A stretch of 64,000 nt of DNA from Hemileia vastatrix (lineage: Eukaryota > Basidiomycota > Pucciniomycetes > Pucciniales > Zaghouaniaceae). The stretch is from contig JASXTE010000005.1 of assembly GCA_030280995.1 (NCBI GenBank), positions 37,545,203 to 37,609,202 of the forward strand, given 5' to 3'. Under the pieces are notes generated by a model, which was not told the DNA's origin, did not search any database, and saw only the letters and a list, made by a program, of their open reading frames with translations. Of the stretch, positions 1 through 64,000 are shown one piece after another. The position numbers and the translations under genes were made by a program. How positions within the stretch are numbered: position 1 is the stretch's first letter; every line of letters starts with the position of its first letter.

Positions 1-676
1 TTGATAATGGTTTTTCTCTTGGTATGCTTAAATTTTTTTCTGGATTTTTTAATAACATATTATTGAATTTAATTATATAGGCATATATTCTTTACTCAGA
101 TCTTTATCTAAAGCTGAATTAGATAATGATTTTTGAAAATGGAATACATTACCTTCATTTAATTCATTTCTTGCTCTTTGACTTAAAAAACTCTACAATA
201 AAGCTTTTGAAAAAAATTATGAACTTGCTGCAAGACCTGAAATACCAAATTGGTGCGATTCTGAATGGGAAGATATTGGCAGTGATAATCTAATGTTTTC
301 AAATGTTATAATCACTCATTCTGGATTTCATAACTGAATTCACACCAAGTCAAATGATGCCAATTAACTTACTTATGGAATTTTCTCATATATTAATCCT
401 ATCACTGGACAACCTATTCTGTCACCTGCTAAAATTAAAGGACATGGATTATATTTCCCAGATCATAGATGTATAATCGATTTTGGATTAGGAAATGGAA
501 TCATCAAAACAGTTTAAAATTCTTCTTATGATAATCACCAAACCACAAAGGCTCCTCCAGGTTTGGAATCTTGTCAAGACTTCAAGCATTTTGGTTTCTC
601 TTTCCAGATCAGTCAAAAGTTAATCCAACGAATAAACAAGTTAAAAAAAGACAAAAAAGGTAATAAATTTTAAAAC
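1..676 (+). pseudogene. Tet-like 2OG-Fe(II) oxygenase gene, copy 1 (decayed, 5' end outside window)
   Basis: The window opens inside this gene. A short stretch with an xGFSLG motif is followed by an intron of about 55 bp (GTATGC...TATATAG). A conserved reading frame then runs to a TAA near 671, broken by several in-frame stops. Recognisable pieces are PNWCDSEWEDI, NVIITHSGF, YGIFSYINPITGQP, GHGLYFPDH, DFGLGNGIIK and DNHQTTKAPP. They match the other Tet-like copies here and, by family memory, rust proteins labelled Tet-like 2OG-Fe(II) oxygenase. Known TET/JBP enzymes oxidise methylated bases in DNA with Fe(II) and 2-oxoglutarate. The position expected for the metal-binding HxD reads H-T-K. The gene converges on a Myb-like gene downstream. 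The family name is an inference from memory, not from a search. Confidence 0.6.
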
Positions 677-788
677 TTCTTTAGGTAGATCTAAAAAGTA
701 TGGGGATTCGTAGAGTCACCAAATATTTATTATTCTTCCATAAATTTTTAATAAATAAATCTGATATATCATGTTACCAAATTAAAGT

Positions 789-1190
789 AATGAGCCAATG
801 ACCTTGGTTTGTATAAAAGGTAATCATGACAACATTAATTTGTTTCATGGGGTTCCTCTAGCCTATACCTGTGGAAAGTCCCAAACCTAGTTTCTAGACT
901 TGATCTGCATTTTGGCATGAGGCATTGTCATTACTTTAAAAGTAGTAAATTTGACATATCTTATTTATATATTAATTAATTTATGTAATTATATTAAATT
1001 TTGATGACTTTCACCCTTTACTTCAATAAAATGCAGGGGAGGGTATGGTCAAATGTTTAAATCTGACATGTGAAATTGATGACTTAGAAAAATTTGGGTG
1101 GTACCCAACACCCCTTGTTTCAATAAAATTCAAGGGGAGGTATTGCCAAATTTTTAAAAAAAGATATAGAATTTTAATGACTTGGCAGTA
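789..1190 (+). repeat. Conserved noncoding block 3' of Tet-like gene, copy 1
   Basis: This block follows every Tet-like copy in the window. It holds a segment of about 110 bp (with GGTAATCATGA, CATGGGGTTCCTCTAGCC and TGTGGAAAGTCCCAAAC), then two roughly 100-bp-spaced copies of a motif containing TTCAATAAAATGCAGGGG. The latter includes AATAAA, so it may be the polyadenylation region. No coding frame is kept in all copies. Confidence 0.6.
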
Positions 1191-1267
1191 TTTAGATAAG
1201 CAAACTTATTGACTTGAAAGTAAAGATTGAAAAATGGTATGATATTTTTGAAAATGGGTCCCAAATA

Positions 1268-1399
1268 TAAAAAAAAAAAAAAAAAAAAAAAAACTATATT
1301 CAAGACCTTTTTGTAAGTCAGCATATAAGAAAATATTTCTTAAAAAAGAACTACAACAAAAAAATTTAATTTAACAAGAAAAAAAAACACTTTATCAAT
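1268..1399. repeat. Poly(A) tract and AT-rich spacer
   Basis: A run of about 24 A residues (near 1269-1292) lies between the 3' block of the Tet-like gene and the 3' end of the convergent Myb-like gene. Nothing else recognisable is present. Confidence 0.6.
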
Positions 1400-2562
1400 T
1401 GAAATGGACAAGCAATTTTTAAAGGTCTTCATCAGATTGGCCATTTTTTACACATTCCATAATGAAATCTTTTTTTTTAAAAAAACTCTCTTGTTTTTCC
1501 AATTCACAAGTAGCCATTTCTCTTTGAAATTGATGGTCATTTACTCTTTCCATCTGCTCTGCCTCAAATTTTTTTTTCTTTCAAATCTAAGGCTTGCTGA
1601 TCTTTCCTTATCATATGATCAAACTTCCTCTTCTCAAAGTCAAGGGCATTTTTTGCAATAGTTGATTTTGCTGAGAAAATCAAATAGAAATAAATAAATA
1701 AATGAGTTAATGATTAAGATATATAGTAAAAAAATCTTGCTTATATCTTTTTTTTTCAAAATAATCCTCAAGGGAGCCAAATGAGCTTGTTGAAGTATTA
1801 CCGTGTTTTAAAAGATGGTTCAAGTTCATTGAAGTTGAGGGTTGTTTCTTTAGTTTGGAGTCTGAAAAAGAGGCTTCAGGAAGTTCATATAAAGCAGCTT
1901 CTAAAGGCAGATTCACATTTCCAGAATTGAGATTATTTAATGGAGTTTTGAGTTTGAGTAGGAGGAGACTAGAAAGAAAGAGAAATTTAGAGAAGAATTG
2001 AAGAAAAAAGAAAAAGTAAACATACATTTAAATTTTTGGGGCTCTGAGGATTCAGATCTGCTGCGATATAATTGTTCTGCTTAATAGTTGAGATCATCTT
2101 CTGCTGAACTATGGTTAGAAGGTGGAGGGGATTGATCTCCTTCAAGTAAAGGTGTGTTGGGAGGATTATAGGAAGGTTTGGATCCAGAGGGTATATCCTT
2201 AGTAGTATTGTATAGAAACCAAGGGTTTACATCAACTCAGGAGCCAAAAAGATTATCCATTTCCTCATAGAAAGGACACTTGACATTGAGCTTTTTGGAA
2301 ACAGTAGTAATTCCAATCTCCAAATCATCATTGTCAATACCAAAGCCAGTTTCATTTGCAGCATAATGAGCCTTTTTATATTTTGATTGATAACTCTTAA
2401 ATATCTCCTTCATTTGTTTAGGATTGACATTGATTCTCCCCCTTGTTTTCTTCCTTACTTCATTGGCCATCCACAAGTAGCCATTAACCTTTGAAGAAGT
2501 TGGACATCCAATACAAGTGGACTTTTCACATCCAAAACATGCATCATAATTTGATTTTATTA
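1400..2562 (-). pseudogene. Myb/SANT-like transposon accessory gene, 3' part (split by element A)
   Basis: Read on the minus strand from 2562, the frame gives NYDACFGCEKST, then WMANEV, NVNPKQMKEIFKSYQSKYKKAH, TGFGID and CPFYEEMDNLFGS up to about 2237. A Ser/Pro-rich stretch, LNHLLKHGNTST, YFEKKRYK and a charged helical C-terminus (to about 1400) follow. The 5' exon lies at 6027-6178, because a 3.46 kb element inserted in the first exon. The trihelix-like W/L/F spacing and the pairing with a HARBI1-type transposase suggest the Myb-like DNA-binding partner that PIF/Harbinger transposons encode. Related copies are at 17334 and 42727. Splice sites were not all resolved. Confidence 0.6.
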
Positions 2563-2909
2563 GGGGGTGTCAGTTCTGGCAAATCCGCACTTACAAATCC
2601 GCACTTAAATTTGACCAAATCCGCACTTAAATAAGTGCGGATTTCCAAAACACACTAGCCCCAATACTGGTGGATTTCAAAATGAAATAAGTCGCTTATT
2701 TCACTCAAATACGCACTTTCTCAACCAAAAGTGCTGATTTCACCATCAAGTCCCATTTCACTGATTTGTCAGCATCATCCCATTCATACGCAGCACTCCG
2801 CAGAATAACACTTCATAACTCAAAACATTGTACATCACTTACATCTTCATATCATATCATATAAGAGTCATTCCTTCCTCACTTTCAAATCGTGATAAAT
2901 TACATAAAG

Positions 2910-4129
2910 CAATGACTTTCATGGCGCTTGAACTGCTCTTGGACTCTGATTCCGATTCTGATCTAGAAGAAGATTTTGTCGTTTTATCAAAAATGGCCAG
3001 GAAACGTTACCTTCTTCCCAGAAAGCCTCAAGTACTTCATACCCCCAAGTACACCATCCAAACACTTCTTAACCTATCTACACCCAGTTTTAGACAGCTG
3101 TTCAGGACTTCTCAGGAATGTTTCCTTAAATTGCTTGAGCTTATTCAGGATCATCCCATATTTCACAATAATTCTCAAAAAGAATAACGACATCCTTCAA
3201 TTCAATTGGCCATCACACTATGTTGTTTGGGTTCAAATGGTAATGGAGCCGCTTTGAAACGTTTAGAAAATGTCTTTGATTTAGGGTATGGTTCAGTTAA
3301 CACTTATACCAAACGATGTATCACTGCCATCAACTCCTTGGAATCTCAACTTCTCACCTGGCCAACAAAAGAAGAGCGACTTGAATCATCTCAGGTTATG
3401 CAAGCAGAGGGCTTTCCAGGATGTATTGGTTTTGTTGATGGTACTACTATTCCTTTGAGCCAGAAACCTGCTCAAGGTGGAAACAATTACTTTGACCGTA
3501 AAAAGAGGTAGATTATTTTTAACTCCTTTCATCCTCCTTGAAACTAACACAAACAAATATATCTTCTTTATAGATATTCAATTAACGTTCAGCTTATATG
3601 TGACGTAAACAAAAAATTTATATCATTCTTCGCTGGCTATCCTGGCTCATTTCATGACTCCTACGTCTTCCAAAGAATGCATATTTCAAATGAACCTGAA
3701 AAATTCTTTGATGAAAATCAGTATCTTCTTGCAGATTCTGCTTATGTGAATGGAAAGTATGTACTTCCTGCTTTTCAGGGAGCAGCTTCAGAAGACAGTC
3801 AAAATGCCAAATTCAACAATCATTTGGCAAAGTCAAGAGTCCGTATTGAACATTCTATTGGAATCTTGAAAGGCCGTTTTTCTAGTTTAAGGGAATTAAG
3901 AAGTCCTCTTAGAAATAAATCTGAAATGGAGGCGGTGATCAACTGGATTCTGTGTTGCACTATACTTCATAACCTACTTGCTGACCTCAAAGATCAATGG
4001 TTAGAGCTGTATGAAGATGAACAAGTTGATTCACCTCCGACTATATCCAACACTTCTATTTCTCAATCAACTAGTATAAGGGCGAAAATCCTTCCAATAA
4101 CACTCCAACATTTTTCAACGCAATTTTAA
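2910..4129 (+). pseudogene. HARBI1-type DDE transposase of element A (nonsense mutation)
   Basis: Two exons, 2910-3507 and 3574-4129, with a 66 bp GTAGAT...TTTATAG intron at the same place as in element B. The DDE_Tnp_4-type catalytic triad is visible: D in GFVDGTTIPL, D in YPGSFHDSY and E in RIEHSIGILKGRF. An N-terminal acidic run (DSDSDSDLEE) is present. In-frame TAA at 3185-3187 replaces a CAA present in copy B, so this copy cannot make full-length protein. The first Met used in B (MPSS) is changed to Ile here, so the start given is the next Met. Family members excise and insert Harbinger elements, normally with a Myb-like partner. Confidence 0.85.
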
Positions 4130-4418
4130 TTTTTTTCTCTTTCTCTTCAAATTATCAATTTGCATGTATTATTCACTGAGAATGGTAAATTTTTTTGCAT
4201 ATTTTTTTGGTTTTTGAATTTGCTGTTAAAGTCTTATTTTTTTTTCTCTCTGTGTTTTCTTTCATCAACTCAACATGAAATCGCATATTTTCAGCAAACG
4301 CATATTTTTTCAGCCACTCAAAGGTTGGGAAAGAGTTGGAAGGGAAGATTAAGGGTTCTGAGGCATTTTAAATGAAGAAAAGGGTCTGGGAGAGGTTGAG
4401 AGGGGTGAAATGGGGATC
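4130..4418 (+). other. Noncoding spacer of element A downstream of transposase
   Basis: T-rich sequence after the transposase stop, with no supported gene. Its mirror copy is at about 8303-8607 in element B. A related fragment containing ATGCGATTTCATGTTGA also occurs near 6570-6600. Confidence 0.6.
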
Positions 4419-5626
4419 AAAAGAGGATGGCATACAATGGGGCTGGGAGGATAGCAAAAGGCATGGGGAGGGAAGACAAGCATGTGTTGATAGAATTGAA
4501 AGGGATGGAGATTGGTGCAAACAGAGTGTGAAAATAGGAGGATGAACTCTGTTCTTCGGGTGAAGAACAGAGTTCACTTCCATAAAATATTAGCTGAAAC
4601 ATAGTTTTCAATTCTATAAAAACAGTTGTAAGTAATAGAAAAAGTCACTGATTTTTTTTATATGTAATCCTTGCTTTACGAGGAGACTTTTGTGACAAAG
4701 CAGATTTTTGAGTTACCTTTAAAAGAGGATGGCATACAATGGGGCTGGGAGGATAGCGAAAGGCATGGGGAGGGAAGACAAGCATGTGTTGATAGAATTG
4801 AAAGGGATGGAGATTGGTGCAAACAGAGTGTGAAAATAGGAGGATGAACTCTGTTCTTCGGGCGAAGAACAGAGTTCACTTCCATAAAATATTAGCTGAA
4901 ACATAGTTTTCAATTCTGTAAAAACAGTTTTAAGTAATAGAAAAAGTCACTGATTTTTTTTATATGTAATCCTTGCTTTACGAGGAGACTTTTGTGACGA
5001 AGCAGATTTTTGAGTTACCTTTAAAAGAGGATGGCATACAATGGGGCTGGGAGGATAGCGAAAGGCATGGGGAGGGAAGACAAGCATGTGTTGATAGAAT
5101 TGAAAGGGATGGAGATTGGTGCAAACAGAGTGTGAAAATAGGAGGATGAACTCTGTTCTTCGGGCGAAGAACAGAGTTCACTTCCATAAAATATTAGCTG
5201 AAACATAGTTTTCAATTCTATAAAAACAGTTGTAAGTAATAGAAAAAGTCACTGATTTTTTTTATATGTAATCCTTGCTTTACGAGGAGACTTTTGTGAC
5301 AAAGCAGATTTTTGAGTTACCTTTAAAAGAGGATGGCATACAATGGGGCTGGGAGGATAGCGAAAGGCATGGGGAGGGAAGACAAGCATGTGTTGATAGA
5401 ATTGAAAGGGATGGAGATTGGTGCAAACAGAGTGTGAAAATAGGAGGATGAACTCTGTTCTTTGGGCGAAGAACAGAGTTCACTTCCATAAAATATTAGC
5501 TGAAACATAGTTTTCAATTCTGTAAAAACAGTTGTAAGTAATAGAAAAAGTCACTGATTTTTTTTATATGTAATCCTTGCTTTACGAGGAGACTTTTGTG
5601 ACAAAGCAGATTTTTGAGTTACCTTT
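4419..5626 (+). repeat. 302-bp tandem array, four copies
   Basis: The marker AAAAGAGGATGG recurs at 4419, 4721, 5023 and 5325, an exact period of 302 bp. The copies differ at only a few positions. Each unit contains a hairpin with 14-bp arms, GAACTCTGTTCTTC around a 4-nt loop (near 4545, 4847, 5149 and 5451), and ends with a piece of the Myb-like exon 1 in antisense. Element B has a single copy, so the array expanded in A only. Confidence 0.9.
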
Positions 5627-5652
5627 TGAGATTTGGAATGTCTGGGAGGCAT
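5570..5652 (-). pseudogene. Myb-like gene exon 1 stub inside element A
   Basis: On the minus strand an ATG at 5652 opens MPPRHSKSQ and continues for about 25 codons before homology to the Myb-like gene ends in the tandem array. The 5' flank up to 6023 (T-rich, with AGTGCTGATTTG subterminal repeats) is the same promoter-like region found upstream of every Myb-like copy. Confidence 0.6.
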
Positions 5653-6023
5653 TATGAAACTGGCACATAACAAGAAAAAAGATTAAAAAGTAGAAGAAAT
5701 AAGTAAAAAAGAATGTAAACATGCCTGGTCAAAATATTGAAAATGTCAGGAAGGGGTGTGTGCCGAGGATTGATGGGTAGGTAGCGAGGAAGGTCAGTGT
5801 GTCACATGTGACAGGGATGGGGTAAGAAAGGAAGGGATGTTTTGTGGCAAAAATGTGGTTGTGAAAAAAAACGGGAAAAAAGTGCTGATTTGAGGTCATA
5901 ACTGACACCCTTTTTTGAAATAAGTGACTTTTTTGCAAAATTTAAGTGCTGATTTGTAAGTGCTGATTTGGTTTGCAATCCGCACTTAATTTAAGTGTGG
6001 ATTTGCCAGAACTGACACCCCCT

Positions 6024-6562
6024 ATTTTAAGGAAGTTAATTATGATGAGATAATCATCCTTTTTTAGCTTACCTGACTTTGATTTTTTTTCAGGTGTGGG
6101 GCTTGCTTTACAAGGATACTTTGGTGACAAAGCAGATTTTTGAGTTACCTTTTGAGATTTGGAATGTCTGGGAGGCATTATAAAACTGGTACATAACAAG
6201 AAAAAAGATTAAGAGCTAGAAGAAATAAGTAAAAAAGAATGTAAACATGCCTGGTCAAAATGTTGTAATAAAATGTTGAAAATTTTAGGAAGGGGTGTGT
6301 GCTGAGGATTGATGGGTAGGTAGCGAGGAAGGTCAGTGTGTCACATGTGACAGGGATGGGGTAAGAAAGGAAGGGATGTTTTGTGGCCAAAATGTGGTTG
6401 TGAAAAAAAACAGGAAAAAAGTGCTGATTTGAGGTCATAACTGACACCCTTTTTTGAAATAAGTGACTTTTTTGCAAAATTTAAGTGCTGATTTGTAAGT
6501 GCTGATTTGGTTTGAAATCCGCACTTAATTGAAGTGCGGATTTGCCAGAACTGACACCCCCT
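6024..6562 (-). mobile_element. Terminal region of the older element (C) with Myb-like exon 1
   Basis: Read on the minus strand, a TIR beginning AGGGGGTGTCAGTTCTGGC starts at 6562. Subterminal repeats follow, then an ATG at 6178 opening MPPRHSKSQ and running through KSGKLKKDDYLIIINFLK to 6027. There element A is inserted, and the gene resumes at 2562. Element C thus spans from beyond the window start to 6562 and contains Tet-like (plus) and Myb-like (minus) genes facing each other. The outer flank is AAT. Confidence 0.75.
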
Positions 6563-6836
6563 AATATGCGATTTCAGAAAATATGCGATTTCATGTTGAG
6601 CTGGTGAAAGAAAACCAATGAGCCATCCAAAAAAAAATTTTTCACCGTAAATTCCAAAAAAAAATGAATATGCAACAAACCAAAATACCAACCCAAGTGA
6701 ATGAAGTACACAAAGAGGAAATTTGGAGAGTACAAAATGGTATGGGAAAGAAAGGGATGATGTGGCCAACATGTGGTTTTGAAAAAAAAATCACGAAAAA
6801 AGTGCTGATTTGAGGTCAGAACTGACACCCATAGAA
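6563..6836. mobile_element. Small PIF-related fragment between TIR ends
   Basis: This is about 270 bp of noncoding sequence. It includes ATGCGATTTCATGTTGAG, also found downstream of the transposases, and ends at about 6832 with a subterminal repeat (GTGCTGATTTGAGGTCAGAACTGACACCC). It interrupts the left arm of the central palindrome and has no mirror image in the right arm. Probably a nested nonautonomous piece. Confidence 0.5.
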
Positions 6837-7440
6837 AAAAGATTAAGAAGTAGAAGAAATAAGTAAAAAAGAATGTAAACATGCCTGGTCAAAATGTTGT
6901 AATAAAATGTTGAAAATTTTAGGAAGGGGTGTGTGCTGAGGATTGATGGGTAGGTAGCAAGGAAGGTCAGTGTGTCACATGTGACAGGGATGGGGTAAGA
7001 AAGGAAGGGATGTTTTGTGGCCAAAATGTGGTTGTGAAAAAAAACGGGAAAAAAGTGCTGATTTGAGGTCATAACTGACACCCTTTTTTGAAATAAGTGA
7101 CTTTTTTGCAAAATTTAAGTGCTGATTTGAAAGTGCAGATTTCAAACCAAATCAGCACTTAAATTTTGCAAAAAAGTCACTTATTTCAAAAAAGGGTGTC
7201 AGTTATGACCTCAAATCAGCACTTTTTTCCCGTTTTTTTTCACAACCACATTTTGGCCACAAAAAATCCCTTCCTTTCTTACCCCATCCCTGTCACATGT
7301 GACACACTAACCTTCCTTGCTACCTACCCATCAATCCTCAGCACACACCCCTTCCTAAAATTTTCAACATTTTATTACAACATTTTGACCAGGCATGTTT
7401 ACATTCTTTTTTACTTATTTCTTCTAGCTCTTAATCTTTT
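6837..7440. repeat. Core of the large palindrome, arms about 292 bp around a 20-nt spacer
   Basis: The sequence at 6837-7128 is a near-perfect reverse complement of 7149-7440, with a 20-nt spacer at 7129-7148. The arms are the 5' noncoding region of the Myb-like gene: AAGTGCTGATTT repeats, a T-rich tract and ACATGTGACA. Farther out the symmetry continues through the Myb-like exon 1 and elements A and B, with indels. Confidence 0.85.
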
Positions 7441-7464
7441 TTCTTGTTATGTACCAGTTTTATA

Positions 7465-7619
7465 ATGCCTCCCAGACATTCCAAATCTCAAAAGGTAACT
7501 CAAAAATCTGCTTTGTCACCAAAGTATCCTTGTAAAGCAAGCCCCACACCTGAAAAAAAATCAAAGTCAGGTAAGCTAAAAAAGGATGATTATCTCATCA
7601 TAATCAACTTCCTTAAAAT
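7465..7619 (+). pseudogene. Myb-like exon 1, mirror copy interrupted by element B
   Basis: An ATG at 7465 opens MPPRHSKSQ and continues to IIINFLKI, then runs straight into the TIR of element B at 7620. It is the mirror image of 6027-6178. Unlike the left copy, the remainder of the gene is not found on the far side of element B. Confidence 0.7.
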
Positions 7620-10161
7620 AGGGGGTGTCAGTTCTGGCAAATCCGCACTTAAATTAAGTGCGGATTGCAAACCAAATCAGCACTTACAAATCAGCACTTA
7701 AATTTTGCAAAAAAGTCACTTATTTCAAAAAAGGGTGTCAGTTATGACCTCAAATCAGCACTTTTTTCCCGTTTTTTTTCACAACCACATTTTGGCCACA
7801 AAACATCCCTTCCTTTCTTACCCCATCCCTGTCACATGTGACACACTGACCTTCCTCGCTACCTACCCATCAATCCTCGGCACACACCCCTTCCTGACAT
7901 TTTAAATATTTTGACCAGGCATGTTTACATTCTTTTTTACTTATTTCTTCTACTTTTTAATCTTTTTTCTTGTTATGTGCCAGTTTCATAATGCCTCCCA
8001 GACATTCCAAATCTCAAAAGGTAACTCAAAAATCTGCTTTGTCACAAAAGTCTCCTCGTAAAGCAAGGATTACATATAAAAAAAATCAGTGACTTTTTCT
8101 ATTACTTACAACTGTTTTTACAGAATTGAAAACTATGTTTCAGCTAATATTTTATGGAAGTGAACTCTGTTCTTCGCCCGAAGAACAGAGTTCATCCTCC
8201 TATTTTCACACTCTGTTTGCACCAATCTCCATCCCTTTCAATTCTATCAACACATGCTTGTCTTCCCTCCCCATGCCTTTTGCTATCCTCCCAGCCCCAT
8301 TGTATGCCATCCTCTTTTGATCCCCATTTCACCCCTCTCAACCTCTCCCAGACCCTTTTCTTCATTTAAAATGCCTCAGAACCCTTAATCTTCCCTTCCA
8401 ACTCTTTCCCAACCTTTGAGTGGCTGAAAAAATATGCGTTTGCTGAAAATATGCGATTTCATGTTGAGTTGATGAAAGAAAACACAGAGAGAAAAAAAAA
8501 TAAGACTTTAACAGCAAATTCAAAAACCAAAAAAATATGCAAAAAAATTTACCATTCTCAGTGAATAATACATGCAAATTGATAATTTGAAGAGAAAGTG
8601 AAAAAAATTAAAATTGCGTTGAAAAATGTTGGAGTGTTATTGGAAGGATTTTTGCCCTTATACTAGTTGATTGAGAAATAGAAGTGTTGGATATAGTCGG
8701 AGGTGAATCAACTTGTTCATCTTCATACAGCTCTAACCATTGATCTTTGAGGTCAGCAAGTAGGTTATGAAGTATAGTGCAACACAGAATCCAGTTGATC
8801 ACCGCCTCCATTTCAGATTTATTTCTAAGAGGACTTCTTAATTCCCTTAAACTAGAAAAACGGCCTTTCAAGATTCCAATAGAATGTTCAATACGGACTC
8901 TTGACTTTGCCAAATGATTGTTGAATTTGGCATTTTGACTGTCTTCTGAAGCTGCTCCCCGAAAAGCAGGAAGTACATACTTTCCATTCACATAAGCAGA
9001 ATCTGCAAGAAGATACTGATTTTCATCAAAGAATTTTTCAGGCTCATTTGAAATATGCATTCTTTGGAAGACGTAGGAGTCATGAAATGAGCCAGGATAG
9101 CCAGCGAAGAATGATATAAATTTTTTGTTTACGTCACATATAAGCTGAACGTTAATTGAATATCTATAAAGAAGATATATTTGTTTGTGTTAGTTTCAAG
9201 GAGGATGAAAGGAGTTAAAAATAATCTACCTCTTTTTACGGTCAAAGTAAATGTTTCCACCTTGAGCAGGTTTCTGGCTCAAAGGAATAGTAGTACCATC
9301 AACAAAACCAATACATCCTGGAAAGCCCTCTGCTTGCATAACCTGAGATGATTCAAGTCGCTCTTCTTTTGTTGGCCAGGTGAGAAGTTGAGATTCCAAG
9401 GAGTTGATGGCAGTGATACATCGTTTGGTATAAGTGTTAACTGAACCATACCCTAAATCAAAGACATTTTCTAAACGTTTCAAAGCGGCTCCATTACCAT
9501 TTGAACCCAAACAACATAGTGTGATGGCCAATTGAATTGAAGGATGTCGTTGTTCTTTTTGAGAATTATTGTGAAATATGGGATGATCCTGAATAAGCTC
9601 AAGCAATTTAAGGAAACATTCCTGAGAAGTCCTGAACAGCTGTCTAAAACTGGGTGTAGATAGGTTAAGAAGTGTTTGGATGGTGTACTTGGGGGTATGA
9701 AGTACTTGAGGCTTTCTGGGAAGAAGGTAACGTTTCCTGGCCATTTTTGATAAAACGACAAAATCTTCTTCTAGATCAGAATCGGAATCAGAGTCCAAGA
9801 GCAGTTCAAGCGCCATGAAAGTCATTGCTTTATGTAATTTATCACGATTTGAAAGTGAGGAAGGCATGACTCTTATATGATATGATATGAAGATGTAAGT
9901 GATGTACGATGTTTTGAGTTATGAAGTGTTATGCTGCGGAGTGCTGCGTATGAATGGGATGATGCTGACAAATCAGTGAAATGGGACTTGATGGTGAAAT
10001 CAGCACTTTTGGTTGAGAAAGTGCGGATTTGAGTGAAATAAGTGACTTATTTCATTTTGAAATCCACCAGTATTGGGGCTAGTGTGTTTTGGAAATCCGC
10101 ACTTATTTAAGTGCGGATTTGGTCAAATTTAAGTGCGGATTTGCCAGAACTGACACCCCCT
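7620..10161 (-). mobile_element. PIF/Harbinger-like transposon B, inverted copy of A
   Basis: The TIRs and internal order are the same as in element A but in opposite orientation: Myb-like exon 1 stub (ATG at 7991), one 302-bp unit (about 8041-8302) with its hairpin near 8161, then the transposase on the minus strand. The flanks are AAT on the left and ATT on the right. The right flank (ATTTTGTCAG) does not continue the Myb-like gene, so B did not arise as a simple insertion at this site. Confidence 0.8.
8608..9867 (-). CDS. HARBI1-type DDE transposase of element B (apparently intact)
   Basis: CDS is complement(8608..9163, 9230..9867), about 397 residues, with a 66 bp intron (GTAGAT...TTTATAG) between AG and A of an Arg codon. 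The N-terminus is acidic (DSDSDSDLEEDF). The nuclease core has D in GFVDGTTIPL, D in YPGSFHDSYVF and E in RIEHSIGILKGRF, followed by WILCCTILHNLL, the usual DDE_Tnp_4 order. No stop codon interrupts it, unlike the copy in A. A later Met (MTFMALELL) is an alternative start. It would catalyse cut-and-paste transposition of AGGGGGTGTC-ended elements, probably together with the Myb-like protein, which this copy itself does not encode in full. Confidence 0.85.
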
Positions 10162-10800
10162 ATTTTGTCAGTGATTTTTTTTTTCATTCATCCCTCATAT
10201 CCTTTTCCTATTCTCCTCCAACATCCCTCAAACAATTTGGTTTCATTCATTTTGTCATCTCATCTCTCCAGGTAAGTCACTTTATTCTTTTTTTTTGATT
10301 TTTTGATTACTAATTATAATTTTTTTGTTTTTTTCTGTTTATTTTATTTTTTTTATCTAAATTTTTTTTGTAAGTGGTTATTTTGGATTTCAATGGTATA
10401 ATTAACCTTTTTTTCTCTCCCTCTTTACTTTCTTTTTTACCTCCATCACCCTACTCTTCATCCCTCCTTGGCATGGTCATTATCCCCCCTTTCCCTTATT
10501 TCACTTTTTTTTGGCTCCATTTCATTGAAACACATACATTGCACATTCTTTATGCATTTCACTTACTCCATATTCAATTTCCCCACAATTCCAACATCAA
10601 TCTTTCTCACTCTATTTTTCCTACATTTCAATCAAGGTAAGTTTCATCTCCTTTTTTTCATGCCTATATGATATCTCATTCCTTTTATGAAAAGTTCATA
10701 CTTAAATATATGTATGACTCTTATCTGGATAACAGTGAACTTATAAAACTCCTTTTGATCTCATCTTCATTACCACTTTTCAAGTTTTTGTAATTTTGAA
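10162..10800. other. Pyrimidine-rich noncoding stretch, no supported gene
   Basis: C/T-rich sequence with two splice-donor-like sites (CCAGGTAAGTCA near 10268 and CAAGGTAAGTTT near 10633). It could be a leader with introns for the downstream Tet-like copy, but nothing proves transcription. The open frames here are low-complexity and unsupported. Confidence 0.4.
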
Positions 10801-10805
10801 AATCA

Positions 10806-11150
10806 GACTCGGAATTAGGGTTAGGTTTATTCAAATCTAATGTTCTTTTTACTGAAAATTCTCCTGAAGGCTACCTTTCATTTCCCACAAACAGATTTGA
10901 ATTTGATTCAGTGGTTGCTGAGATATTGACCGTTAAAGTTGAGCCTTTTTTTTCCCAATTTAAATTTTTATTTCATTTTTTTATGTAACAAATTAGGGTT
11001 AGGTTTATTTAAATCACATGTCCTTTAACTGAAGATTCTACTAAAGCATATCTTTCATTTCCCTCAAACAGGTTTGAATTAGGTTCAGTGGTTGCTGAGA
11101 TTTTGACCTTTGAAGTTGAGCCTTTTTTCCAAATTTCACTTGTCTTATTT
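10806..11150 (+). repeat. Imperfect tandem duplication, about 180-bp period
   Basis: Two diverged direct copies share AATTAGGGTTAGGTTTATT, TCATTTCCC, TTCAGTGGTTGCTGAGAT and AAGTTGAGCCTTTTTT (first copy from about 10812, second from about 10992). The function is unknown and no open frame spans both. Confidence 0.7.
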
Positions 11151-11221
11151 CACATTTTTATATTGCATATTTAGAGGATAAGGATTCTGAAACTCTTATA
11201 TGATTATTATCTAGGCATTTC

Positions 11222-11818
11222 AATTATATAGGAATATATTTGTTGCTCAAGAATATCACTAAAGCTCAAAAAGATGAAGATTTTTGCTTATGGGACACTC
11301 TACCTTCCTTTAACTCTTTTCTTGCTCTTCGACTCTCAAAGCACTGTAATAAAGCATTTGAAAAAAATCATGAGCTTGCAACCAAAGTTGGAATACCGAA
11401 TTGGTGTGACTCCGAATGGGAAGATATCAGCCACAAATATCTTTTATTTTCTAATGTTATTATCACTCATTCTGGATTTCACAATAAAATTCACACCAAT
11501 ACCAAGGACACCAATTTTCTTACTTTTGGTATATTCTCATATATCAAACCAATTACTGGCCAACCAATACCATCTCCAGCTAAAATCAAATGACATGGTT
11601 TATATTTTCCAGACCACTGGTGCATCATTGATTTTGGTTTGGGAAATGGTATCATCAAAACTATTTGGAATTCTTCTAAGGATAATCATCAAACGACCAA
11701 AGCTCCTCCTGGTTTGGAATCCTGTCAAGATTTAACACATTTTGGTTGCTCATTTCAAATCAGTCATAAGTTGATTCAAAGAATCAATAAGGTAATGAAA
11801 GAAGGTAAAGTTAATTGA
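11222..11818 (+). pseudogene. Tet-like 2OG-Fe(II) oxygenase gene, copy 2 (one stop, 5' exon missing)
   Basis: This is the best-preserved oxygenase-like copy. The frame opens near 11222 after an intron-like TTATATAG, includes MLLKNITKAQKDEDF at 11240, and runs through PNWCDSEWEDI, THSGFHNKIHTN, FGIFSYIKPITGQP, one in-frame TGA (11591-11593), GLYFPDHWCIIDFGLGNG, DNHQTTKAPPGL and HFGCSFQISHKL to a TGA at 11816-11818. The upstream exon with the GFGWRPGF-type motif, seen at 62991-63321, is absent. The HxD position reads H-T-N, so metal binding is doubtful. The conserved 3' block follows at 11938-12310. Confidence 0.6.
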
Positions 11819-11937
11819 TTTAAAAAAACTTTATTTAGATCCAAAAAGTATGGGGATTAGAGTTGTCATTGAAAATTATATATTTTTTCATAAATTTTTA
11901 ATAAATATTTTTTATGTATCAATTTCCTAAACTAAAG

Positions 11938-12310
11938 TAATGGGCCAATGACCTTGTGTTGTATAAATGGTAATCATGATAACATTTATTTGTTTCATGG
12001 GGTTCCTCTAGCCTATACCTGTGGAAAGTCCCAAACTTTTGTTTCTAGACTTGGTCTGCATTTTCGTTTGAGGGATTGTCTTTACTTTAAACTAGGGAAA
12101 TTGATATATATTAGATATTTATTTAATAATTTACGTTATTATGTTAAATTTAGATGACTTCCACCACTTACTTCAATAAAATGCAGGGGGGGGTATTGCC
12201 AAATTTTCAAATCTGACATGTGAAATTGATGACTTAGAAAAATTTTGGTGATATCCACCCCTTGCTTCAATAAAATGCAGGGGAGAGTATTGCCAATTTT
12301 TTAAAACAGA
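11938..12310 (+). repeat. Conserved noncoding block 3' of Tet-like gene, copy 2
   Basis: The same arrangement as at 789-1190: GGTAATCATGA, CATGGGGTTCCTCTAGCC and TGTGGAAAGTCCCAAAC, then two copies of TTCAATAAAATGCAGGGG about 95 bp apart. The block ends just before the truncated transposase at 12369. Confidence 0.6.
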
Positions 12311-12368
12311 TATAGAATTTTTTTGACTTGTAAATATTTTGGTGAAAATTTTTGACGAGAATGTGAAA

Positions 12369-13251
12369 GTAATTGTTTCCACCTTGAGCAGGTTTCTGGC
12401 TCAAAGGAATCGCAGTACCATCAACAAAACCAATACATCCTGGGAAGCCCTCTGCTTGCATAACCTGAGATGATTCAAGTTGCTCTTCTTTTGTTGACCA
12501 GGTGAGAAGTTGATGGCAGTGATGCACCGTTTGGTATAAGTGTTAACTGAACCATACCCTAAATCAAAGACATTTTCTAAACATTTCAAAGCAGCTCCAT
12601 TACCATTTGAACCCAAATGACATAGTGTGATGGCCAATTGAATTGAAGGATGTTGTTGTTCTTTTTGAGAATTATTGTGAAATATGGGATGATCCTGAAT
12701 AAGCTCAAGCAATTTAAGGAAACATTCCTGAGAAGTCCTGAACAGCTGTCTAAAACTGGGTGTAGATAGGTTAAGAAGTGTTTGGATGGTGTACTTGGGG
12801 GTATGAAGTACTTGAGGCTTTCTGGGAAGAAGGTAACGTTTCGTGGCCATTTTTGATAAAAAGAAAAAATCTTCTTCTAGATCAGAATCAGAATCGCATT
12901 CAGAGTCCAAGAGCAGTTCAAGAGCCATGAAAGTCATTGCTTTATGTAATTTATCACAATTTGAAAGTGAGGAAGGCATAACTCTTATATGATATGATAT
13001 GAAAATGTAAATGATGTACAATGTTTTGAGTTATGAAGTGTTATGCTGCAGAGTGCTGCGTATGAATGGGATGATGCTGACAAATCAGTGAAATGGGACT
13101 TGATGGTGAAATCAGCACTTTTGGTTGAGAAAGTGTGGATTTGAGTGAAATAAGTGACTTATTTCATTTTGAAATCCACCAGTATTGGGGCTAGTGTGTT
13201 TTGGAAATCCGCACTTATTTAAGTGCGGATTTGCCAGAACTGACACCCCCT
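12369..13251 (-). mobile_element. Truncated PIF/Harbinger-like copy with transposase 5' part
   Basis: Read from the TIR at 13251 (flank AAT), the copy has the same 5' region as element B. The transposase start is near 12979 (MPSSLSNCDK) or 12933 (MTFMALELL). The first exon carries a frameshift near 12515, and the copy ends abruptly near 12369 just after the first catalytic Asp region (GFVDGTAIPL). Exon 2 with the second Asp and the Glu is missing. The breakpoint abuts the 3' block of the Tet-like gene in the orientation opposite to the ancestral order, so this is a rearranged fragment. Confidence 0.8.
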
Positions 13252-13740
13252 AATGAATTTGTATTCATTTTTCGTTGATTGACGAAAAAAAAAGAAAAAG
13301 AAAAACTATATATATATATATATATATGGCACAGATTTTTGTTTAAAAAGTTAAGATGGTCATTAAGCACAGATAAGAGAGCAGAAGGATTCATTGATTT
13401 TTTTATCACGGAACACTTCCGTCTGTTTTTGTTTTGTAAAAGACATTATTGCCAAAATGATTAGTTTCTTTCCCCCCCCCCCCCCCCCCCCGTACCATAA
13501 TAACCAATCTTTACCGATATATGATCACCTAAATCTTAATAAGAGCTACACTCAATTCCAAAAACAGTTCATATTTTCACCTCATCCCAATCATTAGTCT
13601 CACAACATGGATTTCATGAATGTTTAAAAGTCAAATAATAATAATAATAATTCTTGGTCTGCACTCTCCCCTCCCGGCTAATTCCAAAGCCAGGAGTTCA
13701 CCGATAGTCACATGAGATTAGGTTAAAAGCAAGGAACCAT
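13252..13740. other. Low-complexity intergenic sequence
   Basis: Contains a (TA)n run (about 13307-13327), a poly(C) run of about 18 (near 13473-13490) and an ATA-type run near 13637-13650. No gene is visible. This is the 3' flank of the P5CR gene. Confidence 0.6.
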
Positions 13741-13744
13741 GGCT

Positions 13745-14938
13745 TTAGTCTTGAAGCTTGGGTGAAGACTGTTGAGTTGATTGGCCATCCGATTTTTTGC
13801 CTAAGCTAGTGGCATGGTGAGTAGCTGTTTGAATGCATCGCGCCATAGTACTGCGTAACCGTCCGTCTTCCAAAGCAAGCAAGCCAGCTATAGTACAGCC
13901 AGCTGGCGTGGTGACACTATCCTTCAAAGCAGCTGGGTGTGCGCCAGTTTGTAAAACCATACGTGCGGCACCTTGCATTGCTAAAATAAAAAAGAAACCA
14001 TTAAATTGCGTTTTAAAATACTTGATTGAAAGGATTCCAACCTACTTTGAGCGGCCAATTCCAGAGCCTCAGCACGAGGTAGTCCCATCATGACCCCACC
14101 ATCGGCCATAGCTTCAAGAACGACCATCACAAAAGCGGGACCAGAGCCAGAGAGGGCAGTGCAAGCATCGAAATGTTTTTCATCTAAGAAGCGACATTTA
14201 CCCAAAGGAGTAAAAAGTGACAGAACAATAGCTTGTGTGCGACTCGTATGTGGACAAAGCGGGTCAAGAGAGGACAGAACGGACATTCCTTCTCGGATCT
14301 GGCGACAGGACGTTAGCGATTTGTGAGGAGGATATGAGATGAAGAGGGGACAACAGCGAACCTGGCAAGGAGTGTTAGGCATTGCGCGCACGACACGCGT
14401 CTCAGGGGGGAGCCACGAAGCAAGCTGGCAGATTGTAGTTCCAGCCAAGACCGAGATGAGCAGCTTAGATTTGATAGCATGATACATGCCATCAGCGGAA
14501 AGGATTTCTTTGGCTAGCTGGGGCTTGCACCTGAAATGAAACGAAAGGAATATAAAGAAAAAAGCAAAGTAAGAAAGAGGTAGGAAGAAAGAAGCAGACA
14601 GGACGAACGCCAGCAGAATGACGTCAGCCTGAGCGACACAGGGAACGTTGTTTCGGACGGCGACATGGACGAGTTGCTGAGAATCGGGAAAAGCAGCGGT
14701 GAGGCTGATAATTCTTTCGGCAGACCGTGGGCGAGAGACGCAGGCGAAAAACTTGGACGGAAACACGGCGTCAGTTGGGCCAGCGCTCGACCGACAGCCG
14801 AGGACGCCCGAAAGAACGGAAATGCCCATGGTGCCGCATCCTGCGCAGGAGGAATCCAGCTGTCAGCCCGCGCCTTCACACGCAGCAGAATGTCCTGCGT
14901 GCCTCACCTAGAATGCAGAGCGTGTAAGATGACGACAT
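13745..14938 (-). CDS. PRO3: Pyrroline-5-carboxylate reductase, five exons
   Basis: CDS is complement(13745..13980, 14046..14298, 14362..14530, 14609..14840, 14908..14938), 921 nt and 306 residues. All four introns are GT-AG (63-78 bp) and keep frame. The enzyme reduces 1-pyrroline-5-carboxylate to proline with NAD(P)H, the last step of proline synthesis. The N-terminal Rossmann motif ILGCGTMG (residues 9-16) is assembled across intron 1. CKPQ is at 89-92, AMPNTPC at 137-143, ALSGSGPAF lies in exon 4, and the family signature DSVTTPAGCT starts at residue 249. The length fits the family (about 270-320). The start is fixed by the Rossmann strand and a 10-codon first exon. It is transcribed away from the FRG1-like gene. 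Confidence 0.93.
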
Positions 14939-15005
14939 GTCCCAATCGGCGATGGCTTTCCGCGTTGATTGATTCTCGCCTCACCCAACCATCCCTTCCT
15001 TATCC
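14939..15005. promoter_or_regulatory. Short bidirectional promoter between P5CR and FRG1-like genes
   Basis: Only 67 bp separate the two divergent start codons, so the 5' UTRs and promoters must overlap each other or the neighbouring coding exons. No clear TATA box is present; the segment is pyrimidine-rich toward FRG1 (CCCAACCATCCC). Shared regulation is inferred from position only. Confidence 0.6.
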
Positions 15006-16175
15006 ATGCCCAATAAACTCACCGTTCGTCTTTCCCTTTGCATCTTCCTTTCCTTTCTTTTTTCAATCCCTTGATCCTCCATTATCTTCTCTAGTTCAAG
15101 GGTCACAAAATCCTTAAAAAGTCCTCCAAGCGGAAGCACCTTGAAATCGTCCTTTCTTCTCACTCTGATCTTCCTTCTAATCCTGACCCTTGGCTCAATC
15201 CACCTGACCAGCAGCACATCTCCGGTCCCCTTTACATCATTGCTATTACCCCTGCAACTTGCACCCCTACCAATCCATCTGCAATCGCTATTTTTCCTTC
15301 CCCTCTTTCGTCTTGGGCAAACGTTGCCCCTGCTCCTCTTTCTGATGCCGCTCTTCAATCTCTGGTGCCCGACCATGTTAACCACGTTTTTGTGTGCACT
15401 CGGGTCGTCGATAGCGATACCAAGATAACTCTCCGCGCTGCTAATGGTCGCTATCTCGCATCTGATGAGCTGGGGCAAGTCTCAGCTGAACGGGAGGCTA
15501 GAGGTTCACAGGAAGAATGGTCTTTCAAGCCTATCATCACCTCCCCTTCTTCTAATTCGCCCGGACCTTCACACGCCCAGCACATGAGTTCATCCTCCGA
15601 TGGCATTTTCGCTTTAAAATCGGAAGCTTACCAAAAATTTCTCACTCTTGATGAGCTGCCAGGCGGAAAAATAGTTTTCCGTTGTGACTCAACTGATGCT
15701 TCCGACCCATCTTGTCACTTTTTGGTCAGAATGCAGACGGTCGAGCTTGCCAAGTCTCGCACTAGAATTGCGGAACAGAGAGCTAAAAAAGGCGTTTTAG
15801 TTGCTGATAAGTCTGACTTGGCTCGCAAAGGACTTGCTATTTTCGAGCCTGGGAAGTCCGTTGCCGAAATCGAAGCAAATAACATGTATGTTTATATAAA
15901 AGATTTTCATTTTTGTTTTGTTTTTGGTGAAAATGACATATTTTGAGTACCAACCAAACCAGTCGGCAATATCAAGCTAGAGGGGCTGGAAAACTAGTTA
16001 CTCCTGCGGAATCCACATCAGTATTGAAAAAAGCAAGAAAAGAGGGTCGATTAGCTGAAGAGTTACTGGAGAGAAGATCAAAACTGAAAAGTGATCGATA
16101 TGCCAAAGTCAGTAGCACCTTTTCTCCCAGTATTCATGCTATCCAGTCATTGATGATTGGTTTTCCTTTTAGTAG
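15006..16175 (+). CDS. FRG1: FRG1-like nuclear protein, four exons
   Basis: Proposed exons are 15006-15023, 15095-15885, 15963-16107 and a stop codon in 16173-16175. The introns are GTTCGT...TCTCTAG (71 bp), GTATGT...CCAG, and GTCAGT...TTTTAG placing TAG next. A 3' acceptor at 15947 would add five codons. The FRG1 fold (fascin-like beta-trefoil) shows as ITLRAANGRYLASDELG and FALKSEAYQKFL. The C-terminus VLKKARKEGRLAEELLERRSKL...SDRYAK matches the conserved FRG1 end, DRYxK-stop. About 318 residues, slightly longer than animal FRG1 (258). Family members are nuclear or nucleolar and linked to pre-mRNA splicing. A Lys-rich N-terminus (KKSSKRKH) is present. Confidence 0.85.
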
Positions 16176-16213
16176 TAATGATTATACAGCAACGAAAAGG
16201 AAGAGTCAGTTCG

Positions 16214-16215
<2 letters not shown>

Positions 16216-16266
<51 letters not shown>

Positions 16267-16310
16267 GTGTCTCTCTCCTTGAATATATATATATATATAT
16301 ATATATCTGC
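16216..16310. repeat. Poly(A) run (about 50) and (AT)n microsatellite
   Basis: About 50 consecutive A residues (16216-16265), then an (AT)n run near 16283-16306, just past the FRG1-like stop. The length could be affected by assembly error. Confidence 0.8.
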
Positions 16311-16806
16311 TCTATGAGTATGCGTTATAATAATAAAAAAATAAAAAATAAAAAAAAGGTGAAGAAAATATGAGGTCGGCTGCACTTGCTAATCACACTG
16401 CTTGGTGAAATTGCTGATTGATAGCTCGGAAATTTGACGTGACGAAAAGCCAGAAAGATGTTTTATATCTTTACGGTCTCACTCATTTTTTTCTTTCACT
16501 ACATGGTTTGGCTATTGCGGCAGATGGTAACTTAACGGGGCCTTGATCAGAGACATAGAACCGGTCAATACCTCTTGGTAGATGAATAAAATAAAATAAA
16601 TAAATACCATTTTGCCATTGGACGCTACAAATTATCATACGTCAGCACATGTCTGGCTGTTTTTAGAATGATTTTTTGGAGAAGGTTTTTGATTGTATCT
16701 ATCATATTTTGATGATGAAAGAGTGTCTATCTGTGATGTATGGCATTGGCAACTACACTTAGATATATACATTTATTAAAAAAAAAAGTGATATGATGAT
16801 GTACTT
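16311..16806. other. Intergenic sequence, nothing recognised
   Basis: AT-rich spacer between the FRG1-like gene and the MITE. No open frame or repeat could be assigned. Confidence 0.5.
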
Positions 16807-16809
16807 AAT

Positions 16810-17010
16810 AAGAGGTATCAAAGTTAGAAATCTTCCATTTCAAAATACCTCTTTTTTCCACCAAATCAACCATGATTATTTTTTAAAATATGCCAAATTG
16901 TGCCCCCCTATACACCTTTTTACTGAGAATTAATCTCAAGTTTGCGGCATTCTTTTTGTTTTGTGAAATACCTTTTAAATAATTACAAATTTCTAACTTT
17001 GATACCCCCT
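16810..17010. mobile_element. 201-bp MITE of the AGGGGGTATC group
   Basis: The ends are inverted: AAGAGGTATCAAAGTTAGAA at the left, and at the right TTCTAACTTTGATACCCCCT, its complement. Direct AAT repeats flank it (16807-16809 and 17011-17013). There is no coding capacity. The terminal sequence resembles element E immediately to the right, so it was probably mobilised by the same transposase class. The two elements sit back to back with only TAATT-type sequence between them. Confidence 0.85.
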
Positions 17011-17333
17011 AATTAGGGGGTATATCAATGTTAGTGGATCTGCAATTAAATTAATTGTGGATAAAAACCATTATACCTCAATGATTTTCCACAATGATTT
17101 TTGAACATAATTGGGTTATAAGACATTATTTTTTGTGACAATGTGTTCACCTCTTATCTAACATTTTTATCCTCAATTTTTCATAACCACATCTTGGACA
17201 ACTTTCTGGATATCCCAGGCTTCCTACCTTACTGCACACTCTCATCCTGTCTATTCATCCTATCTGTTCAAAACCCCCCCCCCCCCATCTCATTGGTTTG
17301 TTTCTTCTCCTTTTCATCTTCAAATTTCTCAAC

Positions 17334-18089
17334 ATGCCTCATTGTCATTGATCTTCTCAAAGACAGCCTTCCCCCCTCCAGTTGTTCTTCAAATCCTATT
17401 AATCCCTCTTTCCCTCACTCAGCTGAGAAATTAAAGACTGTTGAATTTATAAAAAAAAAAAAAAAAAAGATGATCATCTCATTCTTATTGATTAACTGGC
17501 TATAAAAAAAAAAAAAAAAAAAAAAAATTTTTTTTAAACTAATTATGATTCTTGTTTTTGGTACTGGGAATGCAACTCAAGTAGGATGGCCCCTTGCATC
17601 AAACATCAATGGATATCTTCTAATGGCCAATGAATTATGAAATAAGACCAAGGAAAAGGAAAGGATTGATCTTTTGTCTAAACAGATGTCTGAACGTTTC
17701 AAGCATTGCCAAGCCAAATACAAGAAGGCAAAGACTCTTTCATCTTCCACTGGTTTTGGTATTACTGACCTCAATATCAGTAAGGGCATCAAATTCATAG
17801 ACAATAAACTTGATTCTTTATGTCCTTACTTTAAATAGATGAATGCTATTTTTGGAGAGCAAGCTGATGTTAATCCTGCAAACATGTTGGCTGGTGAAGA
17901 GTCTATCTCTCAACATGATGTCAAAAGAAATCTTTTTCCTTTTGCTTCTACTCAAGCCTCACCTCATTTGACTTCCACCAATCAAGACATCTTTTCAATA
18001 GATCCTTATGGCAAAATAAACCAACCTGATCTCACTCCAGTGAGATTTTTATTTCTTGTCTAGTTGTTTTATTTTTTTTATTCGCATCT

Positions 18090-18123
<34 letters not shown>

Positions 18124-18318
18124 CTAAAAAGGCTAATGAAAAAAATGAGGATCCTCAAGAAAGCAAGTCTGAAGCTAGAATAAGAGAAGAAATTTGAGAT
18201 TTCTTTAAAGAGGGATGAGAAAGCACATGATTTGGAGGAGATAAAAAATTTGAGATAAAGAAAGTGGAGAAGGCTCTTGAGTACAATTTCCTATTCAATT
18301 AAATGAAACTCAAGTATC
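17334..18318 (+). pseudogene. Myb/SANT-like gene of element E (broken)
   Basis: An ATG at 17334 opens MPHCH followed by a TGA where the relatives continue. The frame is later disrupted by A-runs (17452-17468 and 17502-17527). Recognisable blocks are PLASNINGYLLMANEL, KQMSERFKHCQAKYKKAK, SSTGFGIT and NKLDSLCPY (to 17835), then MNAIFGEQADVNP (17839 on), an intron with a (TA)n run, and a charged helical tail. The Gypsy element splits the tail at 18318, and the last codons resume at 26802 (LEDDSKKERFLDRM). This is the same family as the gene at 42727. Confidence 0.65.
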
Positions 18319-19093
18319 TGTCACGCGCCACGTGACACTCGAAGCGAAATTAACTCAATAAATCAATAATATCGAGTCCTAAATCTATACTCGAAGCGCA
18401 GAAAGCAATTCTCCATAGCAACTGCGATTTTCCTTTGTGTAATGCTATTTAACTGCGCTAGCCTAAACTCTAAATCTAAATTAGTCAATCTCCCAATAGG
18501 GTACCTTAGTCCTTTTCAATAAGCGACGCACAGCGCTAGGATCAACGAAATAGTATAGTAGTAGTTTTTTTCCATTAAAGTTGTTAATTAATTAAGAGGG
18601 ACAAATTGAGCATGAACGGATATTTAGTAGAGAGGGTCTAAGTGTATGTTAGTAATGGTCAATGGAACGGGAATGCTGTGATGGAAGGGAGGTCAATGCG
18701 AGGAGGAACAAAGGATATAAAAGGAGTTGAGTATTTGGTTCGATATTCCTTAGAATTAAATTATAATATCGTATTTACATTAATAGTGGTAAAAACCTTA
18801 AAAGTTAAATCATTGTTATTGTATCTTTCTTTTACCTTCTCAAATATTCATTTCTAAATCCTAAATTTTTGATTATTGAGTTTCCAACCCTTCGTGAGAT
18901 TTTAAGAATTATTATTACCTTGGAACTAGTTTATAATTCTTCTCGATCAAACCTCGAACCTATAGCTATTACTTCGAGTGACCTTCGAATCATTTCCTCG
19001 AATCATTCCTCTGTGCTTCGAAGAAGTTTCTAAAAATCCCTCATCTCACTTACAGGAACATCCTCGACCTTGTGCGTAGGTCGTCCGGTGACA
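18319..19093 (+). repeat. 5' LTR of the chromovirus
   Basis: 775 bp, TGTCAC...GTGACA, preceded by GTATC. The same length as the 3' LTR and nearly identical to it. Confidence 0.93.
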
Positions 19094-19164
19094 GTATAAT
19101 TTAATTCTATGTAGTTCTCATTCTTTGCACTACTACGTCTTTTTAGGTGCTTCTAAAATTTTAA

Positions 19165-20352
19165 ATGGCACCTGTTCAACGCACTCCTCCTACGGGCGCT
19201 ACTACTAGAGCTCGCGCTAGAGGCAGGCCAACAGCCACAAGGTCTGTTTCTCGCACTCACTCTTTGGAACCACTCGACCTTAGGGAACGGCAACATTCAG
19301 TTCAATCTGTAGAAGACATTCCACAAGATTTTGAGGATTCTAGTGATGAAGAAGAAGGAGAGGATACAATGCATGAGGCACCATCCGCCCCTGCCAATCA
19401 CCCTTCTGGCCAATCCTCAGAACCGGGACCATCTAACTCTCAGGAAGATTTCATGAGACTTTTTATGAAAACCCTTTCAAATCCAACGTCTTCAGAGGGA
19501 TCTAAGTTCAAAACTCCTTCTATGAAATCTCCTGACAAATTCGACGGAGATCACCCCGAAAGATTGCGACCCTTCTTGCAAACCTGCAAGCTACTGTTCC
19601 ATAATGACCCTCGAACCTTTAACAGCAACCGATCAAAGGTTGTTTACGCTTCTTCATTCCTAGCCGGGAAAGCAGCAAGATGGTTTGAACCTTATCTACT
19701 CATGCTTTCTTTGACAGAAACCCACTTACTTATCAATAATTGGGAAAAGTTCGAAGACCAACTTTTTACGTTGTTTGGGGACCCTAATGAAATGGACAAC
19801 GCAGAAATTGAACTTGATTTTCTTCGCATGAGTGATAATGGTAAAGCCTCTAAATATATCTTGAACTTCAGAGCACTTCAAACTCGAGTAGGTTGGAATG
19901 ATGCTGCCCTTAAGTATCATTTCAGGAAAGGACTTCCTTCGAGGATTCTGGATCAATTAAATCTTCATGGTCAGAAGATGACTACTTTAACGGATTTAAT
20001 GGATCAAACCCTCGAACTTGACGGCGTTTATCAAGGAAGACTTCAACATCGTCGATATGCCAACAAATCTCAAGGCCTAAATTTTAAATCGGGACCTTCT
20101 TCACACCCACGACCAAATCAATCCTCCTCAACTCAATCCAAACCCAATAAGGGAAAGGATAAACCTCGACCAAAAGGCTTGACCCCAGGCGATATCAGCA
20201 AAGTACTGGATCCTAAAGGGGAACTTAAAGAAGCTGAGAGGAAGAGAAGAGCAGATAATGGGTTATGTATGTATTGTGGGGGTAAGCACAAGTTGGAAGA
20301 CTGTGTAAAGTTGAAGGAAAGAGAAGGTACTAGTTCGAAGTCAAAAAACTAG
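19165..20352 (+). CDS. gag: Chromovirus Gag
   Basis: 395 residues, uninterrupted. An N-terminal disordered Arg/Pro/Ser-rich segment and an acidic patch (DSSDEEEGED) precede a retrotransposon Gag region (KFDGDHPERLRPFLQTCKLL, AARWFEPYL, FEDQLFTLFGDPNE, KYILNFRALQTRVGW). A C-terminal zinc knuckle is CMYCGGKHKLEDC, with spacing C-x2-C-x3-H-x4-C, one residue shorter than the usual x4. It packages element RNA. The pol frame starts 15 nt after the stop in another frame. Confidence 0.9.
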   Translation: MAPVQRTPPTGATTRARARGRPTATRSVSRTHSLEPLDLRERQHSVQSVEDIPQDFEDSSDEEEGEDTMHEAPSAPANHPSGQSSEPGPSNSQEDFMRLFMKTLSNPTSSEGSKFKTPSMKSPDKFDGDHPERLRPFLQTCKLLFHNDPRTFNSNRSKVVYASSFLAGKAARWFEPYLLMLSLTETHLLINNWEKFEDQLFTLFGDPNEMDNAEIELDFLRMSDNGKASKYILNFRALQTRVGWNDAALKYHFRKGLPSRILDQLNLHGQKMTTLTDLMDQTLELDGVYQGRLQHRRYANKSQGLNFKSGPSSHPRPNQSSSTQSKPNKGKDKPRPKGLTPGDISKVLDPKGELKEAERKRRADNGLCMYCGGKHKLEDCVKLKEREGTSSKSKN

Positions 20353-20366
20353 TAGATAGTTTACTT

Positions 20367-23300
20367 GTGTGCAAAGCAAACTATCTTATCTCTCCCAGTG
20401 CACAGAACCTCCATGTATTAAGGACTGGAGTTGCCTTAAACCACTTGAGATTCATTATTTTTAAGGAGGATATCCCCTTCAGTTGTCTTATAGACTCTGG
20501 AGCTTCAATTTCTTTTGTTAGTTTATCTTTTGCCGAGAAGCTTCAACTAACATTTACAGATATCAATCAAACTCCCATCTATTTGGTTGAATCAGAGGAA
20601 CCCAAATATTGGGTAAGTAAGAAAGTTTTATGGGTTTTCAACTTTCCGAATTTTCCCCCCTTCGAGTGGGAATTATCAGTCTTGGACGCCCCAAGGATGG
20701 ACGATACCATTCTTGGCCATGACTTTTTAACGCATTGGAATCCCGAAATTGATTGGACTAGGGGATTGATCACCCCACGCTCTAAGTATATTTCTGATTC
20801 TTCAATGCAGGTCAATAGGGAGTTAAACAACCCGCCTGACAACGTCCTGCTAGAGGACAAATCTCTGCCAGATGACTTGCAAGCATCTGTACCTTCTTTA
20901 AATGAGAAATTGGCTAACCCTTCTAGCTCAATGACTTCACTCGAAGAGGATTTAAATTGCCTCGAAGTAATCGAATTATGCTCTCTCAATACAGGTATCA
21001 CCTCGACAGATTCTCTCGAAGATGAAGAGGACAACCAAATAAACGTTGAAGCCATCAAATCAACTCTACCAGAAATCTACCACGATTTCCTCGATGTTTT
21101 CTCAATCCGCAAGGCCGATAAGTTACCACCTCATCGACCCTACGACCATCAAATAGAGTTAATAGGCCCAGTACCTCCGGCAGGTCCTGTCTATTCTTTA
21201 TCGAAGGACGAATCTCAAGTTCTTCGAGACTACATTGCAGAGAATGTAGCCAAAGGTTTCATCAGAGCCAGTAAATCTCCAACCGGCTCCCCTGTCCTCT
21301 TTGTAAAAAAGAAGGACGGTAGCCTTAGGTTGTGTGTTGACTATAGAAAGCTCAACAAAGTCACAAAGAAGAATGCATATCCTGTTCCTCCTATGTCATT
21401 ACTTCTTACCCTTTTCAATGGTGCTAATTTCTTTTCTAAAATTGATCTTAGAGGCGCTTACAATCTTATTCGCATTGCGGAAGGTCATGAACCACTGACT
21501 GCAATGGGCACTAGATTTGGTAGTTTTGAATATTTAGTTATGCCTTTTGGATTATGTAACGCACCTTCAACTTTTCAAACTTTTGTTAATGATATCTTTC
21601 AAGATGTTGTTGAACAATTTGTAGTCGTCTATTTAGATGATATTTTAATATTCTCGAAAACACTGGATGAACATATTCATCATGTTTGACAGGTCCTAAA
21701 TCGTCTTCGAGATCATGGTCTCTACGCCAAGCATAATAAATGCAAATTCCACCTCAAATCAATTGATTTTTTGGGTTTTACGTTGTCCACTGACGGTTTA
21801 GTCATGGATGACAAAAAAGTGCAGAAAATCCTGGAATGGCCTGAGCCCAAAAACATTAAATCACTCCAAGGATTTTTGGGTTTTGCAAACTTCTATAGAA
21901 GATTTATTAAAGATTACTCTAAAACTATTTCCAATCTTACTTCTCTTCTTAGAAAAGATATTCCTTTTGTTTTTACTTCTACAGCACGAAAGGAATTCGA
22001 AGCACTAAAAACGGCGTTCACCACAGCCCCAATTCTTCAACATTTTGATCCTTCCGCCTCGACAATAGTTGAGACAGATGCGAGCAATTATGCTATTGCA
22101 GGGGTCATCTCCCAATTAAATCCTGAAACAAATTTGTTTCATCCTGTTGCTTTTGAGTCACGCAAACTCATAGCCGTGGAATTAAATTATGAAATTCATG
22201 ACAAAGAGCTTTTAGCTATTATCCATTGTCTTAAAAAATGGCGTTCTTTTCTTCTCAGCCTAGATAGTCCTTTTCAAATTTTAACAGATCATAATGCTTT
22301 GAAATACTTCATGTCTTCTAAAGTGTTAACCAGGCGTCAAGCCAGGTGGGCTGAATTTTTGTCTGAATTTTCTTTCTCTATTTCCTATCGCCCAGGAAAA
22401 AACTGCATTGTCCCAGATATCTTGTCACGTCCGGACGACGTTTACCCACAGCGGGGGGACGCATTTGCTGACAAGAACCCAGCAAATGTGCAATCAATCT
22501 TCAACGAATCAATGTTAACGACTCATCAACTTAATTCGATGACAATTCAATCTTTTCGAAATCCACTATCCAACATCCTCGAAGCTCAGTCAAAGGACGA
22601 TTATTGTTTAGGGTTAAAAGACAAAATACTCTCGAAGCAAGGGGCCAAGAGATTTAGTATTGAATCAGGTCTATTAGTCTTCAAAGGTAGAGTAGTCATA
22701 CCCGACAACAATGAGATAAAATTATGGATTTTCAATAGTCGACATGATTCTCCGTTAGCTGGTCATTTTGGGGTTGATAAAACCTACCAGTTAATAGCGA
22801 GGGATTTCTTCTGGCCAGGTATGACCAAGGAAATCAAGGCCTATATAAAAGCTTGTTACAAATGTAATAGGAATAAGGCTCCCCGTCACCGGAAGCATGG
22901 GTTGCTTCAACCACTTCCTATTCCCTCTAAACCTTGGGAATCTTTATCGATGGATTTCATTTCTCAACTTCCTATTTCTAATGATTTTGATGCTATATTA
23001 GTAATAGTAGATAGATTTTCAAAAATGTCTATTTTTATTAAAACCACTACTACTGCTACAGCAGAAGATTTGTCAAAATTGTTTTTAGAATACGTATTTT
23101 CTAAACACGGCTTACCAAATGATATTATTTCAGATAGAGGCTCATTGTTTGTATCCACATTCTGGACCCAACTGTGTCGACAACTCAATATCACGAGGAA
23201 TCTCTCCACAGCCTATCACCCTGAAACCGATGGTCAAACAGAAAGAGTTAACCAAATCCTCGAACAATATCTTCGAATGTATGTTAGTTACCAACAAGAC

Positions 23301-23999
23301 GATTGGACCACATGGCTACCATTGGCCGAATTCACTTATAATAACTCGACTCATTCTTCGACACGACAATCTCCCTTCGAAACCATTTATGGACGACATC
23401 CTCAATTCAACTCAATTCATGTAGGAACTAATCATCCTGTGGAACATTATCTTTGAACTATATCACGACTCCAAGAAGAACTTAAAACAAATTTGGAATC
23501 AGCGATTCGAAGATACAAGGAACAGGCCGACAAACATCGACAATCTGCTCCTTCCTTTAAACCAGGCGACAAAGTATGGCTCGATGCACGAAACATCCGA
23601 ACAACAAGACCATCAAAGAAACTGGCTGAAAAGCGCTTGGGACCGTTTGAAATCGACTCTGAAGTCTCTAAAACTGCATTTCGACTCAAGTTACCTCCTA
23701 AATGGCAGGCAATTCACCCTGTTTTCCATGTATCTCTCCTGGAACTGGCTCGAGAAATATACCCGGGCAAGAACCAACCCCCTCCGGAACCGGTCGAAGT
23801 AGAAGATCATCTAGAGTGGGAAGTAAGTCCTATCCTTGATTCAAGAATACGCAAGGGGAAACTTCAATACCTCGTGGAATGGGAAGGCTTCCTCAATGAC
23901 TCAGACAAAACATCCTGGGAACCAGCCATCAATGTTTCTAACGCTCCTGAACTCCTAAAATCTTTTCATGCGAAATATCCTTTAAAACCAAAACCTTAA
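20367..23999 (+). pseudogene. pol: Chromovirus Pol: PR-RT-RNaseH-IN-chromodomain, two TGA stops
   Basis: A single frame of 1211 codons is broken only by TGA at 21687-21689 and 23454-23456. Domains in order: aspartic protease (CLIDSGASISFVS), RT (LFVKKKDGSLRLCVDYRKLN, FSKIDLRGAYN, VVYLDDILIFSK), RNase H (TDASNYAIAGV, YEIHDKELLAI), the HHCC zinc motif (DSPLAGHFGVDKT...CYKCNRNK), the integrase core (MDFISQLP, DIISDRGSLF, TDGQTERVNQ), a basic C-terminal module, and a chromodomain (LQYLVEWEGFLNDSDKTSWEPA). Both stops fall where Arg is expected, consistent with CGA to TGA. Otherwise well preserved. Confidence 0.9.
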
Positions 24000-24586
24000 A
24001 ATTTCTTTACTTAAAATTTTTTTTTCTTTTTCTTTCTTTCTTTAAAATCTAAAACACCTCTTAAATTTCTTAGCCTTGTTTTCTTTTTTCTCTCTTCTTT
24101 TTTCTTTCTTCTCCTTCTATAAATTTCCTCCAAAACCAACTAAAAATAAAATCAAAAATAAAATTAAATACAATAAAATAAAACAAAATAAAATCAAAAT
24201 TGAAATTAAATAAAATTAAATTAAATTAAATTAAATAAAATAAAATAAAATAGAATAAACATAAATAATAAAATAAAATAAAAAACTCATAAATCTCTCT
24301 AAATATTTTCTTTCTTTTCTTCTTCAATTCTTTAAATACATTCTTTTCTTAAATTTAAAATTCTCTTCAAAAATTTCTCTTTCAAAAAATTTATTCTCTC
24401 TTTTAAAGACTTTCTTTCCTTCGAATCATCAAATCCTGTATGGCACGACCATTTCCTCGAACTTAACTTCAACCCCTGAATCTCCCTATAATAATTCTTC
24501 AAAACAAATAAATCTTCTTTTTAAACTCTCTTAAATTCTACACTTTGTTTTTTTCTTTTCTTTCTCCTCTTTTTCAAACTAAAATT

Positions 24587-24625
<39 letters not shown>

Positions 24626-24985
24626 AAAATCCTAAATTTAACAAACTCATCTCAATCACAAAACCGTTTCTTTTTCTCTCTCTTTTCTTACATAAAAATT
24701 TTCCTTTTAAAAACACTAAAACTTCCTTCAATTAAAACAACCTTTTTTCTTTCTTTAAAGTTCTTCTTTCAAATTCTAAAATTTTTTATTTAAAACTTCT
24801 TTTTTCTTTTTTTTCTCTTCTTTTTCTCTCTCTCAAATCTTGTAAAATTAACAACATTCCCCTACAATAAAAAAAATAATACCAATAATAAAATAAAATA
24901 AAAATAAAATAAAACTAAAATACAATTTTTTTTTTCTACTTCTTTCCATCTCCTTTTCATTTCAAATTTTTTCTTTTAATTTTTC
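24000..24985. other. Low-complexity AT and pyrimidine-rich spacer in the chromovirus
   Basis: TTTCTTTT-type and (TAAAA)n-type runs, plus a poly(A) of about 32 near 24592-24623. No coding sense is visible. It separates pol from the convergent antisense gene. Confidence 0.7.
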
Positions 24986-25913
24986 TCAAACCAATCTTTT
25001 CATTTTCTCCAAAACTACCCTTATCTCCTTCCTGCATTTATCAAATACCTCCTCCTCTCCTACCGGAACCACCTCTCCAATCTCCAAGAGCTCCTCCGCC
25101 ACGTCGAAGGAAGCAGCGTCAATAATAGCGTCGACCTCCCCACATAGTTCTTCCGCGAACCTTACTCGTTGACCTTGACGAGGTTTCTTTGACCACACCT
25201 GGTCCAGGGTGTCTTCGGGCTCTTCAACTACTTCCGTGGCTGGAGGGTTTGCCTCAGTTGGTATAACCGGAGCAGGCTCCGCAATCGGCTCTTCCAGGTT
25301 ATTCGATGTCTAAAACAAGACTCATCAGTAACTTCATCCTTGAAATAAAACAATTAAAACTTACCTCGAAGATGGGATCAGGCTCCAGAAATAACCTGGG
25401 CGCCACTTCGACTTCTGCCTCTCTCTCTTCCTCATCGTCCTCGATGACCACCCGTCGTTTCTTGGGTGCCCGCCCTGGAACAGGGACTTCATCTTCATCC
25501 TCCTCCACCAATTTGTCGACCTCTTCCTCGACACCTCGCTTCGAACTCGTGGCCTGGGTTACCCAGGTTGAGATCTCGTTGTTCATCTCCTTATCATTTT
25601 CCCCCACCGATTGTTCATCTTCGATCAAGACATCCCAAATGTCTTTGACCACCTCTTTGGTCTTCGGAACTACCCAAAATTTTGTTTTTGTAAATCTTTT
25701 TTCGATTTCCGCGTTCTTCGTCAACGCATCGCACGCCACTCGCCGCCAATGGCAAAACTTGCATTTCTGGCGAGGGCCTCGAGTCGCCGTACTTTTGACA
25801 CAGAAATATTCCATGCTTTCACAAGCCGTGCAAGTCTGTGAAAACTGTTGTGTGATTATTCCCCCATCCGCTTTAGGGTGTGGAGGCGTGGGTGTGGGAG
25901 TAGGGCAGTTCAT
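24986..25913 (-). CDS. Antisense cargo gene in the chromovirus, cysteine-cluster protein
   Basis: Two exons on the minus strand, 25913-25365 and 25309-24986, with a 55 bp GTAAGT...TTTTAG intron, give about 290 residues with frame kept. The N-terminus is Pro/Thr-rich. A cysteine cluster near residues 30-60 has spacing C-x2-C-x6-C-x12-C-x2-C-x6-C (CTACESMEYFC and CKFCHWRRVAC), reminiscent of a fungal Zn2Cys6 cluster with a lengthened loop. Long acidic stretches and a basic patch (PGRAPKKRRVV) follow. It lies between pol and the 3' LTR, reading away from the 3' LTR, so a promoter near 25914-26021 is implied. The function is unknown; DNA or RNA binding is only a guess. Confidence 0.65.
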
Positions 25914-26021
25914 TATAAAATAAATAATTGAGAGATGAGGGGAAAAGTATTAGACAAGGGAAATTAGTGTGGGAAGATGGTTCAAGCTCAACGGAGTTTG
26001 CGTTTTTTATACCCGGGCATC

Positions 26022-26796
26022 TGTCACGCGCCACGTGACACTCGAAGCGAAATTAACTCAATAAATCAATAATATCAAGTCCTAAATCTATACTCGAAGC
26101 GCAGAAAGCAATTCTCCATAGCAACTGCGATTTTCCTTTGTGTACTGCTATTTAACTGCACTAGCCTAAACTCTAAATCTAAATTAGTCAATCTCCCAAT
26201 AGGGTACCTTAGTCCTTTTCAATAAGCGACGCACAGCGCTAGGATCAACGAAATAGTATAGTAGTAGTTTTTTTCCATTAAAGTTGTTAATTAATTAAGA
26301 GGGACAAATTGAGCATGAATGGATATTTAGTAGAGAGGGTCTAAGTGTATGTTAGTAATGGTCAATGGAACGGGAATGCTGTGATGGAAGGGAGGTCAAT
26401 GCGAGGAGGAACAAAGGATGTAAAAGGAGTTGAGTATTTGGTTCAATATTCCTTAGAATTAAATTATAATATCGTATTTACATTAATAGTGGTAAAAACC
26501 TTAAAAGTTAAATCATTGTTATTGTATCTTTCTTTTACCTTCTCAAATATTCATTTCTAAATCCTAAATTTTTGATTATTGAGTTTCCAACCCTTCGTGA
26601 GATTTTAAGAATTATTATTACCTTGGAACTAGTTTATAATTCTTCTCGATCAAACCTCGAACCTATAGCTATTACTTCGAGTGACCTTCGAATCATTTCC
26701 TCGAATCATTCCTCTGTGCTTCGAAGAAGTTTCTAAAAATCCCTCATCTCACTTACAGGAACATCCTCGACCTTGTGCGTAGGTCGTCCGGTGACA
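26022..26796 (+). repeat. 3' LTR of the chromovirus
   Basis: 775 bp, followed by GTATC (26797-26801). The differences from the 5' LTR include CG to CA or TG changes. Confidence 0.93.
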
Positions 26797-26801
26797 GTAT
26801 C

Positions 26802-27290
26802 AACTTGAAGATGATTCAAAAAAAGAAAGATTTCTTGATAGAATGAGTTAAAGTTAATAAATTTTATTAATGAAATTGAGCACTGAATGAAAATGTTGGA
26901 TTGATGACTAGTTTTTTTTTATTTCATTCATATTTAATTCCAAATTTTATTAGAAAATTTTCTTGATAGGATGCATTAAAGCTAATCATCAATCCTTGGT
27001 ACACGCTCCTCACTGAGATGTGAAACCTTTTATTGCAACATTTTAGATTATTTGTTTGGTTGGTTAACTTCATTTTGTTTTATTTATTTATTTATTTTTA
27101 TTTTTATTTTTTGGTGATAATTTCATATGTGCTAACTTTTTAAAGTTCTTGATTCTAGATGTTTGTTTGTTTGTTTGTTTTTTTTTTTGCAAAAATTTTT
27201 TTTTTAAAAAACTCATACATTTTTTCTTCTTTACATTCAAATCATTAAAATTTACTTTTCTAAATACAGCCAAGTCAACACCACTCTATA
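26802..27290. other. Interior of element E: end of Myb-like gene, then AT-rich remnants
   Basis: The first 50 bp finish the Myb-like gene. Near 26990-27050 is a short piece (ACACGCTCCTCACTGAGAT) that also occurs upstream of the Myb-like gene at 42600, so it is PIF-derived. A (TTTG)n run is near 27160-27180. Nothing else is recognised. Confidence 0.5.
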
Positions 27291-27690
27291 TCTGTTTTAA
27301 AAATTTGGCAATACTCCCCCCCCCTCAATGTATTTTATTGAAGCAAGGGGTGTGTATCACCAAAAAAAAATTTTCTAAATCATCAATTTCACATGTCAGA
27401 TTTGAAAATTTGGCAATACCCTCCCCTGCATGTTATTGAAGTAAAGGGTGCAAATCACCAAAATTTAATTTAATTACTTCAATTAATACATAAGATTGGT
27501 CAAATTTACTAGTTTTAAAGTAATGATGATTCCTCAAGCCAAAATGCGGATAAAATCTAGAAACTAAGTTTGGGATTGTCCACAGGTATAGGCTAAATGA
27601 CCCCCATTTTTTTAAAAAAAAAAATTAATGTTATCATGATTACCATTTATACAACACAAAGTCATTAGCCCATTATGTTAGTTTAGTAAA
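27290..27690 (-). repeat. Conserved noncoding block 3' of Tet-like gene, copy 3
   Basis: The reverse complement of the blocks at 789 and 11938: two GGCAATAC...TTATTGAAG motifs about 105 bp apart, then the segment with GGGATTGTCCACAGGTATAGG and TTATCATGATTACCATTTATA. Confidence 0.6.
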
Positions 27691-28092
27691 TCAAAATATC
27701 ATATTTATTTATCAAAAATGGATAAAAGAATCATAAATGTTGGATAACTTTACAAATCTACATCCTTTTTGGATCTATCTAACGTTTTTTTTTTTTTTTT
27801 TTACCTTGTTGATTTTTTTTAAGGATTAGTTTTTATTTTATTAATTTTTATTATTTTTTTTATTTTTTTGATGTATTTGGAAGGAGAACCCAATATGAGT
27901 AGTAAATTTGTGACAAAATTTTAAAACCTGGGAAAGATTTTTTTTTGTTTGGTGATTATCATGAGATAAGTTCCATACTGATTCAATGATACCATTTCTT
28001 AATCCAAAAACAATTATACATTTAAGATCCAGAAAGTATAACCCGTGAACTTTTATTTTAGCTGGTGAAGGAATAGGTTGTCCAGTAATAGG

Positions 28093-28498
28093 TGTAAGAA
28101 CCAATAGTTATTTTATAATTTTATTTTATTTTTCTATATATATATAAGTGTAGACAATCATTAGACATGTGCACATGTCACATTGTTTTGTGGTGTTCTT
28201 ATTTTTGCTACTCAATCATATACTTATAAATACATATTTTATATATACATATTGGGTGACATACTAATTTAAATACTGGGCTATGTTTCTTTATTTTCTT
28301 GTCTTTTTCTTCTTGCTCAATATTATCTTTATTTTATTTATTAGGTCAGATTTATTGACTCTTAATATTTTTTTTAATTATATTTATTAATTACTTTATT
28401 TCTGTAAATAGGTAACAGCGGCATAGACCACCTTTAAGGGAAGTTCATATATTGATGACTGTTTTATTTTTACTTATAAAAGTCAAAAGGTTGCTTTA
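28093..28498 (+). repeat. 5' LTR of Copia element
   Basis: 406 bp beginning TGTAAGAAC, with a (TA)n run that may serve as promoter. It is preceded by ATAGG. Confidence 0.9.
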
Positions 28499-28517
28499 GG
28501 TTATGGGCCCAGTGCCT
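28499..28517 (+). promoter_or_regulatory. Primer-binding site matching internal initiator tRNA-Met
   Basis: GGTTATGGGCCCAGTGC starts directly after the LTR. It is complementary to the anticodon stem-loop region of eukaryotic initiator tRNA-Met (GCxCTGGGCCCATAACC), not to the tRNA 3' end. This is the half-tRNA priming known for Drosophila copia and Ty5-type elements. Confidence 0.8.
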
Positions 28518-28523
28518 CAGTGA

Positions 28524-29336
28524 ATGTCATCCAACAATTCATTTACTATCCCATTGCCAGCTTCTTCAAATAACTCTGATCACTCCTCAGCAAGTTTTGA
28601 TACTGCTAGACCCTCTTCTCCACTCAGAATGGATACAAATAATGAAACCTCTGTCAATACTCTCAGAAACATTCCAGTTCTTAGCGTCAATAACTTTCAT
28701 GAATGGAGGATCAGGATGAGAGCCCTTCTCACTTATCAAGATCTTAAGAATCTTGTTTTTGGTCTTGAATCACCACCGGCGCAAGATGCTGCTCAAACAA
28801 TCAAGTTGGAATTTCAAAGAAGAGCTGATAAAGCCACCAATATTCTCATTTCAAAACTTGATGCAGCCAACATTGCTGCTTTTTTTACTGATGACAACAT
28901 GGACAAGCCGTGGCAAATATGGGAGAAACTGTCAAACCAATATGCTGCAGCAGATGCATCCAATTGTGCTTTGATTTTTGCTCAATATCACGACGTCAAA
29001 TGCCAAGAAGGCAATCTTATGGGTTTTGTCAATGAATTACAAACCCAAATTAATGAACCAGGATCTGTAGGTGTTTCTGTCAAGAGTGAAAATGAAGCTC
29101 ATTGATTATTAAGACAATTACCTGAATCCTATTTGACTTACAAAGCATTAATTCTTCATGCTTGTGAAGTTACTCAAACTCATCTCTCAGTCTCAAATTT
29201 ACTCTCTCGTTTAGCTCGTTTATCTGTGGAAACCAAATCTGAAAACTCATCAAGCTCTCATTCTGCTCTATTAATTAAAGCTAAAGCTAATCAAAAGCAA
29301 GAAAAAGTGGGAGCTCTGCTGAGATGGAAAGCATAA
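28524..29336 (+). pseudogene. gag: Copia Gag
   Basis: The frame from ATG at 28524 has an in-frame TGA at 29103-29105 and continues to 29336. It contains VNNFHEWRIRMRALLTYQDL, ADKATNILISKLDA and WEKLSNQYAAADASN (UBN2-type Copia gag), then LPESYLTYKALILHAC. The zinc knuckle expected near the end is not clearly preserved. Confidence 0.8.
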
Positions 29337-29493
29337 TCCAAAGGCTAAACATTCCGAAGAAGATTGTTTTCAACTTCATCCAGAGAAACAAAAGAATAGA
29401 AATGCATCCAGTACTTCAAAACCTGACAATGAAATACATGCTAATATTAGCTGTGGCCCTGCTAAGATTTTCAAGGCAAATCTATCAATATCT

Positions 29494-32400
29494 TTGTCAA
29501 AACAACTCATATTTGATAGCGGTGCTACTTGTCATATGATTAAGCAACATTCGAATTTTAAAACTTATCATCATTTTAGATGCCTGATTAAATTAGAAAA
29601 TGGCACAATTATCAATAGCACGGGAAAAGGATCAGTCAATCTTGTCACTCCAAGAGAGGTCATCACCCTAACCGACTGTCTACATGTACCTCAGATTAGC
29701 CAAAACCTTATAGGAATTGGACCATTTATCTCTCATGGTTGTAATCAACAAACCAATTGTAATGGTTACATGACAATCATGAGATCAAATGAGATCATTC
29801 TAGATGGAAATTGGGACAAATCTGAGGGTCTTATCATTCTAAATGCAGATTTTGGTGAGTAACATGTTCCCTGCCTAAAATCATTTCTCACATCTAATTC
29901 AAAAACTCTATGGCACTTTAGATTAGGACACTCAAATTCACAATATCTTGATAAGATTCAATCAAAACTCAGTTTCAATTTTTCTTGTTATTCTTGATTT
30001 TTGCAAGCCATGTGTTAATGCAAAACATTGTCATAGCCCATTTTCTGTAATTTTACCTAGAGGAACTCGGTTTTTAGAATACCTTCATTGTGATATTAGT
30101 AGAAAAATTTCCCCACCTTCTTATGGAGTAGTGTCATATTATTTTAAGATTAAAGACTCTTTTACATCTTTCCATTTTGTTTTCTTGTTATCTCATAAAT
30201 CTGATACATTCAAAATCTTTGGTCAATTTAAAAATCAAATTGAAAATATATCAAATTGCAAAATTGCAAACTTTGTATGTGATGGGGGTAGTGAGTTTAT
30301 AAATAAAGATATCAAAAGATTAAGCACTGAAGATGGATTCAAAATGATCGTAACCTCACCTTATACACCACAACAAAATCCAATTGCAGAGCAAGGTAAT
30401 CGAATAACTACCAAAATGGCCAAAGTGCTTCTTTTTCATGCAAAAATGCTGACAGAATTTTGGGGCGAGGAAGTTAATACTGCATTTTATCTAGAAAATA
30501 GATTGCCATCTTCATTAATTAATTTTGAAACACCATATGATATGAGGTAAAAAAATGATCCTAAGCTTACTCATTTGAGGGTTTTTGGTTGTGCTGCATA
30601 TGCGCTAATTGACAAATCAAAGAGGGGAGGAAAATTTTATCCAAATGCAGTGAAGTGTTGCTTTCTTGGTTACACTGAAGATACCAGCTCATATCGATTA
30701 CTTTGACTTGATAACAGATCTATCATTTATTCAAATAATGTGACATTTGATGAATCATCATTTCCCATTCAAGACATCTCTTTGCATAATTCTTTCTCTG
30801 AAATATTTTTTGATGATGTAGTTTCAATGTCATCTGAAAATTATGTATCAGATAATGTGGATCACACTCCTTCACAAGAAAATCAGGAAGATACAAATGA
30901 AAAAAGCATTCCCATCAACAAATATTGGGATTATCATCTGACTCCAAATGTAGCACCAAAAAACATTAGTTCTTCAGTTGACACTGGTAATATTATAGAA
31001 TCTAATCAATGAAGAATCCTGAGAAAATTGAACTCATCAATTGAAATTAAAAATTATTTATCAATGACAAGTTCTATAAATTCACATTCTCTGCATAACA
31101 ATGTACCTGATATTTATTTATCTGATCCCCTTACGTATTTTGAAGCAATCAATCGTAGAGATGGAGATTCTTGGCACAATGCAATAAATCAGGAATTGAA
31201 CATGATAAAGAATCAAGGAGTTTATGAGATTGTTGAACGACCTCCTGATGCTTCCACCATAGGTTCTGTGTGGGTTTTTAAAATTAAGAAAGATGCAGAC
31301 AGTAATATTCATAAATACAAGGCACGTCTCTGTGCTCAAGGCTTTTCTCAAAAATCTGGAGTTAATTATTTTGAGACATTTGCTCCAACTGGGCGTCTAA
31401 CAACATTACGAGTTCTCATTAGTCTTGCCACTTGTGAAAATTGGAGTTTCATTCAAATGGATGTCAAAGGGGCCTTTCTCTATGGCAAACCAGATGAACA
31501 AGGTTACATGAATATTCCGTTGGGCATGGAAAAACCTTCTCATTTTCATACACCTGTTTTATTGTTGAAATGTTCACTTTATGGCTTAAAGCAAGCTTCA
31601 AGGTGTTGGTATACTGAATTATTAAATTTCTTTAATTCAATTAATTTTTATCCTTCAGCTGCAGATCCTTGTCTCTTCATACATGAGAGTACAACACATC
31701 CTTGTTATGTTCATGTACATGTGGATGATCTCTCAATTTTTGGCAAAGATATTTCCTGGTTCAAAGATGAGATTCAATCAAAATTTGATAGGGAAGACCT
31801 TGGAGATTCAAAGTTTATTTTAGGAATGAGGGTCACAAGAAATTGTGATAAAGGAACATTATCATTATGTCAAGATCAAGAAATTAGAGATCTACTTGCT
31901 TCATACAACATGCTAAATTGTAAACCATCAAATACCCCGATGCAGATGAACACTCAACTCTTACCAGCAACTGAAGAAGAAGTCAAAATTTTCTTAAACC
32001 TTAATATAAATTATTGACAAGCAGTTGGAAGGCTTAATTATATCACTCAAGCAACACAACCTGACATTGCTTTCATTAATAGTCAGATTGCTCAACATTT
32101 AAATAATCCAGGTATAAAACACTGGATGGCTTTTAAAAGAGTTCTTCATGACTTGAAAGGCACAATACAACTTTCACTTTCCTTTTATTCTGATCTTTAT
32201 TTTGTCAACAACGGTCATTATAGTTATTCACTTCCAACAGGCTTTGCTGATGCTGATTGGGCTGGTTGTCAAGTAACTCGTTGCTCAACTACTGGTTATG
32301 TTTTTATTATTAATGGTACTGCAGTCAGTTGGCACTGCAAGAAACAACCTACAGTAGCTCTAAGTACTACAGAGGCTGAAGAAAAGGCAACTGTTGATGC

Positions 32401-32731
32401 AGCGCAAGAAGTAATATGGATGCAGAATCTCTTCAGTGATCTTGGTTTTGACTGCAAGTCTTCATCCAAACTATTTTCTGATAATCAAGGTTGTATTGCA
32501 CTATGCAAAAACCCCATGTTTCATGCAAGAACTAAGCATGTTGAAATACAGTTTCACTGGATTAGGGAGCAAGTATTGAATGGCAAAATTGATCTACAAT
32601 ATACTCCATCATGTGATATGATTGCAGATGTGTTTACCAAAGCTCTCAGTAAGGAAAAATTTAACACTTTTATTAAAAAAATTTGTCTGAAAGATATGAT
32701 TGATAGCAAGGAGGGGTGTAAGAACAAATAG
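29494..32731 (+). pseudogene. pol: Copia Pol: PR-IN-RT-RNaseH with stops and a frameshift
   Basis: Protease: LIFDSGATCHMI (29494 on). After a frameshift between 29862 and 29948, integrase has HCDIS, FVCDGGSEFINKD and TPQQNPIAEQGNR. RT has WVFKIKKDADSNIHKYKARL, QMDVKGAFLYG and VHVHVDDLSIFG (the YVDD variant HVDD). RNase H has GFADADWAGC, ALSTTEAEE and ARTKHVEIQFHWIRE. In-frame stops are TAA at 30548 and TGA at 30704, 31010 and 32015. Those at 30704 and 32015 replace an expected Arg. Confidence 0.88.
32706..32716 (+). promoter_or_regulatory. Polypurine tract of Copia element
   Basis: GCAAGGAGGGG abuts the 3' LTR, the usual position of the plus-strand primer. Confidence 0.8.
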
Positions 32732-33122
32732 TTATTTTCTAATTTTATTTTATTTTTCTATATATATATAAGTGTAGACAATCATTAGACATGTGCACAT
32801 GTCACATTGTTTTGTGGTGTTCTTATTTTTGCTACTCAATCATATACTTATAAATACATATTTTATATATACATATTGGGCGAGATACTAATTTAAATAC
32901 TGGGCTATGTTTCTTTATTTTCTTGTCTTTTTCTTCTTGCTCAATATTATCTTTATTTTATTTATTAGGTCAGATTTATTGACTCTTAATATTTTTTTTA
33001 ATTATATTTATTTATTACTTTATTTCTGTAAATAGGTAACAGCGGCATAGACAACCTTTAAGGGCAGTTTGTATATTGACGACTGTTTTATTTTTACTTA
33101 TAAAAGTCAAAAGGTTGCTTTT
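32717..33122 (+). repeat. 3' LTR of Copia element
   Basis: 406 bp, followed by ATAGG at 33123-33127. Confidence 0.9.
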
Positions 33123-33212
33123 ATAGGATTGATATAAGAGAAGATCCCCAAAGTAAGATAATTGGCATCATTAGAATTGGTATATATCTTGTTATGAAAT
33201 TCTGAACAGCAA

Positions 33213-33910
33213 TAGAGTATCTAGAAACAAGACAAAATGTTAGTTTATGAATGATAAGAAATTGGAGAATGTTTAGAAGAACCCCTTTTTTTCTAATCAA
33301 CATAATGGTTTCCATCATGAGCAGGTTTTTGACTCAAAGGTATTGTTGTACCATCAACAAAACCCACACAGCCTGGGAAATATTCAGCTTGCATTACTTG
33401 ATAGGATTCAAGTCACTGTTGTGGGGCTGGCCAAGGAAGTGTTTGAGACTTGAGTGAAAGGATAGCAATCATGCAGTGCTTGGTGTATAATATGACAGTA
33501 CCATATCCTATGGTAAAGAGATTATCTAAAAGTCTTATAGAAGCACCATGTCCATTTGAGCCAAAGCAACAGCAAGTTGAATGGCAGCATCACACTGTTT
33601 GTTATGAGAATTATTATGGAAGATAGGATGATTGAAGATGAGTTGAGAAAGTTTTTAAAAAAGAATCAGGAGAAGTTTGAAATAGTTGAATGAAGTTTAG
33701 TTGAGGAATGTTGAGAATGGAGAGGAGATTATATCTGGGATCATGATAAAGATTTGGCCCCCTTGGGATGATGTAACACTTTTTGGAAAGATAAGACATA
33801 GAAGCTAAAGTATCTTCCAAACCAGAGTCAGAATCAGAGTCAGCAGCTAAAACTAATGTGATAGCATTCATAGCTGTGTGAATTTGCTTCCTAGCAGAGA
33901 GTTGCTTCAT
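33213..33910 (-). pseudogene. HARBI1-type transposase of element E, 5' part only
   Basis: Start near 33910 (MKQLSARKQIHTAMNAITLVL). It continues with the acidic DSDSDSGLED, PRGPNLYHDPRYN and HPIFHNNSH, then with frameshifts to GFVDGTTIPLSQKPA (first catalytic Asp, near 33340). A decayed intron and the start of exon 2 (YSIAVQ, near 33225) follow, where the sequence jumps to the Tet-like gene. Exon 2 with the remaining catalytic residues is gone. It is clearly diverged from the copies in elements A and B, matching its different TIR sequence. Confidence 0.8.
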
Positions 33911-34300
33911 TATTGTCGGTAGAAAAGGCTGTTGGTAGAAGGTTTAGGTGATGAGTGGGAAGTGGGAATTTGCCACCAAATGAGCAGGGAGGTATGTTGA
34001 TAGAAAAAAAAAATCTTAAGTTTTCACTGCCAAAATTAAGTGGCCTAGAGTGAAGAGAGACATAAGAAAATTATATGTCATGTAACTTGCTTACAAATTA
34101 ATTGTGGATGTGATGAGTTTGGGATCATGAGTTAGGAATGAAAATTGGGGTATTAGAGGCAGGATAATGCATTATGATGGATTCCTTATCCACTAGCCCT
34201 GGGGCTAGTGGATAAGAATCTTCTGCAATTAATAATGTCTGATCTCAGGAAAAAAAATTTCTGATCTCTAATTGCAGATCCCTGAACATTGATACCCCCT
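33911..34300. other. 5' flank of transposase and right TIR region of element E
   Basis: Noncoding. It contains a perfect hairpin (TTATCCACTAGCCC and its complement near 34187-34215) and ends in the TIR ...TTGATACCCCCT. Confidence 0.7.
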
Positions 34301-34303
34301 ATT

Positions 34304-34451
34304 ATTAGCGGGTTTTACTTTTTTTTACTTTTTACTTTTTACTTTTCTGTTTCCATTTTCCATTTTCAATTTCCATTCCCTTATACTTTTTATCTTAAAC
34401 CATGATGACAGATGAGATAAAAATTATTCTAATTTGCACAATAACAACAAC

Positions 34452-34482
<31 letters not shown>

Positions 34483-34590
34483 AACAACAAACAACAAACA
34501 AGAAACCAAATCTCTCCCCCCCTCTACCCAAACCCAGAGACACACACATGAAAAAAAAAGAAAAAAAAACTTATCTATGAATCTATCTAT
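34304..34590. repeat. Low-complexity 3' flank of the CysRS gene
   Basis: TTTTTACT-type runs, poly(A) (about 34450-34480), ACA-rich stretches and (CTAT)n near 34576-34600. No gene is seen. Confidence 0.7.
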
Positions 34591-37500
34591 CTATCTATTG
34601 GTATCCAAGCTTGAAGAGTTAGTCAAAGACCAAGAAAGATATTCCCCATGTAACTTTTTTTGAATCTCCCATTCTTTCATCAATTTCTTACGTTTCGCTT
34701 TACTGATCTCCTTTCCATCCCGATCAAAAGTCGGGATCCCATTTTCATCAAACTGACTAAACTCATCCAAATGATTGATGAATAATTGGTTGGGTGGCGT
34801 TTGACCTTTCATGATTTTTTCAAGTTTTTTCGTTTCCGTTAATTTGATGGCGGCTAGTTGTTTAGCTAACTTATCCCTCTGAGCTATCATTTTTTCTTCC
34901 TTTGCTTTCATTAACATCTCTATTGGAAGTAATTTGATTAATGCCCTACCATCTTTTTTGGAAAAAAAAAAAAAAAAAATCAAAAGGGCCACATGACATC
35001 AGTAAAATGTTGGCTTTAAAACAACATCAAGCCTATACCCCCCTCTCCCTCTCAAAAAAAAAGAAAGGCTCACCATCTTGATCATCTAGAGCCACACCAT
35101 GCTTAATCAAATCATCATCCCTCAGTTGATCACAGAGAGATAAAATCTCTTTACTAGACCATTCTCTCTGAGATATTTGAGATACCCGACTCCAAAAACT
35201 TTGCCAAGTTTGATCTAGAGGGGATAAAATGTTTTCAATCTACAGAAGAATAAGAGTAAATTATTTTCATAGGCCGTCAAATAAAATAAAGAAGTAAAAC
35301 GGACATTTTTGCATTCTGGATCGTGTGGCAGTGATTATATATATATATATATATATTGTTGTTGTGAAAGGATTAAAATTGTCCAAACCAAATTTTAAGC
35401 ATTAGTGCTTGCTTCGCAGTAGATGTGAGAAATTTAAAAGTTCACAGCATACCAAGGTTACTCATCTTCCATTCTGATAACTCTTTCAAACATTCGTTGT
35501 TAAACATTTGGCAATAATCTTTCAACTTTACATGTTTAAGACCATCTTCGTCTTTATGAGATCTAGCGATTCGACGTACTTCATCTCGAAAGCTTGACCA
35601 AACTTTGAGACGTTTTATTAAAATGGGTTCCCACTTCAACAATAGCATCCAAAATTGAACATTTCATTTTTGTGCAATAGAGTCTACCTATCTAAACAAT
35701 AAATATAAACTTACGACATACACAAAGTTCCAACCTATGGAGTCCAACCTTTTTTCATTAGGAATCGGGCCCAGTTCACCCAAACCAAACATTCTTAACA
35801 TTTCGGTAATCCACTCCACCACATTAACAAGCACTCGCATTCTTCCTGGCTCGCTTCTTATTGCCAGAATATTTCCGGCAATGTATTTGTTTGTCTCCGC
35901 AACTAAATTCAAAATATGTCTCATTGCATCGGGCGTATTGAAAGAATCACAAAGTGAGGTGTTGAAACCGGTTTGAGCCTGATGAAGTCTGTTAGGATGC
36001 ATGAACATTCTAATCTTTTTGAAGGAGCAGTAGTAAAAAAACGTACAGCCCTAGAAGATTTGAATCGTCCTGGAAATTATCTAGAGACGTGCTTTCTGAC
36101 ATCATATGCTCGTATTTAAGTGCTTGGATAACAGCGAAAAAATTCTGACAGGGTTTCGGAACATTTAGTCATGTGATAGTTATTATTTTTTTTCCCAGAA
36201 AAATTGAAACACTAACTGTGATTGTGGCTTCTTGATTTCTGACTTCATTCATTGCAGCTTCAGCGAAATCCATTCCAAGATCCCATCGTTGTGCCAAAAA
36301 GGCAAGCCGTAACTGGCGGGGCGAGTGTCTTTTCAAGGCGTCCTATTTACATAAACAAATATTTTCAACGCACTGTGCAACAATGTCGTTAAGTTTTTTT
36401 TTTGAAAGCTAACTGATATAGTAATAAAGTTCTTTAAAGATTTTGACATTTTCAGACCTTCAATGTGCAAGTGGCCAGTATGCAAGAAATAATTGACCCA
36501 TTGGCAACAATCATGATAAGCCTTTGGATTGTACGGAAGAAAAAGAAGAATAAATAAAAATTAAAACCCGAAAAAACTTGTTACAATAAAATTAAGCAAG
36601 ACAAACTTCTGATTGGGCCATTTCATTATCATGATGAGGAAACATTAGGTCCACCCCACCACTGTGAATATCCATCCCATCACCTAAAATTGCGCTAGCC
36701 ATAACTGAACATTCAATGTGCCAACCCGGTCTGCCTTTGCTCCAAGGGCTGGGCCAATCTGGTTCTCCCGGTTTGCTTTTCTTCCATAAGGCAAAATCTG
36801 CAGGTGATTTTTTTACACCAAGCGAGACTGCATGTTCATTTAAGGTTCCTTCGCCTTCTTCCAAAAGTTTGCGGTTTGATTTTGAAGAAGGCTGCAATTT
36901 AGCGTAAGTGTGACAAAAATCTTGGTTTGGATCACTAGTTTTAGCTCCGTCAAACTTCATTACATCAAAATAGACGCTTCCTCCAGCTTCGTACGCGTAT
37001 CCCCTTTCCATGATTTTTTCAACAAATTTGACGATTTCCCCAACATACTCACTAACCCGAGTCAAATTATCAGGCCGGTCTACGCCCAAAGTATCCATGT
37101 CTTCTAAAAATGAGGCTTCCCACTTTGAGGCCAAGGAGCGAAAAATGGCATGATCTACAACTGAACTACCATACTGACAAGTGGTCGACAAAAATGATTT
37201 GAAAAAAAAGAAAAAAAAAAAAAGAAATCTTTTTAGCTTGGCATGGGATTTCACCAATGTCATCTACAGTTACCTTTTTGTCAAGCCATTTAGCTAGGAC
37301 TTCTGCGGTGCCATCGATGAGACTGTGTGCTTGAACTTGAGAGGTCATGCCTTGGCTGAGGTTTGATTTTGCTAAAGATATGGCTTTCTGCGCGCCTGCC
37401 TGAGCATATTATATTTTTCAGCCAATTGATATCAAAATAATCACTGTTGTTTGTCGTACTATGCACAGAAAATTCATTGATGACAACAAGAAAAAATGAA

Positions 37501-38252
37501 GTACCAAAGCATCTAACCACATTCCAAATTTTTCTTCTTTGAGCAGCATTCCTTGTTTCCAGCTGGGCTCTGTCTGAGCTTTCACTAACATATTGTCATA
37601 GTTGATTTGATTCCCAACCAACGGAGTAATATTTTTTTGAAAGTAAGAATCAAAACTTTCGCAGACTTGAGACAAAAGGTCTTCTGTTAACTGATCAGAA
37701 TTGGAGCGAAGACTTGCAAGCAAATACTGCTGCCTAGCCCTTTCAATTATCTTATCATCAATGTCGGTGATGTTCATGACAAACTGGACTTTAAATTTAA
37801 AGTAATCTCGAACAATTCTTCTGAGAATATCTTGAGTGACATAGTTTCTGGTGAAAAGAGTGAAGAGATGTTGAGGCCATGATTCGAATGAGAATGTTTA
37901 GAGAGTGTTGAATGCAAGTTTACCTGGCGTGACCCATATGACTGGCATCGTACACAGTAGGCCCGCAATTGTACCAAGTAACGAATCCAGGTTTTTTTGG
38001 TATAAAATCCACCTGAGGGAATGATTTAGCGGAGGAAGGATAGATGGTTAGTAAAACTCCCAAACAGAGTAATAATGCCATGCCAGTTATAAAAGAGACC
38101 TTGTTTTTAGTAATAGAATTGTAGACCTTAAGTCCGGTCTTATTTTCTCCTTTTGGAGGATACCAAGTAGAATGCTGGGCTGTTGCCATGGCGAACTTGA
38201 GGTGGTTGACAGACAAAAGTTGAGAAAAGCGCTGGGAGAAAATTGAAAACAT
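34591..38252 (-). CDS. CRS1: Cysteinyl-tRNA synthetase, eleven exons
   Basis: Exons on the minus strand: 38252-38100, 38012-37924, 37847-37505, 37399-37274, 37173-36607, 36521-36414, 36342-36217, 36144-36047, 35988-35715, 35239-35074, 34952-34591 (2412 nt, about 803 residues). All use GT-AG and all phases agree. It charges tRNA-Cys. Visible motifs are the zinc ligand C67 in [12 protein letters not shown]-type HMGH (76-79), MNITDIDDK, the second zinc Cys in HIECS (about 392), HHDNE, and KMSKS (450-454). The upstream start gives a Ser/Arg/Phe-rich, acid-free leader of 21 residues like a mitochondrial presequence. The inner ATG at 38189 has a strong GCCATGG context. An alternative exon lies at 35453-35633. 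Confidence 0.92.
35453..35633 (-). other. Candidate mutually exclusive exon of the CysRS gene
   Basis: 181 nt, bounded by AAG| acceptor and |GTATGC donor. It starts in phase 0 and ends in phase 1, exactly like the 166-nt exon at 35074-35239. The two encode alignable segments: [19 protein letters not shown] versus [19 protein letters not shown], then KDYCQMF versus KEILSLC. Splicing both together shifts the frame into a stop, so either one or the other can be used. The FRDEVRRIA motif of this exon matches typical CysRS well, while the other exon matches better at [19 protein letters not shown]. Confidence 0.6.
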
Positions 38253-38439
38253 GTGGATGCCAAATCTTCATTTTGAATAGGATGCATTATCAAGGTAGCA
38301 CCCACTTAGTATGCATAGTATCTTAATATGCATGCAGCACGTATTCCTATGATGACGTATGACCTAAACCACGCAATGCCCTCTAAACTCTGTCGCAGAT
38401 CTCCTGACCTTCTTTCACCACTCTACAAAGCAAATAATC
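38253..38439. promoter_or_regulatory. Shared upstream region of CysRS and Rpt1 genes
   Basis: Fewer than 200 bp separate the divergent CysRS start and the first candidate Rpt1 ATG. It contains repeated CATGCA/TATGCAT motifs and no obvious TATA box. Bidirectional control is inferred from position. Confidence 0.45.
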
Positions 38440-40497
<2,058 letters not shown>

Positions 40498-41019
40498 GCT
40501 GTTTACGATTTAAAACATTGAGCATCGTTCCACAGACTATGTAGCAATCATTCTGTAATCATGTTGATATCGAACTTGTCTGATTTACCTAGGTCACTAG
40601 ACATCTCCAGTTAATTACGTGCTCGCCCATGCTGTCAAGTCACTTTTAATCATGATCTGACAATGATGACAGGCTCTAGAGACGCATTCCGTTGCTTCTG
40701 AAGTGTGCTTGACTTAAAATGTTGGTTGATTTTCGAATTATTGATAACTGAGAAGCAGTTACCAATGCAACTGCATTAAATGGAAAATTTCCACATGTCA
40801 GACATGACAATCAAGATTGAAACAGTCAGTTTGTGATAAAAACATTGTAAAATTGATGATCAAATCAAGGGAAATGAGGCTTATGTAATAAATAGATGAG
40901 AGTGCAATTGCGGATTTAGATAATCACCAAAAAACTTCATGAGGGGAGGGACTTGCTGGTGAGTACCCTCAAGTTGTTTTGTGCGAATGTGCATCAGTAA
41001 AACAATAACTTAGTTAGAT
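40498..41019. other. Intergenic sequence 3' of RPT1, nothing recognised
   Basis: AT-rich, with no gene or repeat assigned. Confidence 0.5.
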
Positions 41020-42110
41020 TATCAACAATATTAAACGACCCATCTAATGCTTCAATGAGTGCATGAATCACAAAGATAAGAATGCATTGGATAAAAGAAA
41101 TTTTTTTCATTGAAGATGGGCATTTAAGTAATGTAATTATAATTCCTCCTTAAATCATGGAAATAGTTGTGAGTATATGGCATGATGTTACACCATCAAG
41201 TCATTTTGATCCCAACAAAACACTAATTAGAGTCAAAAAAACAACTTGGTGTGTCAGCATGTCAAATTTTGGACACAAGTATTTAGATGCGTGTAACTCT
41301 TGCCAGAAATCTAAGAGATTTACTGGTAACAGAGATGCAGTTTTAGAATAAATTGAGTTATGGAAGGCTCCATGGGAGATAATTAACATGGACTTTGTAA
41401 CTGGTTTGTCAGGTACAGGTGATTGTTAAGTACTCACTTGTGTCATAGTAGTATGTAGATAAATAGTTACTTATGACATAGAAGTAAATCATTGATTTTC
41501 AAAATCAAAACCTCCACATTTTCTAAACATTAGAAGTAAGAGTTTTGATCCCTTCTGAGAAATAGTGAATATATTGTATATCAAGTTTGCTTCTTAGATA
41601 CTCCAACAAAAGTTTAATATTATCAATGTTAAAATAGCTTGCCAGCCCAGTTATCTGATTTAAATCCCATTGAAAATTTACAGCACATTCTTAAAAACTG
41701 CATGTCACTCTTTTTGACTCACAAGAGGATAATGAAGCTTACCAACCATTGGATGACTCCTTCACCTAACTTTGAACTTGTGTATATTAATACAAATAAC
41801 TAAGTACAAAATAAAAAAAGCATGTTGAGTTATGACTGGGAATACTTCCCAATACACACTCTAGTTGAATAAATCAGGAATAATCTAAAGGAAAATTACA
41901 TCCTAAATCTAAATCAAATATAAAAATGAAAAATTATTTAGAGACCTTTACTAAATTTCATCATTAAAGCTTTTGAATATGAAAAGAAAATATTGAAAAA
42001 TTACCCTAAAGAAGTATTTTATAAAAAGAAGTATGAAGTTCTTATTAACACAACTGATTTTAATATTAAAATATAATAAATAAACTTATCACTTCATAGA
42101 ACTGTTTTTA
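41020..42110 (+). mobile_element. Degraded Gypsy pol fragments
   Basis: Pieces align with the integrase region of the Gypsy elements to the right. DPSNASMS-like text is near 41040. SSHFDPNKTLIRVKKTTWCVSMS and CNSCQKSKRFTGN are at 41190-41330, then WEIINMDFVTGL near 41370-41400. A later piece at 41960-42060 reads KAFEYEKK...YEVLINTTDFNI. Many stops and gaps; an old relic. Confidence 0.75.
41630..41770 (+). pseudogene. Tc1/mariner transposase C-terminal fragment
   Basis: The frame near 41641 reads LPAQLSDLNPIENLQHILKN, the Tc1/mariner signature around the third catalytic acid (PxxSPDLNPIENxW). Only about 40 residues remain, lying between the two Gypsy fragments. Confidence 0.75.
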
Positions 42111-42212
42111 GTACTGAAATTGGATAGACCAAATATGGTAGAAGTGATTTTTTTCTCTCCATAAGATAGAAAAAATCCTGTATTTTTTTTCTCACTTATG
42201 AAACCATTTAAT

Positions 42213-42381
42213 AGGGGGTGTCAAACATTGCAAATCAGCCATTAGAAAATCTCATTTTTTTCAATCAAAAAAATAGCTTCTAAACTTTCAATTATATTAA
42301 TTTTTACTATTAAATACCCTTTTTTTGATGACCTAATATAGATGTAATTCCTATTTTTTCATAACTAGAAATGAATTTGAT
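42213..42381. mobile_element. Lone PIF-type terminal repeat
   Basis: AGGGGGTGTCAAACATTGC at 42213 with flank AAT looks like a diverged TIR. No matching end was found before the next TIR at 42382. Confidence 0.45.
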
Positions 42382-42726
42382 AGGGGGTGTCAGTTTTGGC
42401 AAATCTGCAATTAACTTAAGTGCAGATTTCAAAGCAAATCAGCACTTAAATTTTGAAAAAAAGTCACTTATTTCAAAAATGGGTGTCAGTTATGACTTCA
42501 AATCAGCACTTTTTTCCCAATTTTTTTTTTCACAACCACATTTTGGCCACATCATCTCTGTCACATAAGACACACAGACCTCCATCCCCTCATCAATCCC
42601 TGGCACACACTCCTCACTGAGATTTGAAACATTTTATTGTGACATTTTAACCAGGCATGTTTTTTTCCTTCTTTTTTTATATTTTCAATGTCTTTACATC
42701 TTTTCCTGTAACATACCATTTTCATA

Positions 42727-43955
42727 ATGCCTCCCAGAAAATCCAACACTCAAAAGGCAACTAAAAAAATGCTACATCACAAAGGTCTTCCCATAATGCA
42801 AGCCCCTCACCAGAGAAATCAAAGTCTGGACAGCTAAAAAAGGAAGATTATCTCATCATCATCAACTTACTCAAAATTAAATCAAATTATGATGCATGTT
42901 TTGGATGTGAGAAGTCCACCCAAATTAGATTTCCACCTTAATCAAAGGTCAATGGCTTCTTGTTAATGGCAAATGAAGTGAAATGAAAACAAAAGGGAGA
43001 ATCAACATCAATCCTAAGCAAATGAAGGAGAGTTTCAAAAGCTATCAATACAAATACAAAAATGCTCACTTTGCTTCCACTTCCACTGGATTTGGTATTG
43101 ATGATGATGATTTGGAGATAGGAATTACTATCGTTTCCAAAAAGCTCAACATCATGTGTCCTTTCTATGAGGAACTGGATAATATTTTTGGTTCCCGAGT
43201 TGATGTCAACACTTGTTTTATACACAATACTACTAAGAATATGCCCTCTGGATCTCATCAAGCCAATAATACTCCCAACACACCTGAAACTCAAGGACAT
43301 CAATCCCCTCCAGCTTCTAACCATAGTTCACCTGAAGATGATCCCAACTATCAAGCAGAACAATTATTTCAAAGTAGATCTGAGTCCTCAAAGCCCCAAA
43401 ATTTAAATGTATTTTTAATTTCTCTTTTTTCTTCAATTATTAGCTAAATTTCTCATTCTTTCTTTTCTAGTCTCCACCTACTCAAACTCAAATTTCTAAA
43501 AAGAATAATGATTCCAGAAATGACAATCCTGCTTTACAAGCTGCTTTAGATGAACTTCCTGAACCCTCTAGCTCAAACTCTAAATTAAAGCATTGGGATT
43601 CAACCTCAATGAACTTGAACCATCTTTTAAAACATGGTAATACTTCAACCACCTCTTTATCCTCCCTTGATAATTATTTTGAAAAAAGATATAAGTAAGA
43701 TTCAGTCACTATATATCTTCTTCAATAACATATTTATTTTTTTCTATTCAATTTTCTCAGCAAAATCCTCTATTTCAAAAAATGCCCTTGACTTTGAGAA
43801 GATGAAGTTTTATCATATGCTAATAAAAGATGAATGGTCCTTAGATTTGGAGGAAATTTTTTTTTTGCTTCAATCAAATTTTGAAAAGGCTAAATTTGAG
43901 GCAGAGGAGATGGAAAGAGCTCACCTTTGCTTGGAGAAAACAATAGACCATTAAT
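42727..43955 (+). pseudogene. Myb/SANT-like gene of element D, nearly full length but frameshifted
   Basis: An ATG at 42727 opens MPPRKSNTQ, and a frameshift in an A-run follows. Then come KSGQLKKEDYLIIINLL, NYDACFGCEKST, LLMANEV, NINPKQMKESFKSYQYKYKNAH, FGIDDDDLEIGI and CPFYEELDNIFGS (to about 43195). A Ser/Pro/Asn-rich linker, a GT-AG intron (43409-43470), LNHLLKHGNTST, and after a second intron a charged helical tail (FEKAKFEAEEMERAH) complete it. In-frame stops occur near 42940 and 42982. It provides the template for recognising the other Myb-like fragments. A DNA-binding role for transposase targeting is inferred from Harbinger biology. Confidence 0.65.
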
Positions 43956-44319
43956 TTAAAAGAGAAATAGCCAGTCATGAATTGGAAAAACAAGAATTTT
44001 TTTAAAAAAAGAGTTCATTACAGAATTTATATAAAATAGCCAATCATATGAGGAGATTAAAAAATTACTCAGATTTTTTAATTGATTAATTTTTTTTTTG
44101 GTTAATGGTTGGTGAATTAATTTTAATCTTATCAAAAATAGTCATATCATGAGATTATGATAACACCATTTTTCTTTACTGGACTCTAAAATATTGCACT
44201 TTTGGAATTACAGATGGTGAAATAATATTGACAATTGAGTGAAAATCCTCATCACCAACATAATTTTATCATATTACCAAAAATTTGCATTTCTAAATAG
44301 AGCTAAGTCATCAAAATTC
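43956..44319. other. Spacer between convergent Myb-like and Tet-like genes of D
   Basis: AT-rich; includes the diverged tail of the Myb-like gene (near 43960-44050). No other feature. Confidence 0.5.
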
Positions 44320-44700
44320 TATATCTGTTGGAAAAATTTGGCAATACCCTCCCCTGCATTTTATTGAAGCAAGGGGTGGGTATCAAAAAAATTTTCTAAG
44401 TCATTAATTTTCCAGGTCAGATTTGAAAATTTTTCAATACCCTCCCCTGCATTTTATTGAAGTAAGGGGAGAAAATCACCAAAATTTAATATAATTTCAA
44501 AAATTTATAAATGAATAAATAAGATAAATCAAACTCACTAGTTTTAAAGTAATTAAAGTTCCTCAAGCCAAAAAGTGGACCAAGTCTAGAAACTGAGTTT
44601 GGGACTTTCCACAGGTATAGGCAAGATAAACCCCATGAAATAACTTAATGTTATCATGATTACCATTTATACAAAACAAGGTCATTGGCTCATTACTTTA
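44320..44700 (-). repeat. Conserved noncoding block 3' of Tet-like gene, copy 4
   Basis: The reverse complement of the blocks at 789 and 11938: two GGCAATACCCTCCCCTGC-type motifs (44340 and 44440), then GGGACTTTCCACAGGTATAGG and ATGTTATCATGATTACC. Confidence 0.6.
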
Positions 44701-45294
44701 GTTTAGTAAATTGAAATATCAGATTTATTTATTAGAAATTTCTGAAAGAATAAAAAATATTCAATGACTTTACAAATACCCATAATTTTTTGATCTACCT
44801 AAAGTTTTATTTGATTTATTACTTTTACCTTCTTTTCTTACCTTATTTATCCTTTGGATTAGCTTTTTACTTATTTTGAATGAGCAGCCAAAATGAGTAA
44901 AGTCATGACAAGATTCCAAACCTGGAGGAGATTTTTTGTTTGGTGATTATTGTGAAAAGAGTTCCAAATTCATTTGATGATTACATTTCTTAATCCGAAA
45001 TCAATTATATACCTATGATCCAGGAAGTATAAATTGTGCCCTTTAATTTCATCAGGTGAAGGAATAGGTTTTCCAGTAATAGGATTGATATAAGAGAAGA
45101 CCCCCAAAGTAAGATAACTTGCATAATTCAAATTGGTATATATCTTGTTATGAGATCCATAATAGGTAATTATAACATTTGAAAAAAATAGATACTAATT
45201 GTTAATTTTTTCCCATTCTGAGTTACACCAATTTGGAATTCTAACTTGTGTTTCAAGTTTGTGATTTTTTCAAAAAGCTTTATTACAGAGTAGT

Positions 45295-46066
45295 TGTTGA
45301 TGGGTCTCTTGGTCTAGAAGATTTATCTGGAGGTTCTACAGGGACGTTAAGTGGATTATTGGACTTTCAAATGCAATGTATGTATTTATTTATCCTTTTT
45401 GATTATTTACTCAAATTAAAGAGGTGAGAATATAAAATTATTATTATAATTAATGAGTTAGAAGTACATGAATGTAAATACTAAAACCATAATAAATAGT
45501 AATAAATATTTAAGTATAGTAAATGTTTGGAAATATAAGTAAGTAATGGAATGAATCAAAAACAACCAGAAAAGAAGGCCTTATATAGGCAAAGGAGAGA
45601 CAAAGCACAGTGTTAAAATCCTAAATAAAGTAGTATGAGAAAATAAAGGAATATTACAGAAAAAAATTTCCAATTAATAAGGTTGTTCCAAAAAGAAGGT
45701 GTCAGAAAAGTGTATTTACTGTATATGACAGAAATAAATGAATGTATTTAAAATTTACTTTAAATGTCAATTTTAAATAAGTAATTTGAATTTTTTGTAG
45801 ATAATTAATTTTATTTAAATTTTTATTTTATTTTAATATTAATTTCTATTTCTTTTAACGTGTCATTGAGCACAGTGTTAGAAAATAGAAATAGAAGGGA
45901 CATTTTGATATTAATTTTAATTATTCACTAACTTTACCATTTTGTAATTAGTTAATTTGTTATAGGTAAATTTAATGTAAATTAATAAAATTAAAATAAT
46001 AAGGTGTGGCTTCATCCAGTAAATAATTAATTATTTTGCTGGGTAAGTCTAGCTGCCTGGCTGACA
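45295..46066 (-). repeat. 3' LTR of element F
   Basis: 772 bp. It lacks the MITE present in the other LTR. Confidence 0.88.
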
Positions 46067-46184
46067 CTCCCTCACTCTAAAAAAACAATAAAAAATGCTA
46101 TGATTTTTTATTTTTATATTTCTTTAGCAGAGTAGGAAGATTAGATATCTCCTTCCCAGGTATTCAAGAATCATATTCAGAAGA

Positions 46185-49100
46185 TTAATTCTTAAATCTC
46201 AATAAGTATTCTGTACCTTTTTCAGCAGTAACTATTCTGTCATTTAGAATCTTTTCAATTTCTGCTGTCTCAGTGATTTCATTAGGGGTCTTTTTTGGTC
46301 TTCCCCTCCTTTTGGGAAATAAATCACTATTGCATGTGTAAGGTTTGAAAAGAGATATTGGAAAAACAGGATGTTTTCTGTCATATGGAGAATACAAAAT
46401 AACTTCAACTGCATTATCACCAAACATTCTTCTGACAACAAATGGGCCAAAAAATGGGTCATTCAATTTGTTATTACCTTGTAAATTGAAGCGGACTGTA
46501 GAAATCAACAGTTCATCACCCTTTTTAAAAATTTATTCTTTATGGGATTTGTCCCATCTCTTTTTCTCATATTCAAAGGATTTTTCAATACATTTTTGAG
46601 CATGACTTCTGCAAAGTTGTTGCATTTGAAGAGAAGATTTTACACCAGGATGTAAATCCAATTTAGGTATTTTATTATTGAGAATTTGGGAAGGAGTATT
46701 TGGAACATATCCAAGCCAGAGCTTAAAAGGCTTTCTTTGAGTAACAGAATGAACAGTGCTATTATAAGCAAATTCCAACCCAGGAAGTAAGGTAACCCAA
46801 TCATGAGTGAATCTGTCATTGTCTTTATACTCAAGGCCAAAGGAACAATACCTCCTTATCATGTCCTCTAAAGTCTGAATCATTCTTTCAGCTAATCCAT
46901 CAGTCTGAGGGTGATGGGAAGTAGAAAGTTTCAGATCACAACCACAAACATCCATCAGTGACACCCAAAATTCCAAGGTAAATTTAGGGTCTCTTTCAGA
47001 GATTATGGCCTTAGGAAAACCAGCAGTATTAAAAATATGAGACCACCATAAGAAAGCTAATTCTTTAGTGGAAAGATCCTTGTGGGTAGGGATGAATTTA
47101 CACATTTTTGTGAATCTGTCCACAATAACCCAACAAGAGTTATAACTGTCTTTTCCAGCAATGGGTAATCCTGTTACAAAATCCATGTTTATTATCTGCC
47201 ATAGTGCATCAGGAGGTTCAATATGTTTCATTAATCCAGCTCTCTTACCAGTCAATCTTTTTGATTTTTGGAAAGAATCACAAGATTAAACATATAATTT
47301 GGTGTCTTCAGACATATTAACCCACCAAGCAGTGTTTTTAATTCTGATCATTGTTTTTTCAAGATCAAAATGTCCAGCTAATATGTTATCATGACAAATT
47401 TTCAAGATGATTTCTTTCATAGAAGGACAAATAACAATAACATTACTCAACTTCCTTCTATAATATAGATATCCTTCATCAATTGAAAATTTGCCTTTCT
47501 CCAAAGCCTTCTGGTACTTTGTTGGAAGGGTTTTAATTAATGCTTGTATTGAAGAATTCTTTGGATCATTTAATATGGTGCATAACTTTTTTAAGTCAGT
47601 GTCCTTATCATATGAATCCAGAATAAGCTGTAATAGCTCTTCCTCCATATCAACCACATATATCCCATGAATATGAATAATTTCATCCTCAGGATCATAA
47701 GCAGGATTAGAGTCATCATTTGGTAAAGGTAACCTTGATAAAATATCCACATTTGAGTGAGCAATACCAGCCCTATGAATAATTGTCATTCTCCCTCTGT
47801 ATTCCTGAACAGCTAACTGCCATCTGAACATATGTCTGTTAGGTTTTTTCAAGTTTAAAAGGGATTTAACTGCACTGCAGTCAGTAACAAGTTCAAATTT
47901 CTGGTCATATAGGTAATAATGTAGCTTTTCTAGAGCCCACACTATGGCTAAAAATTCAATCTGAGTGGCACCATATTTCAATTCACTATTTCTCAAGGTT
48001 CTTGAAATATAACAAATTACCACTTCTGATACTTTATCATTCATCACTTGTTTTTGATGGAGGGCAGCACCAAGACCAATAAAACTGGCATCAGTGTACA
48101 AAACTAATGGCTGATTAAAGTCAGGTAAAGTAAGAATTGGTGCTGACATCAAACAGTGTTCCATAGTGTCAAAAGCTCTCTGTCTTTCAATATTCCAGAC
48201 AAAAGCAACATCCTTTCTAGTCAATTGGGTAAGGGATAAAGCTATGACTTGGTAATTTCTAATATACTGTCTATAGTATCCACACATTCCCAAAAAACTC
48301 TGGAGCTCTCTAACTGTGGTAGGAGCCTTCACCTGTTGTATGGCTGCCACTTTGTTTTGGTCAACACATATCTGTAACCCTGAAACAACATGACCAAGTA
48401 CTTTTAAAGAATGAGAACCAAATTTACATTTCTTCAAAGAAAGTGTCATATATATTTCATCCATTTTGTGGAACACTTTACACAGGTGGTTCAGATGGTC
48501 CTCAAATGTTTTTGAGAATATAATGATATCATCAATATAAACCATCAGCCATCCTTCAATTATCTCTTGATGAAATGTGTTATCCATAACTTTTTGAAAA
48601 ACTGGAGGGGCATTTTTGGGCCAAATAGCATCCTAATATACTTATAAATACCCATATGAGTAGAAATCATCAGAAAATTCTGGGAATTCTTCTCAACAGG
48701 TACCTGGTGATATCCCTTGTTAGAATCCAGACAGCTGATATATTTAGCACCTTGTAAGGTAGCATGTATAGAGCTAATTCTAGGTAAAGGTCAGATATCA
48801 TCAACAGTATAAGTATTTAAGGCTCTATAATCATCACATAGCCTGGATTTATCTTTCTCATAAGAAATTAGGACAGGTGAGATAACACAATATTTAGGTG
48901 TTTCAACTACCTTTTCAATAATATTCATTTTCAAAAGGGTAGAGATATTGTCTTCAATATCTTTTCTCTTTGTGGGAGAATCAGGATAAGGCTTCTTCTT
49001 TAAACTAGGTGGTATGTCAGTTAATGGAAAAGATAATGAAAGTTTCATTTCTTCTTTAACTAATCCTAGTTCATGTGACCCATGAGCAAAGGCCATAGGA

Positions 49101-49990
49101 AAAGATTTTATCAATTTAATGATGGAATCTTTATCCTCACCAGACAGTTCTTCTCCAAAAAAAAGCATTGTCAATTTCAGAAATAAGGGCATGCATTTCT
49201 TTTGTAGATCTTCCTTTATATTAAGCTACAGAATTACATGTGTTCAATTCTGGTTTTAATAATTTTTTGGGGGAGGAAATCTTAAATTTTCTCTTCCCAT
49301 TCATCCCCATTGTGAAACAATGGTTTGAAGGATCCAATTTTATGCCATACTTGGTTAAAATATCATTTCCTATAATAAACCAACTGCTTAAGTTATCATT
49401 TTTCATGACAACAAAATCACAAATAGCTCTTACAAAACCATGGTTATATTTAAAAAACACTGTGGATTTGTATTTACCAATGGGGGACAAAACAGAGCCA
49501 TAACCTCTCCAATTTTCAGAAATGATAGGCATAAGTTTTGATTTATAGTTTTGATCCACTAAAGAAAGTGCTCTTTCAGATACTACACTTCCTTCAGCTC
49601 CAGAATCCAGAACAACTTCAATGCTAGTTCCATTGATCAAGACTGGTGCTTTGAGAGGTGCAATAACAATTGAGTGATCCTCAATGTTCCTTATGAACTC
49701 AGCATTCTCAACTGTAGATAAATCATTATTATCAATATCAATAGTATTTAAATAATGAATATCTTCTTCCAGCATCAAGATTTCTTGTTGAGATTCATAT
49801 GAAATTTTGCTGGCACAATCACTTGACGTATCATCCAGTGCTATTGTGTCATCAGCATTCTCCTCAGTTTTTTCAACATACTTTATCTTCTTTTCACAAA
49901 TATGGCCTTTCTGCCAAGGCTTGTTGCACTTGAAGAAAGTGTTTGTTGCATAATTTTTAGGTGCAACAGGGGCAGAAGGTTTACCAACCT
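46185..49990 (-). pseudogene. pol: Element F Gag end and Pol: PR-RT-RNaseH-IN, broken
   Basis: Read downward from 49990: the zinc-knuckle-like FKCNKPWQKGHIC, aspartic protease VVLDSGAEGSVVS (about 49600), RT start (LISYEKDKSRLCDDYRALN), a frameshift or stop zone at 48590-48790, RT catalytic VYIDDIIIFSK (about 48540), RNase H (YTDASFIGLGAAL), the zinc motif and integrase core (MDFVTGLP, ISERDPKF, HHPQTDGLAERM), then a GPF module and a chromodomain-like AEIEKILNDRIVTAEKGTEYLLRF. Stops split it into at least five frames. The protease triad is intact, unlike element G. Confidence 0.85.
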
Positions 49991-50025
49991 TTTCCAGAGG
50001 TTTCTGTTGGTAAGTGGAGGGTTTC

Positions 50026-51200
50026 TGTCAGCCTAGGTATCTCCAGGACTGAGTAATTCTTATATTTAAAATAAGATAACCTTAAATATATTAAGCTTAT
50101 ATCTTAAAAATAAGGTTAAAATACTTTTATATATGTTTATAATACATATATATATAATTATTACACTATTATATAACTTATCTTAGTTTAAATAGCTTAT
50201 CCATAGCCTAATAATACTTATTAAGGTGTTAATAGAGTCATAATATATTTATCTTAAGTGATATTAAGTAATTATTGAAATACATAAGTTTATATGTATA
50301 CATAAATCTCATATTCAGTGAAATATGCAGTATAGTATGTATATTTAGGTCTATAAGTGGGTTTTAGCCTCTTAATAGCCTATAAACTTTGTTTTTCTGC
50401 TTATTTTAGGTCATATGGAAGTATTAAGTGGTTTCACAACGCCTACAGAAGCATACACATCTATTTCAGGCGCATACACTAAGTTTGGACAACTTAATCT
50501 GCTTCCTTGGATAGATATTCACGGATTCATGGGTAGGGAGGTCATTTCTGGGTTAATATGGATGCTTGGGGATGTTATTGGGGGCTTGGACATTTAATTT
50601 TTTTCCTTTATATGCTTTGGGTTTCATTTTATTCTTTTGGATTAGTTATTCTACCTGTTTCTTTATGGTATCCGCTTTTATCTGGATTTTGTATTTATGG
50701 TATGGGTCTGTGTTATCATTAATTGTGATGGAGGGTCCTTACTGGAGGTATGGGTGTTTAATCTGCTTGAAGTGGACGCCATGGGGAGGTGATGGGCCCT
50801 CACAGTGCTGTAATTGCCAGGGATAGCAGTGACATCATCTGGATTGAAGGTCTGTGCACTCCAGTGGATTTTGGTATAAGTAAAGGAGGAATTTGACGGG
50901 TTATTGATAATCAATTACTTACTACCATTCAATTAAACATTTAAACACAATTATTATCATTCAGAAATATATTATAAAGTCTTCATAAATTGATATTATC
51001 TTTATATAAGCTATAACTATATTCTATTTGTCTATTTTCCACCACTAGCATGCATTTAATACAAGTATTGTGAGTTTTATTTGAGTATAACTATTTTATT
51101 AGTCTTCCCCTAAGGTCTAATCACTAAATCATTTATAAATAAGTAGTAGGAACATTAATAAATACTATTAAATTATACTTATATACTAGATACACTGACA
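50026..51200 (+). repeat. 5' LTR of element G
   Basis: 1175 bp. It contains open frames with hydrophobic residues that also occur in the 3' LTR and are regarded as chance. Confidence 0.9.
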
Positions 51201-51714
51201 ATTGGGGGTCTTTCCTTGATTATTATAAATTATTAGATATAAGCCTTGGGACGTGATTTTCACTTTAGTATAGCTCAAACAAACCAAATATTTGGGACTG
51301 CTGCACATTAGTGGGTCACCATAGCTCAGTGATTGTGGAAAAGAACCCTTATAATAATTGTACTAATTTTTTATAATAAAAATTAGGTATTTACAGTAGT
51401 AACTGTACCCAATATAAACCCAATTTCACTTGGTATTTGGTCACCAATATTACATCTAATTAAATTGGTATTTGGTTAAAGCTTGGTAAGCTACTTATTC
51501 ACCCTCATAAATGTCTAGTTAAATTTATTATTTTATTTTTAACAGATTTTTTTCAAATTTTTCTTATATTTTATTTAAATAAATAAAGATATTAATTCAG
51601 GGTAAGCTCCAGAGCTTTTATTAGTAATTGTATTGCTAATAATTCTTTTCTACTAATTACCATATAGATTTTCTCTTTTTTAGACGTAAAATATTGTTAT
51701 TCTTATCAATATGA

Positions 51715-54210
51715 GTGCTCCCAGGACAATGTAAATGAAAAGCCTGCTTATAATACCAGGTCTAAAGCTAATAAAAACATTGCTCCAGGACATAGCCATG
51801 GAGGGTCAATCATACCCCCAGCCAGAGCAAATGATTATAGAAGAAAAAGACACCCTCATAAAAAAGATTACAATAAAAAGACATCTCCTCCTCTGCAGGA
51901 TCAACTTTCCAATCTTGAAAAACAGGTCCTGAAGTTTGAGGAATCAAAGTCTTTCATGCTAAACAAAGTAGAGCAATTGCAGAACAATTGCAAGGTAGGA
52001 TTCCAGCAGATGAATCAAACCTCGGCAGAGCTAAAGGAAGGCCAGCCAAGTCAGCAACCCCCTACCCCAGGAGGGTCACATCACTCTCAGGAGAAAATCC
52101 TGGTAGACAAATGGAAGTGGGATGGGTTCCATCAACAATGGTCCAGTCACATCTGCAACAGGGATCCTCCTCCTCATCAGACTTCCTCAGTTCACCCCTA
52201 CAAGGGAAAACAAAAGCGCCAAAAATTAGGACTAACACAAATCCCGTGGTAAGTATATTACCCTCTCAGATTGAACACAATACTGATGATTACAATATAG
52301 GTAATATTATTAATGTCAAATCTGTACAGAGAATTGAGGAGGACTTAAGAAAATTAGGTTTTGATGTAAATACACCTGACTTGTCTTTTGTCAATAACAA
52401 CAGTACTATTTATAACAATAATACAGTTAATCCTCAGTTGCCACCTCTTACTAGTGAGATGAGAAGTTCAAAAGATAGTGAGAGAATTAAGAAGGAATAC
52501 ATGGAGTATTTTAACAATAACCCAACTGTCCATAGAATTGTTTCAGCATTGTGGAATAGAATGACTGATTTTTAGGAACAGACAGTTAAGCTCACAAGTG
52601 ATACAATTTCATCCTTAACATTGAACATTTCTCAACTGGAAACATAAAATAAAGAATTAGAGAATGAACATCTGTCTCTAACTCTTAAGTATGATTCATT
52701 GAGTAATAAATATAGTAAACTTTCAAACAAATTCTGTGAGTTAGAAAAGTTGTATGAAGCAAACTTATTGAAAAGTGAATCAAGAACTAAGTTATCTTTT
52801 GCCCAGACAAATCAAAGTGTCTCTGAGCTACTACAAAGATTGACTCAAGTTGAGATTAAAACTGCCAATCTACTAATGAACCAGGATAATCATAAGTATA
52901 CTCAGTATAATAATAATCCATTCATTGGCAAAAGTGAATCTCATTCCTTCCCTATACCACCACAACTAAAACCATCTGGTGGCAGTGTCAAATCTGAAAA
53001 TGTAAGTCACAAATCCGTACAGGAGGAAATACAAGACCATTTATCAAGAGTAAATGAGTTATTGAATTTACCTAAGATTAGTGAAATAAAATCCAATCAG
53101 AAGAACTGGCCTAAGATAGATCAGTACCCAACTTATGATGGGGAAGCCAGCTCTGATTGGCAACATTTTATCCAAAGAATTGACAGCTTGAAATTCTCAT
53201 ATAAGTTACCAGATGAAGAAATAACATCACAATTAATTTCTTTATTTAAGGATGTTGCTTTATTATGGTTTGAAGCTGTTTTAAATGAGGGTAAAGATTA
53301 CTCTTGGGCTGAATGGAAACAACTAATTGAAAAACAATTTGGAGGTTCTAAATTCAGGCTCACTCAGCAGATACTTTATGATAAAACTAGGTATAATCCG
53401 TTGAATGGTGACAAACCTATGGTATTTTTAATGAATTTAAATAAAATATTAAAAGCCATTGAGCCTAACATGGATTTTAACTTATGGAAAGATAAGATAA
53501 TATATAAATTACATATATCTGTCAAAGACATTGTTTTAGCTAGAACAAATAATGTTGCTGAATATTCTGACTTTATTAATATTTGTAATGAAATATTATT
53601 AAACCATAAGTATGAAGCAAGGTATTCCACTTATAAACAAAATATTGAACCTTTTAAAAATCTGAATACAAAAACACTTCAGGAGAAGCAGAAAAAACCT
53701 ACTGCACCTGTAGTACCTAAAAATTATGAAACTAATACTTGTTATAAGTGTAACAAACCTTGGGTGAAAGGTCAAAAATGTGAGAAAAATATAAATATTG
53801 TTGAAAATCAACATGAATCTGAAATTGAAACAGAGAAAAGTAAAGATTCAAGTGATTATGACAGTAATATCTCATATAGTGATGAAAATGAAGTCTGTAT
53901 GTTGGAAGATGATTTGTCCATCTTTGACAATCCAATATTAAATATGGACTCAAATGAATCCTTAATGAATTTTGAGGATTCTGAAATCATTAAAGATATA
54001 CAAGCTGATAATTTAAGAATGACCCCTATCATGGCTCCAGCTATCATTTCTGGTGAAAATGTTAATATAGTATTGGACACACAAGCTGCTGGTTCTGTTG
54101 TTTCTACTAATACATTACAAAAAATTGATAGTGAATATAAGTCTAAGCTTAAACCCCTTCAAAGTAAAAATTGGAGAGGTTTTGGATCTGTACTACACCC
54201 AAATTGGTAG
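51715..54210 (+). pseudogene. gag: Element G Gag with protease start, frameshifted
   Basis: The N-terminal part (51715-52575) is split between frames. The long frame 52699-54210 carries a coiled-coil-like segment, then KNWPKIDQYPTYDGEASSDW, WAEWKQLIEKQFGGSKFRL, a C-rich knuckle CYKCNKPWVKGQKC (no His), an acidic linker, and the protease start IVLDTQAAGSVVS. The catalytic DSG/DTG is DTQ here, so the protease should be inactive. The element F homologue keeps DSG. Confidence 0.82.
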
Positions 54211-57200
54211 ATACAAAGCTGCTGTTTTCTTTAGACATCAACATGGTTATGTAAGAGTAACTTGTGACTTTTTAGTAATGGATAATACTAACTGTAGTAA
54301 CTGTTTTATCATTGGAAATGATATTCTGACTAAGTTTGGTGTGAAATTAAACCCTGCTAATAATAATTTTACAATTGGCATGAATGTTAAAAGGAAATTT
54401 AAAACAAATTCTTTTAAAACAGTCTTACACATTGAGTCAGTAACAAATATTCCGTGAAAAGGAAGAGAATCCAATGAGATGGAACTTCTGGAAACAGAAA
54501 TTTCTAAAGCATCATTTGGCACTCAGATAAGTGAAACTGAAAAAACAAATATTTTGGACTTAATTAAAGCATTTCCAATGGCTTTTGCACATGGTACAAA
54601 TGAACTTGGCCTTGTAAAAGATCATGAGATGAAAATCAGTTTAACCTGTGATATGGATAATATTCCTGCTAGTCTTAAAAAGAAACCATACCCTGCTTCA
54701 CCAATGAAGAGGAAAGACATAGAGGATAATATTATGATGTTATTAAAAATGAACATTCTTGAGAAGGTTGAAACTAAACCAAAATATTGTGTAATATCAC
54801 CAGTGCTAATTTCTTATGAACAAGATAAAGCAAGACTGTGTGGTGATTATAGAGCATTAAATACATTTACAGTAGATGATATTTATCCCTTGCCAAGGAT
54901 TGCCTCTATACATGCTATCCTTAAAGGCGCTAAATATGTAAGTTGCCTAGATGGAAATAAAGGGTACCATTGAATTCCTGTTGAAAAGAGTTCACAGAAC
55001 TTTTTGTTGATAATAACACACATGGGAATTTATAAATATGTCAGGATGCCATTTGGACCAAAAAATGCTCCATCAGTATTTCAGAAGTTAATGGATATAA
55101 CAATTCATAATGAAATGATTGAGGGATGGTTAATGGTATACATTGATGACATCATAGTGTTCTCTAAGAAATATGATGAACACTTAATCCATTTAAAGAA
55201 GGTATTTCAAAAAATGGATGAAATAAAAATGACCCTTGCATTGAAAAAATGTAAATTTGTGTTTGAGACTTTAAAAGTGCTTGGTGATATTGTATCTGGC
55301 TTAAAAATATGTGTAGAACAAAATAAGGTGGCTGAAATCAAGAATATTGGCATTCCTCAAAATGTGAAGGATGTACAATCTTTTCTTGGTATGTGTGGTT
55401 ATTATAGACAATATATAAAAAACTACCAACTAATTGCTGCACCATTGACCACACTGATAAAGAAATCAGAAGCTTTCATTTGGAATAATGAAAGACAACA
55501 GGCTTTTGATAAGTTGAAAGAATTTTTGATGACTGCTCCTCTCTTGGGATTATCTGATTTCCAATTGCATTTTGTATTATATACAGATGCAAGTTTTATT
55601 TTTATGGGTGCTGCTTTGGATCAAAAACAACTTATTGAAGGGAAAATGTCAGAAGTAGTAATTTGCTATATTTCATGTACTCTAAGAAGTAGTGAATTGA
55701 AATATGGTGCTACTCAACTTTAATGTTTGGCAGTAGTATGGGCTCTTGAGAAGCTACATTATTACCTTGAAGACCAAAAATTTGAGTTAATAAATGAATG
55801 TAGTGCAGTTAAGTCACTCTTAAACATGAAAACTACTAATAGACACATGTTTAGATGGCAATTAGCTGTACAAGAATACAGAGGACGGATGACTATCACA
55901 CATAGAGCAGGAACCTTACACTCTAATGTAGATTTGTTATCTAGAGTACCTCTGCCTAATAATCATGATAATCATGCTTATGTTCCTGAATCAGAGATTA
56001 TTAACATTTATGGCATTTATATTGTAGATCTTGAGGATGAATTTATGCAATCAATTCTTGACATGTATGCTTCAGATCCTTACTTGAGTAAACTCACTAC
56101 AATATTGAATGATCCATCTAATGCTTCAATGACTGTTTTAATAAAATCATTACCAAATAAGTATAAAGAGGCATTAGAAAATGGAAAATTTTCCATTGAG
56201 GATGGTTTTATATATTACAGGAAAAAATTAAGTAATGTAATTGTAATTTCCCCTTCAATGAAAGAGTTAATGTTAAGTATATGTCATTATGATATCTTAG
56301 CAGGTCATTTTGACTACCATGAAATATTAACCAGAGTAAATAAAACAGCTTGGTGGATTAACATGTCTGAGGATGTTCAAAAATATGTTGAGACGTGTGA
56401 TTCTTGTCAAAAATCTAAAGGATTAACAGGAAAAAGAGCTGGTTTATTACAACAAATTGAGAAACCAAAAGCTCCAAGGGAAATAATAAACATGGACTTT
56501 GTAACAGGTTTGCCAATAGCAGGGCATAAGATTATAACTCCTGCTGGGTAATTGTAGATAGATTTACAAAAATGTGTAAATTTATTCCTACCCACAAAGA
56601 GGTTTCTGAAAAGAACTTAGCTTTTTTATGGTGGACACAAATGTTAAATATAGCAGGTTTTCCCAAAGCAATAGTCTCAGACAGAGATCCTAAATTTACT
56701 TCTGAGTTCTGGACATCACTTATGCATGTTTCAGGGTGTCAATTAAAACTTTCTACAGCACACCATCCACAAACTGATGGGCTAGCAGAAATAATGATAC
56801 AAACCTTAGAAGATATGATAAGAAGATATTGTGCTTTTGGTCTTAGCTTTAAAGAAAATGACAAATTCATGCATGATTGGGTAACCCTTATCCCAGGTTT
56901 AGAATTTACATACAATATTACAGTACATTCTGTCACTGGCAAAAAGCCATTTGAGTTATGGTTGGTTTATGTACCTAATACCCCTGCTAAAACTTTTAAT
57001 AAATTACCTAGATTGGATATCCATCCAGTTACTAAGTCTTTTCTTCAGATGCAAGAGTTATTCAGAAAACATGCTCAAGAATGTATAAATAAGGCGTTTG
57101 AGTATGAGAAGAAAAGATGGGATAAAGCCCATAAAGAACAAATGTTCAAAGAGGGTGATGAAGTCCTTATTTCTACACTACATTTCAATTTAAATGGTTA

Positions 57201-57626
57201 TGTTAAATTGAAGGATCCATTCATTGGAGCATTTGTAGTTAAAAAGATGGTTGGTAACAATGCTGTTGAGGTTATTCTATATGCACCATATGATAGAAAA
57301 CATCCAGTATTTCCTATTTCTCTTATAAAACCATACCATTCTAATGATACTGCTCTATTTCCAAGAAGATCAGGAAGGAATAAAAAGTAACCTGAAGAAA
57401 TAGTTGAAAAGGCAGAAATTGAAAAGATACTTAAAAAGAGACACCTTACTAAAAAAAAGGAAGTTGAGTGTCTATTAAGATTTAAAAATAAAACAAGTGA
57501 ATATGACCAGTGGATTCCAGAAAATGAAATCTCTGATCTTAAAAATCTCTTGAAAAAATTTAAATCAAAACAATACTGTTTATTCAGTATGTGTATTATA
57601 GAAAATTTAAAAAATTTTCTATTCAC
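54098..57626 (+). pseudogene. pol: Element G Pol: RT-RNaseH-IN-chromodomain-like, broken
   Basis: After a frameshift near 54190 the protease tail continues (YVRVTCDFLVMDN, FIIGNDILTKFG). RT: ISYEQDKARLCGDYRALN, VYIDDIIVFSK. RNase H: YTDASFIFMGAAL. Zinc motif: DILAGHFDYHE...CDSCQKSKG. Integrase: NMDFVTGLP, VSDRDPKF and HHPQTDGLAEIM. C-terminal: FIGAFVVKKMVGNNAVEV and a chromodomain-like AEIEKILKKRHLTKKKEVECLLRF with YDQWIPENEI. Stops at 54972, 55721 and 57388, and a frameshift near 56550, prevent expression. Confidence 0.88.
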
Positions 57627-57687
57627 TCCTTACTTTTAATTAAAATGTCTTAACATTTTTTTATTGTTTTTTTCTTGGGTGAGGGAG

Positions 57688-58862
57688 TGTCAGTCTAGGT
57701 ATCTCCAGGATTGAGTAATTCTTATGCTTAAAATAAGATAACCTTAAATACATCAAGCTTATATCTTAAAAATAAGGTTAAAATACTTTAATATATGTTT
57801 ATAATACATATATATATAATTATTACACTATTATATAGCTTATAGTAGTTTAAATAGCTTATCCATAGCCTAATAATTATTTTTAAGGTGTTAATGGAGT
57901 CATAATATACTTATCTTAAGTGATATTAAGTAATTATTGACATACATAAGTTTATATGTATACATAAATCTCATATTCAGTGATATATGCAGTATATTAT
58001 GTATATTTAGGTCTATAAGTGGGTTTTAGCCTCTTAATAGCCTATAAACTTTGTTTTTCTGCTTATTTTAGGCTATATGGAAGTATTCAGTGGTTTCACA
58101 ATGCCTACAGAAGCATACACATCTATTTCAGGCGCATACACTCAGTTTGGACAACTTAATCTGCTTCCTTAGATAGATATTCACGGATTCATGGGTTGGG
58201 AGGTCATTTCTGGGTTAATATGGATTCTTGGGGATGTTATTGGGGGCTTGGACATTTAATTTGTTTCCTTTATATGCTTTGGGTTTCATTTTATTCTTTT
58301 GGATTAGTTATTTTACCTGTTTCTTTATGGTATCCGCTTTTATCTGGATTTTCTATTTATGGTATGGGTCTGTGTTATCATTAATTGTGATAGAGGGTCC
58401 TTACTGGAGGTATGGGTGTTTAATCTGCTTGAAGTGGACGCCATAGGGAGGTGATGGGCCCTCACAGTGCTGTAATTTCTGGGGATAGCAGTGACATCTT
58501 CTGGATTGAAGGTCTGTGCACTCCAGTGGATTTTGGTATAAGTAAAGGAGGAATTTGATGGGTTATTGATCATCACTTACTTACTACAATTCAATTAAAC
58601 ATTTAAACACAATTATTATCATTCATAAATATATTATAAAGTCTTTATAAATTGATATTATCTTTATATAAGCTATAACTATATTCTATTTGTCTATTTT
58701 CCACCACTAGCACGCATTTAATCCAAGTATTGTGAGTTTTATTTGAGTATAACTATTTTATTAGTCTTCCCCTGAGGTTTAATCACTGAATCATTTATAA
58801 ATAAGTAGTAGGATCATTAATAAATACTATTAAATCATACTTATATACTAGATACAATGACA
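57688..58862 (+). repeat. 3' LTR of element G
   Basis: 1175 bp, followed by GTTTC. Several substitutions versus the 5' LTR are visible in the first 100 bp alone. Confidence 0.9.
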
Positions 58863-58867
58863 GTTTC

Positions 58868-60877
58868 TCCAAAGGGGTTCTAGGAATGAATCTTCTGGAA
58901 TCATACTTGTTGTTTAGAAGGATCTCATTACAAGTATTAATGAAAGAAGAGGGTTCTCTGGAGAACTAAGTCCTAGCCACTATCAAGTCTCTCAAAGACA
59001 TTGATAATTTATAAAGGATCCTGTCCTTACATAACTCAAACTCGATATTTGGGTCTATTGCCCTCAAGATTTTTACAAGTTTCATTAAGAACTCCATAGG
59101 TTTATCAGTAGAAGATCTATATCTAGTTTCCTCATAATGCCTTTGTTGAGCCATCCTAAACTTGGAGCCACCAAATTGTGTTTTAATCAATTTCTTCCAA
59201 TTTTCCCATGAGTAGTCATTCCTATCCAAGAGAACAGATTCATACCACATTAGGGCTACATTGGTAAACAAAGAAATTAACTTAGACATAAGCTCCTCAT
59301 CTGGGAGTTTGTAAGAATTTTTCAAGTTATCAATTCTGCAAATGAATTGCTGCCAATCAGAAGAAGAATAACCATCAAATGTTGGATACTGGTCAAGTTT
59401 TGGCCAATTCTTTTGATTTGAAGGAGTCTCCTTAGTATTAGCTTGTTTCTGAGTAAGAAGAAGCTTCAACTTCTCCAATTGTGAAGTAATCTCATTGTTT
59501 AATCCTTCTGTTGAAGATCCTGGTGCATCAAAATTTTTTTATGGAAACTCAGTGGTATCAAAAGGCATTTCTGAATGTAATTTTACCTTAGATGAACTAG
59601 AAACTGGTAAATTTGGAGCATCATGTACCATATTTTCCTTCACAGAAATTTCAGAATATTTTTGATCATTAACCAATGAATTCAATTTATCTTCAATGGT
59701 TGTTAGTCTGGCTTTCACTCTTGGAAAACTAGATAAACTCTCATTGATTGTTGCAAAATTTAACTGGGTTTTATTTTGAAAAGATGAATAATGATCACAC
59801 AATCTTTTCAGGTTCATCTTATCTACCTCTAGCTCCTGGCAACAGACAGAAACAGTATCTTGTAGTTTAGACAAATCATTTTTATTGTTTTGCCATAAAG
59901 AAACTTTCTTTTCATGAGTTACTTTGTAATGAAACAAATCATCAGAAACTCTCTGTAACTCACTCCTCAATGCTTGATAACCCTGTTCAGTTAACAAACT
60001 ATTATATTTCTGAGTCAATTTCATGTTGTTCATTATATGATTTTGTTTAACAATAATTTCCCTCAAATATTCATCATTAATTTTTGCTACATCTGGAGTG
60101 TTTCTCAATAAAAAAACAGAGTAGCTTTCCAGATTCTCATAAAACTTAGGATCAAGTGTTTCATCAATAATAGCTATATCAGGATTTATAATTGAAGTAG
60201 CAATTAAAACTAAAGGATTTGATACATTAGAATATTTAGTGATTTGTCTACTCTTATCAGCCTCTACTGGTCTCACAGTTTCATCTCCTCTTCCAGAAGT
60301 ACCTGAAGGAACTGAATTAGCAACAAGAAATGGTACTTGAGATTCAATAGAGGGGCTTACCAAGGCTTGGGCAAGATCTGAATATTGTTTTTTCTTTTTC
60401 TGCCTCCTTGATAAGGGTGAGGATGTGTGGGGTTGAATTGACTGGGTCTTGACAGACCTGCCTGAGGCATTTGAGGCTGCTGATGTAGAGACAGATAATC
60501 CCACTGGGTGTTTAACCAATCACACTGCCACTTTGATACTTCCACCTTTTCTAGTTGCTGGGGAGCCAATTTTGGAACATCCCTGGGGGAGGAAGTCTCC
60601 TCTTCTCTTGAAGAAAGGCATCTATTTTTCTTACCTTTTTTTCTAGTGAGTCTGTTCTTGCTCCCAGTCTTAAGTTCTCTGTCATCAGTTCTTTTATGTG
60701 GGTGGAGAGATTCTTTACTTGCTGAGGTAAAGGCATTTTTTTATTTTGAAGCCTTTGGGAAGTCCTTCTAGGGGGTTGATGGAAGGCTTTTGTTCCTGAG
60801 CATTTTTCTCCACTAGTATTTCCACTTCCTCCATTTCCACATCCTGATTGGTTCAATGGTTGATTAATTTGAGCCAA
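58868..60877 (-). pseudogene. gag: Element F Gag (5' part, broken)
   Basis: On the minus strand, an N-terminal frame at 60877-60551 (RRTSQRLQNKKMPLP, coiled coil) is followed by a long helical frame 60519-59539 and then 59478-58966 (NWPKLDQYPTFDGYSSSDWQ, WENWKKLIKTQFGGSKFRM). Homology to element G Gag is clear. The frames are separated by stops, and element G interrupts the gene at 58867. Confidence 0.8.
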
Positions 60878-61811
60878 TTTTTAGTAAAGGGAGAACTTAA
60901 AGAAGTAGCTTCATCATAATCAATCAGATCCAATTCCTCTTCACATGTATCAGAAACACCTTGATCAGTAATTTTTTAAATTTAACCTGAACTGAGGGAA
61001 GGAAATATTAAGATGTATTAGTTTTATTTTTGCTTTTATCAAAAGAAAAATAAAAAGAATTTAAAAATCTCCAGGACAAAAATCAACTGAAATAATAATC
61101 ACAATTTTTATTAACTCAAAATTATTTTATAACCAGGATTAAAAGAAATCAACTGAAGAAACAAAATTAATTTTTTAATCAACAAATTAAATTTTGATAA
61201 TTATTAGGATTAAAATCAACTGAAGGATATTTTATTACCATGACTTGATGTCAACTGAAATAATTTTAATATAATTTATTTTTATTAATTTTTAATATTT
61301 TATTGACATGACAACTTTTCAACTGGAACAATAATATTATTTTAATTTATCAGGACAAAGTCAACTGAAAAAAAAAATATAATATAATAACAATAAAATA
61401 TTTTATATTACTTCTAGGACTAAGAACACTATAGTACTATCTTTGTCAACTAGGGAAAAAAAATAAAAAATCCAAATTACCAGACACCTCCCCCTGAAAA
61501 ATGAGCAAATTAATTCCACTTACAGAGTGCTGAGTAAAAGGAAATACGTAGAGTATGAAGAGTGGAAAGTGACCCAAAAATAGTAATCAATATAATTACC
61601 ACCAATATATATGACTATAGTCAATATATAGACTTAAGTTTTGGACCGCAGTTTGATTCCCGTTCGCAGCAAAAAAATAAGTCACACGACTGATGACTTT
61701 TGTGCTTTTTTTCATCCACTTTGTCCTTATAGGTATCTTGATGGCGATGGTCCCATGGTCTCAGGCCTCAAGATATCGATGTGCTGTTGACAATTCGGAA
61801 AGGGTCCCAAC
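60878..61811 (-). other. 5' leader of element F between LTR and gag
   Basis: AT-rich, with repeated TCAACTGAA motifs (61080-61380). Directly inside the 5' LTR (minus strand) GTTGGGACCCTTTCC may be the primer site. At 61649-61675 CGCAGTTTGATTCCCGTTCG resembles a tRNA T-arm, but no complete tRNA could be folded. Confidence 0.5.
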
Positions 61812-62818
61812 TGTTGATGGGTCTCTTGGTCTAGAAGATTTATCTGGAGGTTCTACAGGGACGTTAAGTGGATTATTGGACTTTCAAAGGCAATGTACGT
61901 ATTTATTTATCCTTTTTGATTATTTACTCAGATTAAAGAGGTGAGAATATAAAATTATTATTATAATTAATGAGTTAGAAGTACGTGAATGTAAATACTA
62001 AAACAATAATACATAGTAATAAATATTTAAGTATAGTAAATGTTTGGAAATATAAGTAAGTAATGGAATGAATCAAAAACAACCAGAAAAGAAAGCCTTA
62101 CACTACGCAATATAGGGGGTGGACTTGCTAGCAAGTCCTCAACCTGAACTCAGATGGAACTCAGATGGAACTCAGACTGAACTCAGACTGAACCCATACT
62201 GAACTCTACTTGAACACCCACCTAAAACTGTTCTGCTGAGTGGTGTTCATCCCTGATTGTATGGTTCCTTTATCAATAGCTCAATGTGTGTTCAATCTAT
62301 GGTGAGTTTGGGTCCAAGGTTGCGGACTTGCTAGCAAGTCCGCCCCCCATATTGTGTGGTGTTATATAGGCAAAGGAGAGACAAAGCACAGTGTTAAAAT
62401 CCTAAATACAGTAGTATGAGAAAAGAAAGAAATATTCCAGAAAAACATTTCCAATTAATAAGGTTGTTCCAAAAAGAAGTTGTCAGAAAAGTGTATTTAC
62501 TGTATATGACAGAAATAAATGAATGTATTTAAAATTTACTGTAAATGTCAATTTTAAATAAGTAATTTGAATTTTTTGTAGATAGGTAATTTTATTTTAA
62601 TATTAATTTCTATTTCTTTTAACCTGTCATTGAGCACAGTGTTGGAAAATAGAAATATAAGGAACATTTTAATTATTCACTAACTTTACCATTTTGTAAT
62701 TAGTTAATTTGTTATAGGTAAATTTAATGTAAATTAATAAAATTAAAATAATAAGGTGTGGCTTCATCCAGTAAATAATTAATTATTTTACTCGATAAGT
62801 CTAGCAGCCTGGCTGACA
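61812..62818 (-). repeat. 5' LTR of element F with MITE insertion
   Basis: 1007 bp including the 261-bp MITE and its 3-bp duplication. Otherwise similar to 45295-46066 with small deletions. Confidence 0.88.
62101..62361. mobile_element. CACTA-like MITE, 261 bp
   Basis: The left end CACTACGCAATATAGGGGG and right end, reversed, CACCACACAATATGGGGGG. Both continue into the 18-bp palindrome GGACTTGCTAGCAAGTCC (about 62121 and 62324). Direct TTA repeats flank it (62098-62100 and 62362-62364), and the LTR at 45295-46066 shows the empty site. The interior has a tandem run of 11-bp units (AACTCAGATGG and variants, about 62150-62215). No coding capacity. The CACTA assignment rests on terminal bases and the 3-bp duplication. 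Confidence 0.8.
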
Positions 62819-63321
62819 GTAGTTTAAGTTGAGGAGAAAGAAAAGAATTAAAGGAAGGTAAAGAGTCCCATTTTCAAAAATCATTATCTATTTGCGCTTA
62901 AGATAAATTTCTGAGAAAATAATAGATTCCTATAGAATTAAAATGAGTGAACTATATTAAGAATGTATCAATAAAAATTATTATACTTACCAAGAAAATA
63001 TCCTTTAATAAATCCTGGTCTCCATCCAAAACCAATCATGATACCACCAAGCAAATTTTTATTCATTATTGGTAAGCAAACCAAAGCCATTTGATATAGT
63101 GTCCTAATAAGGTTAGATAGTTGAATAAAGGATTCATATTTAAGTCCATTGAATGAATGATTTTTGTAAATAAATTGAGGTTTAAACATATTACTTATTA
63201 CAGCCTTAACTTCATCACCTCGAAAATTGGTTAGATATTCAATATCTTCAGGTAAATTCTTGGAATATTTATTTTTTATTGAATTTAGTTTTATAATACT
63301 TTCTGTTTTGTATATACCCAA

Positions 63322-63805
63322 ATAAAATATTCAAGTATATATTTTTTATAATTCTTCTATTTTGATAAGATTGATCATCATTTTTTATTTTTGAGGGTTA
63401 TGAAGAAGATTGAATTGAAGTAGAGATTTAAAAAGATGATAAAGAGGATGATGATGAAGATAGAGGTGTAAGGCTTGAATCAGAAGAAACAGATTTTGTT
63501 TTTTCAAATTTTTTTTTTGAAAAATTATCATTTTTTGATGATTTTTCTGAATTATTTTTTGATGATTGAAATGAAGTAGAAATTGAAGAAGATCATAAAG
63601 AAAACTATGATGAAAATAGAAGTGTAAGGCTTTAATCAGAAGAAACATACATTTTGTTTTTCTGAAAATTTTTTTAATGGTCAAACAAACATCAATTTTT
63701 TAAGAAATAATTAAAAACTCACACAATTTAAATAAAATAGCCTTAAAAGTTTTTATCAAATAATTAATAAGAATAATTATTACTTTACTTCAATTTGACA
63801 AGTTT
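63322..63805 (-). repeat. Ser-rich or low-complexity tandem duplication upstream of Tet-like exon
   Basis: Two diverged copies of about 145 bp (63405-63550 and 63550-63690) share GAAGTAGA, GATGATAAAGA and GTGTAAGGCTTGAATCAGAA. One minus-strand frame gives Ser-rich text, so this may be a decayed N-terminal exon of the Tet-like gene. That remains a guess. Confidence 0.5.
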
Positions 63806-64000
63806 TGTCAGCCAGGCTATACCAGGAGCCCAGTAAATGATATGTTGATTTATTGGACCTGAAAGAGGGCATAAGAATTGCATTTGATGTATATAAATTA
63901 ATATTTTATTGCATAATAAAATTATATAAGTATCTTATTTAATATAAGTGTTATATTAATTTTATTGTTATATAAATTATTTATACATTTAAATTAAGCA
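63806..64000 (+). mobile_element. Possible LTR start of a further element (cut by window end)
   Basis: TGTCAGCCAGGCTATACC shares its first 13 bases with the element F LTR. The rest differs, and the sequence leaves the window before any diagnostic feature. Confidence 0.35.

What the first reader, a model, noticed from the sequence alone, without database searches (positions are those of the whole stretch)
17015..34300. A PIF/Harbinger-like transposon family that carries a Tet-like dioxygenase gene
Element E has matching TIRs and ATT duplications at both ends. Between them are Myb-like, Tet-like and transposase remnants, once the Gypsy and Copia insertions are subtracted. Elements C (1-6562) and D (42382 onward) repeat the convergent Myb-like/Tet-like pair next to the same TIR class. 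Elements A and B show the transposase on the opposite side. All copies fit one ancestral order: TIR, transposase, Tet-like, reversed Myb-like, TIR. As I recall, TET/JBP expansions in basidiomycetes are mainly tied to KDZ transposons. A link to a HARBI1-type transposon would be different and could let the element modify its own methylation.
Basis: partly seen in the sequence, partly recalled or inferred. Interest (0 to 1): 0.85.

Follow-up and report, generated by a model that had tools for sequence, protein, structure and literature searches.

The report
Rust-fungus transposon carrying TET-like gene
A very abundant cut-and-paste jumping gene in what looks like a rust fungus carries, next to its own transposase, a gene for an enzyme of the kind that removes DNA methylation marks, and related copies carry different versions of that gene, which suggests the jumping genes use it to escape silencing.

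Summary
Element E (17015-34300) has facing TIRs and ATT duplications; without its Gypsy and Copia insertions it is a broken Myb-like/TET-like/transposase element. Elsewhere in the same 748-Mb genome, unrearranged 5.8-7.5-kb copies show the proposed order: TIR, HARBI1-type transposase, TET-like gene, reversed Myb-like gene, TIR. In one copy all three genes are open over the stretches compared. Duplications are 3 bp (AAT or ATT) in 19 of 20 TIR pairs; five uninterrupted sites hold a single AWT. Pfam places the gene in the Tet-like 2OG-Fe(II) family (8e-32). TET-bearing Harbinger transposons in rusts were published in December 2025 (PHISTA, PMC12730594), so the basic idea is not new. Different here: a 3-bp instead of a TA duplication; a third protein that weakly matches Myb/SANT; and TET behaving as a swappable module (backbone and TET trees conflict, AU p 0.0005-0.019; one copy has a divergent, inverted TET). 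TET dN/dS is 0.08-0.36 between lineages; 20% of CpG cells read TpG, against 1.6-2.8% at other C. These fit an anti-silencing role, but activity and methylation are untested. Verdict: a new variant of a known kind.

The parts
17015..34300 (.). Element E: a GTATC-subfamily TET-bearing Harbinger copy, broken by two LTR insertions
   Evidence: facing TIR words 17015-17024 (1 mismatch) and 34291-34300; ATT at 17012-17014 and 34301-34303
17371..17877 (+). E: Myb-like gene remnant
   Evidence: tblastn to the Myb-like protein of L009, 60% identity; 2 stops where it aligns to the L022 protein
18319..26796 (+). Gypsy-order LTR retrotransposon inserted in E
   Evidence: 782-bp repeats 99.2% alike; protease, RVT_1, RNaseH, integrase; duplication GTATC
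27874..28092 (-). E: TET-like gene, downstream part
   Evidence: tblastn 69.9% to L022 TET, residues 297-367; PF20515 E=0.0074, below cut-off
28093..33122 (+). Copia-type LTR retrotransposon that splits the TET-like gene of E
   Evidence: 407-bp repeats 97.5% alike; RVT_2; duplication ATAGG
33128..33205 (-). E: TET-like gene, upstream part with the (mutated) HxD region
   Evidence: tblastn to L022 TET from residue 271
33284..33871 (-). E: transposase remnant (first part), 5 stops
   Evidence: tblastn 48.8% to the element A transposase
77..613 (+). Element C: TET-like gene (broken)
   Evidence: tblastn 88% to L022 TET, in-frame stops
2222..2560 (-). Element C: Myb-like gene, part after the element A insertion
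   Evidence: tblastn 86%, residues 53-165; Myb_DNA-bind_4 E=0.0011 for 2240-2560, below cut-off
6024..6178 (-). Element C: Myb-like gene, residues 1-53, on the other side of element A
   Evidence: tblastn 83%
2562..6023 (.). Element A: transposase-bearing derivative nested in the Myb-like gene of C (2562-10161 also has facing TIRs with ATT on both sides; the Myb-like gene running on at 6024 favours 2562-6023)
   Evidence: TIRs at both ends, ATT on both sides; Myb-like gene continues across it
2912..4126 (+). Element A: HARBI1-type transposase in two blocks (2912-3508, 3575-4126), D-D-E present, one stop in the first block
   Evidence: DDE_Tnp_4 1.3e-25; residues and stop counted
6553..6562 (-). 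Right TIR of element C
   Evidence: exact AGGGGGTGTC, followed by AAT
11228..11764 (+). Element B: TET-like gene in a deletion derivative, inverted relative to the transposase fragment
   Evidence: PF20515 1.9e-24 (two open pieces joined by X); same build as L010, L015, L021
12366..12937 (-). Element B: transposase fragment
   Evidence: tblastn 94%
42382..64000 (.). Element D, running past the window end: TIR at 42382 (flank GAT), Myb-like then TET-like, split by an insertion 45295-62818 flanked by matching repeats
42723..43210 (+). Element D: Myb-like gene (broken)
   Evidence: tblastn 65-68%
44869..45290 (-). Element D: TET-like gene, downstream part (HxD mutated)
   Evidence: tblastn residues 228-368
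62784..63505 (-). Element D: TET-like gene, upstream part
   Evidence: tblastn residues 2-239

Best explanation
E is one broken copy of a very large PIF/Harbinger-superfamily DNA transposon family, inferred to live in a rust fungus. The family encodes three proteins: a HARBI1-type DDE transposase, a DNA-binding protein that is probably Myb/SANT-like, and a TET/JBP-like 2OG-Fe(II) dioxygenase. Shown: TIRs; 3-bp AWT target duplications with empty sites; the gene order; open copies; D-D-E and HxD...H; low dN/dS of TET between lineages; CpG-specific mutation of the copies; and conflict between TET and backbone trees. Inferred mechanism: transposase and Myb-like protein bind the subterminal ATC(C/A)GCACTT repeats and cut and paste the element; the host methylates CpG in the copies, including CpG inside many of those repeats; the element-encoded TET oxidises 5mC, which relieves silencing or restores binding. 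Because that help can act in trans and the enzyme is replaceable, the TET gene is kept but has been swapped several times.
For: Transposase: DDE_Tnp_4 1.3e-25; best homologs are rust proteins, 55-56% over 98%, and the own sequences lie beside a P. coronata/P. striiformis clade (unity of the own clade only 86/61). TET: PF20515 8e-32, HxD...H. Order in L022, L062, L063. Duplications: 19 of 20 pairs, 55 of 58 distinct ends AWT, 5 clean empty sites. TET against L062: 34 of 34 divergent rows with a computable ratio (33 distinct copies) have dN/dS 0.08-0.36. CpG: 72 of 368 cells read TpG (19.6%) against 1.6-2.8% at CA, CT, CC under the same site rule. Subterminal motif: 70 exact + 75 one-mismatch in the ends of 16 elements, 0 + 2 in 69.9 kb of interior. 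Swaps: AU p 0.0186, 0.0005, 0.0027, 0.0053; between GTGTC and GTATC elements dS is saturated for transposase and Myb-like genes but 0.9-1.4 for TET; L016 carries a divergent, inverted TET.
Against: Most fetched copies have at least one broken gene, often by CpG change, so TET has not protected them well. Between young copies TET dN/dS is 0.26-0.75 (28 pairs of 8 open or nearly open copies) and 0.26-0.93 for 12 young copies against L062, broken ones included: recent constraint is weak or absent. The Myb-like gene gives 2.7 and 1.9 in two young pairs, from very few changes. Myb/SANT matches stay below Pfam's cut-off; both structure models were too poor to use. No credible PDB relative for TET. 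DNA methyltransferase could not be looked for (PF00145 did not complete, last). 5mC is inferred from mutation pattern, not measured.
Confidence: 0.75

Rival explanations
1. The family is simply PHISTA as published: a TET-bearing Harbinger with TA duplications, its ends read one base differently, and its third protein not really Myb-like.
For: Same kind of host and gene set (PMC12730594, section 3.1.4). The ten exact window ends all read TA|GGGGG, so a TA reading is possible at first sight. The Myb matches are below the cut-off.
Against: The middle base of the flanking AWT agrees on both sides in 19 of 20 pairs, and five empty sites hold exactly one AWT; a 2-bp TA duplication predicts a longer empty site. 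The third protein matches Myb_DNA-bind_4 in 6 of 6 rows (5 distinct copies) from two subfamilies.
Confidence: 0.3
2. The TET gene is a passenger: a captured gene that travels with the element but does nothing for it.
For: 5 of 18 TIR-to-TIR intervals have no TET coding match once L016's divergent TET is counted. Selection looks weak between young copies.
Against: dN/dS 0.08-0.36 in 34 of 34 computable divergent rows; HxD...H kept in six distinct copies without stops in the stretch compared; TET of several kinds on one backbone rather than plain loss.
Confidence: 0.15
3. The TET-like enzyme does not erase 5mC but makes another modified base, or acts on another substrate, for example to mark element DNA.
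For: No PDB relative was found by sequence; PMC12730594 also leaves other activities of this enzyme type open.
Against: CpG-specific mutation points to cytosine in CpG as the base under attack in these copies, though this does not show the enzyme's substrate.
Confidence: 0.2
4. The apparent TET exchange is an artefact of unequal rates, gaps and hypermutation rather than real swaps.
For: E contributes only about 97 TET codons; copies are hypermutated; SH p is 0.079 and 0.061 for two of four constraints.
Against: AU rejects the backbone grouping in 4 of 4 constraints; L065 and L009 are 86-88% alike in transposase DNA but 60% in TET DNA; L016 has a divergent TET in the opposite orientation.
Confidence: 0.1

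Closest known systems
PHISTA, TET-bearing Harbinger transposons of rusts (PMC12730594)
   Same: Harbinger-type transposase plus TET/JBP gene plus a third protein, in Pucciniales including Austropuccinia psidii; TET genes reported to move between transposons
   Different: PHISTA is defined by TA duplications and its third proteins are reported to lack Myb/SANT; here duplications are 3-bp AWT with empty sites and the third protein weakly matches Myb/SANT. PHISTA sequences could not be compared directly.
Canonical PIF/Harbinger and Nuwa transposons
   Same: DDE_Tnp_4 transposase with D-D-E, TIRs, 3-bp duplication; probably the Myb/SANT second protein
   Different: extra TET gene; duplication AWT instead of the TWA that I recall for PIF/Harbinger
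KDZ transposons (Kyakuja, Dileera, Zisupton) with TET/JBP genes
   Same: DNA transposon that carries a TET/JBP gene in basidiomycetes
   Different: different transposase; 7-8 bp duplications in the passages of PMC12730594 that I saw
CcTET and AG-type TET/JBP enzymes
   Same: TET/JBP-like 2OG-Fe(II) dioxygenase with HxD...H
   Different: no sequence match to any solved structure in the PDB searches

Membership tests
PIF/Harbinger superfamily | HARBI1-type DDE transposase | tested here: met
   DDE_Tnp_4 1.3e-25 and D-D-E residues
PIF/Harbinger superfamily | TIRs and 3-bp target duplication | tested here: met
   19 of 20 pairs AWT/AWT; five clean empty sites
PIF/Harbinger superfamily | duplication sequence TWA (recalled) | tested here: not met
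   55 of 58 distinct ends follow AAT or ATT
PIF/Harbinger superfamily | Myb/SANT-like second protein | tested here: inconclusive
   Myb_DNA-bind_4 in 6 of 6 rows (5 distinct copies), best E 0.0005, below the curated cut-off
PHISTA | TA target duplication | tested here: not met
   empty sites show a 3-bp AWT duplication
PHISTA | TET/JBP gene inside the TIRs | tested here: met
   L022, L062, L063+L064
PHISTA | third protein without Myb/SANT | tested here: inconclusive
   weak Myb/SANT match
PHISTA | transposase inside the PHISTA clade | not testable with these tools
   PHISTA sequences are in a supplement or Repbase, not held here
TET/JBP dioxygenases | profile match to a Tet-like 2OG-Fe(II) family | tested here: met
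   PF20515 8e-32, over cut-off
TET/JBP dioxygenases | HxD...H iron-binding residues | tested here: met
   HTD and H in six distinct copies of this family without stops in the stretch compared: L022, L041, L049=L059, L054=L060, L062, L063; HxD mutated in window E, B, C and D
TET/JBP dioxygenases | oxidation of 5mC or T in DNA | not testable with these tools
   no assay
KDZ transposons | KDZ transposase | tested here: not met
   transposase is DDE_Tnp_4

The most novel reading that the evidence does not exclude
A second Harbinger lineage in rusts, with true 3-bp AWT duplications and a retained Myb-like protein, holds TET as an exchangeable cassette: on a stable transposase/Myb chassis the TET gene has been replaced several times, once by a divergent gene in the opposite orientation. 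That would make these elements a natural experiment in which transposons repeatedly re-arm against DNA methylation, with CpG-bearing subterminal binding repeats as the site where methylation and the TET enzyme meet.
Probability: 0.4. Interest if true: 0.72.

Novelty: new variant of a known kind. Interest (0 to 1): 0.55.

Why it matters
If right, a DNA-demethylase-like gene is a standard, exchangeable part of an extremely abundant transposon family, and the arms race between DNA methylation and transposons can be read directly from swaps of that gene. It may also help explain how such genomes fill with DNA transposons despite CpG-directed mutation. It bears on the published definition of PHISTA, since duplication length and the third protein both differ here.

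Tried and rejected
A TA duplication (PHISTA-like) was my first reading of the window, because the exact ends read TA|GGGGG; rejected. KDZ rejected by the transposase. A chance TIR rejected and by the reversed control. Structure models of TET (pLDDT 32.5) and of the Myb-like protein (39.0) were too poor to use, with 7 and 6 rows in their alignments, so no fold search was run. PDB sequence searches: one search gave one hit at E 0.25 and one at 0.85, neither credible; one search gave none. A search of 5.8 billion proteins with the Myb-like protein found nothing at 1e-3.

Limits of the samples. From the 100 TIR places listed I fetched 20 intervals that looked like facing pairs, so they are not a random sample; L026 is the one whose flanks do not match. 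L062 (AAT), L063+L064 (ATT) and E (ATT) match too; for L059, L060 and L061 both ends were not seen. Some loci are the same copy: L001 and L002 are ends of L009; L049=L059, L054=L060, L056=L061, L031=L065. So the 6 rows are 5 copies. In one search the rows for L018 and E were not printed, because their flanks hold another element's TIR. One search's figure of 31-44% decayed CpG used a looser site rule for CpG than for its control and is not used as the main figure; one search repeats it with one rule for all. Two of the transposase rows are the two arms of one inverted duplication in the window. L013 (too few TET codons) and L016 (no match to the query TET) are not in the TET tree; the AU test used the 14 rows with both backbone and TET.

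The gapped MITE pattern (planned to test agreement of duplications genome-wide) and PF00145 (DNA methyltransferase) did not complete; genome-wide numbers rest alone. Paper searches: (two found none; others listed 20 of 31, 5 of 10 and 10 of 21). Of what was listed, only PMC12730594 was on the point. I saw its outline and abstract, passages, sections 3.1.4, 3.4, 4.1, 4.2 and the figure legends; not its figures, supplements or the rest. The other papers were seen in search listings only.
Full report
1. The observation. The TIR word is far over-represented in the window (15 with up to one mismatch against a mean of 3.2 in 100 shuffles, none of which reached 15) and in the genome (14,932 + 14,836 exact against 635 + 630 for the reversed word). 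E runs from 17015 to 34300 with ATT on both sides. Inside it lie a Gypsy-order LTR element, 18319-26796, with a GTATC duplication and repeats 99.2% alike, and a Copia element, 28093-33122, with ATAGG and repeats 97.5% alike.

2. Family members elsewhere. I fetched 20 facing TIR pairs picked from the first 100 places, then five TET hits and two further stretches. At E <= 1e-4 by tblastn, of the 18 intervals longer than 2 kb, 17 have transposase coding sequence, 12 have the query TET (L013 only in part), 13 have Myb-like sequence (L011 and L017 only its start), and 7 have all three; L016 makes 8 if its divergent TET is counted. L022, L062 and L063+L064 show the unrearranged order TIR, transposase (+), TET (+), Myb-like (-), TIR. 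In L062 the transposase has one stop, TET is an open frame of 393 aa and the Myb-like frame has 252 aa. In L063 (7.5 kb with L064) the transposase blocks, TET and the Myb-like part have no stop over the stretches compared (185 of 199, 184 of 184, 362 of 368 and 165 of 165 codons); the transposase start, the right TIR and ATT on both sides are seen. Later exons of the Myb-like gene were not compared. The sequence between the transposase blocks reads as a GT-AG intron that keeps the frame (not confirmed by RNA).

3. Ends and target duplication. 19 of 20 pairs have the same three bases on both sides, AAT or ATT; L026 does not. Of 58 distinct TIR ends, 29 follow ATT, 26 AAT and 3 something else. 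Joined flanks of L010, L012, L014, L017 and L028 match uninterrupted copies that hold a single AWT. Less clear: the L021 and L022 targets are only 70-75% alike, and the seven L027 targets (copies of the Myb-like gene) read AGG, AGA or AGC where the inserted copy has ATT. A TA duplication, as published for PHISTA, is excluded for this family by the five clean sites.

4. Proteins. Transposase: DDE_Tnp_4, D-D-E present. Of 171 homologs (120 listed) the best are rust proteins of Puccinia coronata and P. striiformis (55-56% over 98%), then Austropuccinia psidii (46%). In a tree of 51 rows the own sequences fall beside a P. coronata/P. striiformis clade; their own unity has only 86/61 support. TET: PF20515 up to 8e-32; HxD...H kept in six distinct copies of this family without stops in the stretch compared, HxD lost in window E, B, C and D. 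The four protein homologs found are from A. psidii at 29-36%, so the host is probably another rust; that is inference. Third protein: Myb_DNA-bind_4 in 6 of 6 rows (5 distinct copies, both subfamilies), best 0.0005, below the curated cut-off. A downstream frame on the same strand looks coiled-coil-like to the eye.

5. Selection. Against L062, 35 TET rows are divergent: 34 give dN/dS 0.08-0.36 (33 distinct copies) and L026 is saturated. Twelve young copies give 0.26-0.93 against L062, broken ones included, and 28 pairs of eight open or nearly open copies give 0.26-0.75. So TET was constrained between lineages, while recent copies evolve with little constraint. The Myb-like gene gives 2.7 and 1.9 in two young pairs, from very few changes.

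6. CpG decay. In alignments of 11-12 copies (at least 88% alike over 80% of the segment), C>T at majority CpG is 8-21% and G>A is 13-21%, against 0.6-2.4% and 0.3-1.2% at other C and G. With one site rule for all, 72 of 368 CpG cells read TpG (19.6%) against 1.6% at CA, 2.4% at CT and 2.8% at CC. A looser count gave 31-44%, TCG highest. This is the mark of methylated or RIP-like targeted CpG; the family is hit at CpG even though it carries TET.

7. Subterminal repeats. In the outer 300 bp of 16 GTGTC-type elements there are 70 exact ATCCGCACTT and 75 one-mismatch copies, of which 52 are ATCAGCACTT and 19 are CpG transitions; 69.9 kb of interior has 0 and 2. The elements are related, so these are not independent. 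One end folds into a strong hairpin as single-stranded DNA (z -7.0). They are likely binding sites of the transposase or Myb-like protein (inference); about 60% carry a CpG or its decay product.

8. Swapping of TET. The transposase and Myb-like genes put L009, L014, L065, L026 and E together with 100/100 support. The TET genes do not: E groups with D (98.9/100), and L065 and L026 lie together, apart from L009 and L014. Forcing the backbone grouping on TET is rejected by AU in 4 of 4 constraints (p 0.0186, 0.0005, 0.0027, 0.0053); SH is less strict, with 0.079 and 0.061 for two of them (14 rows). L009 and L065 share 86-88% of transposase DNA but 60% of TET DNA; E shares 80% of TET DNA with D against 70-72% with L009 and L014 (95-97 codons for E). 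Between GTGTC and GTATC elements dS is saturated for transposase and Myb-like genes but 0.9-1.4 for TET. The deletion derivatives L010, L015, L021 and B have GTGTC transposase with a TET of the L009/L014 type in inverted position. L016, with a GTGTC backbone and ATT on both sides, carries a divergent Tet-like gene in the opposite orientation (PF20515 5e-10, and 0.007 for a second piece).

9. Numbers. PF20515 gave 10,849 first-look candidates in the genome; 150 were scored and all 150 passed the cut-off; 0 of 14 control genomes rang. This is a loose count, and not all need belong to this family.

10. What is known. Kojima 2025 (PMC12730594; abstract, passages and sections seen) describes TET genes in seven DNA transposon lineages of rusts, including Harbinger families with TA duplications (PHISTA) in six species, whose third proteins are said to lack Myb/SANT, and reports TET transfer between superfamilies and a likely anti-silencing role. 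So the idea of a TET-bearing Harbinger is published. In the parts I saw, and in searches, I did not find a TET-bearing Harbinger with 3-bp AWT duplications and a Myb-like match, or repeated TET replacement inside one Harbinger family. I could not compare PHISTA sequences, so a common origin is open.

11. Verdict. A real, very abundant TET-bearing Harbinger family, a new variant of a known kind. Escape from CpG methylation is the most likely reading but is unproven.

Noticed in passing
2562-10161: Large inverted duplication: 2594-4720 against 8017-10143 and 5325-6495 against 7148-8318, 99% alike, around nested elements A and C; origin or assembly status unknown.
   Followed up: no
4419-5624: Four tandem copies of a 302-bp unit, 98-99% alike, inside element A.
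   Followed up: no
17001-17015; L018, L026, L061: Elements abut end to end, with one copy starting at the AWT (or AATT) next to another element's end.
   Followed up: partly
L027: A 195-bp MITE with GTATC-type TIRs sits inside a copy of the Myb-like gene of a larger family member.
   Followed up: partly
L011: A 2.6-kb derivative keeps both transposase blocks without stops and has no TET.
   Followed up: no
46113-57564: Retroelement-rich region with CpG observed/expected 0.07, against 0.80 inside the young Gypsy-order element in E; possibly CpG loss with age.
   Followed up: no
13981-14862 and 36592-37263: Likely host genes: pyrroline-5-carboxylate reductase and a class I (cysteinyl-type) tRNA synthetase fragment.
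   Followed up: no
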